Assembly (NCBI RefSeq): GCF_000003815.2 | Contig: NC_049980.1 | Span: 12,607,075-12,671,074 of the forward strand | Reading direction: 5' to 3' | Length of the DNA stretch: 64,000 nt | Source: Branchiostoma floridae | Taxonomy: Eukaryota; Chordata; Leptocardii; Amphioxiformes; Branchiostomatidae | In this document: one piece after another, positions 1 through 64,000 of the stretch | Layout: every line of letters begins with the position of its first letter | Position numbering within the stretch: the stretch's first letter is position 1 | The notes under the pieces: generated by a model | The model's database searches: none | Told to the model about the DNA's origin: nothing | The model's input: the letters and a program-made list of their open reading frames with translations, nothing else | Program-made: the position numbers and the translations under genes

Positions 1-3000
1 TACAATTAGTTCTCTAAGGTGCTAACTTGCCAGAGTTCGTATTCTCTGCCCTGATGAAAGTGTCAAGTGACGACATGTGGACAACCATTAGGCCAAAGAA
101 TATATTTTATGGGTGAAATCAGCTCCTCGCGCCTTCATTTTCGCCCGATTTTGGAAAAAAAGAATAAAAACAACAATTTCTTCCCTTCGATAAGGTACTA
201 AAATGGGAAAACATGTCGTGTGATAGCCATGTTTGTCCTTGCCAGTGCCATGTAGGCATGGCGGTCTCCTAATTGTTGAAATGAAACTAGTTCGATTGTT
301 AAAGTGACACCAATGTGGTAGCCACGACTGTAGTTGTCAACTTGGCAAGTGATATCAGTCTACTACACTAGTGTCATTTGTAGCACCTCTTGAATACAAG
401 ACTGAAATACTTGTTGGTTGTGATACCATGTTTTGTCTATTCTATTCTTGTTACGACATTTATGTTGTCTATTTGAAAAAAATATAGCTGTCGTGCGTTT
501 TAACCATCTTGATTTTTCCCTCTCGCATTACATCTGCAGTGGTTGCCATCACCACAATTAACTTGAGGTGGCCTTATGGAGAAGCAAATAAAGCACACAA
601 TATCATCACGCCCTCTGGCGAATTATGATCAAATTGTGATCTTAAGAGAAGAATGCGCATCAGATCCATATTTGATAATGTTCGGTCGTCTATGTACATG
701 TAGTACTAGCTATAGCCCGCCTTTTATTAATTGTACAACGATGTTATGAAGAGCGCCTGGCTGTGGCCTTACTCGGATGTAAATTCAAGCTATTTTCGAT
801 CACTAGACCGCCTGGATAATACATCAGGCATCTGCTTGTCCCTGTTTCTAGACAAGGGGTGCCACTGGTAGTATTTTCTGACCCGGTAAGGACAAGTCAA
901 CCCAACTCGCACATGTTTTCCTGCCTTGTCCAAATTCTGTGCCACCGTTCGGCTGTTTGTGTGTTGCTGTTTGACGCCGCTGCACTGCCAACGGTAAGGT
1001 CATGGACAGACATTGCTCAAGCGCGGGAAACAACTGTCATGTGATTGACAGGAGAAGCAGATGGTGGCCTCCAACATGGCTGTCGTTGTGCGGATATGAT
1101 ACGCTGGTGCCAATGGAATCTAAAACACCTGTTAGACATAGCCATAGCCGACCGTGGCCTCCCGACATTCTCCAGACCATAGTTAGGTGCTAGTCATAAG
1201 CAAGGTCGTCTGTGGTTTAGAGTTTGTCGTGGAAGGGGGGGGGGGGGTTGTGTACTTAGTAGTCTTTAGAAGTCTTCTGTGCTAGCCGACTAAAAAGTCA
1301 AAGTCAGGAAGATCATTTTTCATCCTGCGATCAGAAAAGTGAACTGGTGCTAGAGTACAATGGACTCCAGGCTACTCCCAACCCAGAGCAGACCCCTCAG
1401 TTGGGAAGTGGTCGGGAGCAGAGTCGTTGGAAGGTTGTGAATGTGTGCCCGGGGCCTTTACCATTGCTGACCAGAAGTGGCCGGTTTTAGAGTATGAAAC
1501 AACGATACAAGTGCTATAAATCCAACAGGTCTCTGTAATGTTACCTCACATGGAAGTAATCTTAAGACCAATCTCTCCTCTCCCCCACTGTACCTGCCCG
1601 GAGGGTGGCCGGCAGAGCGACCTCTGGCAGGTGCCCTGCTAAGTTCTGATTACCCAGACTCCTCTGGGATTTGGAATAGTTGTCAGCAGCACGCCCGGCC
1701 TTTTTGAACATCGGGCTGTGTCTGTGTTAGGTGTCTGACCTATCGGCATCCCCTATAAAACATGACTGTCTGGAATTCGCAATCCTAAAAAGGTCGTCGA
1801 ATAGGGGAGAGAAACTTTCACCCTGAGTAAATATTTCTTTTCCGTCTGTTGGAAGGAGTTTCCGCGTGCCAACTATCTGTCGGGCTGTTTGCGGCCATCG
1901 GATGTAGTATATTATTGCAAAGGATGTGCTTACGAAATATTGCATTCGTTTCTTGGGCTAGCTATAGCACTCAAACACATGGACATGGGATGTTTTCAAC
2001 TCTGAATAAAGCTACAGCTTCCTTATTTCTGATCCAATAGACTAGGCTCAAAAACATAGAAATGTAAATTACAAACATAAAATGAACGTATTTGAATGCA
2101 TGCAGCCACTCTGTCATTGGTCAAATCGCTAATTGCCATGTTGGACTGTTATATTTGATGGACATCCAGGATCTGTCTACTTCTAAAACTAAGCCTAACG
2201 TTACATGTTTGCTGATGAGGACTCGTAAAAATGAAACGGACAAAATATCAATATGAAAAAGTTGATGGTAGAAAACAACCCAAAAGCACGCCCGCCCCTT
2301 CGTGTATGAAGGAGTTTCAGGTGTTAGTCCTAGACGTCGAACATATGTGTAAAGAACCCAACACACTTAGTCGAGTAGAGTAGACTAAAAACGCGTGCCG
2401 TAGCGAAGCAGCATTGTGCTACTATGTACTGGAAGAAGGAAAAGTACCATGCTTCACCTCAATTGAGGTTGACCCCCCAAAAAGATGTAGGCAAGATAGT
2501 TGTGCCCGGAGCCAAAAATTCTGGACTATATAAACCGCATCCCTTCACCTGGATACCATCCTCCCAACCGTTTTTAATTGATGCCCGGGCCGTGTACCAA
2601 TTCAGTTGCTGGATTGAGTTTGAATCTTGGTACGAATTCGAAGAAGACCTGTCCTACGTTTCCCTCGCGCCTGGGGCCAAGCATTCTGCCATACCAGAGC
2701 AGATTGGACTTAATGTTGCTGATGTGGGGATGCAATTAGCGCTGTGGGGGTCACTACATGCTGACTAGCTATAGCAATTATCCCATGTCCAGGATCAGAG
2801 AGACTGTAATTCCTATTGAGCATATCATACACTATTGTCCCTAATGGGCAATCAGGAACTTGAAGTTGAACTGATACACACCCATACTTGAAAAGGGTTT
2901 GGTTTTCAAACAAATCGTGTGCCCATGTGTGACTCATCAGAAATTAAATGATTGATTTTCAGGATGTTTTTTAACCTTCTACTGGTCATAAAACAGCCCA

Positions 3001-4620
3001 GAAACTATAAACAAATTGTAAACAAGACAAACGAAAATTGCCAATATGCAGGTGGGGGTATATGCGTGGGTGTTTGGCCTTGAGATAAATATTGATTTAC
3101 ACCTGAGACATTTTCGATGTTCTCTATATAACTCTCTCGTCTGAAATAAGGGTTGTGAACGATGTTTGTCTTTTCAAGTTTACTTTCTTTTGATACTGTG
3201 TTCTCCTCTTAACAGCATCCAACGGGAATCCTAGTAGAGTTCTTAACCCAATGTCCAAACTTCTCTTATTGAACCCATGTGACCCTTGTGGCCATGACCT
3301 TGACAGTTAAACGCTCATTTTAACCTCTATTGACCTTATTGACTCTCGTGTCAGCAAACGAAGGCTTCAAGTTACTGAGACCATCAAGAAAAATTGAAAC
3401 AGTTTAACAAACACCACCTGTACAAACGAAGAGCCACCTCTTGGGATTGGGAAGGGTTTTAAAACAACAACGATACGCTATGGAGACAATGTCATTGATG
3501 AAGAACTTTATTGTACGACAATTTTACATGGTGCAATGTATGGCAGGCAACGACTATTACACAAAGTACAAAATTCATATTATACCCCCTCCCACTAGTG
3601 CGACGATCTCATTGCGTTCCCCCTCTGCGACAGAACGATTAGTTGACAGAACGCCCGACGAATTTCATAGATGAATACTAATCTTTTTACGCTATGTGTT
3701 TTTGTTCAGTCATAATTGTACATTTTGCATCCACGATATTTAGGAGCTGTGTGGGTCAGTTGTATTAGAAATGATCCTTCAACACATAGGCATCATTACA
3801 CATGTCTCGGAAATTCTCGATGCAGATATTGACATGTAAAATAGTCCATTTCAGTCTATTTTCGCATTCCAAACTAACCCAGAGACACTGGGGTACTGAA
3901 TCACGTATAATTTCACACACGTGCACGGTGTCCTCCCGATAGGATAGACACAACCATGCGACGACAGCCTCCAAACTTGAGGACAGATGACAGTCCTACC
4001 AGCCAGGCTGTACCACAGGTGCGACTCATGTAACACTGTGGAGCAACAGGTGGCCATCAACAGCTGTCCTCTGTACGTCTTCTGGGTGGATAAAGTGGAA
4101 ACAGTGCCACAATCTCTGATCTAAAATGGGACAATGTGCTAATGACCAGTTCAAAAATACAATTAGCGAGACTTGCGTGAAAAAGATAACAAACTGTTAC
4201 TAAGGCCCCAATTTAGAGGTACCAAATTAGAACCACGTTATGCCTACATGTTTGAGGGAACAGCAGTGGTCCAAAAGCGAACATGTAGTATGGAAAATAC
4301 CTTATACAGGAGTGCAGTTTCCGTGTATTTTTACATGTACTTAATTGGTGGCACTGTTTAGAGTTGACGTTCAGAAGCTTTTCCCTTTTTTCTGCTTTTG
4401 ATATTTGAAGTATTACCGTACATAAAACAGATATTTGATATAGAACCATAACCAGACCACCCGTGGTAGTTGACGGTTGGACATAAAACACTACACCTTA
4501 CACACCAGGGGAACATGCGCCTGTTGTGAAAAGTATGGAGCTCATTATTACTACTCATCTCTTCAAATTTTGCCTGACTGATTCTGAGTTCTTTCACCCG
4601 TGCGCTGTTTTAATTATGAA
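1..4620. other. No supported gene; unique-looking sequence with one dispersed repeat
   Basis: I see no exon with a recognisable product on either strand. Open frames are short and unsupported by splice signals. The 114-residue open frame at 2424-2768 has no recognisable motif. A segment at about 1165-1440 resembles 35550-35760 (see the repeat entry). A G-homopolymer run lies near 1234-1247. Confidence 0.5.
1165..1440 (+). repeat. Dispersed repeat, copy 1 (partner at 35550-35760)
   Basis: This segment and 35550-35760 share a run of matching blocks in the same order: TTCTCCAGACCAT, then TAGTCTTTA followed by a TCTGTG and GCCGACTA block, then a GATCAGAA block. The copies have diverged by substitutions and small indels. 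Neither has coding potential, so this is probably a non-autonomous transposon remnant. The boundaries are approximate. Confidence 0.5.
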
Positions 4621-4639
4621 GCTGCCGAGTTTAGAACTG

Positions 4640-5000
4640 TCAAATCGTGTCAGCGCAGAAGCGTATCGGGCCCGGCGGCCGACCTGGTATTTGTAACCGG
4701 TACCCGCTAGTTCTTAATCCTACGATAGTAGTAACGGTGACCTATTCACAGGAGGTTTTTTTCTTCGGGAAAAACGTCCCGATCTTGCTCGATCCCCGGC
4801 TGGTTGTCTGTTTGAGTGATGAATACTGTAACGGCATGGGGTCGTCCAAAATGGCGACGGGGTCGAGGACGGGTCAAGTCCAGTGTCGCGTTACAGATCA
4901 ACTTCGTCCAATCACATGCCAATCCCGTGTGCGGGATTCAGCAGGCACGCGGGAACTTGTCTGGAACCCGCTCGTCAAATTCCAGACATAAATCGTGGAT
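4640..5000 (+). promoter_or_regulatory. Promoter-like GC-rich block with YY1-type motif and CCAAT
   Basis: This block is GC-rich compared with its surroundings. It holds a CCAAAATGGCGACGG motif near 4848-4862, which matches the YY1 class (AANATGGCG). A CCAATCA box follows near 4910. The same AAAATGGCGG motif sits in the putative promoters of the two transporter genes in this window. No convincing first coding exon was found downstream, so this may serve an unrecognised or noncoding transcript, or it may be chance. Confidence 0.3.
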
Positions 5001-5683
5001 ACATGAATAACACCGATCCGTTTAGGCACAGATGAGGTGGATGTTAACTTTGACATAGTAACTGAGGCCCCTGCTTGTGTATGTGCATGTAACCAATTTT
5101 TGAACGCTGATAAAGCCTATTACAAAGGCATTGTGATCATCCAATTAAAAGCTTGACTTGCTTGAATCATGCTGCAACTTTAACATTTTTAAAATTCATT
5201 TTTCCATATTTCGTCATCCATGAATGTAAAAGCTTGGCATTTAGAACCACAGAACTAAGTATCACTGGGAACTTCAGATACTGAGACAATACAGATGTGA
5301 CAAATAATCAGTTCGTGCTTTATCGGAAAGCTAATCTGAAGTTCTGAACCCTAATTTACTAGTCAGAAAAGAAAATATTTCACCTCAGGGTAAATCAGTT
5401 AGTGATCAGAGCAGGGTGTTAAACGACATGTAGTACCAGAGCTGACTTTAACAATTATGTCGGAATTCCGGCCTCGGGCCGGGTTTGGACTTTATCTAAT
5501 ATCTCACACTCTGTCTGACACGGACATGAGATAACCGTGTTTATCAAAACATGTGTTCTGTCGGTCAACTCAGCCGCATACGGAACCTGCTTAGATCTGT
5601 GCACTACCACTTGTCTTTACGAGATGAAGCGGTCACCATCTTAGTTGGTAACATTTCAAGCCTATACTTTGAGACTTTAGCCA
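5001..5683. other. No gene seen
   Basis: AT-rich to average sequence between the promoter-like block and the minisatellite. I found no exon, repeat or RNA gene here. Confidence 0.4.
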
Positions 5684-6194
5684 ATTACTACCGGTCTGCC
5701 CTGGGTACCATCCGATTACTACCGGTCTGAACTGGGTACCATTCGATTGCTACCGGCCTACCCTGGGTACCATTCTATTGCTACCGGCCTGCCCTGGGTA
5801 CCATCCGATTGCTACCGGCATGCCCTAGGTACCATTCGATTACTACCGCCCTACCCTGGGTACCATCCGATTGCTACCGGCCTGCCCTGGGTACCATTCG
5901 ATTACTACCGCCCTACCCTGGGTACCATCCGATTGCTACCGGCATGCCCTAGGTACCATTCGATTACTACCGCCCTACCCTGGGTACCATCCGATTGCTA
6001 CCGGCCTGTCCTGGGTACCATTTGATTACTAGTACTACCGGCCTGCCCTGGGTACCATCCGATTACTACCGGTCTGTCCTGTTTACCATTTGATTACTAC
6101 CGGCCTGCCCTGGGTACCATTCGATTACTATCGGCCTGAACTGGGTACCATCCGATTACTACCGGCCTGCCCTGGGTACCATCCGATTACTATC
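5684..6194 (+). repeat. 31-bp minisatellite, about 16 copies
   Basis: A unit of about 31 bp with the core GCCCTGGGTACCATYCGATT and a CTACCGG block repeats head to tail through the whole interval. Point variants alternate between neighbouring copies (CCGGCCTGCC versus CCGCCCTACC). The last copies and one insertion near 6028 are less regular. Because 31 is not a multiple of three, the open frame across it is a by-product of low stop density. Confidence 0.95.
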
Positions 6195-6600
6195 ATGACT
6201 GGTAGTACTTAATGGGGGGTACGCGGGCTAGCAAGGTATTTGAGAACCGGGTGCACCTATGAAGAATCCATCTTCTATCACTGAACTACCGGTTGATTTT
6301 CCAACCCATAATTTTTCAGAATATCAGTTATTTCTATTACTGTATATCATTGACTAGAATGAAAACGTGGTGACAGCAGTGGACCTATAAAACGGCGAGC
6401 CCTTTACTTGAAGAGTGGTCGTATCTATCTGAACACTTTTCCAAGCTTCCTCCGCTGCAAAGCGACTGGAAATGTGTACACTTTTGATCTATTGTAACTA
6501 ACGTAATGGTGACATTTAGATCTAGATATTGAGCTGTTATTTGAATCGTTAGTCATAAAAGCGTACAGCGGTGCTGTCAGCTTGCCAAGAAACCCTCTCC
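6195..6600. other. No gene seen
   Basis: Flank of the minisatellite with no exon or repeat structure that I can support. Confidence 0.4.
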
Positions 6601-6618
6601 GTGTTAAAACTCTGTGAC

Positions 6619-6632
6619 GTTGCCTAGGTAAC
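6619..6632 (+). promoter_or_regulatory. RFX X-box-like inverted repeat
   Basis: GTTGCCTAGGTAAC fits the RFX X-box form (GTNRCC, spacer, RGYAAC) with no mismatch to the half-sites. In animals such sites typically lie within about 150 bp of the starts of ciliary genes. Here it is 26 bp upstream of an ATG that begins a short candidate exon. The motif is directly visible. Its function is inference. Confidence 0.35.
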
Positions 6633-6658
6633 AGCAGGCCGCAGTGCCCTCACTCCCT

Positions 6659-6705
6659 ATGGCCCCTCGTCCCCACATCTGGGCCGCTATACTGTGCCAG
6701 GAACG
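6659..6705 (+). other. Candidate first coding exon (unconfirmed)
   Basis: An ATG at 6659 reads 15 codons (MAPRPHIWAAILCQE) plus two bases into a consensus donor (gtaagg) at 6706. It lies in a GC-rich patch just after an X-box. I could not identify a following exon, and no family is recognisable from this length, so it remains a weak prediction. Confidence 0.2.
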
Positions 6706-6709
6706 GTAA

Positions 6710-7300
6710 GGTCGCGAATGCCATTTATCTGACATTGACCGTATCATGGGCATGCCCTGCTAGGGTTAAATTATTGGTGCCAGAAGTGTACGGGCGCCTG
6801 CTGAGAGAAATTGAGTTCGAAATTCGTTGCTCATCGTTGAGTCGATCCATGCGATCGCCAACATTGCATAGCCTGATTAAATCTCGCTTATAGCAGCCCG
6901 CCCAACATCCGCTACAGCCCTGGACAGCGGAGTTTGTGTTACACAGACTACAACATTGCACATTTGGAAAAAAAATACACGATTATACAGTTTTACACAC
7001 TAATTCGTTTCACTTGTCAATCTGCTAAACGCCGTATAGAAATAGTCAATCTGTTTTAGCTCAGAAAACCGGAAGGGATCACGCATTATGAAATAATTAG
7101 AACAGATTTAGTTCAGTCAAGTCGCCTTCAAGTTTTCTCTTTCTTAAAACTTGGACAGACTTACAGACACCTTCTGTCACCCTGGAAACAGGTAACGTTA
7201 CACCTGCCGCCAAACGAGTCGACCGATTGGGTTGGGTGTCGTCTGTTTTTGTGTAGAAGTAGCTGTTATTTTACGTTAATAACTTCGCCAAACTGTTATG
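6710..7300. other. No gene seen
   Basis: Ordinary sequence up to the TG microsatellite. The open frame on the - strand at 6725-6961 has no recognisable features. Confidence 0.4.
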
Positions 7301-7301
7301 T

Positions 7302-7334
7302 TTGTGTGCATATGTGTGTGTGTGTGTGTATGTG

Positions 7335-7401
<67 letters not shown>

Positions 7402-7496
7402 GTGTGAGCGTGCGTGCGCATGTGCGTGTGTGTGTCTCGGTGTTATTTGTGTGCATGTGTGTGTGTTTTTGTGTGTGTGCGCGCTTGTGTGTGTGC
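7302..7496 (+). repeat. (TG)n microsatellite, interrupted
   Basis: A long TG dinucleotide tract is broken by CG, CA and TT interruptions. The long open frames in several registers here are repeat artefacts (alternating Val/Cys on one strand, Thr/His on the other). Confidence 0.97.
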
Positions 7497-8431
7497 GAGG
7501 GAGCGAAAGAGAAAGTAAAAACCCAATAACTCGACAATGCCTAGGTGGATTGTCTTGATGTTTGGAATGTCGGTAGGTCTCGTTAAGATCTCAGAATGAT
7601 TGGTTTATGTTTATCTATTCATTCTTCCTACATGCCACCATTTTGCTTTGGAATTGCAATAAGGTAATAATCATCTATTTATTCATAATCCCAGAAACTG
7701 TCGAGGTTAAAGGTTCTGGCCATAGGGATGTAACAGTACATTTTCATGGCTATTTTCACCGCTACTTCTCGCACGAATTGATTTCGCAGTCACATTCCCT
7801 ACATTCACTGACAGGAAAATGTCATCAACATTGCTACCATCTTCGGAGATATTTGGAGCATGCTTAAGATGTGTACAAACAAATAGTTTTGTGCAATGGA
7901 TGGCGAGTTACTTAAGCCATAAAGAAATGTGTACATGCATAGTACCGGCGCAGTAAACTGATAAAGCAGTTTCAACACGCCTCTTGAAAGCTTTCTATAT
8001 CTGACGACTATAATCGCTACATGTATCATTATTTTTAGTTGGCAAAACACAACTCACTATATTTGCGGTTTATAAAGAGATACATAGACGTAGGGAATTT
8101 CGACGCTGATACGAAATTCCTTCATATAACACTCGGACATTTGTGTCCACAGCGACACGCAGAGGTGTACATCCCACACGACACTGTGACATGGTAGACA
8201 CTGCTTTTGGTAGCGCCATCACGTTGTGATGTTTGAATATACTATACCACCGCTACAGTCCCAACATCTAATGTCTGTTCTCGGCCTTTCACGCACACAG
8301 AGCAGAGAGTTTATGTTCTTCCCACCACAAATGGTGCATCGGGCGGCGCCCATCTCTATTTCTGTAGCCTTGGCCACACATTAGGCGGTTAGTCCACTAA
8401 AAGTAGTAAGCGTATAGTACTATACTACTGT
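7497..8431. other. No gene seen
   Basis: No exon or RNA gene is supported. Open frames at 7607-7867 (+) and 7805-8050 (-) lack splice context and recognisable motifs. Confidence 0.4.
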
Positions 8432-8671
8432 ACACACACAAACACACACACACACACATACACACACACAAACACACACACATACACACACAAACACACA
8501 CACACACTCTACTCTAGTACCATACTCTGTCCCAAATGCTGAATACTAAGCAGAGAAAGCAGTGTGTACCATTTTTTAAAGTCTTTAGTATCCGGTATGA
8601 CTTGGCTTCACGAACTCACTACCTACCGACCGCAAGGCGGACACTCTACCCACGAGGCCATTGCACCGGTC
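8432..8671 (-). mobile_element. tRNA-derived SINE with TG/CA tail
   Basis: Read on the - strand, the element starts near 8671 with a tRNA-like head: an A-box-like stretch (GGCCTCGTGGGTAGAGTG) followed by a degenerate B-box-like GAGTTCG. It continues into a body with a TGCTTTCTCTGCTT block and ends in a (TG)n tail at 8508-8432. Head, body and simple-repeat tail are the usual SINE layout of marine invertebrates. The head is too degenerate for a working tRNA. Confidence 0.6.
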
Positions 8672-11600
8672 ATAGAGAAGGTAGGCTCACTCACCTATAA
8701 CACAATACATGTCTATACCAGAGTGTCATGATTTTGATGAAATGAGCCGATAGATCACCTTCCGAACGACTTATTTGGAAAAGAGAGGACAGTTGGCTCA
8801 TCTCTTTGTTTGACAAATACCAGGGAGCAGAACAAAAGTTGCAGTGTTTGTAAAGCATCGCTGAGATATTTGAAGACGTAGGCGTTTTGGTACTGGATAT
8901 AGCGTTACCTCACGAACACTTAAGTATTCAATAAGGGTGCCCTCAGCCTGGGGCGCCATCATTCACAAGGAATGTGTTGTGTTCACTTGACCCTTGTGTC
9001 GAAGCAGCCTTTCATCGTCCTTACAAGTAGCCGTACAACAGGTCGTATAGTGTAAACATTGAGAGACGTTGTAGTATGTTGTAACACCACCAGTTTGTAA
9101 ACAACATCCGTTCTCAACATGCGTCGTACAAGTGGAGACAAGGATCATGTTGTCATAGAAAGCGCAAATAGGGGAGGACAAATATTGCGATATCTAGATT
9201 TGGGGGCAAGCATGTTTTCATATTTTACTACGATACGTATACGTCACTATACACCACTAACCTTGAAGTTCATACAGAAGGAGATTGGTCAGGGGGATAC
9301 TAGGGGATCTAAAACACGGTATACATTGCTGTAGAGGCTAAAGGTGTTTCTTTTGATAATGCTACAATTACAGAACAGAAGAGTACACGTTAAATCCCCC
9401 TCAGTGCTTATCACGGCATTTGCTAAATTGGATAAACTCGTGAGCTAAACAACGGAAGGAGGTACCGGTGGAGGTTTTGCCTGGTGAGGGTATGGTTACT
9501 TTGATGTTAGATACAGAAACGGATGACAGGCATTACATGCGGATTTGCAAGCATTACGTTGTTCCTTGATGTAAATATTTGGTACCAAGCGGGAAACAGT
9601 GATGTTTCCCTTTTTGTGGTCGTTAAAATTCAATGAAGAAAATTTCGCAACCTACTCATGGTAACTGACGTACAATTACAAATGAATCTGAAACTTTGTT
9701 CTTCAAAGGCAAACTGAACATCAAGACTAATGCCTGTATTTGAGCACACTGGATAGACTTGAGACTAGCCGTTCTCTATTAAATGCTAAGTCATTAATAA
9801 ACTAAGTAACGAACTAGTGGCCAAAAGCACCAACAGTAACTGCTGGGACAAGTATGAAACACAGGTGGTTGTCGGCTTTCAAACCCAAAACATACACAAG
9901 GAACAAATCTGAAAATATTTCGTGCACGACTTGCGTAGAACTATATGAAATTTAGAAGAACATCATAAGGCGAATGATGAAGTACGGCTTATTTTCGCTA
10001 TAGTCCCATGTGATTTATCCTGTACAATCAACCACAGGATAAATATTCTAAATGTCATAACCAACCTGTTTCTGACCGTCAATTATTCGAGCCTCTACTT
10101 GTATTTAGCCACCATTTTATTATGCGTTAATCATTCTGTATCATTGGCGTCACTTCCATGTAGGCACCATGTTGTGTACATGAAGCGTCCTTCCGACAAT
10201 GGCAATAATCCTTATGCCGTCTGCTGCCATATTGATACAGCTCGTTAAACACGTCTGGTAGTACAGAATTAGACAAAACACGACGTTTCCTTCCACATCA
10301 GCCCAAAAATGTCAAACACGTCAGTATGACCGTGCTAAACCAGGATAACAGTTTCTGAAATGGAGTAACCCCGAGTCCCTCAGGGCGAGAACCCACTGAG
10401 CATCCATTCATCTGTCCTGACAAAAGAGATGTGTTCTCATGAGGGGAAGGTCGTTACGGGAGAGACATGTACACGTACTATAACTACTCACGGCCACACT
10501 ATATTTGTGTATAGTTGACTAAGATAGACTGCAGTTATCAAAGCTCACCAAACAAATATCGTGCTCCCAGACATGTGTTTCACACTAGCAACGTTGAGAG
10601 AAAACAAGTGTGCCACACCCATTTCTGTGTCATTACGCCAGCTGACTTCTGACGCAGTGTATAACAGCGAAAAGTACGTAGGCTGAGTGCAAGTATCTAT
10701 TCATTGATAATATAAAACATAGGCTGTTACATAGCTATACAATGCAGCTATATGTTAACTTTATGATTCAGGTATCTAGCTTTATAGGAAACATGAAGAT
10801 TTAGATTATGACGTTGCTATTATTTGGCCGTAACACCTGGTTTTAAACTTACCCTCCAGATATATGAGTACTGCGCTATCATTCAATCTCATGTTATACC
10901 TTACACAAGATCAAACCATATCCAAGTCATGATTGAAATTCTTGTCAAGTTTAGCCCAATGTTCATGCTTATTCAAGATGCTCGCCTTTTGATAGAAAAC
11001 GCTAATGCATCTATACAAAAACTAATGACATGTGTTTTCATCAGGTTGGAACATGAGAACTACATCCATTAGCATCAAACCAAGACAGAAATCTGTTTCT
11101 TAGTAAAACATAAGATCTAGTCTAAGTCAGCCTCCTTGCTTGTGCCAACTTTATCGTATATCTACAGACAGACAGACAAACACACAGACACGCGCAGGTC
11201 AGTAATGATGACTTGATGCCTTGCTACATATATGGACAGACGTAATTCACACATTTCTGACCATAACCTGCTCGCATCAAATGGCGTTACGAAATATGTG
11301 AATAGATATATAGATGATTCATAAAGCTTGTTTATCTCCGCCGGTCCATGGGACGTATTTCGGCAGCTTTTGTGGCGGAGTTTCAGAAAACCGAAGCGTG
11401 TCATTGTGCTGTTCTGGCCATTTTATATCCTGAAAAATAGTTAAGACGTTTCTTGAAGACTGCTTTGATCACACACCGACTGACATCTCCGCTAAGGTCA
11501 GGGATATCTGTGCTGAAGACGCGTGTGCTAGCACGGTCAGACAACAAAAACATCACTTCACAGGCATGTGATAACCCCACAGCTCCGTACTTAGTGTCAA

Positions 11601-11700
11601 TTATTGCTATCATTGACATGTCTTCTCGTCTCCGATTTTGGACGTATCAAAGGAAGGTTTATCAGCAGTTCCGTTTTCACAGCAAACATCTCCCAAACCC
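8672..11700. other. No gene seen
   Basis: About 3 kb of average composition. I found no recognisable exon, RNA gene or repeat array. Short open frames at 9119-9334, 10824-11072 and 11162-11404 show no family motif. Confidence 0.4.
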
Positions 11701-11753
11701 AACTTCCCCATTATTCAATACTGACACTGCCAGAGTCCCCAGTAGTAACTTAC

Positions 11754-11817
11754 CGGGAGCTCCCGATAGAAACCAGCAGCACCGGGACTCAGGGTCGACC
11801 CTGACTTGCTGCTCCAT
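11754..11817 (-). other. Candidate first coding exon on - strand (unconfirmed)
   Basis: In a GC-rich patch, a - strand ATG at 11817 with a G at +4 opens 21 codons plus one base, then meets a consensus donor (gtaagt). The local composition and donor are suggestive. The encoded piece (MEQQVRVDPESRCCWFLSGA...) matches no family that I recognise, and no downstream exon was found. Confidence 0.2.
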
Positions 11818-12009
11818 CCTGACGGATGTTCAGTGGTGAAGGCTTCGGGAGGGGGTGAGATGAGAGCCCGTCCGTGTGACGGCCAGACCTCGGCAGTGTC
11901 AAAGTGACGGAGTTGAACTTGGTGAATTCCCGAAGGCAGTGACTGATTTGACGGTTCTGTGGGTGTGGCCACGGGAATGCGACCCCGCCGTCCCCACTCA
12001 TTCGGTAGC

Positions 12010-13980
12010 TGCGCGAATCAATTAGCAGTCAGCGTGGAATGTACATTTGCCACACGGACTCGCTCGGTTTGAGACGCCTTAATCTAGCTGCTCCCTGAAA
12101 CTATTAAGCTTGATGAGACGGCACCAACCTGCGTCTACCCCCGAAGACTAAATAACTGGGTATCAATAGCAACACGTTTTGTTGCGTAAAAGCATTTTCA
12201 ACATTGTAACGTTAACCCTGCAACATTTGGCAACCAGCGGGCAGGAGCACTAGACAGGATGTCGGGGCAATATGGATAGTTTAATACCTTTAATCACTGT
12301 GTCAGGTCAAGGCTTTACTAAAGCCTCTGAGAAAATTGGGAAGTGTCCCTATTAAGCACGAATTATATTAGAAGGTGGCCTTCGTAAAGGCAGATTTCTA
12401 ACTGAGTGTTGCCAGTCGTCTGAATCAGCATGGAGTGCCATTCCAAACCAGTCTCTTCGAAGCCTCGTTTTAGGTATCATACTGCACTTGAACCACATCC
12501 GGGGAACTGGTTTGCTCCAGCTGTGTTGTTGGGGAGGGGGGTTGCAGGGTTACATCACATCCGGGCGCTAGAATGTCAGGTATTGAAGACAACACGGAGA
12601 CAACATCTACAAGTGAACACTTTTCACTTTCACAGCTGTAACGGGTCAAGTTCAAATTCAGCGCTTCATGGTGACGTCTATGTGTCAGCATGCAAGACTG
12701 CCCAAAAAATGATGATGACGCCTGCAGTTGAAACAACGTTTTATGATCGAATGTTTATACTGACATTCTGCGGAATATAAGTACATACAATTCAATAAAG
12801 ATAAGAAAACAAAACCAATAGTTCTATGCTAATCTTAGCGTGACAATCTAGAGTAGTGTTTTTCATCAGGGGCTGCCTTAAACCTCTGCACTACTGCAAT
12901 CCTTTGAAACTTATTATACATTAGATTCAATCCAATTACGCACACAGTACATGCATCGCAAATTAATAGGACAGCCCAAAGGAACCGAACAGTTATGGTC
13001 GCACGCTGTTGAGAATTCCATAAAAAAAAAACAAGATCAAATCAATTTTTTTTCTCTAAGCAAGGTCAAATGGTCATATGGTTCACAATGTATGTCGAAC
13101 TAATATCTGTGTGATACGCGAAGCTGATCTGCCATACGTAATATCTATAGTGTCAGGCATACATGCGGTACTTATTTGCTTGTGTCTGAAACTGAATTTC
13201 AGCAAAAACAGTGCGTGAGCGATTCTAACTTTTCGGGATATCGGTCTAATCGGGACCGATGTTTGGTTCCCGATAAGTTTTTATGTTCACTTTCTGCGAA
13301 CTGATAACGGTAACAAAGCAAATGATCAAAGCTGCAACACGCGTAGTCACACTTTCAGGACATTTCCCCGACGTTTCTCCCGACCACTCGCCATTCACAT
13401 CGGTATTAAAAGGGCTAGGGGTCATAGCCTGGGATCCATCCTATTCTAGGACCAGTTCACGTTTCTGATCGGATATGTATAAGGAAGATGACTTTAAAAC
13501 TATGGTTTTCATAGAATATATACGGCTGACGCAGACGAGCTTTAAAGACTAGCAGACAACCTCCGCCGATCAACTCCCAATCACAGATGACCTACTCACA
13601 AGTCACAACCATGGTCTGGAGACGTTCACGACAAGTCTTGATATTCGAACGACACACTGAAACATGGATGTCAGAACTTATCATATTAAAGCACGTTTTA
13701 TGATCGGCTTCTGTGCAGTCAGAAAGGGCTATCTTTAAAGCCAACATTATCAGTACTATTCACAGGGCCGTGTCTTATCGCATTTAAGGAGAGATAAAAC
13801 AGTAGCAGCAGTACATGCTTCAACCAGAAGGGGGCGTTGTACACCTTTCAAACACGCAAATATTAAACAGAAAATCATTACACAATTAAATGACTTAATC
13901 TTTCTTCTTCTAACGATCCATTGCGTTCAACTTCTCATATCATACGACAAAGAAGCTATGAACTGTAACAATCTCTACTT
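12010..13980. other. No gene seen
   Basis: No supported exon. Open frames at 12430-12780 (+) and 12470-12736 (-) overlap on opposite strands and lack splice context or motifs. Confidence 0.4.
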
Positions 13981-14024
13981 AGATTGTTAGTTTTGATTGA
14001 CATCCCGTCCCAGGAGAATAATTC

Positions 14025-14220
14025 AGGACCATTTCAGGGCCATGCGGGAGCCACCTGCATGAACGGAGCGGGCGCCGAGCCAAGTCCAGGCGTCTGGTGC
14101 AGAGACCCGCAGGTCGGGAGAGAACCCGATACTCCGCGGGAGGCCGCAGCATCAGGCAGGGACGGGCCGGCTGGAGGGGTGCGGTAGGACGGGGGCCGGG
14201 GTGAGGCGGGGGAAATATCT
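14025..14220. other. Short GC-rich island, identity unknown
   Basis: A sharply GC-rich stretch in AT-rich surroundings, open on both strands (13984-14187 + and 13979-14263 -). It could be a promoter island or an exon with a CCCAG acceptor-like left edge. The translations (Gly/Pro/Arg-rich) give no recognisable domain, so I make no functional call. Confidence 0.25.
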
Positions 14221-14419
14221 CTTGGCTGGCACTTGCTCTCATTTGCCTCATGCAGTTTGACAAATTCCTGCCTGTGTCATCTTCAGATGAAGATGCAGGT
14301 CAATTCAGTTGATTTGATGACAACGATATCAAAGTCACTTGTCCAATTGGATGCACAGCGTACTGTCAACATACCATAGGTTATATTTCACGTTTGCCAA
14401 GAAGGTTATCTTTGTGGCA

Positions 14420-14800
14420 GCTTTCGTGTGTGCGTGTGTCTGCGTGTGTCTGTGCACGTGTGTCGGTAACCATATAACTCAAGAACAACTGGATTGATTG
14501 TTTGTAGATTTGATGTGTTGATATTGACCAAAACTAGAAATAAATGAATTTGGGGTCCTCTAGTGGCTTAGTTTGAAACTGCAAGTTGTGATATCTCGTG
14601 AGCTGGACATACTACGGCCACGTTATGTAATAGTAGATAGCTTTTGGACTCGTGAAGGATGGGCGTAGGTTTGGCCCCTAGCGTTTTTTAACTGCATGGG
14701 CCGATTTTGTTTTGAGAATTTGAAGAATGATTCAAGTAGGGGTTAATTTTGGATGTGCAAATGTGCAAATGAAATGAACATAATTAAATGCTTATCGTGC
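14420..14800 (+). repeat. Probable dispersed repeat remnant
   Basis: A short TG-rich lead-in is followed by a segment including CATATAACTCAAGAACAACT. This phrase resembles dispersed noncoding repeats of marine invertebrates that I have seen elsewhere. There is no second copy in this window, so the call rests on resemblance only. Confidence 0.25.
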
Positions 14801-15674
14801 AAAGATCTAATTTGTATGGTTGATAGTAAAATCGGCTAAATTCGCTGTGACCTGTATTCATGATATGGCTGTCAAACATGTGACATTATGTAACTGAAAA
14901 AGAGAGAAACATAAATACATGTAGATATCAATCATTCAACCTAGGTCATTAGAACTGATGAGAAAATACTATAGTGCCTGCTCCCTTGTACATGTAATAT
15001 ACATTGAGGAAAAAACTATTTTTCTGATTGATTCATGGATACAGTCCTATCGTTTGCCCCGTTGGTTCAGTCCTACATGTGTATCATTCCTCCCGTAAAT
15101 GCCTAATTCCCTCTCCTCAGATGAGCTCAGTTTTCCATGAAACCTATCCCATATTAACGTCTGATCCCGTGTATTATAACTTGTGTTTGGTAACAGGAAT
15201 CTAAGAACGCCGTATTGATAAAACGTTAGGGTAGGTTCTTCAAGTTGGATTTCCACTTGTTGCTTTAGCTATATCCAAAGCTAGGCACTTCTCTGTGTGG
15301 TAAGTTGGCAGATCGATGGTGTGCGTGGTACGTTAACACAATTACAAGTTCTGATGTCGCGAACCTATCACTCCCCTCCATTCCCCAATGTAAGTGAATG
15401 TAACACATGGAAGCCATAGGGCGAAATTTTACCCCAGCCCTTGTGGGGGTCGACAGTTGGCAAGATCAAGAGACCACAAACATTCGATCTGACTTCTGTT
15501 TGATGAGTTCAAATAGAATTCCAAGTAGTCTTGCATCTATTCCGATAGAATCACTGCTATGCGATGGTCACATTTTTCTTGGAACGAAATATAGAAGTGC
15601 ATTATCAAGAAATCTAAACAAATTATGCTCATGCCTTATTTCTAACGTTTGGTAATTGGTATATTTTCTCAACA

Positions 15675-15741
15675 GGGGCTATACGAGCAGCCTCCAGGCA
15701 CACAGCTCCTCAATGACAATGGAGGTAGCTCGTAGAGCCCC
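15675..15741. mobile_element. Short foldback (hairpin) element, 67 bp
   Basis: The two ends form an inverted repeat: GGGGCTATACGAGCAGCCTCC at the left pairs with GGAGGTAGCTCGTAGAGCCCC at the right, with two mismatches in 21 and a short loop. It is too short to encode anything. It is either a small foldback MITE or a hairpin-forming transcript segment. No obvious target-site duplication was seen. Confidence 0.6.
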
Positions 15742-15744
15742 TTT

Positions 15745-17850
15745 TCTGTTTCGTTATCTTTCAAACTTTTCTTTCCACAAAGTACCGGCCCAGGTTTGGA
15801 AATGCTACCATAGTATTTAACGTATATCAAGGATTCTGATTCTTTGTACGATATACCGTATATCTGCTATATGATTGGCTGCAAATGGTGTAATTGTACA
15901 TTGCCGAATTATATTCAGTGTTGAGTTTCTTCGGCTGAAATCTGAAAAAAAAGGATCCCTCCCTACCGCACAACATTGGAAGTACAGCATTAAATTTTCC
16001 AGGCCTAATGTAATATAATGTTATTTACAACCCCTTGTCACCAGGGAGCATCATGCTGTTGAATTAACAGTTTTTCCACACTTCGCCCACATCCACAACT
16101 TGTTAAAACAAGACCATAGAAAACTCGCATTCCAAGTGTTCCCCAAAACTTCAAACATCCATAAACTGTCTCCCTTGAGTCTAAACTTGTCTGACCTAAT
16201 GCAAGGTTGGGACCGGCAGCGCACTAGTAAATTTGAACTTCAAGGGGGCTTTTATTTGAAAATAGGATTTCCAGAAGCACACATGTCGGAGAGTGTAAAA
16301 ACATCGGAACCGGAGAGTCCCCAACAGGGGGTGAAGGTCGGGGAAATTGCACCCATGTTACGTAACTTATAAATATGAGGATGCTACGATCGGTGCTATC
16401 TATGGGACAATAAGGCAAGCTTCTTTTGTGCTTCTCATGACACGTGCACTCAGTAACTCTCTTGTGCGGAAATCGGGTATCAATATTAATTTATTTATTG
16501 ATCTTGTAGGGTAGTCCCTTCAGTCTAGTAGACTGATTTCCAAGGGATATAATAAGTCGTAGTCATGAGGGTTCATGCTATCAAATATTTAAATTCAAAT
16601 TGTCAGTGTAAAGGAAGCACATATCTTTCATCGTGAGTGCCATGCGAATATAGCCAGTTCTGTTTGTACTCATATTTGGAAGCGGTTGTGAGACCCGTTG
16701 TCTGGGGGCTCCCATACCCTGCGACCTGCGATGTCCATGTCTATCTACTAGTAACTCTAAGAGCGCCATCTATCAGTGGACGACTGAATAGCAGCATTAA
16801 CACATAACGTACTAAAGAGATGTAAATGTAAAAGAAAGGAAACATTTGTAGCAACGTGACAGGAAGTGAACGAAAACAGCACACTGTACAAGGACGGCAT
16901 TTTGTATCTGATGATGAATTAAAGGTTTTGTTAATGTCTTTATTTAGAAATAAAGTAATTTTGCCTTATTTCAACTTTTCCTATATTGTTAGCTCTTCGT
17001 GAGTTATCCGCCCATCACATACCACTTATGTTGTATCGTGGAGAAGTACTGAACATGACCTATGTGGCTCTTTCGCCATCTTACATGTCAGCTGGAAAGT
17101 AATGCTCCCATCAAGAGTGATCATGATTGATGTCACGCCTTCAATCCCAATGAACCGTACATCCTATACTTAGTATACTCTCCTTCAGTTGGACATTGCA
17201 CTACCTTTTTGTGAGCAGTTGTGGAATGAAAGCATGTAACTAATTCGTGCAGATAAATGTATGCCTTATTGATTACGTCACAGCGATTTGATATAAAAGA
17301 AATAGGTGTGAATCTTTTAATATCATGTCAACTAAACGTTTTTAATGTGTTAGCTGTTTGTTTTTTAATATGGCCTTGCCCTTTACCTACTGTGAAAACC
17401 ACACCCCGTGATGCATAATGCTCCTTTATCAATAAACCATTCTACTACTGTCTCCCCAGCCACCGTTGTCCGAGACCGGTCTTGCTTTTTACAGTACATA
17501 TGTACATGTACCTACTTGTTGTGTAATGATACCCAGATATAGCAATAAGCCGTGACCTTACAAGGAGAAACTGACCAACCATGTACAATACGGCACTCCT
17601 CTATGGCTTTAAGGACCACTCAGGAAGTTTATCAAGAGTCCATCACGGACCTCTGCGGATGACAAGTTTTAAGTGCTCCTGTAGAGTAGCACTCGTGCCC
17701 GCCGTCATCGTTCCGTTAACAGCACACATTGTTTACTCAATCTGTCGGCGGAGTGAAATGGTGGGCTGGAACGTGCAGGATTTTCTAATCCAAATAAAAA
17801 TGTCTTCAAATGACACGGGCTGATACGATTTACCGCACTGAATACATTCA
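15745..17850. other. No gene seen
   Basis: No exon or RNA gene is supported. Open frames at 16100-16372 (+), 16581-16769 (-) and 17581-17823 (+) have no recognisable motifs. Confidence 0.4.
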
Positions 17851-17853
17851 TAC

Positions 17854-17925
17854 GCACAGACACACACACGCACGCACGCGCACACATACATTTTGCACAC
17901 ACACACACGCACGCACACACACAAA
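17854..17925 (+). repeat. (CA)n microsatellite
   Basis: CA dinucleotide tract with CG and TA interruptions. The Cys/Val-rich open frames on the opposite strand are artefacts of it. Confidence 0.95.
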
Positions 17926-18027
17926 CTTACACGGCAAAAATAAACACATAAACATACATGTATGACACACAAGCACAAGCACATAACATAATTTCATTGA
18001 CATACAGTGATAATTGAGTCAAATCAT

Positions 18028-18050
18028 TGTGTGTGTGTGTGTGTGTGTGT
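18028..18050 (+). repeat. (TG)n microsatellite
   Basis: Uninterrupted TG tract of 23 bases. Confidence 0.95.
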
Positions 18051-18789
18051 ACATATATAGACCCCATAATCATTTAGACTTAAGTCTTCCATTCGAATTT
18101 GTTGATGGTATCTCTTCTTTAGTCATAGCTTCACTTAATTTTAGTATATGTGTTGTTTGTCTCTCACACGGGTTTGTAAACAAAAACACAAGGTACACAC
18201 TGTTTGAACGACGAATAAAGTGTCCCTACTCACCTTGATCATCACCTGTACCTTCTGATGTCTCCTTGTCCTGATCTTCATCATGTTCTTCAATATCTGG
18301 AGCCATCGCAGAAGCTGCACGTCCCTTGACTTACTTGTTGTCACCAACTAAACCTGTAGTTAAGGTAACTTTTACGAAGCCATGTTTTGTGAACCTGCGT
18401 GGTCTCCACCAGCACATGTGACCCAGTCGTTGCCAGGCAAAATAGAACTATCACATTTCACATTCACGCTTAGCAACTGCTATTTGTGTGCATCTGACCC
18501 AGCCACTTGCTGAAATAGATGATATATTGGTCTAAAAAGTTCAACTGCCAGGGAATGACATGTCTTTGGCCGGACTTGCAGGAAATTTCACATACCGAGC
18601 ACACGTGTACTTGACTTTTGTCCAATGTGTTTGGTGGCTGACATGTGCACGGGGCATGTTTCCGAGAAAACGACACAAGCCCATCGAGCCGTGTAACTTT
18701 AGATGCCAAATCGTGTATGTACTAAGTTTGATTCGGAGAGACCAGGTTTAGAAATTTCTCCGTGACAGACACTCCATTGCGTAAAAATA

Positions 18790-19012
18790 GACCCAATCAG
18801 CTGATGGATAGGACTGCTGATAAGTATACAACTGATGTGTACACCCAGTTAGCTGATAGGCATACAACTGATGTGTAGACCCAGTTAGCTGATAGGCATA
18901 CAACTGATGTGTAGACCCAGTTATTAGCTGATAGGTATACAACTGATGTGTAGACCCAGTTATTAGCTGATAGGTATACAACTGATGTGTACATCCAGTT
19001 ATTAGCTGATCG
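18790..19012. repeat. 36/39-bp tandem satellite, about 6 copies
   Basis: Head-to-tail units contain GATAGGCATACAACTGATGTG and an ACCCAGTTA block (read on +). Some units carry an extra TTA, so they alternate between 36 and 39 bp. Because both lengths are multiples of three, two - strand frames stay open across the array and give a repeating T-H-Q-L-Y peptide. No signal peptide, splice site or start context supports translation. Confidence 0.9.
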
Positions 19013-19727
19013 TATACGATCGATGAGTAGTTGCTTTTAATGGCGTTGACACACGGCACGATAAATTTAAGACGTGGTTAAAGTGTTCTAAAACATGCCA
19101 AAAGTTCGTCCTGTGAGTGAGAGCTAATGACTAGACGTGGACTGTCAGTTTCATGCATAACGTTTTTGTTCACATTTTGTCGTTTGACAGGTGAACAATA
19201 AGGTAACGTATATGGGCCTACAGTACATACTCGTACAGAGAAAGCCTCTTCGTAATTAATAATTTTGCTTTTAAAATGAATTGTTGAGCTTTACATGTAT
19301 ATCGATGGAAGCACTTATTTTTTTCTTCCAATTAGGCCCTGTTCCTGGTATTGCTGAAGTTTTCATGCCCATTGACACCGCGAACATCCGTTGCCATTGT
19401 TTAACTACTGTACTACAGGCCTTGTTTCAAATACACTTCCATCCCCTTGGAATTAAATGAGAAGCTTCCGCTTCTTGTGGGTCTCTCATCATGAATCTTT
19501 ATGCCATTTCTTAGATATTCTACTTACTGGGTATAGAGTTTACTTGGATTACGGTGCCTTTTGGACGTTGCCCTACTCGAGGATACATATAAACACCTCT
19601 ACTTAAATACTGAAGTCACTTAAGGGAATGAAATGAAGAAAAAATAGGACAGAATTAGCCAAGCCTTTTGAAAACCGGATCTATTTGGCAATGCTTAGGG
19701 TAGAACTTCCATTTACACAAAGTACCC

Positions 19728-20885
19728 GGTGTGACAGCGATCTCGCCCCCCCGGCGATTTGGCCCCCCCGGGGGGCGAGATCACTAGCGTTTTCGCCCCC
19801 CTTTAGCGTTTTCGCCCCCCCCCCCCAAGAGCAGCTGGTTACTACATATTACAGGTGCGCTACCTGGTACTATACTTCACCTGGGGAGTAACGTATATGG
19901 TGTGTTACCTGGTACCTACATGTATATGGCACCTTATTACCGTACCGTAAGATGTCATACCTCGAAAGTCGATACTATATTGTTCGGTGCAAACATGACA
20001 TTGAAATGAAAAAGACAATTTTTGCAGCTGAGGTGGTATAAAAACAGTGCTACTGCGAACGTATAAATCAACACCGTCTACGGTACGGAATACGTCAGCT
20101 ATATGTTTTCAATTTGTCACAGTGTTTTCTTTCTTGTGCTGGAAACATTTCCAAAGCACTAACAAAAACGCACATGAATAATAGTTTCTCATTATAAACA
20201 CTATCTACGCGCAAGTTGATATAGCTGTTGCTACAAAATGCTACACAAACACTGGTAAAGTACCTGTCTTAAGAAACACGGGTAAATGCATCAGTTCCTA
20301 AATACTAGAAAAAACAGTCATGTTGGAGGTGAAGATATCCCTTGGCCAGGTGCATATACCAACATGTGCGTTATTCTAATTAATACCTAATATTTGCATA
20401 ATTAATAAAGACATTACATAGTTCTTTTGTGGTCACTTCATGGTAGAGACTTCATAATTGGAGATATATAGGTTGCTTGAGGACAGGTGAATACAATGAA
20501 ATACATCTTATGTCAAGACTCAGGTATATGCAATAATGGGAATACAAGGGACCAAACCCTCCTTGTCTGAAACAAGTTCAACTATCTTATTACCATGTAA
20601 TTACGTTAATATTGATACTATGAATGGAGTTATGTATCAAACTAGTGTACTTATATCATTCTGAAACTACATTTTGTGATTTATACCAATCAACTTCTAA
20701 AATGTCATGTAAACCCGTTTTTTTTGGGGGGGGGCGAAATCGCTAAAGGGGGGCGAGGTAGGGGGGCGAGATCACTAGCCGGGGAGGGCGAGATCGCTAG
20801 TGATTTCGCCCCGGGGGGGCGAGATCGCTAGTGATTTTGCCCCCGGGGGGGCGAGATCACGGGGGGGCGAGATCGCTGTCACACC
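19728..20885. mobile_element. 1.16-kb non-autonomous DNA transposon with perfect 25-bp TIRs
   Basis: The terminal 25 bp (19728-19752) are an exact reverse complement of 20861-20885, both including GGTGTGACAGCGATCTCGCC. Inside each end lies a cluster of G/C-run subrepeats built on GCGAGATCRCTAG and CGCCCC (to about 19826 and from about 20719). The middle is AT-rich with no coding potential. TA/GTAC sits next to both ends (GTAC at 19722-19725, TGTAC at 20886-20890), which is compatible with a short target duplication, but the exact duplication is not resolved. The element encodes no transposase, so it would depend on one supplied in trans. Confidence 0.85.
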
Positions 20886-21488
20886 TGTACAAAAACATTG
20901 CATGGTTCCCAACGGTAGCAAAGCTCCTTTTCAACCACGCCTAAGTCGAGCTTTATCTTTCTACGCTATCAAAGGATGTAATGTGCTCAATAAAATGTTT
21001 GATGTCCTCTCAACTTTAATAGGGGGTTTAATGATCTTTAGTCTTCTTCCTAAAGCTATGAAGTAAAGGAAATCCACGCGCACACTCTGTTTGAAACTAG
21101 ATCCGACAGTTAACCGATTTGTAAGTGTGGCACCGTTATCAGTGCTTACATCCGTGACGCAAATTAGGAATCATCTTATGGGGGGCATTTATGGGTGTGT
21201 TCAAGATCAACGGGAGTCATTACAGCAGAGTAAAAACGATTAGTTGTCATGTTTATATGTAGGTGATATTTTTCTCCATAGTTTAGACTAATCCCATCGT
21301 AGTAACCAATGCTTGATCTGGAAGCAAATTACATTTACTGTTGTAAAAGCAGCTTAAAATTGAGATGGGTAGGAACTACAAGGGCCAACCCATTCTCAGG
21401 ATATCAGGTGAAGGTAACTTGTCAGTAATAAAGTTTCCTGCGTTGTAGTTGATACCGGAAATATCCTAAAGATGACGCTTTCTGGCAA
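20886..21488. other. No gene seen
   Basis: Flank between the TIR element and a dispersed repeat. Nothing supportable was found. Confidence 0.4.
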
Positions 21489-21679
21489 CACTTTCCTGTT
21501 CACTGAACCAAACTTCACATCGTGATGCATGACTTCACTAATCTTTTATCACTGGTATCACAGGATGTCGTATGTCCATCCTGGACATGACGTCAGAGGT
21601 TACGTAGGTACCTCTCCGAGTGCCCGGTGTTAACCTAAGGGTTACGAGGTAGCTAATGAAGTAGTACGGCAGAAAAGCC
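21489..21679 (+). repeat. Dispersed repeat, copy A (partner at 25883-26059)
   Basis: Nearly collinear with 25883-26059 and sharing long identical blocks such as TATCACTGGTATCACAGGAT and GACGTCAGAGGTTACGTAGG. Copy A has an extra block around the AACCTAAGGGTTA sequence. It is noncoding. Confidence 0.85.
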
Positions 21680-21707
21680 CACTTGTTATATTCAAATACA
21701 ATTCAAT

Positions 21708-21777
21708 CTCTACAACTGGCAATGAGAGTGTGTTGTAGAGAGGACGTTTCGAGTGACATCCATCACTCTTCTTCAGC
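21708..21777 (-). other. Hammerhead-ribozyme-like remnant
   Basis: On the - strand, 21777-21743 reads CTGAAGA, then a GAGTGA/TCACTC stem, then GAAAC. This is the order of the conserved core pieces of a hammerhead ribozyme, with one extra A before the stem. A CTCTACAAC/GTTGTAGAG hairpin (21708-21740) follows. Such motifs accompany Penelope-like and related retroelements. With the extra base and no clear third stem, I read it as a decayed copy. Confidence 0.3.
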
Positions 21778-22008
21778 AAAAGCAGAATGACGTTTGATTA
21801 GATCCCGGTATATCGTATTGATCTGAGTTAAACTCATTGTGAGAAAACTCACAGATAAAAGAATGGCCCTTTAGACATTCTATCAAATTTGAACGCATCT
21901 TCTTGATATATGATAAGCCTATTACACCAGTTAAAAAGTCCAGTGGTAATGTCGCATATCATATGTCCTTGAAACGCTTTTTAAATGTACTGAACAACCT
22001 TCAAATAA

Positions 22009-22108
22009 NNNNNNNNNNNNNNNNNNNNNNNNNNNNNNNNNNNNNNNNNNNNNNNNNNNNNNNNNNNNNNNNNNNNNNNNNNNNNNNNNNNNNNNNNNNN
22101 NNNNNNNN
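22009..22108. other. Assembly gap (100 N)
   Basis: One hundred N, the conventional size for a gap of unknown length. Confidence 1.
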
Positions 22109-23037
22109 AGTGGTAGATAGATGACTTCATGTACTTTCCAAAGTGAAGTGAGTGGGTCCATACATTTTGTAAGTATAATCTCATCAGGCCACAGGTTTGT
22201 CGTCTGGTGGCTATGACGTAAAACCCATCACCTTTACACCCTGTAAGGTAATTGTCTCTCCACAATGCCCTCCATATCATCGTGACCTGGAACTTACAAA
22301 CGCCTTTGCCTCATAAATGAAAGAAGATTGAAACTCCTGTGCCTTTTCCTAGGTAATAAATGACATATGCAATAGTTGCGAACATCACTGACGTCCTGCT
22401 ATCGTAAGAACATCCAAAAAACATTCATGAAATTACGTACGTCATTAAACTCCCGAAGATTCCCAGTTATAGATAACATTATAGACTTTGAGTTTTTATA
22501 CTAATTGTAAGATCTTAATAAAGAAGCATTAGGTCCTAACAAGTAAATTTCATGGATGACATCCTCTGCAGATTGCAACTCCAATTCTACTGCGACAGGG
22601 AAAAACCAGGTTGGAAAAACATGCTCATTTTTCTTTCAAAATAGAGACCAAGAACCCTGTAACAAGAATGAAGGCGACAAAACATGCTATCACAGGCAGC
22701 AAGTCTTTTAGTTCCCTATTCAGGATGTACAGAAACTAACACTGGTGTGGTAGCCTAATATCACAAAGTTAGACTCAAGGTGTGCCACGTATAATTGCAT
22801 TTTTTTGTCATATTGGCCATCTCTGGGAGGAAACTTTTTTTTGTAAATTAATGCCCACACGTATAAAATTTGCATAAAATCCTTGGCCTATTTCTTGGGA
22901 AGTGTACGTTATTGCGTACGCAGTCTTAATGCCAGTTTACATCAAAGTAAGTGATTGAATATTAACTGGGCGGGACGTGGGTACAAGGGATGATCCCCTT
23001 CCCCTGCGCATAGATTACATCTGATCACCACGAGGTC
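22109..23037. other. No gene; upstream flank of the secreted-protein gene
   Basis: AT-rich sequence leading into a TATA-type promoter at 23038. No other features are supported. Confidence 0.4.
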
Positions 23038-23045
23038 TATAAAAG
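23038..23045 (+). promoter_or_regulatory. TATA box
   Basis: TATAAAAG lies 69 bp before the ATG at 23107. This would place the start site near 23065-23072 and give a short 5' leader (about 35-40 nt) rich in CCACC/CACAC. Confidence 0.7.
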
Positions 23046-23106
23046 AAGACGAGTCCATCCTCCCGACCACTATCCGCCACCACACGTCTAGTACACACCC
23101 TGAAGA

Positions 23107-26100
23107 ATGTTGCGAGCCACGCTGTGTCTTGTAGTGCTGAGTTTGTTGGCGGCGAGCTTGCAGGCTGACGAGGCGGAGGACATGCGGCGGTTCGTCGCGA
23201 TGTTAGAGATGGTCATGAACAACTCCCCTCCGGGAGGGCCGCGCATGTCCAAGTCGGTGATGGCCAAACTGTGCGAACGTTTCCCCATCCAGTGCAGCAG
23301 GATCGGAGAGGGGACGTGGACAGGGAGTGAGTTCGTTTCTCATTGTTGTGGACTGTTTCGCTTTACTCCTATTCTTGCTTGTTTAGGACGTCTTTTTCGT
23401 TTTTTTTTATAGGGATAAGACTATGTTTTAGTCAGTTTGACTGGCGGACAAAAAGAGAAAATTACGATAATCCCGATAAAACGCGTAAAATAACGCCAAA
23501 AAAGGAGGAGACTTATCTCTGCTTTGACTACAGTTTTGCTTTTCCTTCCCTTTCTTTAATTTCTAGTTGCCTTGGGGTAACGTGTGACAGCAAAGTACTG
23601 TCAAATACTGTACTCAGTGTGACAGACGTTACTGGCGGTCAAATCAGGTATACTTTTGAACAGTGCTGAAAACACTTCTTTCGCGTGACGAACGCTGTAC
23701 ATGGCTGTAAAGAGATAACCTTTTAACCTGTACACATCGGTACTTCGTCATACAAGACCTTTAGCTTCTACCTACCGTGATAAATGGGTCCTGAGTTCCC
23801 TTGTAGGCAGTTAGGCTACTTCTCTGCGAGAAGAGACCAAACTGCAAAGGCCTGCTATTACCGCAATATTTCTTGCACAATAAGTAAGCTGTGTACATTT
23901 TGGTGGCTTTTAGGGGAGGCGTGCAAATAGTCTTGTCAAGTGGTAGTCCCGTGCGGATGCATCAGTGTGATGACCCTTTCTTCATCATTCCTTTTCTGAC
24001 AATGATGAAAAGCACGGTTGACAAGACTACTCCTTTTCCGGCCAATGGTTAAGGTTAAGCTACGCGATATACTCTCCATCATATATATTGACCAGGATTT
24101 CGTATCTTATATTGTAGCATGTTGCACGCTTGACTTCTTTTTTTTTCAAGAAAATTAGAATACAGTCAGGAAAGTGCGAAAATACTCTCACATATCAATA
24201 TGTGAAACTTTCTCGTGTCATGACAGAAAAGATGGACTTTGCTTACACCTTTCACGGCCGATGATCACTTACCATCGGTTAAGCGTAGATTTTAAGCGTC
24301 CTGTCAGGTTTTTCTCTAGCTCGGACCATTTACACATACCAGTCTGAAAGTCCTTCTACAGCAACAGCTTCTACGAATTGCAAAATTATGGACCTATCTC
24401 CCTAAAAGTGCACTCTCACTGCACTTGCGTCAAGTTTGCGTCACTGCGGGGTTCAAAAGATACTTAACGAATTTCAGAGATAAAGAATGAATTTTCTTAC
24501 TTTTTGTGTACTTTGTCTTCTTTAAGTCATACTTGTACGCAATATCTAGATTATAAAAAATCCGAGAAAAAAACAAAACAGTGATGCAGTGAACGAACCC
24601 CGCAGTGACGCAAGCTTGGCGCAAGTTCAGTGAGACTCTGAGAGTGCACCTTAACAAGTTTCCCTATCGTATACAGCCCACACGTCTTCAAAACCAACGT
24701 TAACCGCCATCCCCTGCCGTTGTCACCAATACATCCATCCATTTTAATTCAGTGCCGAAAATTGGTCTCTTGGCCCTGGACTGGGTAAAGCGAACTAGAA
24801 AAATGCTATATACACATTTTGAATACTTGGTAACCTTTTCTTTTTCCCCTCTCCAGATGGTCCCAACCTTGCGTGGCCTAGATTTGGATAGACTGAAGTC
24901 TTAATTTTAAAGGTGGGTGATCTTACTTCTTTTCTGGAATTCTGCAAACGTAGTATCTCTCTCTCTCTCCTCAGTCCCTCCCTCTCTCTCCCCACTCTCT
25001 CTCTCTCCCTCTCCCTCTCTCTGCCTCTCTCTCTCTTTCTTTGTATGTATGTATGTATGTATGTGTGTGTTTGATATTTTTGGCAAACATTCTACTTTTT
25101 CTGTCGGTGTATGTTTCCTTTCATTTTCTCCTCCGCCATACATACTCACTACTAAAATCTGTTAGTTGTAATTGGTCCGTTCAACCTTATTGTAGAATTT
25201 TCCCTTCGGAATAACTGTATCATGAGCTTACCGATAACTTAAAAATCTAGTTACATATAGCTTTGATCAGACGCTTCTAGGCCTGTATACTTTAAAGGGT
25301 TAATGACTGATGACGTTCTGTGGTGTGCGGCAAGGCTGGTAGGCAGGGCTGCTAAGTGCCCCATTTAACCTTATTGTAGAATCTTCCCTTCGATATAACT
25401 GTATTTTGAGCTTTCACGGAAACTTAAAATCTAGTTATATACAGCTTTGATCAGACGCGTCTAGGACTGCATAATTGAAAGGGTCTGTTACTGACGTTCT
25501 GTGGTGTACGGTAAGGCTGGAAGGCAGGGCTGGGAAGTTGTTTTGATGTAAGGTTCTTAAGTAATTCAACTCGATAGCTTTGTGCACCGATATCTTCCAA
25601 ACACTAACGTGTTTCAAACCCTTGGTCACTCATAAGAGTAGTTCCATGGAGAGCTAGAATGCTGCGCGGCACTCAACAAGAAATGCCTTTGCCATGCTAC
25701 CTATTGCAAGTCCAGGGCTATAGGCTAATTCCTCAAACTGGCCCCCTACAAATTGGATTAGAGATGAAAAACCACTGATCAAAGACCTCGTGCAAAACAT
25801 TTTTGTCAGGTGTCCATTTCCTAGACGTATCTAGGGGGGTTGCATTGAAGGTCCAAAGGTAACAGTTAGCCTACACCGTCCACTTTCTTGTTGACTAAAC
25901 CAAACTTCACATTGTGATGCATGACTTCACAAAGCATTTATCACTGGTATCACAGGATGTCGTATGTCCATCTTGGATATGACGTCAGAGGTTACGTAGG
26001 TACCTCCCCGAAGTGCCCGATGTTATGAGGTAGCTAATGAAGTAGTACGGCAGAAAAGCTATCAGTGTGATGATCCCTTCTTCATCTTTCCAATTCTGAC

Positions 26101-26705
26101 AATGATGAAAAGGGCTGTTGACAAAACTACTGCTTTACCATGGTCCCATACTTTACTACCATTTGCCTATAGACTACTTCCGACGAGTTATATGCATTTT
26201 TCTGATCTATGTTCCTCATGTAGAACACTAGAGGGACAAAGACAACTCTATCACAAGTCTACAATATAGACTTCAGTATACATTCATACTCGCACGGCGT
26301 TATAATCAAACAGGCGGACGACAAATTTACAGATAATGCATTGTTCTCTCTAGATATTCTCTTTAGATATCTTCCAATGGATTGCACATTTGTTTTTGTC
26401 CATTTGTAAAATATAAATGGCGTTTTGAAGAAATCGGGTGATGATTCAGTACCTTTACGTGATGTGTGTTCCTCTTCTCCTTCACAGATACCCAAGGATG
26501 TGCACTTTGCTGCCTCAAGTATGACAACAGACGCCGAGAAACAGAGTTAATGCATATGTACAACGTTACTTCAAAACTTTGCCAGTTACTGTTCTTATTA
26601 GCGGACACAGTGTACACAGCCACACACAAGAGCGCTGCACTCTCACGACTCAACATTCAGGGAACCACCACTGAAGATCCCCACAATTATAGACAGAACC
26701 TTTGA
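23107..26705 (+). CDS. Small secreted cysteine-containing protein (two exons), family unknown
   Basis: Proposed exons are 23107-23326 and 26488-26705, joined in phase 1, giving 145 aa. Residues 1-20 form a clear signal peptide (MLRATLCLVVLSLLAASLQA), followed by an acidic amphipathic stretch, a PPGGP turn and six cysteines at 56, 63, 78, 81, 82 and 105. An N-V-T sequon is at 99 and a tribasic RRR at 88-90 that could be a prohormone-convertase site. Exon 1 ends in a GTGAGT donor. Exon 2 follows a strong pyrimidine tract and CACAG. Promoter and poly(A) signals flank the unit. I do not recognise the family. A secreted peptide precursor or defence/matrix protein are both possible. If the intron were retained the frame would stop at 23412 (101 aa). 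The exon 2 assignment is less certain than exon 1. The 3.2-kb intron is filled with repeats. Confidence 0.58.
23955..24037 (+). repeat. Dispersed repeat fragment (partner at 26059-26135)
   Basis: The block containing ATCAGTGTGATGA, the TTCATCATT/AATGATGAA inverted pair and GTTGACAA.ACTACT matches 26059-26135. Both copies are inside the same intron. Confidence 0.75.
24408..24649. mobile_element. Foldback MITE, 242 bp
   Basis: Left arm 24408-24454 and right arm 24595-24649 are inverted copies of each other. Both contain GTGCACTCTC at the tip and TTGCGTCACTGCGGGGTTC at the inner end, with a few mismatches and an 8-bp indel. The AT-rich centre of about 140 bp is noncoding. It lies in the intron of the secreted-protein gene. 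Confidence 0.8.
24955..25070 (+). repeat. (CT)n tract followed by (TGTA)n
   Basis: A pyrimidine CT-rich tract runs to about 25040, then five or six TGTA units and a short TG run. The Arg/Glu-rich open frame on the opposite strand is an artefact. Confidence 0.95.
25182..25536 (+). repeat. Direct tandem duplication, period 184 bp
   Basis: Copy 1 starts at 25182 and copy 2 at about 25366. Shared blocks in order are AACCTTATTGTAGAAT, CCCTTCG.TATAACTGTAT, AGCTTTGATCAGACGC, GACGTTCTGTGGTGT and GGCAGGGCTG. The copies differ by scattered substitutions and short indels. It is intronic and noncoding. Confidence 0.85.
25883..26135 (+). repeat. Dispersed repeat, copy B (partners at 21489-21679 and 23955-24037)
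   Basis: The left part matches 21489-21679 and the right part matches 23955-24037, so this copy joins two segments that occur separately elsewhere in the window. It may therefore be the more complete member of the family. Confidence 0.8.
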
Positions 26706-26887
26706 TAAAACGTCGGCATCATTACATGGTACTATCTGTACCGGACGTTTGGTATCAACTGCCGTTAAAAACCTTCTGACTAGATGAGTTGGACCTCATT
26801 TTATGGACTGAATCAAGCAGTATTCATGAATAGTTCAACTTGTAATCATTGAAACGATGTCGGAGCAAACCTGTTTACTGCGAGTAG

Positions 26888-26893
26888 AATAAA
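26888..26893 (+). terminator. Poly(A) signal of the secreted-protein gene
   Basis: AATAAA lies 183 bp after the stop, with a GT-rich stretch (TTTGTGATGGTGTCTTT) about 20-35 bp further on. This is the usual arrangement of a cleavage/polyadenylation site. Confidence 0.65.
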
Positions 26894-27004
26894 CCAGAGG
26901 AGGCACAACTTTGTGATGGTGTCTTTAATATACCATAAGAACCGTTCCATCTAAACCTAGATGCAGCACAAGTAGTAAAGTGTTTGGGTGCATTGAATGT
27001 AAAA

Positions 27005-27290
27005 CACGTTGGTAAGGTGGTCTTGTGGTTAGGGTTGATGACTTTAGTATACAAAGGTTCTTGGTTCGAATCCCTAGCAGATCCCCGTTTTGATCCATTG
27101 AGAAAGACACTCTATACACATTCCACGACTCTACTCAGGTTAAAATGAGTACACATACGTTACATGTAGCTTCGGTTAGAAACGTCCTCTAAGACGGGAC
27201 GTAAAGCCAGAGGTCCCGTGTTTGACCATAACTCGAGCACGTTTAATATCCCACCACACTTATTGTGAGTGTATGAAGCCTATCATCCTG
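27005..27290 (+). mobile_element. tRNA-derived SINE
   Basis: The tRNA-like head has an A-box-like TTGTGGTTAGGG and a perfect B box (GGTTCGAATCC at about 27061). The body carries TTGAGAAAGACACT and ACGACTCTACTCA blocks and a later GGACGTAAAGCCAGAGGTCC block. The element at 54425-54710 shares the GAGAAAGAYACTNT/CACGACT body, so they belong to related families. Its head lacks the stems of a working tRNA. Confidence 0.75.
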
Positions 27291-27299
27291 ATCCTACAC

Positions 27300-28960
27300 T
27301 GTATCTTCTGTACAGATGCACCAAGGACGGTCTACGGTGGTTATGTGTGCAAGAGCCCAATGGTAATTCGAAGACGGCACCACAGGGGGACATACTAATG
27401 AAATAAAAGGAAGGTTAATATATTCCATATAGATTATTGAAAAATTCACTTCCACAAAAAGGCGGTGAGTGTGTGCAATAAGACACGACCCATCAGACAA
27501 GGAATTTCAATTTATTTGCAATCAGGAAATTATGTTGAAATTGATACACGTAGTTTGACATCATCACCTCTAACGTGCTGAAACTAGACGGAAGGGATAC
27601 ATGCGCCTACAAGTTAGTGTTGATTACATGTCTCAAAAGCATACAAGTGAACATAATGTTACGCATTTCTTCTGCCATCATGGAGAATTATCTTAAGATC
27701 AGATGTAGAGGCGAGGGTCAAGGATGTCAACCGAAATAAAACTACGCTTAGGCTGGTAAAGAACTGAAGAGTCAGTACAGGGAATCTAATATGGTACCAA
27801 ACTACAAAATAGGGATACAAGAAAAGAATTCTTGCACCCATGATATCCCTAGTTCGTGTTACAATCAGGTGAAACTAATCGTGAGTTTCAGTGTCTTTTC
27901 TAACAACAAGGCAATCATTCGTGTATCTATCTATTTTTGCATCACGAGAGTTCTAACATTTAAAGAAAGATATATTGAAATCTGCTTTTGGCATGAAGTA
28001 TGGGAGTGTGATATGTTAATCATCCAAATCAACTTGGATTACTTTCAGAAGAGTTGATGTCCTCAAATCATCCCTCTTACTTTCGCGCCACTGTTTATAG
28101 TGTTCACACTGTGACAGTATAGACTACATAACCAGGGCATGGCAGGCGTGAAACGGCCTTTGGCAATAAATCATGAATATCTGGAACAACATGTCACATG
28201 AGGTGATGGTAAAAGCAACAAAATGACTACAGTTTGCTGGTGTTTAACCAGAGAAAACATCATGGTTCGGGATGGGAGAAATCTAGAATCCAACACCATA
28301 CATATCAAATCAAGTAGAAGTCTGTATCAACACACGCCAGGTCAGTGTGATTAGAACGCTGCGGGGACAGCATTCTCAGCCGTCCGTCTCGTGAACTTTT
28401 GTTAATGTGAGCTGCAGCAATAGTGACTAATGCAAATGAATCTATCTGTTCGACTGATGGCACCCCAAATCAACAGCACTACCTGTGTAGCCAAGTGTGT
28501 TGTTGCAATTCTAATGAAATAGAATACTAAAGTAAGAACTAGGATATGTACCGAAGTCATTAAAACAGAGACAAAAACATGTATGATAGATCAATCAAAA
28601 AATAATAGAACAAATTGGAAGGTTTTTGGAAAGGAGAAAAAAGACATGAGGAAAAGGCGATCACTATTTTCGACGGGATCATCGCAATTGTTTGCGTACG
28701 CTACGTGCAATTGATATCATATAGTTGCCACCAAGATATGAAAGATTTCATCTGACGTTCGGGTTAACAGCAGAAAGCATTTAAGGATCGGGAAAGTGTA
28801 TTCACAAGATGATTGAAACATTTACTTTGAAATATTCTGGCAGGTGGCTCATGTAAATATGCTTATCTGTAGAAGGGATAGGACGCACGACAAGCTCATA
28901 ATGTAACATGTGTTGTAGTGTTCCACTTAGTGTGCCAGGTGACACAAACACCTCTAGTTT
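27300..28960. other. No gene seen; upstream flank of transporter gene 1
   Basis: No exon or repeat array is supported. The open frame on the - strand at 28802-29164 crosses the promoter/5' exon block of gene 1 and has no recognisable motif. Confidence 0.4.
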
Positions 28961-29270
28961 ATAGTGATCCCCCCGGGAGGTCATCACCCCGCCTGTGTAA
29001 GCGTCGAGAACCCCGTCAGACCTGACTCGACCACTTTTGTTCTGAGGAAAATGGCGGAGCTGTGAGGCGATAGGCATCCAGAAGGGCTGCAGTATCGTCT
29101 GTCTTCTTGGGGAATACATCTTGTCTGAGTCACCATCTTCTTGAAGATAATAGCATGCAAGCATGATTTAGACTTTGGAAAGTTGTAGAAAGTCGTTTGT
29201 AAGATCCGACCAGAAGAAAAAGACATTTTGGGGCGAGTACTCGTTTTGCTCGAGGCAAGTAGAATCAGAG
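28961..29270 (+). promoter_or_regulatory. Putative promoter and noncoding first exon of transporter gene 1
   Basis: Positions 28961-29125 align with 41471-41625, which lies at the same place relative to the paralogous gene. Shared blocks include GACCAC, AAAATGGCGGA (29048-29058, YY1-like), CGATAGGCA and GCAGTATCGTCT. A consensus donor (gtaagt) at 29271 would join to the acceptor at 30557-30558, 12 bp before the gene 1 ATG. Conservation stops well before the donor, so the exact transcription start is unknown. In both copies the ATG inside the motif opens a four-codon frame (ATG GCG GAG CTG TGA here). Confidence 0.55.
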
Positions 29271-30266
29271 GTAAGTAGAAATTTCAGTTTACAGCTGCAG
29301 CCCTCTGAGAATTTTCATCACGGTGTTATTGATTACACTAGCTAAAAACATGGAAAAATACCTCATTGTGTTCTACAGTGAGGAAAGGTTAACGCGTTTG
29401 TGGCACGTTCCAGACATACTTCTACCGAAGGTGAAAGTTGCTCAAGCACGCATGCGATTTGGGGGCGTGTCTTTGTCTTCTAGAATACTGTGGTTCACAA
29501 TGGCAAAACAGCCACTATAGATAAGTCAGTCAAAAGTTTGTTTCAAAAGAAAAATGTAATATATGTAACCATGGTGATCACTTTGGAATAACTGAACTAT
29601 TTGATGATCACAGTTCCTAGAATAATTGACATCGCGCACAATACACATGCTTGGGATGGTAGACATATTGTGACCCAGCGATGGTGAAATATTCAATGGA
29701 TGAACAAGACCAGTTAGAAGAACTTAGATCTCATTGTAATTACAGCACGCTAGAATATATAAACAGTTGTAGTACGGACAGAACAAGAATGTGCCTGTTT
29801 ACTTGTCGTTTCCATTGTTTATGGTTCAGAAAGTACGTTCGAACTGTGACACGTGTGTCGGTTGTTCAGAAAGTTAAATGGATTTTTCTTTCGCCAATCT
29901 TACAGACCAGCAACTTCCAACTCATTGTGTATGATAAATGGAATGGGCATCATGATTTCAAGTTCTGTGCAGCAACAAGCGTTTAGATTTCATAAACATA
30001 CCCCCTTTCCACTTGACGGCAATTGTTGAGCGACCAACATTCGGTTTCATTTTGTGTGAACCTTGAATTTATGATTGCATTATGATGCACGATGGTTCAA
30101 AGCAACAAAACCCCGAACGTTGAAAAAATATATCTTTGGGATTCGTGGAGTGACCTGTAAAATTTCTGGTCGCTCATCACAATTGGTCGCTTGGTGGTCG
30201 CATCTTCCAGTGAAAAGTGTCAAGGGTTAAACATATTTAAGAAGAGTGCACCCGCCATCCAAAAGT

Positions 30267-30390
30267 TAATGAATGAATGAAGACCTTTATTGTACAGTTT
30301 TGCCCAACCAAGCTAAGTACAGGTCACAACAAGTCAAAACATATATACATATCACAAATCACAAATCTTGTCTAATACAAAAGTTCGGCT
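30267..30390 (+). repeat. Possible transposon end fragment
   Basis: AATGAATGAATGAAGACCTT followed by TATTGTACAG resembles terminal segments of dispersed lancelet and other invertebrate repeats. No matching partner was identified in this window, so confidence is low. Confidence 0.25.
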
Positions 30391-30570
30391 TCTTCTCGTT
30401 TAATGGATTGACATAGATGAAGACAGATGTCATGCAGTATGCGAATTGTATGACAACAATATATGGAAAGCTTTATTTGACATATCGCCAGCCGACAGAG
30501 ATGAACATCTAATGACATGAATTAACTGTAGTTTCCCGTTGGCGCGGCTTGTTTGCAGGGCCCTGTAAAG

Positions 30571-33500
30571 ATGAGGAGCCCTCCCAAACGTCTGCTGGTG
30601 TACTCCCTCCTCCTGGCCAGCTTCTTCATATCAGGGGGGCTGTATCCCAGCATGCAACTGGGCTTGTCTGAAGCGGTGACCAAATGGGTACGTAGTTACA
30701 CACACTCACTCCAGAACATCATACCATGGTGCTGTGTCTTTATCGATATTACCTCGGATCCTTCAAGGAATCGAATATATGAAAAGATTTATGGATTTTT
30801 TTCTGGTTTCATAAATGAACTTTTGAATTTGTTTCGAAGTCAAGACCGCACAAAGCTCATGCTCAATCAGTGATGAGAGCCAGCGATAAATGATGTCTTG
30901 TGAAGTCAAAGTAGCTGGTATACCTTCCAATGATTGTTGTCCGTGTATATCACATCATTCTAAAACACTCAAGGTTGAGCTTTTCATCCGTACTGGGGCC
31001 AATCACGTGATTGATTACATCTGACAGCTCTGCTTCAAAGTAATTTTTCGGGCCCACGTATTTGTAGGCACATGTACAAGGAAGATGCAAACGAACAAAT
31101 AAATAAAAGGCCAGTATCTGAAGCACAACTTGAGAATCACACTGCAACACCCCAAATAGTTTTACGATCCATGTGCGTTAGCTTTGAAATTGTAATTTGT
31201 AATGTGATAGAACCGGTATTTAACGATGAAGAATTGACGATGATGTGCTACTCAAGTGTCACATTTGCTTAGAACTTCTTTGATGCAATCTTTCGGTCAA
31301 ATATACATATATGTGCAATAAATGGCTGGCTTGGGCCAAATTGGAAATATTTCTATTCTAAGGCGAATTCATAACTCTGTTTTGCATGCATTCAATGTAC
31401 AGAAATGGAACTTCAATTTATCTGTATTAGTTTGTTTGTTTTCATTACAAGTTAGCACATGGAATTCAAAGGGTTTTGAATGACTAAGGCCTAAGCATGG
31501 CAATGTTTGCAGAGCAGATGGTTCTTCTTAGGTGTGCAAAATTCTCTGTAGCTCTGAGCAGGTATTGTCACGGGGCATCAGTCATGTCGCTCGGTATGTA
31601 CCCTACGGCAACTTTGGCACATCGTTGGAAGCATTCAAACAATAGATTGGGCGGGAAAAGCAATCCAGGCAAAAATCAGACTTACAGAGAGAATTTAATC
31701 TATTGAATGTGATTGGATTTGCACAAGTTTGCCAACGTTGCAAATGTGAAAAGCCAGTTTGGACGCTCTATATCAATCTAAAGATTCACTATGTAAATAT
31801 AGTACCCATTTGAGCTGTGGCTGAGACGAAGGGTCAAGCTAGGGTATGCTATAGCCTGCGGATCAGACGACCAGAGGTTAACGAGTATTAAACGTATACA
31901 CCTCAAACTGTGAAAGTGGTGATAATCTCATATTTCTGTCAGTCGTTTTAATATTCTAGGCAGTAGAGATGGTTTTCAAAGTTTTCTTTTATCTCGCTGG
32001 TCTCAGTACGTGTGTCAGTGAAAGCAAAAATCCCCAACTGACTGCCTCGAGCGACAAGCTGACATTGTTTTGAGAGTGTCCCTCGTCCGGCTACTTATAA
32101 CAACAAAAGTCCTTTCATGGAGAACTGATTTCTTGTCTATCCAAGGATGAAATCGCCTCATCAGGGAAGCTTCGTCACACAATGACAAGGGAGTCAAGGG
32201 ACTAATTATTGAATAAGACGTCTAAACAGTACCACAGGTTCGATCAAGTAACAAAAACATATCTACACCGATGTATCTTATTGTGAATTAAACAGTTAAA
32301 AAAAAAAAAAACTTCTCACAAATGCAAACTGAACCTTTCGAGATGTTGAAATAAGCTGACATAACAAATTTCCCCGGGGGTACCTGCAGCCATGTCCTCC
32401 TTTCTCTACCGCATATGGTGCAAACATCCCAAATAACGTCCAACTTTTAGTTAATGGTTACTTATCTGATCAAAATACATGTGATGTCATGGCAAAGAAC
32501 TACTAATAAGCATGCTCTCTTGGGCTGATGTTTAGATAATGAGTGTTTTGCATTTTTTCGAACATGTGTGTATTTCTGCCTAGGGCAATACTCTTTACGT
32601 CACTCAATATTGGCAGGGACAGAGAAAAACTATTTGGCAAGAGAGTTTTTACTATTGACACAAATGGAAACAACTTCAGAAAGCAACTTCGTTAGTAAAA
32701 CCAAACTGTGTACAAAACATGTTCTGTAGTCAACAGTGAAATCATAATTAAACTCCGAAATAACGTAAACTTACATATACTCGTTACTATTCCGTTCTCT
32801 GTTGATATCAGTCTCAATGTTCCGTCGACCACATTTTGTCGACCTTACTTTACATTGGATCATCAACTTCTCTTCTGGCAATTCAATCTTTTGAATACAA
32901 CTGTCAGCATCGATGAGATGTACATGTGGTTACCTCTCCTGTGATGCCAATAAATCACCCTTATGCTTGCTGATGTGCCTTTTGTAAAAACATGTAAATA
33001 ATGCAAAAAAAATGAAAAGTATACGTACCATGATGATCTCCATGTGGTTTGTTACAGACGTTTTAACCGTATTTTCTAAAAAAAGATATATTCCTTATTC
33101 AAATCACATAACAAAGAAAGTGACTACTGGAAACGGCCGACCAACTCAATCTTTACTTTACTTTTGGCTAAACATTCAACAAAATGCATAACCACAAATA
33201 CGTTTGCTTGGTACGAGCTTTACCTTCTTTCACACCAGCTGCTAGCGTTCACCCTGTGTCTCTTGATTCTTCCTCTTGTATTTCTTGACGATGCTCTCTA
33301 CCGGTGACTTGTGTACCAACGATGTTGTCCTCACTACGTCCCTCACCACCAGGCTCCGTCCTCCAAGGTAAGTATGTAGTGTAGTCTTACCGTAGTGGTG
33401 GTGATTCTTATTGACATGTGCCAAGTAAAGGTAAGGTTGAATATAACGTTTTATATGAAGGACAAGTGACTAATATCTTCCTCTCCTCCTCTCGTTAAAC

Positions 33501-36500
33501 ACAGACCATTGCTGCTTATCATTGTCACAATTGCCGCTTTAATCAACACTACTACTCTCTCATGCAGCACAATGCACATCTTTACGACATGAAGTCGAGA
33601 TCTTGGTTGAATATTTATCGTTAAATAGAACCCAAAATAATGACCTTAACCCTGCCCAAAACTCATGGTTGGTTTCCTAACCTGTGACCCATGTGTTCCT
33701 GGTTGTACTTTACCCCCCGTTCTTACCAAACCCTTTAACAATTGTGTTAAGATATTGCTGTGTCGGTGAACATAAAGGCTAACAATAGATTATCAGTCAC
33801 CCTTTATACCCACTTACCTAACGTTTAGCTTCACCTTGATTAATACGTGACCCTTATTTAGCAAGAAATTAACTTGGTAATGCCCAAACTGTTTTGAGTA
33901 TAGGAACAGAATCATGTTCTGATTTAAAGATAGCAAACAATTTTGACGGGTTTAACTTTGAAGTGAAAAAGATAGAAATATCAAAGTAAAGAATGGATGA
34001 ACACTTTTTTTGTTATTGTATTAAAGCATGTATGCTAAAGATGTTAAAAAGTAGGATTTTCCGTTGAAGGAAATCGGAGAGGAAACACCAAGCAGTCGGG
34101 GAGAAATCCCATCTCCTTCCGTGCACGAGCAGAGGGGTGAAACAGAGAAGACGCCATGGTACATAAACTTCATCCGGGCATTTCTTGAGACGGAGCTCGG
34201 ACCAGATTCCAGGATATCTAAAAGGTCAACCAAACATAAGAAACACCATGTCCAAAGCCATGCAGCCGAAACATCAGACAAGCACGAGAAGAGAATCAAC
34301 CAGGAGGGCGAGGAGCCGTCATCTAAGATGGACACCAGAGAAGAGAAGGGCATCGGCTATGCTGTCGTTCAAGCCATGCAGGACTCAGAAAACGCGTTGC
34401 ACCAGTTTCTGAGAGAATCCCTCCTGACGAGGTCAGAAGAAGAAATCGAGGAAGAGCTAAATGAGAGAGTTAAGAAACAGGTAGCGTTATTTTGAAATAT
34501 TACCTACAAGTATAAGTTGACAATAATGAATCTTGATAGCAGGCAATGTCAGTACGTACCTTTGTAAAATTTCATCTTACCTCGTCTTCTGAAGCCTAAG
34601 TCAGACTTGTGTGTCATTCTCATATAGGACTGTATAACCACAGCTGAAGCTGCAGGACTGATCTCAAGTAGGAGTTTGCCCTAGTCAATATTGACCGAAG
34701 TAAAGTGAAAGTGATCATGCTATTCCTTGTCTGAACTGGTTGAAGTATCCAAGGTTGTTCGCTTGCTGTTTGAAACAATACTGACAATGATTAAATCCCC
34801 GTGTGCAGGATGACGGAGACTGGGTGCAGGCAATGGGTATAGTGCATCATCTGATGTTCCCCATTGGTCAGATCTTCTTTGCCTTTCCGGGCGGTTTTGT
34901 GGCAGCCAAGGGGTCAGCTGTGAAGTAAGTTTTCAACTATAACGACTTTATTAAGCATAATGTTGGCAAATTTAGTGATGTGCCCTCGATTTCTACCATT
35001 ATTGAATACCATTAGACAAGTTGAGGGCAGCAGGAAAATGATGAGACTATCGAGAACTGTGAACAATGTGTAATTCTAATTTTTCATTGTTCACCCAGAA
35101 TCCTAGGCACGATGATGTTCGTGTCGTGTCTGGTGCACCTGTTCGTCCCCCTGCCCATGACGTTCCGGGGGAGCCCCCACACCGGGGATGTGTCTGTGGC
35201 CGTCATGATGTTTCTAGAGGGCTGCTGCCAGGTAAGCAGTCACTGGATTGAAACATTGTACGGGAAGACAATTTCAAAGTGTTTAGCCTGCTTGAAAATT
35301 CTTTAAAAATGATGATTATCTTATTGACCTAGTCGAGGTTTTGTATCCAATGCACGTTTGGTATTTGAAGGCTAATGTTTTAACGTGTTTGACACACTCT
35401 TCTGACTGACAGGGAGTGACCATCCCTGCGGCGTACGGTGTGCTCCATCGTTGGGCTCCCAAGTCCGAGAGAAGTACCATGGTGTCACTCACTCTAGCAA
35501 GTAAGTAAAACCCATGTCCTACACGACCTTGCAAGGTTTTCTAACGTTCTCCAGACCATGGTTGGGAGTTACATGTACTAGTAGTCCTGAAAAAGGTAAT
35601 CTGTGGTCAGGAGTTAGGCCTTGAGGATGCATACTAGTCTTTAACAGTCGTCTGTGCAGCCGACTATTGAAAAATGAAAGCCGGGAAAGTCAGCTCGATC
35701 AGAAGGGCGAACTGAAGCTAGAATAGGGTAGAGCAAAGTCGTGGGGACGTTTCAAATGCGTGACAGGACAGAAGGAACCGGCACGACCGTAACGGCTTAC
35801 TGCTACCATACTGTCCAAGCTGCAACAGTTGAAGAACAGCTAACAGACATTGGCTTTGTATATATAAGGAAGATACTTAACTCCAGAATGAACTAACAGT
35901 TTATGTTTGGCTTCATAGCGTATTATCTAGGGAGGCTATCCGGTCAGTTTGCGTGTGCTGCCCTGAAACAAGCCCATGGATATATGCCTGCTTTCTACAT
36001 TTACGGTAAGAGTTCTATAGTCATATTTGTATTGGTTTTTTCATTATTATGTTATTTCTCTGGGGCCAATGTTTAAGTCCTTGATATTTGAATCCCTCCA
36101 TCCTATCTTTTCTCAGTAAACCGAATTCGAACCCCGTGAAATTTTCTTTTCTATTTACCCAAAAAGGGAAGCGAGATGATATCCATATCGACACATTGTG
36201 TCCTGTCACTAAGCACTACGCTCAAATCCCTCAGGTCCACTCGGTATCATTTGGTCGCTGGTATGGCTTCTCTCTGTGAAGCCCAACCCGAGTTTGGACG
36301 ACAACATCAACACGTCAGAGAGGGACGACATCAACTCCGGCAAGAACACGGCGCAGGTATGATGCTTTTACCCACTGGCTCGCACACGACTACAGAATGT
36401 AGCAGAAAAGTAAAGACAGTAAATGAGTTTCTGGGACTTTTGACCTAACTTCCTGTCAGTGTCAAAGTCAATCTTATGCATTCAAATAGCTAAGGACACT

Positions 36501-39200
36501 CAGGAAAACAAGCAGGCAAATAGGAATCAAAACCTATGTACACTAAGTTATCACATATCTCTGCCCATCTCTGAAAACGATTGCTCGGTGAACCACAGAT
36601 TGATGTTTTTCCAACAGGACGGAAGTGACATCCCGATGAAGGAAGTTCTGACAGACCGGAACACGGTATCATACCTGGCTACTGGCCTGTGTTTTGCCTG
36701 GGGTATGAGTGTACTGTTGAACCACGCACCGCAGTACTTCGCCGAGAAAGTCGCTCTGGACGTCGGAAAGGTACTGCATACGTAGCCATTAGTCAATTGG
36801 TACTTTGTACCAAAATAGCCACTTCAGATTGATTTTGCAACAAAATTATCATTATAAGATCGCTGAACTCATGCCAGACCTAGAAAAGAGCCTATATATG
36901 TTTGTACATACACGACTGTATTGGTAGCTGCTATCTAATCGAGTTGGGAAGCATTCTGAGGTTTGACTTGGTAACTTTGTTACAGTCATTGTAGTTATTC
37001 TAATGATTGTACCGTTTCAGTCACCTTGGCTGCTCTGGACGCTTCCCCTGGTGATGTCAGGAGGGATGTTGGCAGCCGGGCCCGGAACTGACATCGCCAT
37101 CTATAAGGGCGCCAGCACGACCACCACACGTAAAGCTGTGACTGGTTTTGGTGAGTGTGTTATCTTATTAACATTATGTGCATGAGATGGGGAAACGTAA
37201 AGACAAAAGTATGAATATGCGACTTGTTGGAATGGCGTCTACCTAGTACCTCTTCAAAACTGTCCATAACATTCCGTGCGATGTACATTAATTATATAAT
37301 AACAGGTGATGCGAATGTTTGTCTGACGACGAGGCCACATTCGTCGTAGGTCTTAGTAAGATTTTTTTATGTCGTACGACTTTCATCCAATGATAGGCTT
37401 TTGCGTAACAAAAAAACTGAGTTGTACATGTGCGATACATACATGCACGACTATCACGAGAATGCCCTCTGTTTACGATCGCTCCATGGTCTTACGATGG
37501 GTGTGATTACCCGTGGCTTTCTTGTGAACATAATGGCTTTCCGAGATAATCCTTCTCCTAAAAGTTTGATATTGTTTTCCCAGTCGGTGCTTGCGTATTC
37601 TCGTTCGTGATGGCGATGGCTTTCACCAAGAGCCAGGCTTACGCGTATGGAGGGACAGTGGCGTCCATGGTGATGATCGGCATGGCCATGGGAGGAGGTG
37701 GGTATCTTTGTAAAGATGTTCAATTTTACAAAACGGTACATCTTTGTTATCTGTTTCGGAATTGCTTTTGTGGATAGACTTTGGCTATTAGTACATGTAT
37801 GTGAGTCGTATTTCCTCACTTCAAAATTTTGTTGTATATTTTTATTAATTTATTAATTTATTTGCAAATTCATGCCCGAAGGCTAATTGCAAGGGTACAG
37901 ACAGTAAAAAAAGTAAGAAGTTTCTATTCTATACAGCTATCTATATACATGATTCTACATTGTTTACTGGGAGGTTTGACTTCTTCTTTGGAGGCAGTGG
38001 CTGATATATTAACAAGCAGTAGAAATGTCTAAAATCATACTGAATCCTGAATTTTGATTGAATCCAGGTTACGGCGTGACGCCATTGGATGCCTCGGACC
38101 GGTACAGCAGCATCGTTGTTGGTATCGGTGTGTCAATCAACACCGCGCTGTTCCTGGTCAGCCCTGTGGCTGTGATGGGGCTCAGCGGCCCTGGCGGGGT
38201 GAGTACCAACATGGCAGGGACATGAAAGTCTTGGGTTCTTCTGTTGTCTGTCATGATAGCGGTGGTCTTTTCAACGTTACGTTCCCATTGCCAACGATCA
38301 CTTTGTCTGTCAAATGGTATCAGGAACGACAAGCTGTACTTAACGGATTAACAAAGTTCTTTATACACAATCAAAGAATAGCCATAGCCGAAGTTTCGAT
38401 GATTTTTTGTTACCTTCCTCATGGACAATGTAGACTAGTTCTACTTTGCACTGCAACTATAGGTGTCGCTGCTGCCGTGTAAAAATCAGTATGAAACGTG
38501 TTGTTATCCCCCTCATAACGTAATGTGTACTTCGTGTGGTAAAGAATAAAGCAAAGAAAATGATAGGATATAGACAAAAATTGTTGACAAATGCCTTGCA
38601 TAACATTTTAAAACTTTCTCTGCCATCAGTCGGCGAAAAGACAAGTGGAGGCTGTGTCCGGCTGGCGAACAGTCCACATCGTTACAGCCGTGGTCATGGG
38701 CGTCGCCCCGATGATCTACGGCGCTGTAACAGGCGAGGGCGAGATCTTCAAGTAAGTGTTGTCTATTTCTGGTAGTGTCTATCACAGTAACCACACTGGC
38801 TGGGAGAATTATTTGCCATGGGAATTTTGCCATCATAGGCTCTCATTTGCCACACATTTCGCACAAGGGAAAATCTTACTCTAACTGCACGCTGCCTCTC
38901 CTGGCCAAGTATTCACCACATGTTTGCCAAATTCTACACATTCAAACCTGGTGGGAGTTATGTTTCCTGCACTTTGTTTGCTGTTATTATCTTCAGCCAC
39001 GCATTCATTTGTTTTCGGTATCTTTGATACAAAACCAATTTGGTATTTGATCTCTAACTACAAGTTAGATGAAGTAAGAAGTGGCACTATGATAATCATA
39101 AGTGACAAAGAAGTTGTGAGTTTTAACCAACATTTTCTCTCTCAACAGGGGATGGGAATTCAAGAAACCAAAGCTTCCCAAGTGGCTGAAACGTCGCTAA
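30571..39200 (+). CDS. SLC17-type (sialin/VGLUT-like) MFS transporter, gene 1
   Basis: Exons: 30571-30687, 34070-34480, 34809-34924, 35099-35231, 35413-35500, 35919-36005, 36235-36356, 36618-36770, 37021-37150, 37584-37697, 38068-38198, 38630-38751, 39149-39200. All joins are GT-AG and keep frame, giving 591 aa. SLC17 (organic anion transporter) landmarks are VHHLMFPIGQIFFAFPGG in TM2, GVT(I)PAAYG..RWAP..ERS (260-280) after TM4, FYIYG before TM6, IPMKEVLTDR before TM7, and LDASDRYSSI..GI before TM11. TM1 is about 8-33, then a very long Lys/His-rich, probably luminal loop (40-176), then TM2-TM12 up to about 566 and a basic tail ending KWLKRR. Unusual: no Arg in TM1, and Met252 and Gln259 stand where VGLUT-type proteins have the TM4 Arg and Glu. 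Transport of organic anions is therefore not assured. The substrate cannot be named. Confidence 0.87.
33264..33380 (+). other. Conserved intronic segment of gene 1 (matches 45606-45713)
   Basis: Inside intron 1, a block with TTGATTCTTCCTCT, TGCTCTC, CCAACGATG and a terminal GTAAGT is shared with intron 1 of module 2. An acceptor-like CACCAG precedes it at 33233-33238. If spliced in as an exon it would hit an in-frame stop, so it is either a leftover of the duplication, a poison exon or a regulatory element. Confidence 0.45.
35550..35760 (+). repeat. Dispersed repeat, copy 2 (partner at 1165-1440)
   Basis: Lies in the intron between exons 5 and 6 of gene 1. See the partner entry for the shared blocks. 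Confidence 0.5.
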
Positions 39201-39952
39201 AGCTGACCACATGTTTCGCTTCCTTCTCGACAACTGGCTAACACAACCACCTAATCAACAGTGGATACACACGCTTGAAGATTATCCTCTGCTACCATCA
39301 TTATTTATAGAGTATTGTAACTGTGACTCAACATTCAGAGGGGAATTACTGACTTACATGTCAGGGTCAAGGATTTAATTTCACTGAATCAGCAATAACA
39401 GTTTACAGCAACTAGCCCGAGTAAAACCTATCAGCTATCCCAAGTACGGATTTGCCTCTATAGAGAGGTTTTTAACATCAAGATTATTATAGGGAACTGC
39501 CAATGATAAGACGACGTATTAGCTATCTTTGAATTTTACAAGACAGTTTAGGTGCTTCTGGTGCATATATAAAAAGCATTAATTTGACGGTGTTTGATGA
39601 TGGATTTTACGGTTCATGTACTACTAGCATATTTTATTCATAGCTCCGCATGGATTTTGATACTTTCCTTTGAACGTAAAATGGAAACATCGCCGAATCA
39701 GATTAGTAAGTTTCAGAGTAAAATCCAAGAACTGCCATGTCATTGGTAACATAGACTATATGTAATATTATATAGACTATATGCCGCTCAAGCAGCGTAG
39801 CACATTCAGTTTTGTATTATGAGGTCGATTTCCTTACCATCGCGGACGATGATTATTTATGTTTCCAACATTCGGTGCTTGGATGTAGTTTCTTGTAAGT
39901 GTACCGGTGCAAAGCAGTGCGGAACAGAAATATCTTGGACCAGTGTGCTTCA

Positions 39953-39958
39953 AATAAA
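39953..39958 (+). terminator. Candidate poly(A) signal of gene 1
   Basis: AATAAA lies about 750 bp after the stop and is followed by TG/T-rich sequence (TTGTTTGCCTTTTGT about 35 bp later). It would give a 3' UTR of about 0.77 kb. Confidence 0.5.
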
Positions 39959-39979
39959 AAGTGCATAATGTATCTTGTG

Positions 39980-41470
39980 ACCGATGATAGCATTGTTTGC
40001 CTTTTGTCACTTATAGAGCGTTTATCATCCTTCCTGAAACTTTACAAAACGCTACGTATAGGACAGGTAAAGGTATTCAGCAGTTTTGTTGGTGTCAATT
40101 ATTCCAGAAAATAACCCACTCCCATCTAGAAGAGAAAAAATAATACTGTCGTAGCCATGCCTCCTGGCGATTTCGATGAGTGTTGCATAAACGATGGGGG
40201 GAACCGATGGGTCGTGTGTTCCTTGACAAGAGAGCTGTTCTTGCATTTCGAAATCAACCGTGAACGTAATTAATAAGTATCGTGGAAATTGTAGTGTTGT
40301 ATTGTTGGAAAATGACAATGTTGCCTGACGTGCTTTCAGGTGAGACAGCCAGAACACACTAACGATATGAAGATGATCAAAACACTGTCTCAAACTGCCA
40401 GGTCAAAGGGCAATATCCTGCAAGATGGCGACACTCGATAATAACGACAGCATGACTAAACAGCCATCAATAATTTGGTTATTTGGTCAAACGCCCTTTT
40501 TTTACATCATGAGCTCGGGATTGATTGTATAGTACACACAGGTGTGACATTGTAATAAACCACAGACGGGGGGATTTCAGGTCATGACCGGCAGTGCCGA
40601 GAACGGCTATGTGTAATACATACTGATCAACTCGTAAACTGGTTAGGCAAGTTCGTTACTTGTTTAATTGGAGATGCCTTCAAACACCAGCTGTATGTGT
40701 ACAACTCCTCTGCTAGCTTTAACATGCAATATAATTCACACTAGAGAGGTATATACTACCAAATTAGTTAAAGATCTTTTCTGTAAATGTGTATTGTGGT
40801 CAAGTGGAACAAAACTTTGCCGACGACCTGTTTACCGAACACAATACCTTCCACACCCATTTGCTCGATTTTACAGTTGTTGGCTGTTCAGTTAGAAGCA
40901 ACCTGGGTTGCTTTTATAAGATATTTTTGTCTCTGACGGTTTAGTTCTCGCCAAACGACCCATGTTTGAACGCGTGGCTGTCTAAGGTAATGGAATGTTG
41001 ATAAAGTATAGCCTTTGGCATCACCGATTCCTATTCGCATGGAAACATCGTCTTCTGGTCTGTATGACCCGATTATCATTTCATAAAGTGGGGCTGTGAT
41101 CGTTTTGGAAACTTGTAGCTAAAACTCTTTTGGAACAAATATTCTTGCAGCCTGTAAGTCATGTACCTTCAGATGTCTGTAACGAGATTACAAAGAAAAT
41201 GTAGAGTATTCCGGGTGCGGGCCCATATATAGGTTTGACATCACTGAATTATAATAGTTTCAGAAAGCGATACAGAAGGTCAAACAATTGAGAAAAAAAG
41301 ACATGCACTAAGATTTTCGATTCACAGAAATAAAGGAAACATTCAGCTTGTCAAACAGAACACATTCCAACATAACTTTTTTTGGGGTAATGACACTTTG
41401 CGTCCATATTTCTAATGAAGAGTTTCAGAGTACACGATGGTGTTTACTAGCTTGGAGATACTGCCGGTTC
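39980..41470. other. Intergenic region between gene 1 and module 2
   Basis: No exon is supported. The 113-codon open frame on the - strand (40052-40393) is the longest here but has no recognisable domain or splice context. Confidence 0.4.
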
Positions 41471-41801
41471 TTAGTGACCTCCCCGGTAAGTCGTCACTTC
41501 GCCAGTGAAAGCGTATGGCCTATGGGACAACCCGTCTAAACAGGACCGACCACATTCTGTCCTGAAGAAAATGGCGGACTGGTGAGACGATAGGCACCAT
41601 CAGAGAGTTGCAGTATCGTCTTTTTCTGGCTAGTATCTTCTCCATATCACTCTCTATCGGAGAGGACTATCAGTCAAGAATGACGTAGATGTAGGCAGCT
41701 TGGGAAAAAGTGTAATTCTGTGAAGGTTCGAGAAGAAAAGGGAGGAAAGAGGCAGTTTGGTGATTGGACTCACGTTCCGCCTTAGGCAGGTGACACTACA
41801 G
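41471..41801 (+). promoter_or_regulatory. Putative promoter and noncoding first exon of module 2
   Basis: Paralogous to 28961-29270. AAAATGGCGGA is at 41568-41578, and CGATAGGCA and TTGCAGTATCGTC follow at the same spacing. A donor (gtaaga) at 41802 can splice to the acceptor at 43288-43289, 13 bp before the module 2 ATG. The motif ATG again opens a four-codon frame (ATG GCG GAC TGG TGA). The only further copy of this block would be expected ahead of module 3, and none is there. Confidence 0.55.
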
Positions 41802-43302
41802 GTAAGAAATCTGTTTATAAAGATATCTTTGTAGATGGATGGCTGTATTGGTGCTTGTATCCCTAACTACATTGTCCAATTAAGGATAAAAGTCAACAAA
41901 CGCTGTCTTTGGCTCTTGCTGTTTGTTTTTCTCTTTGTTGTTTTCAACCTGTGAAATTTCCCACATGTGTTAATTGGTTGAACCCACGAAGTCATTAAAA
42001 GAGTAATTGGACAAAACCTTACATTGAAAAAGCTGTATAGTATTTTTTTTCACATTGAAGTAGGGGCATCAAGGGCAACAAACATATTTGATACATTCGT
42101 AATCATATACGGTACCTAAGAAGCAAAAAGGTGAAAGTTGTTTTCAAACTAGCATATCTATCTTGGGGGCGTGGTTAACTGCGATCTGATAGTAGTGAAT
42201 AAATGGTGAAACACCTGGACAAAGTGATGACAATTGTCGATACACTGACGTTCATAGCAAATCCTTGGACGGTCTGTTCATAGCATCAGTGCGTTAGGAA
42301 AATGAAGGGACATTTGATCAGCGAAAAGATCCTCATGTAAAAGTAACTTTGGCGCTACAAGTTTAGCGCTACAATGACAAGAAGAGCACGTGGTTATCAT
42401 ATATCTCTTTTCAAATAAACCAGGGCTCCTTTATTTTATATTGACATTATTATATCATATACAAGAAGGTACACGCGATCTTTCCCTGCTCTAAAACCAA
42501 ACCCATGCTAAGGATGGAACCGCAAAGATTGTTGACATGATTGAGGAGAAACTTTTGCTGCACAAAATTTCGAATTGGAACAATTTTTGCAAACAAACAG
42601 TTAACATCAACTCTCATAATTCAACATTTAGACTGATTTAAAGTTATATTATCTAAAGGAATGTGACAATAAAACATCAGTATTGCTGACTTCAGATATG
42701 CAGGAAAAGCATGAGAAGACACGATTTTTTTGTATGTGGCAGTATTATGACCAGCTGATTATGACACCCGGTGGAATTATGAGCGTCTATGTTACACTGC
42801 AATCAACATTAGAATTTTCATTGGGGTATTAACGACTCCTGTGTCATGACAGACAGGCAGTTTCTTCCATGACATACAGTATAATTTTATGAATAATATT
42901 TCTAATGGATAAAGAACGGTTCAGGTGTATAACAACAGATTCAAGACATTGTGATTACAACAAATTACGGTGATCGAAAGATGGCTATTGTGGTCTTCCT
43001 CTTTGAACCTTAATAGGTTTTCATAATATAGGTTTTCAAATATGTTAATATGATTGAAAATAACCATGGTGTGTTTATCGAGAGAAATGTAATAATCAGT
43101 GTGACTGTTATATATTAATCGGTTTGTCATAAATTTAATGTTGATATTGCATCAAATTAAAAAATGATAATCTGATTATTGAGCAGCATATCTTATGGTA
43201 AATTCGTGAAAAAAGGTAAAAACCATATTGCCTGTTGTTGAATTCAACACCTTCCCTGTCTTATTAGATGTTGTGTTTGTGACTTACAGACCAGACATCA
43301 GC

Positions 43303-46300
43303 ATGGGGAGCCCACCAAAACGTCTGCTGGTGTACTCCCTTCTTATGGTCAGCTTTTTCATCGCAGGAGGCCTGTATCCCAGCATACAGCTGGGTCTGTC
43401 AGAAGCAGTGACCAAATGGGTACGTACTAACACAAACATGATATCTGTCCCATGGTTTTAGGTATACCTTTTGGACTTCTTAGATTTGGTGTCAACGATA
43501 TGTGTTATATTTGGCCGATGCCGTTCCAGCTACATGTAGCTACTTTCAACAACGTACCAGAGAAAAGGTACAACACGAAACCCTTTATTCCAATTTTATA
43601 GGTACAGAAGTCGTTCCTAAATCATGAAGTGGTAACCTGATGTTTGATGGACCGATCATGGACGCATTTCTCACAAAGGCCAATCATTTTATTCTTAAAC
43701 AATGAAAACAAGTTGCATATCATGTGAACATGGAGTAATAGTAGTTTACACATCTACTATAAAAGTATATGGATACTATAAGAGTATATGGCTTTATATT
43801 AATCTTTTTTTTAACAATTTGATTATAACATATAGATTTGAATTTCATTATGCCACACCTCTTCCCTCTATACATGGAGCATGTTGATGGTCCTATGAAG
43901 GTGATATATGCGTGTTATAAAACCATAACGTTTAAACCATGTCTATCGGTAAAATAGATAATTGAAGTATTTTAAAACTAAGGCGCAAGACATGACCAGA
44001 CTCAAAATTAGAAGCACTAACATAAAAAGGTTAAACATATTGTAGCCTGTTAATAGAGGTTAAATCTGACATGTGGCAATTGATGCCGAACGATTCAATA
44101 TTGAATGATAGTTTTCACGTGTGGGACAAAACCTTCTTTTATTTCTTCTGTCGTAATATTTTCATTGAATAGTTAAATTGGATCTGATCCTGAATTCAAA
44201 TCCTGCAATGTTTGGATGACAGCATATGGAATACTAATGGAGTCTCTCCTACCCAACCTTATCAACTACATCACTAGGAATATACCCTTGGGCGAATTTG
44301 ACACCTCGCTGAAAGCATGATTTCGGGGATTTTAGGTGAGGAAACCAGGGTAGTCCAACAAAATAGGACAGTGGGATCGAAATGAAAATCATGAAAACAA
44401 TAATATTTATAACTCATATATAAGGCTCAGTCAGGAGGCACAGATAACTTTAGGTTCACCGCACAGGGGTCACTCCATAACCNNNNNNNNNNNNNNNNNN
44501 NNNNNNNNNNNNNNNNNNNNNNNNNNNNNNNNNNNNNNNNNNNNNNNNNNNNNNNNNNNNNNNNNNNNNNNNNNNNNNNNNNNNNNNNNNNNNNNNNNNN
44601 NNNNNNNNNNNNNNNNNNNNNNNNNNNNNNNNNNNNNNNNNNNNNNNNNNNNNNNNNNNNNNNNNNNNNNNNNNNNNNNNNNNNNNNNNNNNNNNNNNNN
44701 NNNNNNNNNNNNNNNNNNNNNNNNNNNNNNNNNNNNNNNNNNNNNNNNNNNNNNNNNNNNNNNNNNNNNNNNNNNNNNNNNNNNNNNNNNNNNNNNNNNN
44801 NNNNNNNNNNNNNNNNNNNNNNNNNNNNNNNNNNNNNNNNNNNNNNNNNNNNNNNNNNNNNNNNNNNNNNNNNNNNNNNNNNNNNNNNNNNNNNNNNNNN
44901 NNNNNNNNNNNNNNNNNNNNNNNNNNNNNNNNNNNNNNNNNNNNNNNNNNNNNNNNNNNNNNNNNNNNNNNNNNNNNNNNNNNNNNNNNNNNNNNNNNNN
45001 NNNNNNNNNNNNNNNNNNNNNNNNNNNNNNNNNNNNNNNNNNNNNNNNNNNNNGAAGGCAATAAATTTTACTTGTCCAAAGCATATAAACATATAGAAAC
45101 TATGTGCTCCCTTGGAGATCAATCCCAAGACGGATTGAATAGATAAATATCCATACGTATTCGAAATTTACAACGAAAGAGGTGAACTACAAAACTTGAT
45201 ATTGTTTGAGTCTGGTGGTCTAAATAAAAAAAAGTTTGGTTTAGCCCCATTTCATGGTCACAAATCTTTCTGTAACAGTTTTCATGATAGTGTCTGAGCT
45301 GAGGGTATATACCGGTCTAGAAATAGGATAATGTCGAACCAACCTCTCTCCTCTAAATAGTATCGTGCACATACAGGGTTCAGCAGCATAAGCATAAGCA
45401 ACATTATCTTAACTCTATTGTAAGACAGAGAGGTTGTTGGTCGTACTTAATCTTTTACTAGGCTGCACCAGACCTCACAAGGGAAGGATCTAAAGTCTGG
45501 ATGCTATCCTAGCCTTGATTTATGTATTGACTGGCATTGAATTCTGATCAGAATATTCTCTTTCGCAAGCTGTAGTTTTAGTCCTGTTGCTAAAGAAGAT
45601 ATCTTTGATTCTTCCTCTATACTTCTTCATGTTGCTCTCATGCCGATCCATCTGTCCCAACGATGCTACCTTCGACGCTTCTTGCAGTCTCCATCCTCAA
45701 GATCGGTAAGTTATGTCAACGAGATAAGTAAGATCGGTGACCACCCCCCCCCCCCCACACACCTTTCACGTGCCACCCTTTGGTAAAATCCGATCTCACC
45801 GAAGGACGAATCCAACACTGCACCCTGTGCCTTCCCCCCACCACTCCCGACTGACCTACCACAAAAAGACTACTGACGTTTTGCTTGGCTCGCTGGTGAA
45901 ATGCCTTATGGCTTACTTTTCATCTAAGATAGCATGAACATTCTTTTAGAGGAAGCACTAGTAACTGACAATGACGGTGACATACCCCCATATGGTCGCA
46001 CAAAACTTTCCCCATCACCTACCCATTGCACCGGTGCTTGGTATGACTGGAACGAAGACTATCAGTCAACTTCCAAATAACTACCCACCTCGTGTTCCTT
46101 TAATCAACTCACTATCCCAAAATTAAAAGCACATTTACTTCACCGTGTTTACTGTAAGTGCATCAGACTACATCTCTTACGACTACTTCTTCGATTTTAC
46201 GTAAAACATAGTCGTGTATGCACCATTTATCAACAATGTAACAATATTAATGTCGTCACGTAGCTCAAAGAAAGAATCTAACGTAACACATCAAAATCGT

Positions 46301-49300
46301 GGAATGCGGCAGGGCACAACAGATGCTGTCTTTTTCGAGGAAACTAGGTTTGAGAAAAGCTGTCATCTCCAGCAACGGATGAGCATTAATTAAAACTTGG
46401 GGTGTTGTTGCCTTTTCTCCATGTAGGATATAGGACAGGAAACACCAAGCAGTCGAGGAGAAATTCCGTCTTCCACGGAAAAGAAAGAACAGAAGACGCC
46501 TTGGTACATAAACTTCATCCGATCATTCTTAGAGACTGAGCTTGGAGCGGAATCCAAAGTGTCAAAAAGGTCGACCAAACATCACAAACATCATGCCAAA
46601 AAAGATCACGTGGTAGAAGTCAAGAGTGGACATGAGAAGAAGTCCAGTGACGAACACAGTGAAAAGTCGTCCGAGGCGACCAAGAGAAGAGAGAAGAGCG
46701 GCATCGCCTACGCTGCTGTTCGAGCAATGGAAGAATCAGAAGAGGCGTTAGACCAGTTCCTGAGGGAATCCCTTCTGAAGAGGTCAGACCAAGACGAGCT
46801 ATATGAAAAGTTTAAGAAACAGGTGAGACGCTTTCTTCGTTTTGTCAACAGCCATAGTTCAGTATCATATTCTATGTGGCCATCGAGATGATGTCTCGGA
46901 ACATTCCATCTACATTAAAGTTGTTAATTGTAATTTTATCTTATATGTAGAAATAGAAATGACAACATAAAATAACGCTAACGCCTAGTAGAAATATTAT
47001 TAATCCAATCGGCATAAGTTGATCTGAATTTAACTGCAATTCCCGTCAGGATGACGGAGACTGGGTGAAAGCCATGGGAGTGGTGCACCATCTGATGTAC
47101 CCCATTGGTCAGATCTTCTTCGCCTTTCCGGGCGGCTACTTCGCAGCCAAAGGGTCGGCAGTCAAGTAAGTTCATCTGCGTTTCAGTATCAGATATGATC
47201 ATTACTGTAAGTTTGTCTATGTTACATACAATACTTTTTATCACCTAGGTATCATCGCCAGTTCGCTCGTGTCAGATACATTTAATTAAGGACATCAACG
47301 GCAATTGTGAATTTTCCTAACATTTGATACATGTAATAGTACAAGTACGTAAGTAAGAGATCGGTAAAGTTTAACCCACCTTATGTACCATTTTATTGAC
47401 TGTCTTCTTCACCCACACTACAAGCCATTTACTTACTTTTTCTAATGGGTTTGTTCAGGTGTAAAAGTAAACGATTCTCCTGACCTTTGATGTATAACAT
47501 TTGACAGAATCCTGGGGACGATGATGTTTATATCGTGCCTGGTCCACCTGTTCGTGCCCCTGCCTATGAAGTTCCGTGATAGTCCTCACACAGCTGATGT
47601 CTCTGTGGCCGTCATGATGTTCATAGAGGGCAGCTGTCAGGTAACAACAGGAATCATGCTCTACTTGCTCACCATGCAGGAATCAAAACACTAACGATTT
47701 CATCACGTCTTCCAGATGTATGTGTTCGTGTGGGTTTGTACGACAGCACTAACATAGGGCAATAGTACATCACCAGTATGATTAGCAGCAATAATGCCAC
47801 AAAGGTCACCACAAAGGTGTGACTCGCGGGGAGGTAAGAAGTAGAGGTTAGATGTGGCAGGAAGTGGAGGTTAGAGTCGTTTTGGTTATCAGACATGACA
47901 GACATTCCAGGTCATAAGGTCGTTAGAAGAGGCTACTAATTCATTGGGAGGTCTTGTTTTTTGGTCTATTTGTCTGTGTTATTGTAGTTATAATTTCCTT
48001 ATGCTGGTCACATTCTTAGAGTGACAGGAATTGAGCAATGAACACATGTGTTGTTAATCAAATCATATTTGCATGCATGATAGATTAAATACTTTGAAGA
48101 CATACGACAAGCACTATTCCGCACTATGTGGATTCTACAGCCTTGATTTGATTATTAAGGCAGCGTATAAAAGCAGATATGACCTGCAATAGCTGGCTTT
48201 GTCGTGTATAATGGATGAAAAATATTGAACTGACACATAACTTTGTTTCGTCCAGGGAGCGACTATACCAGCAGCCTATGGTGTGCTCCACCGATGGGCT
48301 CCTATATCAGAAAGAAGTACCATGGTCGCACTTACCTTAGCAAGTAAGCAGTGAATTGAAATATGCATAATTATCTTTAAGCTTTTAAATATGATAATAA
48401 GTATTATCAAACTGTTTGTAAGTCATGATTCTGAGGCTAGGGTAAGAGATAAGAATTGATCTAAACAACATGTCTTTCTATATACATGTAGTAGTTGAAG
48501 TAGTAGACTGTCATGATGTATTACCTGTATTTGTGTACTCATTGTTAATTTGTTAATAAGTTATTCCAAATCATAGAATCATATTTCTCCATCTTTTGTC
48601 AGCATATTACCTGGGGAAACTGTCGGGTCAGTTTGCGTGTGCTGCCTTACAAGAAGCTCATGGGTACCTCCCTGCTTTCTACATCTACGGTAAGAATACC
48701 AACACTGTGATGTGTCTCACTTCATGTTCTTTATTACCGCCATGTATCGAGAGCTATTACTGTCGGTTCCTTGGGCATATAGGGTACAGGAAGTCAAAGG
48801 TCCTAAATGTTATCAAATGCCATATCATTTCCTGCCTTCAAAATACATGCCATATGCATAGACATAATCAGTAAGAAATACCCAATAATGAGCACAATAA
48901 GAAATTCATGACATTTGAAGAGTTTTGCTGAGGGATGAGATCTTCAATTGCTTGTATGTTATGATTCGTTTTGCATTCCCGTGATTTTGCAGTAATTTTG
49001 CTGTAGGCATTCTGGATTCAAAGATGACTGAAAAAGTCATCGTCATCGTGAATTATAGTATACCTGTACAACAACTACTTCGATATCTTTTTTTAACCAA
49101 GTGTTTTTGGATATTGGGCATTGGGTTTTTTAAGACTGATGCCTTGCCTTATAAGCCACGTTTCTTGTGGACATGTGACATTTATCGTATCTGTTTGTTT
49201 CCCCAGGCCCCCTCGGTCTCATTTGGGCCATAGTGTGGGTTCTCACGGTGAAGCCCAACCCCAGTTTAGACGACAACATTTCCACGAAGGAGAAGGATAA

Positions 49301-52300
49301 AATCAACTCCGGCAAAGACACAGGAATGGTCAGTCACATCTGCTTAGTACAGACCAGTGGTCTCTGACCCAGTCACATATGATTACTAGAAAAATATAAA
49401 TTAAAGATACGTCATTTAGCAGTGTGTCAAGACAGGGTTGTTCCTTTCACACGTTTATACTTTTCACACGTTTATACTTCTCACCATCACATGACATGTT
49501 TAGAAAAAAAGGTTGCGTTTGTCGTCTTCCATACTGTCCCCAAAACAAGTCAAACCTATGTTTCATTTCATTGAAATTGCAACAAGGCAATAAAGATGAT
49601 ACAGAATTTATACAGTGGAACATCTGAATAGAATAAAGCATTCGGCACATCAAAGTCAAACCTTTACTTGTAATTGTTGAGATTTAGAGTTAGCGTTGAA
49701 ATGAGAATGACATTATGTTATATTGTTCCTCATTCGCTGTTTGCGTCCTGCTTCATGCAAGCATCCTTAACCGTACCATTTTCATCCATCAGGATGGGAC
49801 TAAAATCCCGATGAAGGAGGTTCTGACAGACAGGAACACGGTATCATACCTGGCTACTGGCCTGTGTTTTGCCTGGGGGATGAGTGTACTGTTGAACCAC
49901 GCACCGCAGTACTTCGCCGAGAAGGTCGCTCTGGATGTCGGACAGGTATACTTCAATATTCTTTAGTACCCGTTCTAGTTCTCATTTGTTCTGTTTGTAC
50001 ATCTGCAGTTCCACATGACCTTAGGCTAACCGAAATGTATAGATGTACTGATAACTTACCAAGAAAGTAAACGGTTTCGTCAGTGACAAAACGTTGCGGA
50101 AAATTGCCTCAATTGTTTTGTTATTTTTCAGTCCCCCTGGCTGCTATGGACGTTGCCCTTAGTAATGGCAGGTGGGATGTTACTGGCCGGACCTGGAGCG
50201 GATGTCCTGATCAGTAAGGGCGCCAGTACGACGAAACTACGGAAAGTAGTCACTGGCTTCGGTAAGGAATAAAAGTTATTCTTGGGGAAGAGTGTAGAAC
50301 TGGGGAAATGATGGAAAGATATGTTGATACTGGAGTCCGTCAACAGTGTCTTGGAAGTAAAGAATGAACAATTTCAAGTAAACACTTATCCCATACTGAG
50401 ATATGTAGATTATGAACATTGGTATTGGCTACGATCATTCTCCTTCCTGTGTACATGAGTTGATCTTTCTCGTTCAAATACTGTTCTTTTTACAAAGCAT
50501 AATCTACACTATCATGAAAAAGGATTTGTACTGATACCAACTCTTTTTTCAGTGTGCACTTCTGTGTTCTCGTTCGTAATGGCAATGGCCTTCACCAAGG
50601 ACCCACAGTACGCGTACGGAGGGACAGTGGCGTCTTTAGTCATGATCGGCATGGCCATGGGAGGAGGTGGGTATTTTGTGGTTAGTTTTGGGGTCTTTAG
50701 GATGCACCTTGTTCTAAAACAACAAACTGAACTTTCAGAAAGCGTTCTCCATTTTGGCAAAACATAAACATACTGATGATACTTGTATTGAGATAAGCCT
50801 GATTCTTTGTTTTTCAGTGTATACAATCATAGTTCTTTTGTATCTTTTCGTGAAACCTGTCTCAGTGCATAATGGTTATGCTATTGCACTTCTAGTAAAC
50901 AGAGTTGGCTGACAGCTACCGCCTGCAAACAAATCTAGTAAAAATCGTCTCTGAAGATGAAGAGGGGGTCTCCTAGATAAAATTGCCGTCTGTAATGAAT
51001 CGCTTTGTTTGTACCCAGGTTACGGCGTGACGCCATTGGATGCCTCAGACCGGTACAGCAGCATCGTTGTTGGTATCGGCGTGTCTCTCAACACGATACT
51101 GTTCCTCGTCAGCCCTGTGATCGTTCTGGCACTCAACAAAGTAGAATTGGTGAGTGTCAAGACACACAAATCCATCCACAAACACGTACATGTAAATAAA
51201 TCTACGTCTTTAGCATGACCAAGGTAATATCTCAAGTTATCCTCTTAATAAACCTATCTAATTCTCAATAATCACAAGGGTCAGTCTTATTGATTGGAAC
51301 TAAAAACAAACATGGTAGATAAGGTGTCAATGCCACATTGCAGCTACATTTTCAACACTAGCTCTCTTGACACTGTTATGTATGAACCCCTCTCCCTGCA
51401 TTTTTGCTTCGATGTTTAAAACTGACTACTAGTCTTTATTTTTGCATCAGCCTTTCAAAAGACAGACAGAAGATGCTATCACCGGATGGAAAAACGTCCA
51501 CATCGTCACCGCTGTCGTCATAAGCGTCGCCCCGATCATCTATGGCATAGTGATGGGGAAAGGCAAATTGTTGACGTAAGTCTCGACTCTGTCTATCGTC
51601 CTGGCTGTAAGATCTAAGAAATGTGATGCAATGCGTTCGACGACGACACTTAATAAATCTTATGGTCGGTAGGCAGGTATTCTATTTCTATTTATTTTTC
51701 TCCAGTTTTAGTTTCCAGCCTACAATTGTAACAATGTAGGACTTCAATACATCAGGGCACTCGTGTGCTTAACATCATATTTTGATAATACAGATATGCA
51801 GGGTGCTGACGGTTTGGTGGGTCGTTTTGTATCACTTTGTTTGTTGGGAATGAGGAGAATGTACATGTATTGCTGGAAAACGATTCTACAATGTTTTCGT
51901 CACTCAAATCGAAAATGATATGACCCTTGACAGGGATCGACAAAGCTCAGCAGGTTTTGCTGGGGTCGTTCGGGTAACATGAGGCCTATCTGTACATAAT
52001 GTAAGACTTACTTCTAAGCAATGCCCTCTGAAGCTCAATTCAGCAAATCATATCATCTCTACGTTGTCCGAACTCGGTTGTTAACTGATGATAAACCGTT
52101 GTCTCCTTATCAACCCATTCAATATACGTCCTGTATTGTTGTAGCCTGGAATCCGCGCGCCGTGTTGTGCTTTGGTCGCTCTGCTTGCCAACAGTGTTGG
52201 CAGGAAGCGTACCTTAGGGGAGCGACCAAAGCACAACACGGCGGGATTCCAGGCTAGTATTGTTGATTGGTAATACAGTTATTGTTGTTCTCCTTAACTG

Positions 52301-52645
52301 AACAGATGGCCTCCCAAAAAACCCAAGCTTCCGAAGTTGGAATGGCCTTCCCTCCCAAAACTGAAGAAGCTGAAATGTCCATCATGTCCTTCCTTCCCAA
52401 AATTGAAGAAGCTGAAATGTCCATCGTGTCCCGGATGTCCCTCCTTCCCGAAACTAAAGAAGCTGAAACTCCCATCACTCCCATCGGTAAGTTCACTGAA
52501 GGTAAGACAGTTCTCGTCCCTATGTCGCTCGCCTATTGGTGGCTGCATAGGCGCCTTTGGAACGAGGTCAACATACGCAGGTGATCATAACTCATGGGTG
52601 ATCAATATGGGAACACTACTACATGATAAAAAACAAACAAACTAG
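43303..52645 (+). CDS. SLC17-type MFS transporter module 2 (N-terminal half of a probable fusion)
   Basis: Exons: 43303-43419, 46427-46822, 47050-47165, 47508-47640, 48256-48343, 48603-48689, 49207-49328, 49793-49945, 50132-50261, 50553-50666, 51019-51149, 51451-51575, 52306 onward. Exon lengths match gene 1 except exons 2, 12 and 13. Exon 8 differs from gene 1 at 3 of 51 residues. Landmarks are as in gene 1 (GQIFFAFPGG, ATIPAAYG..RWAP..ERS, FYIYG, LDASDRYSSI), and the TM1 Arg and TM4 Arg/Glu are likewise replaced. The TM1-TM2 loop (132 codons) is rich in Lys, His, Ser and Glu. Exon 13 encodes KKPKLPK and then three copies of a PS(L/F)PKLKKLK(C/L)PS(C/L) repeat. Read through, it stops at 52643-52645 (683 aa). 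More likely it splices from 52486 or 52501 (both phase 0) into 53154. Intron 1 contains a 571-N gap. Confidence 0.84.
44483..45053. other. Assembly gap (571 N)
   Basis: A run of 571 N inside intron 1 of module 2. Long X-only open frames here are meaningless. Confidence 1.
45743..45756 (+). repeat. Poly-C run
   Basis: Fourteen consecutive C at the end of the conserved intronic segment of module 2. Confidence 0.9.
52142..52256. mobile_element. Foldback MITE, 115 bp
   Basis: Arms of about 38 bp: the left begins TAGCCTGGAATCC and continues through GTGTTGTGCTTTGGTCGCTC; the right is its inverted copy ending GGATTCCAGGCTA. Mismatches are few. The loop holds a second small inverted repeat (GCCAACA/TGTTGGC). 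It is inserted 50 bp upstream of exon 13 of module 2, very near the acceptor. Confidence 0.85.
52346..52480 (+). repeat. 42-bp coding minisatellite in exon 13 of module 2
   Basis: Three copies (52346-52387, 52388-52438 with a 9-bp insert, 52439-52480) each encode PS(L/F)PKLKKLK(C/L)PS(C/L). A partial fourth copy at 52481 supplies the sequence of the splice donor. The units have no stops in three frames, so overlapping open frames on both strands are by-products. Gene 1 has the unexpanded ancestor-like KKPKLPKWLKRR at the same place. Confidence 0.88.
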
Positions 52646-53119
52646 GACTAAGATCCTTAGAGGCCAGAAGCTAGCCTTAGAGAGACTGGAAATGTCCTAC
52701 ACAAATATGAAACGTCATCACTGCGTACTGGGATGCATAAAAGCAATTCTGTGGAACATAGTAGCCTTCTGTATTTTTACGGTTAGTGGGGTCTTATAAT
52801 TAGGGTGACGGCTAAGGGATTCAAACAACATGGTGACAATGTTGCGAAGTTGCCTTGGTGAAATGTTTATGAATGTAAATATATCAAAGAATGTTAAGAT
52901 GCTAATTGCTACAATGATTGTAAAGAATCTTATCCCATACTACATATAGTTAGTTGAGCCGTAAGTTAAGCTATGTTAAGAACGGTAGTTATGTAGATGC
53001 CATACTTTGTACCTTGTACAAAATTGATGTATAGTTAGTACGTACATGCATGGAAACAGCATCTCATAGGAATAACTATTTGTTCTGTTAGAATATTCAT
53101 GATACTCACTTCCGTGTTT

Positions 53120-53153
53120 TACTAACATCTAGTATTGATTTTATCAATTACAG
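53120..53153 (+). promoter_or_regulatory. Branch point and 3' splice site before module 3
   Basis: TACTAAC, a perfect branch-point consensus, then a T-rich stretch and CAG immediately before 53154. This marks 53154 as an internal exon start rather than a transcription start. Confidence 0.65.
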
Positions 53154-56100
53154 TTGCCTAGCTGGAGCACCATCAAGAGGAAGGCACAAAAGCGTTACCT
53201 CATGGCTGCCATGTCTTCACTTGGCTTCATGATCCAATATGGCGGCCGGGCCAACCTGGCGGTCTCCATGGTAACCATGGTGATGCCCAACCCCTTGTCA
53301 AAGAGGCAACTACAGGTACTTAGATATGCTTTATAGGTCATAATGATATTGGGATGGCATAGAATTGTAATACCCGTACATGATTTTCAATCATATAACA
53401 TAAGCAACAAAATAATTCTTACTGATTCTGTTATTGCATTTACCCAATGGCCTCATAAGGCAATAGACATGAATGTAGCATTAAATTGAAGACAGGAAGT
53501 GAGATGGACTATTCCGGGGCCTTTCTGGCACCTTTGGCCTATCTACCTGTCGATGTCACCGACGTACATATCATTTGGATATCAGCCAGTTTACTTTCAT
53601 TCAAACAACCACAGACACAGAAGCGAACAGTCAAGATGCACCGAATCTCCATAGACTTGTATGGAAAGCGAACTCTTCGAGTTTTTGTAGGTTTTACTAG
53701 AACGTTAATTGAGAGGGGAATTTGAAGACCAAATCTAGACGTTCTGTGTGTTTTTTCTTTGTTGCAGTTTTCCAACTTGGACTGGGGCCCATACTCCCAG
53801 CTTGTCATGGGCGCTGTGCACGCCTCCTTCTTCCTGGGTCTGCTCGCCTCCCGGCCGTTTGCAAACCCCATCCTGCGGCGGGTCTACGCTACCAGGTCAG
53901 CTAAATAGTGACGTGTAGTATAGTATGGTATAGTGTAGTGTGGTAGGTTAATCTAGTGTAAGTCTAGTATACTATACGGTGTAGTTCAGTCTAGTCTAGT
54001 CTAGTCTAGTCTAGTACAATAATAACTTTTTCGTTTAACTTTGTATGTGAATTGTATGTTGCGTTTATATCCTAAGAATATTAGCAAGTTACAAATCAAA
54101 TGTCAACTAATAGACTTACTATCAAGTATGATATAGTGCCGCATGATATAGTGTGAAGAATTTTACAGAGTAGTATAGTACAGTGTAGCAGGCCTCAATT
54201 TCATGTATCAACTAAGTACCTATCAATCTAATTCTATCTATCTGATAGCTTACCATTTTTCCTCTTTACTGCGTCGACAGGGCGTTCGCATGTTCTATCT
54301 TCGTGTCGTCCATTCTGCACCTGCTGATCCCAGTGTCTGCCGCCGGTCACTACAGCGTCATCATGCTGGTCAGGATTCTGCAGGGGATGGCTGAGGTAAA
54401 ACTTGTCTTCTCTATATGTGATAAGGGGCATCGAATTGCCGAGTGATTAAGCCGACATAACATCGTGAGGTCGCAAGTTCGATTTCTGGCGCTCATGGCC
54501 AGACGTTGTATCCTTGAGAAAGATACTTTCACGACTTTCCTCATTCCCCTTATGTGTAAAAATGGGTACTAGACTACAATTGGGAGGTAAAAGGTGGTGG
54601 AATGAGAGGGTAGGCTTCGCCTTCCAATGCTGTGTAACAGACACAGTGGATAACAACCCAATGCCAACAACCTCGGAAGTCGTATTGGATTACCATTGCC
54701 GGAAGATCTGATTTAACAAAATGTGAAAGAAAGAAAGAAATTTACGGTTCCTGACGGACGCATGATTTTCCAGGGAATGACAACGCCAGCCATGTACGGA
54801 TTCTGGGTGAAATGGGCTCCGGCTAGTGAGATGAGCAGCATCAGTTCCTTCACCGTAACAGGTAGGCAGTAAGATAATAAAATATACCATACGAATAATG
54901 CAGATAAATCGGAATAAATGTTGAATACATGGGACTTACAATCGCATTTGAAGTATGTAGATTGTTGTCTGTTTTTTAAACGTTTACGCTGTTCAAGTGT
55001 CCTGGAGACGTCATGTGATGGAGCAAATATCGATATTTTCAATGCAGAATATTATCCATCAATATTGCAAAACTTTGCACCCCTGCAAGGTCAATTATCT
55101 GACCAAGTTTATATTCAGACCGCATATGTTACTTTTCAGGTCAGTACATCGGGATTGTTGTCGGGATGGTGGCATCAGGGTTCTTGGCGGAGTCCGCAGC
55201 AGAGTGGCCGTGCTCGTTCTACGTCTACGGTACGTGAGCACACTTCAGAGGTTATCTCGTATTTTTGTTGTGTTTGCTCCTCTCACTCACTCTCCTCTTA
55301 CTCCGTACTCTAACCGTAGACTTAGCCGATCTATTTTACTGCTATGTGACAGGAACATTACTGATGGTATCTCACTCACAGATGGTATCACCGCCACGAA
55401 GATATCAGTTGTACCGGATACAAGATCAAATCTCACTGTCTTGATTCATCATTGAGCTTTCACTTACGTTTTAGCTAAGATCTTCACTGAATTCAAAACG
55501 CATTTGCAGTGCTAGTCATAGCGTAAAATATCTTCATCTGGTGCTTACACATAGCTTTAGACATCTACTCCAGGACTTTTTATTTTCGGTAAAAAGGGTC
55601 TGAAACTATAACCAATGTATCGTATTTCTCACCAGGTGGTCTCGGCGTGGCGTGGTCCTTTATGTGGTTTGCCTCCGTGTACCCGACACCAGAGTTCGAC
55701 CCGGGAGTGACAGAGCAGGAGTGGAAAGCCATCATGTCACCTCCTCCTCCTCCGCCTCCTAAACCTGCGGTAAACTGACATCACACAGGGGGGCGCGGTA
55801 TCATGATATACTAATAAGCCACTGCATCCCAAATGCTGAAGTACGGAATAGAGTAAAATCACTAAACACATCGGTCTTACGAAGACCTAGCCTCTTAACC
55901 ACAGTAAAGAAAACTGAAATGATAAGGGCACGTGTCACGTCCGTCAGGACTAGTTAAGATAAAGATGAGATTATGGGGCTATGTCGAAAGCTAGCAGAAT
56001 TGAGGACAAATGTGCTCTTCGTGCCACTCTCTTTTCTCAATTTTGTATGTCGTTATAGATGAATGTTATAGGGTCTTAGTGGGTTCTATTCAGACAAGAA

Positions 56101-58254
56101 AACAACAACCATATATTGGGTTTTACCACAACACGAACAGGACGAAGAAGCGCCTCCTCCCGAGCCGCAACCGACTTACAAGCCAACCGACTCACCTTAC
56201 AAGTCCATGCTCAAGAGTCCAGCGGCGCTGTCCATCTGGGTGTGTGAAGTCTGTGTGAAGTGGGTCGTGTATTTGATGCTGACATTCGCACCTCTGTACT
56301 ACGTACAAGTACATGAGCAGCCGGTGTCTATGGTAAGTTTTCCTGTGCCACCATGATAAAATTGTGTAAATTGTGTTTTGCATCCTGCAATGATATATCT
56401 ACATAGCAGTACTGCATGCGTACCTGAATGTAACATCAGGTACAAGTCACAGGTACCGGTACCTTACCTGTACCTGTACCTGTACCTGAACAATTCAACA
56501 AATGATATGGTACATGCTTGATAACATATGGTGTTTGAGAATATGATTGAAGTCTCCCTCTTCCCCAGGCTGGCGTGTACAGCGGGGTACATTTTGCGCT
56601 GTTCACTGTCGGGCTGCCCCTGATAGGTTACCCGGCACGCGCAGCCACCAAGAGCCAGACAGTCTCTACAAACTTCATCAGAAAATCATTCAACTTCCTT
56701 GGTAAGAAAACACATTCATTTCAATTTGATCCTTAGAAAACGTTCTAAAGATGTAGGTGTTGGAAGTAGAGTAAGAAGCATGGGTCGTTGATCCCATTTT
56801 CTTGTGGAGAGTATCATTGATTTTTACCAACCCCAACAGGTCTCGCCACCGCCGGCAGTTTCCTGTTGTCCACAGCGTTGGAGGGAGACTCGCTGGAGAA
56901 GGTGGTGCCGTTCCTCACCACCGGCTTTGGCGCACTGGCATTCCCGCTAGCAGCAGGTGTGTCATTTGTCTCCTATATCATTTCACTGAGTAAGAATTAC
57001 GTCAATAGCATGTCTCATTATGTACAGAAAATCTCAAAGCTGTTTCGTCAAGGCAAAGGAGTGTGTATTTCTAACACCACTAGCAAGCATTAATGTTACC
57101 GTGTCGAGAATAGGATAAAAAGTGAGGTTTGTGCTAAACAGGAGAAACATTCCGACGATTATCATTATTGAATCAATCAATCGTAAATAGGGGAACAAAG
57201 CATTTCATTCCAGATATTTTTTTGTCATCGACTTGATACAGGTCACGGCCTACTTCGCCTATTCCTTGAATACCAGGGTTCACTTGTATGAACTAGACTT
57301 CACTTTAATGAGTACATTTTTGTATTGTAGGGTACAATGTGAACGCGCTGGACATCGCAGGGGTTCATGCCAGTAAGTTGATGGGCGTGTCCGGCGGCCT
57401 GTCCACCATCATGGGGATCATCACACCCATCTGTGTAGGAGGAGGTACCCTACATCAGGTACGGCACAACACCGTGTTCCCTTTATAAATACATGTACAA
57501 TTTCAACATTCACTCCATCAAACTCTGTGCCCCTGAAATCAAGGTAATCACGGTGAAAGTGGCCAAGAACTTGTAGCAGAGAACTGATGCCATAACGCAC
57601 CCACAATGGTGGATGTTGAATGATACCGCGCTTATTTTGACAAAGAAATCGCATCCCTGTCCCTGGTGCTTACTGTTTCCCTGTCCCTGGTGCTGACAGT
57701 GTTTCCCTGTCCCTGGTACTGACTGTCTTTCCCTGTCCCCGACAGTGTTTTTCTAGTCCCTGGTGCTGACTGTGTTTCCCTGTCCCTGGTACTGACTGTG
57801 TTTCCCCCTCCTTGGTGCTGACAGTGTTTCCCTGTCCCTGGTGCTGACAGTGTTTCCCTGCCCTGGTACTGACTGTGTTTCCCTGTCCCTGGTGTTGACA
57901 GTGTTTCCCTGTTCCTGATTGTGTTTCCCTGTCCCTGGTGCTGACGCTGCTTCCCTGCGTGAGTTAAGAATTGTTATCCCTGTACACTCTTTACAGAATG
58001 CTGAAGAGTGGAATATCATCTGGACGGTGTCGGCTGGTCTCCTGTTCAGCAGCGCCACAATCTTCCTCTGCTGCGGCTCGGGGTCACCGGAAGACTGGTC
58101 CGGTGCAGCACCGGCCCCTAGCGAGGCATCGAGTTCTGCAGCCTCGACATCAGGCGATTCCGAACCGACTGACTCAGACGAGAAGCCGGAGGACAAGCCT
58201 GCCGAAGACAAGCCAGCAGAGGATAAGCCAGAAGAGGATAAGCCAGCAGAGTGA
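53154..58254 (+). CDS. SLC17-type MFS transporter module 3 (C-terminal half of the probable fusion)
   Basis: Exons: 53154-53315, 53768-53895, 54281-54395, 54774-54861, 55140-55229, 55636-55769, 56141-56332, 56569-56701, 56840-56956, 57331-57458, 57997-58254. All joins are in frame (514 aa from TTG at 53154). It keeps family residues missing from gene 1 and module 2: Arg32 in TM1 (GGRANLAVSMV), and Arg128 and Glu135 in TM4 (VRILQGMAE|GMTTP). FYVYG and the TM11 motif NVNALDIA are present. The PGG of TM2 and the Arg of ERS are changed. Introns after TM4 (phase 0), before TM5 and after FYVYG (phase 1) match gene 1. A Pro-rich cytoplasmic linker (PPPPPPPKP) precedes TM7, and the tail is an acidic EDKPAEDKPEEDKPAE repeat. 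Membrane transport of an organic anion with H+ or Na+ is the family role. The substrate is unknown. If independent, the first Met is at 53202 inside TM1. Confidence 0.84.
53915..54015 (+). repeat. TAGTA/TCTAG low-complexity tract
   Basis: Degenerate AGTAT/AGTGT units lead into about six AGTCT units (53987-54014). Intronic. Confidence 0.85.
54425..54710 (+). mobile_element. tRNA-derived SINE in module 3 intron
   Basis: The tRNA-like head has a B-box-like AAGTTCGATTTC near 54474. The body has TTGAGAAAGATACTTTCACG, then a GTGTAAAAATGGGTAC block, a GGTAAAAGGTGGTGGAA block and ACAGTGGATAACAACCCAAT. It lies between exons 3 and 4 of module 3, sense orientation. Related to 27005-27290. Confidence 0.75.
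56421..56490 (+). repeat. GTACCT-rich tract
   Basis: Imperfect repeats of TACCTG, including four adjacent TGTACC units around 56465-56488, in the intron between exons 7 and 8 of module 3. Confidence 0.8.
57655..57957 (+). repeat. 26-bp intronic minisatellite, about 11-12 copies
   Basis: Units of CCCTGTCCCTGGTGCTGACA plus GTGTTT run head to tail, ending 40 bp before the last exon of module 3. The array is pyrimidine-rich and contains many ACAG steps, so it may supply or extend the polypyrimidine tract. The 152-codon - strand frame over it is an artefact. Confidence 0.9.
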
Positions 58255-61200
58255 AACCCGTCGGACTAGAATTTTCCTTACAGAAAGCTACTCAAACTAA
58301 TTTTCTGTAAGACAAAAGCATATCAATACATTACACGCCCCTTTCTCCCACAAGAAAAAAAAATCAATTATTTTTACAAAACCTTTACGTGTGTAAGGCT
58401 CACAGCATTACAATCAACTGCGTTCACATAGATCAGTAATCTCAACTTCATTCTGGGAAGTCACCCGATACACGTCTTTGCTGTATGATATATCTTTGCT
58501 TTTTAATTCTCCGACACTTTCTTAGAATATTGGTACAGTAGGTTTATGATATTAGTATACTTGGATTGGTGCTACGATAAAATATTGTAGCATGAGGAAC
58601 TAACCCCATGATAGTGGTGACTAAGGTAATTTTTTCACACTTTTAACCAGGAGCGTAGTTATGTTTTTCTGAGGGCGATTAGCATGGTATATTGCTGTGT
58701 ATTATGATAGATGGATCTTTATTGTCGTTTCATACGATGTTATTTATTTGAAAATACTTACCACCTAGTTCAGTGTGGTAGTCATCACAATGGAAGTATC
58801 AATTGGTTTCAAAGAGAAATCTTCAATACGTAGTCATACATTTCTTCTGAAATTGGATACAACCGAGCATTAACGTTTACATTGTTTCCATACAACAACG
58901 AGGGATCTATAAGTTCACTGTAAAAAGGTCACTTTTCTCGTAAACTCAAGTAGATCGCAAAAGTTTTGGGTCTTAAGACACTTTGGTAATAGAGAACAAG
59001 ACACGAGGAGGCGTCCGACTGGGACAAAACACCTTGGGTGCACTTCGTTGCCGTAATGGCGTGTAATTTGGCATTTAGTTTAGAGGCTATGCCGTATATT
59101 TTGTCATAGCGACTGTGCCTCCTTTATTGCAAGCACTAAACGCCTTGGAGCCTATAGCTGGTAATAAAAATGAACAAGTTTTCGCTTCAAATTGGGATAA
59201 CATGGTCGATATACATGACTCAAATGTGTGGCACATACTACATTCTTCTGGCGTCAAACCTGCATACCTTGCATCAAGTCCAATATACTATCAACTCTTA
59301 TCTTTGTTTTATTACATTTCCTAGTCGGTAATCATGTGGGGATATAATGAAAGGTATTTATAGGATTAGTTGCTATAGTAATCAATAAAATTACATTATG
59401 GTGTGCGTTGGTAATTTTGACAGTGAACGAATAGCATAGCAAAAGAGGACGAAGGAAAGCAAGTATCCTTAGGAGCGATGGCTTAGAAATACCGTCTGTG
59501 CTTGTAAATTTTTGTTAGACCGTACTACAAGAAGAATAACACTGCACAAACAGTACAATCGGTACTCTATAGTTTATACTTTTGATTTGTGATACTGTTT
59601 TCCCATAGTGGAGGTAATAAAGGTGCGAACCCTTCGTTTGTACAACACTCACGTTTGTAGCGTGTTCTTTTGGATGCTGGCAAGGTCAGCCAGCGCAATT
59701 TTGTCTAGTTTATATGCGCTGTGTAGAGAACCGGTAGGCACTGGCTGACGCATGGGTGTAATAAAACCATCTCTACACAGAGCGGCCTTTGAAGTGCTCA
59801 CGGATTCAGTCTCAAGGAACGCAATAGAAGAAAGAAACGTAAATCACATCTTCTGGAGGGTGCAATATATATGCAGGTCGATTCGTCTGGAGGCAAGCTT
59901 TATTTTACCGCACAGTATGAGCTGTAACACAAATTCTATAAACGAAGCATAAAACGCGGCAATTAGTGCAATAATTGGCTGTTATCATATCGTCCCGGTG
60001 ACATTCATGTACATGTGCAGATAAAAATTTACGACCGTCATATAAACTTCAAGCCATGGTCCACTATTATATTTCATGTACACATAAAAGGTAATCCGAG
60101 CCCCGAGTCGGTATAATTGCTCTTAGGGATTCTGATGACACGCCTAGAGTGATGTCAGTCTGACACATAAAACTGGGGATGAAGGACCAACATGGCAGGG
60201 GCTGTACGGTAAGACGGCTGCGTAGAACATGTAAGACGGTTCGCACTAATTCAGTTTCAAAGCGTAGTATAATGCAACTTCTCCTTTGACCCCAACACAT
60301 CTTTTAACCTATTTGCCACCCCCATCACACACGTGTATGGATTTACGAAGAATGCACCACAAATGGAGACCTTGGTAACTTGATCAGCCGAATACGGGGA
60401 TGCAGTTACACTTCACCTATGAATGCGAACATTGCCCTTGTCATATCACAGGAAGACCTGCAAACAAATGGTCATATTAGTTGTCTTCTGTATTTGTTTT
60501 CCTAGAAAAGTCAACCAGAGGACAAGCATGGTTTAAAAATCTTTTGGAAAATTTACCATTGCATCATAACAATTTAAGAGGTAGCAAAAAGCATCTCCTT
60601 GATTGATGTGACATACAGGACAAAAAAAAACTTCAATAATGAAAAACCAAAGGGTTGTACCAGTTAGTTTATTGGGTAACTGCCAACATCTACAATACAT
60701 TTGCTATTGCACTTGCCACTTGAAATCCTACTTGCCCTTTGAATTACGTAGTTGTTTCCTTCACGTTCACAGATACATTGCTGGACTTGCACATTCAGTT
60801 ACAGTGTACATCATGGAAATGTCCACTTCAAGCAGCCTATTTTAGTCATGGCAGACAGAAAAACATTGATTTTACTTTCTCATGTTTTTACAACCGGCAA
60901 GTTTTCAAGTTTGGAACACTATCCTTATCAACACTGAACCAATGTTATCTTGTTGACTGTTAAACAAAAGGGACCGCTGTTGTCCAATTGGGTTGTCATG
61001 TAGCCCCCGCATAATTACTAGTACACGCTGTGAAGCATTGCTCCAAACAGGTTTTTGTTGTATATATACTTGCACTAGTCACAGACTATTTTCATATATC
61101 TTGAGGATATCGTTATTCCTTTGCCAGAACTAGCAAGCTTCCAGAATAAAAGACATACACAGCTTTTAGCTTTGTCCTCTTTTCTTAGACCAATCATTGG

Positions 61201-62501
61201 AACAAGTGTGAACATCACTGTGATGGCACTGCACATCCATTCCTGACATTCAAGCATTTTCCAGCACATCTTCTACTAAATATGACATTTTATTAGCAAG
61301 GGAAGCATATAGATTCTAGCTGACAAGTGCTTCACTACATCACTATCATTACTACAGAGCTGATACTCAATTTAACTTAACTTAACTAATGTTAAACATG
61401 GGAGTAACAAATGTAACAACTAAGTGCAAACATGTAACAAGGAGTACAAATGCAGGGAATGATGCATGGAGTTTAATTGTTGTCCATCTGTGGGTTGGAA
61501 AAATTCAAATTTTCATTTGGTTGCTATATTGGTTTCATTAAATATTGGTCCAGTTACGTTTATCTATCTTGCATGAAAATCTTTCCAAGGAAAAATGTAA
61601 GAATGTGACTGTGAAATGGAAAATTTAACAGAAAATGTGGATATCTAGTGTCTACCTTGCCAAATGACATTTCAATAAAATAAAATAAAATAAAAAATAC
61701 AGCTTTCTAGCTTTTTTCATGTCTTGACTGTTGGAGAAGGCTTGAAAAATGCTCATCAGCTGCATTTGGAGAAATTATTTATACTAATCTTCTATGTACT
61801 GGATGTCATTACTATTTCAAGAAAACTGGCCATATCAATGATAATCTATATTTTTTGTACAGAAAGACACATAGCTCTTGTATATCTGATAATGTGTAAA
61901 TCTTTGGAAGAAAGTATTTAAGGCAAAAGATGAATACCTTGACACCCAGAGAGAACCTTTTCATCCTTGCATCTAAATCCAATGATCTCAGTTACACAGG
62001 ATCACCAACCAATACAGTACTGACCCTCACAACCGTAACCTAGAATCACGAATCAGATATATTGCCTTGACAATGTCCTTCAAATTTCTGTGAAAAGTTG
62101 ATATTCACCAGATTGGTACAATAAAGGTTAAATCAGCTCTTCTGGGTTACAGGGTACACAAAGTGTCACTTTTTTTAAAGGTATCACAGCATTTAGAATT
62201 TTTACTTTGCATTTCAAAAAGCCCAGCACCAGGTTGAAGCTACAAACATGCACAATCATTATAACATTTCTCCGTATCATTTGTGGCATTTTCTCTATGG
62301 ATATCCCAGTCCATGTTCAAGATTAACGTACTTTGTTATAGCATTTTTTGTACATCACTTTGCACATGCAGCACTTTTTTTAGACCAGTTCAACTACAGC
62401 ACTATAGGATTTGTGAATCTGGCAAACTTTAGATTCATATTTTGTAGGGTGCTTGTACCAGCTGGGTGCCAGCAAAATTTCTTGTCGTCGTCCCTACTGC
62501 C
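58255..62501. other. Convergent 3' region of module 3 (+) and stathmin (-)
   Basis: No coding exon is supported. It should contain the 3' UTRs of both genes. No AATAAA occurs soon after the module 3 stop; one lies near 59384. For the - strand gene, ATTAAA (complement at 61472-61477) and AATAAA (complement at 61288-61293) are candidates. An AAAAT-unit tract is at 61673-61697. Confidence 0.45.
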
Positions 62502-64000
62502 TCAGCCAGATGTAGCAAACTCCTTTTTGTTCCTGCGAACCTCCTCTGCATGCTTTTCCTGCAATTGAAAGAAGTAAAAATTGTGGTGTCAAAATCAAAC
62601 TACTGGCAATGTTAATTGTTGCCAGTAGTCTTCCTTCCCTCATCTACTAAGAAGTAACCTTACTCCAGGAATGATGATCATTAAGTGCTGTCTTTCTTCA
62701 GACAGAATCGTTAAATCTAAATATAATAGTGATTAGGTACATTAGTGTGTATGAGCAATGTTAGTAACCCTTGGACTTATGACATTAAATCTTCAAGTAG
62801 TCCCATTATCTCATCCTCTGCAAAACTACCCACAGTACTGATGGCCAAGTTACAGTGTAGCATTGAACATTCATTATTTCATTTTCAGCAGGCTTTAACA
62901 GATTTTTCTTTCTCAGCTACATTATCACAACTTTACAACCTTTCTGAGTGTTCACTCTTTCCTGTTATTGTAGCAGTTTGTCTTTTTTTTCAAAATGGAA
63001 CATTTTCAATATCTATTGAAATGATAACGACTTGTAATTCTACATGTCTAACATTTCTTTGTCTAACATTTCAAATAAATGTTACTGGTAATTCATAGAA
63101 TGGCCTGACTAATTGCTACTATGTAGTGGACTCACTATCAAGGTAAGAAGTTTAAAATTCTTGTATCATTTGAGAACTAAATTTTTTGAAAATGTGGGTC
63201 TACTGATAGATGAAAACATCTTTGGGGAAATTCAAGTTGGGCTTTATGTTTCNNNNNNNNNNNNNNNNNNNNNNNNNNNNNNNNNNNNNNNNNNNNNNNN
63301 NNNNNNNNNNNNNNNNNNNNNNNNNNNNNNNNNNNNNNNNNNNNNNNNNNNNCTGTGGAAATCACACCTACAAAATCTATCTTTCCATATTGATTGTAAC
63401 AAGTTTCACTGAACAAATTAAAAACATGTACAGAGATTCCCTTCAAGAACTGCCGCAGCTGTAATGATTTCATAATCTGGCATCTAAAACCCAAGCACCC
63501 CCTGGTGAATATATGTCCAGGATGACTAACACTAATGGGCTATTTTTCACTTACCTGGTGCGATCAGTGCATAATTCTTCTTCACAAACCCGGACATTAA
63601 CAGAACAGTTACTAGTCTCCAGGGATACATGTACATCTACATGTATATTAGGAATGATCTGATACAACTGCATGTACCAGGCAAAATGTAATGATCTTGG
63701 ACAATGTCTTTTACCAGCCACTTTTGGTCTTAACAAATTATGGCTAAAATCTTAATTCGCTTATTAGTTTTTCTCCTGTTTTATATCATGATGCAAGTCC
63801 TAAGAAATGCACTGTGAACATTTCTACACAATGAGCCAGAAGACCACTTGTTTCACTTTGACATACATTTATGCCAAGGAAAAATTTATTATGGTATCCG
63901 TTATTTTGCAGACAAACATGTTTGGCTGTCCTTGTACATCATAACTTACCATCTCCTTGAGACGTTCAATCTTGGCCTGCCTCTGAGCTTGTTGGTTCTG
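62502..64000 (-). CDS. Stathmin family protein, 3' part (partial)
   Basis: Two exons are seen on the - strand: 64000-63950 (incomplete at its 5' side, 17 codons, QNQQAQRQAKIERLKEM, then donor gtaagt) and 62558-62502 (18 codons plus TGA, EKHAEEVRRNKKEFATSG, after a TTTCAATTGCAG acceptor). Both joins are phase 0. AQ..AK.ERL.E..KHAEEVRRNK is the characteristic C-terminal end of the stathmin helix, which binds two tubulin dimers and controls microtubule dynamics in the cytoplasm. The exon break just before EKH falls where vertebrate stathmin genes also split, as I recall. The tail is short. The regulatory N-terminus and most of the helix lie beyond the window. A 100-N gap is in the intron. Confidence 0.87.
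63253..63352. other. Assembly gap (100 N)
   Basis: One hundred N within the stathmin intron. A missing exon here cannot be excluded, but the flanking phases already match. Confidence 1.

Follow-up and report, generated by a model that had tools for sequence, protein, structure and literature searches.

In the lancelet Branchiostoma floridae, a 64,000-nt stretch of DNA on contig C2 (hereafter the window) raises the question of whether two neighbouring transporter modules of the SLC17 family, M2 and M3, are separate genes or are spliced into one polypeptide. VGLUTs are single 12-helix chains, and the earlier note on this DNA had taken that architecture as the rule for SLC17 proteins; the predicted fused open frames at C2 and at a second locus on contig C4 speak against it here. 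From the analysis described below, M2 and M3 are very probably one gene, which would encode a predicted double-length membrane protein.

Results

The window carries three SLC17/VGLUT-like modules on the forward strand, two of A type (M1 and M2) and one of B type (M3). M1 (30571-39200) is modelled as a stand-alone A-type paralogue of 14 exons and 596 aa that is 75% identical to M2; its C-terminus, KKPKLPKWLKRR followed by the stop at 39200, lies in the exon equivalent to the M2 linker exon, and no B-like remnant was found after it, in 39201-43302. M2 comprises coding exons 1-13 (43303-51575), which have the SLC17 fold with a loop of about 140 aa between TM1 and TM2, and the linker exon e14 (52306-52486; phase 2 in, phase 0 out; WPPKKPKLPKLEWPSLPKLKKLKCPSC...KLKLPSLPS), giving a 14-exon model at 43303-52486. 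After a junction intron of 667 nt (52487-53153; predicted junction C2:12659560 or C2:12659575 to C2:12660228), placed from splice sites and reading frame, the VGLUT-like M3 follows (53154-58254; 11 exons, 514 aa, TGA stop). The proposed single gene (43303-58254) would have 25 coding exons and 1151 aa, or 1156 aa if donor 52501 is used, and the 1151-aa model contains two Pfam MFS_1 stretches (186 bits), compared with one in M1 (87 bits). Ahead of M1 and M2 lie matching blocks (28962-29100 and 41472-41621; blastn 74%, E 1e-16) that are candidates for promoter or 5' UTR. The earlier note had described this block ahead of these two units and its lack at M3, and both observations hold, as 52487-53320 contains only 12-17-nt matches to the M1 and M2 upstream regions. 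Rfam gave no match at gathering score in the whole window.

Two phase-0 donors stand side by side at the end of the M2 model: 52486 (TCG/GTAAGT) and 52501 (AAG/GTAAGA), the latter adding VSSLK in frame. Their strength, as given in the earlier note, was borne out: each equals or exceeds 44 of the 51 other donors modelled in these genes, and of the 4154 GTs on the plus strand of the window, real donors counted in, 7 reach the score of 52486. The junction donor scores are 10.3 and 10.6 in C2 and 9.9 in C4; phase-matched decoys of this strength are expected at 0.019 (C2) and 0.015 (C4) per terminal ORF, and the best donors of four other terminal exons reach 2.3, 3.9, 4.8 and 5.1 (for the single-domain C4 gene L048, whose stop is unplaced, the scan covered a set length of 505 nt beginning with the exon). 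On the other side of the intron, M3 begins at a phase-0 acceptor with its exon from 53154, and a branch-point-like TACTAAC heptamer (53120-53126) lies 27 nt ahead of it. Site and heptamer are present as had been reported, but the acceptor is weaker than average, 13 of 51 having an equal or lower score; an AG at 53092 outscores it, and the M3 frame read from there runs into an in-frame stop before 53139. When M2 is spliced to M3 the phases match and the frame stays open through the junction, while unspliced read-through of e14 meets an in-frame stop at 52643-52645.

Two further arguments for the junction lost weight. AATAAA and ATTAAA are indeed missing from 52487-53153, but this absence is uninformative, because from their density the probability of finding neither within 667 nt is 0.42, both signals are also missing from 13 of 22 introns of 300-1200 nt, and the 700 nt past the M1 and M3 stops likewise lack them. 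The PSLPS repeat does run on across the junction (PSLPS/LPS), but for three residues only; the linker repeats differ by 5 synonymous and 4 non-synonymous changes when read in the coding frame, and by 6 and 4 in a wrong frame. A search of the C2 junction intron for a linker-like VGLUT exon 2 gave nothing credible (best E 1.4, on the wrong strand and with a stop).

M3 has no early Met, in agreement with the earlier note: the first one is residue 17, directly after KRYL at the start of TM1. The conserved R-Y motif ahead of TM1 precedes this Met, so translation of M3 would need an upstream coding exon. Five candidate first exons occur in the window intron, the best running from the ATG at 52623 to 52781 with a donor of 6.4, and it would place a hydrophobic stretch ahead of TM1. 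Such a candidate was also obtained in 351 of 500 random tries, tries skipped for N-runs being counted in the 500.

A diverged A-B locus, with order and strand as in the window, is present on C4, its A and B modules being 28% and 43% identical to those of the window. Its spliced frame is open through the junction in a 1681-aa model, in which the last A exon is followed by a 335-nt phase-2 intron, a linker exon and, after a phase-0 boundary, the TM1 exon (predicted junction C4:10352867 to C4:10352531). The phase-2 junction donor overlaps an in-frame TAA, and the A frame, if unspliced, ends at this TAA too. A search of the C4 junction intron for a phase-compatible first exon, running from an ATG to a donor of at least 3.9, found none, and upstream of the linker exon there is no Met in frame back to a stop. 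The linker exon itself carries a Met ahead of KRY (CSCMPKRYL), from which the C4 B protein may be started by way of a non-coding 5' exon. This exon corresponds in phases and end point to the N-terminal exon, phase 2 to phase 0, that precedes TM1 in a VGLUT-like gene (C4:6933656-6933824), and A therefore seems to substitute for the first VGLUT exon. In that comparison gene exon 1 could not be found, and the acceptor of exon 2 is of weak to average strength, with 9 of 60 at or below its score. L048 has an ATG-bearing N-terminal exon of its own (MAPNRIS...CPCPK/GFMPKRY); tblastn with the modules was also run on L049-L052. Module order is the same in the C4 gene, and its linker too is spliced, so that the two loci would have parted only after the fusion or, at the least, after the A-B pairing. 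Measured from the K/P tail and the KRY motif, the C2 and C4 junction introns lie in different places, which leaves descent from one ancestral fusion unproven.

Both M2 and M3 show SLC17 (VGLUT/sialin) homology across the MFS fold. M3 matches VGLUT2 in the PDB over residues 13-469, with the whole fold aligned (E 1e-68), and M2 over residues 184-534, with TM1 outside the match (E 3e-33). The PDB matches at E <=0.001 are VGLUT, sialin and a D-galactonate transporter, together with NorA for M3 only, and no nitrate porter is among them. We take R88 (TM1), H128 (TM2), R184 and E191 (TM4) and R322 (TM7) to be the transport residues of VGLUT2. The equivalents of R88, H128, R184 and E191 are all kept in the B modules of C2 and C4; at the R322 position both have V with an adjacent Lys, and L048 has F, also with an adjacent Lys. 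In M1, M2 and C4 A the TM1 Arg position is occupied by Y, Y and Q, the E191 position by Q, Q and T, and the R184 position by M, M and R, the Arg being kept in C4 A. By these residues the predicted halves are non-equivalent, A being a degenerate SLC17 module and B keeping the VGLUT residues except R322. In a tree of 9 sequences, M3 groups with C4 B (100/93) and the A modules from C2 and C4 separate from all other sequences (100/100), although the A branches are long and their grouping could be aided by long-branch attraction.

Discussion

A covalent pseudo-dimer of two SLC17 units, as the earlier note had proposed, is the best reading of the genome, supported by the open 1151-aa frame and backed by the C4 A-B locus with its own open frame. 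Because a distant second copy of the pair has the same joined layout, the predicted fusion looks real and old and not an annotation accident. The B half resembles VGLUT2 and VGLUT3 (SLC17A6/A8; PDB 8sbe, 7t3n, 7t3o, 9wix) in its alignment across the fold and its four kept residues, and differs from VGLUT2 in the V and following Lys at the R322 position and in the lack of a Met ahead of the M3 R-Y motif. The matched VGLUT2 and VGLUT3 chains measure 531-582 aa; sialin (SLC17A5) and L048 share fold and family with the modules but, unlike the fused model, are single-domain. Among natural covalent MFS dimers, our literature search found one, the bacterial NarK. According to the available text of the NarK1-NarK2 study in Paracoccus denitrificans, each half alone supports growth, and the variable linker is thought to be a tether and could favour a heterodimer (PMC5217062). 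As in NarK, two non-identical MFS transporters would share one 24-helix chain, here as a predicted splice form only; whereas NarK is bacterial and of the nitrate/nitrite family, this would be an animal SLC17 pair with one half degenerate and joined by splicing. Four VGLUT-related sequences, one of them a true orthologue, are given for B. floridae in the accessible part of PMC3484041, the word 'fusion' is absent from that of PMC2824716, and titles and abstract openings on fused SLC17 proteins and the amphioxus SLC17 set contained no SLC17 fusion.

Were M2 and M3 two separate tandem genes, M2 would read through to an end at 52645 or stop at a poly(A) site that escaped recognition, M3 would have a promoter of its own and an unrecognised Met-bearing first exon, and C4 B could start at the CSCMPKRYL Met. 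The N-terminal exon of L048, the five candidate exons in the window intron, the Met in the C4 linker exon and the existence of M1 as a stand-alone A gene all agree with this arrangement. However, M3 lacks the upstream block, its candidate exons are of a kind expected by chance, the best of them adding a hydrophobic stretch, the 335-nt C4 intron holds no such coding exon, and strong in-frame donors stand at both A ends and are absent from the four other terminal exons, so that we consider separate genes quite improbable. Trans-splicing of a spliced leader onto the 53154 acceptor within an operon-like transcript would explain why B begins at a bare acceptor, and in the available text of PMC4122922 tunicates have both operons and such trans-splicing; that text names tunicates, nematodes, flatworms and perhaps Hydra as hosts, with lancelets unnamed. 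As the M3 KRY precedes the first Met and would be lost with an AUG-less leader, and the C4 linker exon fits the A exon in phase 2, this mechanism is hardly credible.

Rather unlikely, yet compatible with a single gene, is that both forms are made, a stand-alone A through intron retention and A-B through splicing, the fusion being then a regulated or read-through isoform. In-frame stops do follow both donors (directly at the donor in C4), and M1 is an A-only protein encoded as a gene, but production of B would still require the fused transcript, and the lack of AATAAA/ATTAAA in the C2 junction intron counts weakly against this alternative.

In the one-gene reading, transcription would start at or near the 41.5 kb block and continue through the K/P-rich C-terminal exon of the A module. 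Phase-0 splicing of 52486 (or 52501) to 53154 would link A to B, and the resulting polytopic protein of ~1151 aa would have 12+12 helices connected by a short cytosolic stretch rich in Lys and Pro; M1 would be an A-only duplicate terminating in its own linker exon. We infer that B would be the working VGLUT-type anion transporter and that A, with its long TM1-TM2 loop and without the VGLUT TM1 Arg and TM4 Glu, could assist in folding, sorting or gating as its tethered partner; the tether would impose a 1:1 ratio of A to B, like that proposed for NarK1-NarK2. The probable product is a VGLUT-like B tethered to a degenerate A half and working in the manner of that protein. In broader terms, the case is evenly balanced that lancelets have retained an old family of 24-helix SLC17 proteins, obligate pseudo-heterodimers in which a VGLUT-like transporter is covalently linked to a pseudo-transporter half whose TM1-TM2 loop is large. 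The family would have originated when a terminal A exon was spliced into the second VGLUT exon, possibly with the A stop-codon region as donor, and would have survived in two diverged loci.

A conserved animal protein that pairs a canonical half with a degenerate one would provide a fixed-stoichiometry system for asking whether SLC17 transporters pair, and would also probe the role of a non-transporting partner. Moreover, it would illustrate a simple route to fusion, in which a splice bypasses a stop codon and joins the second exon of an adjacent gene.

Results

The genome search (513 Mb, 431 contigs) placed the window at C2:12607075-12671074, where the gene models comprise, on the forward strand, two A-type SLC17-like modules that are 75% identical, M1 (30571-39200, 14 exons, 596 aa, stop TAA) and M2 (43303-52486, 14 exons), and the VGLUT-like B-type module M3 (53154-58254, 11 exons, 514 aa, matching VGLUT2 with an E value of 1e-68). 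The intron phases 2,0,1,1,0,0,1,1,0 are common to M2 exons 4-12 and M3 exons 2-10, and this identical run argues that M2 and M3 descend from a single ancestral SLC17 gene. In the gene models, the TM1-TM2 loops of M1 and M2 carry matching microexons (33353-33367, 15 nt, APSSK; 45688-45705, 18 nt, SPSSRS), each with phase-0 introns on both sides. A minisatellite of ~26-bp units (57654-57957) lies within the last intron of M3, and there are coding repeats of 15 bp in its charged EDKPA-like tail (58189-58251) and of 42 bp in the linker exon, the last of M2 (52342-52431). Upstream, an open frame at 23104-23412 (+) begins with a signal-peptide-like stretch, MLRATLCLVVLSLLAASLQADEAEDMRRF..., and by eye is small secreted or neuropeptide-like.

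The proposal of the earlier note that M2 and M3 form one protein is supported by the gene prediction. Joining 52486 to 53154 leaves the reading frame intact and predicts a product of 1151 aa that contains two MFS_1 stretches. M2 does end in strong donors, 44 of the 51 other modelled donors scoring equal to or lower than those at 52486 and 52501, and acceptor 53154 scores below average among modelled acceptors. Unassigned donors at least as strong as the weakest junction donor number 28 across the window and the C4 region, both strands counted (0.00017 per nt), so that a strong right-phase donor would be expected in the terminal ORF only 0.019 times (C2) or 0.015 times (C4). In four further terminal exons, those of M1, M3, the C4 B module and the SLC17-like locus L048 (505-nt stretch from last-exon start, stop not placed), the top donor scores are 2.3, 3.9, 4.8 and 5.1, versus 10.6 and 9.9 at the two A ends. 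The lack of poly(A) signals, also invoked for fusion, carries no discriminating power.

An own-genome search with the A-type proteins revealed, among the best-scoring candidates, no strong A-type matches beyond M1, M2 and one locus on contig C4; it also returned weak matches of general SLC17 kind, and match counts are lower bounds. In the C4 locus (minus strand, from C4:10361492 to 10347980, where B stops) A is followed by B on one strand. C4 A begins MGLVSDAWRRVPRRF and includes a 1032-nt loop exon; its last exon closes with a K/P-rich tail and ...APMSWYK, and the phase-2 donor there, CAA/GTAAGT, overlaps an in-frame TAA. A 335-nt intron, the linker exon (KVLDGVPKPDINYPTVDWFQLPTQKALCSCMPKRYL) and the TM1 exon follow. 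The spliced model (1681 aa) contains no internal stops, and the C4 B intron phases equal those of M3 (0,1,1,0,0,1,1,0, from the B3 start, with the carried-over phase 2 added). Over VGLUT2 columns, M2 and C4 A are 28% identical, and M3 and C4 B 43%. This second A-B gene, within C4:10347000-10366400 (minus strand), also has three extra exons in the TM6-TM7 loop.

Discussion

The linker exon may have come from a VGLUT-like gene. In the case of the gene near C4:6933.7k, the N-terminal exon (C4:6933656-6933824, AFKKDTDEKG...LCDRTPCANLTKRYQ) has phase 2 in and phase 0 out and is directly followed by the TM1 exon (IAILSCIGF). The linker exon of the C4 gene shares these phases and this end point, so the last A exon there seems to take the place of the VGLUT exon that would come before; in the comparison gene that exon was not located. 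The comparison gene, where no strong A-type matches were found, is presumably single-domain; its exon-2 acceptor has weak-to-average strength, 9 of 60 scoring equal or lower. The phase-0 intron in the window (between LPS and LPSWSTIKRKAQKRYL) sits 16 codons farther upstream than in C4, and the phase-2 intron lies before the K/P tail in the window and after it in C4; the two junctions are thus alike in phases (2, then 0) and unlike in exact position. One ancestral fusion behind both loci is likely, though not proven.

As the earlier note had observed, M3 lacks an early Met. Its first Met is residue 17, downstream of an R-Y motif that a start there would remove. R-Y stands just before TM1 in VGLUT2, VGLUT3 and sialin, and in all six other lancelet SLC17-like loci with the TM1 region read (L048, L067, L068, L069 with L072, L070 and L071). 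In three of these (L067, L068, L071) the same open frame contains a Met farther upstream, and L048 has an ATG in the exon before; the first exons of L069 and L070 were not found. Judged by its sequence, M3 would need an upstream coding exon. A separate start could use one of five candidate first exons in the junction intron (donor threshold 3.9), but 351 of 500 random tries likewise yield at least one. For C4 B the need is weaker because the linker exon contains a Met just ahead of PKRYL, from which translation could possibly start after a non-coding 5' exon; however, that frame has no Met farther upstream, back to the stop, and at the same threshold the 335-nt intron holds no right-phase coding first exon. 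The locus may also yield both a stand-alone A and a fused A-B protein.

In a maximum-likelihood tree (9 sequences, 437 columns), M3 and C4 B form a group (100/93), and M1, M2 and C4 A are separated from the remaining sequences (100/100), a grouping that long-branch attraction may have aided, given the small set and the long A branches. At face value, the A-B pairing would be older than the separation of the C2 and C4 loci. M1 seems to be an A-only copy that arose later; its counterpart of the linker exon terminates KLPKWLKRR*, and 39201-43302 holds no B-like match.

The four VGLUT residues of TM1, TM2 and TM4 are present in both B modules, which lack the TM7 Arg (V instead, with Lys adjacent). 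None of the A modules has the TM1 Arg, and their TM4 Glu is replaced (Q in M1 and M2, T in C4 A); the TM4 Arg is missing in M1 and M2 and retained in C4 A, and the alignment at the TM2 His is gapped and uncertain. The VGLUT2 chain of PDB 7t3n has Q at both TM4 positions (Arg and Glu). By a crude hydropathy count, the two fused models have 21 and 23 segments and a single VGLUT-like control has 11, consistent with 12+12 helices. The abundance of Lys in the linker suits a cytosolic location. Most likely, the B half would be an active transporter, tethered to an A half that is not its equivalent and bears a long TM1-TM2 loop.
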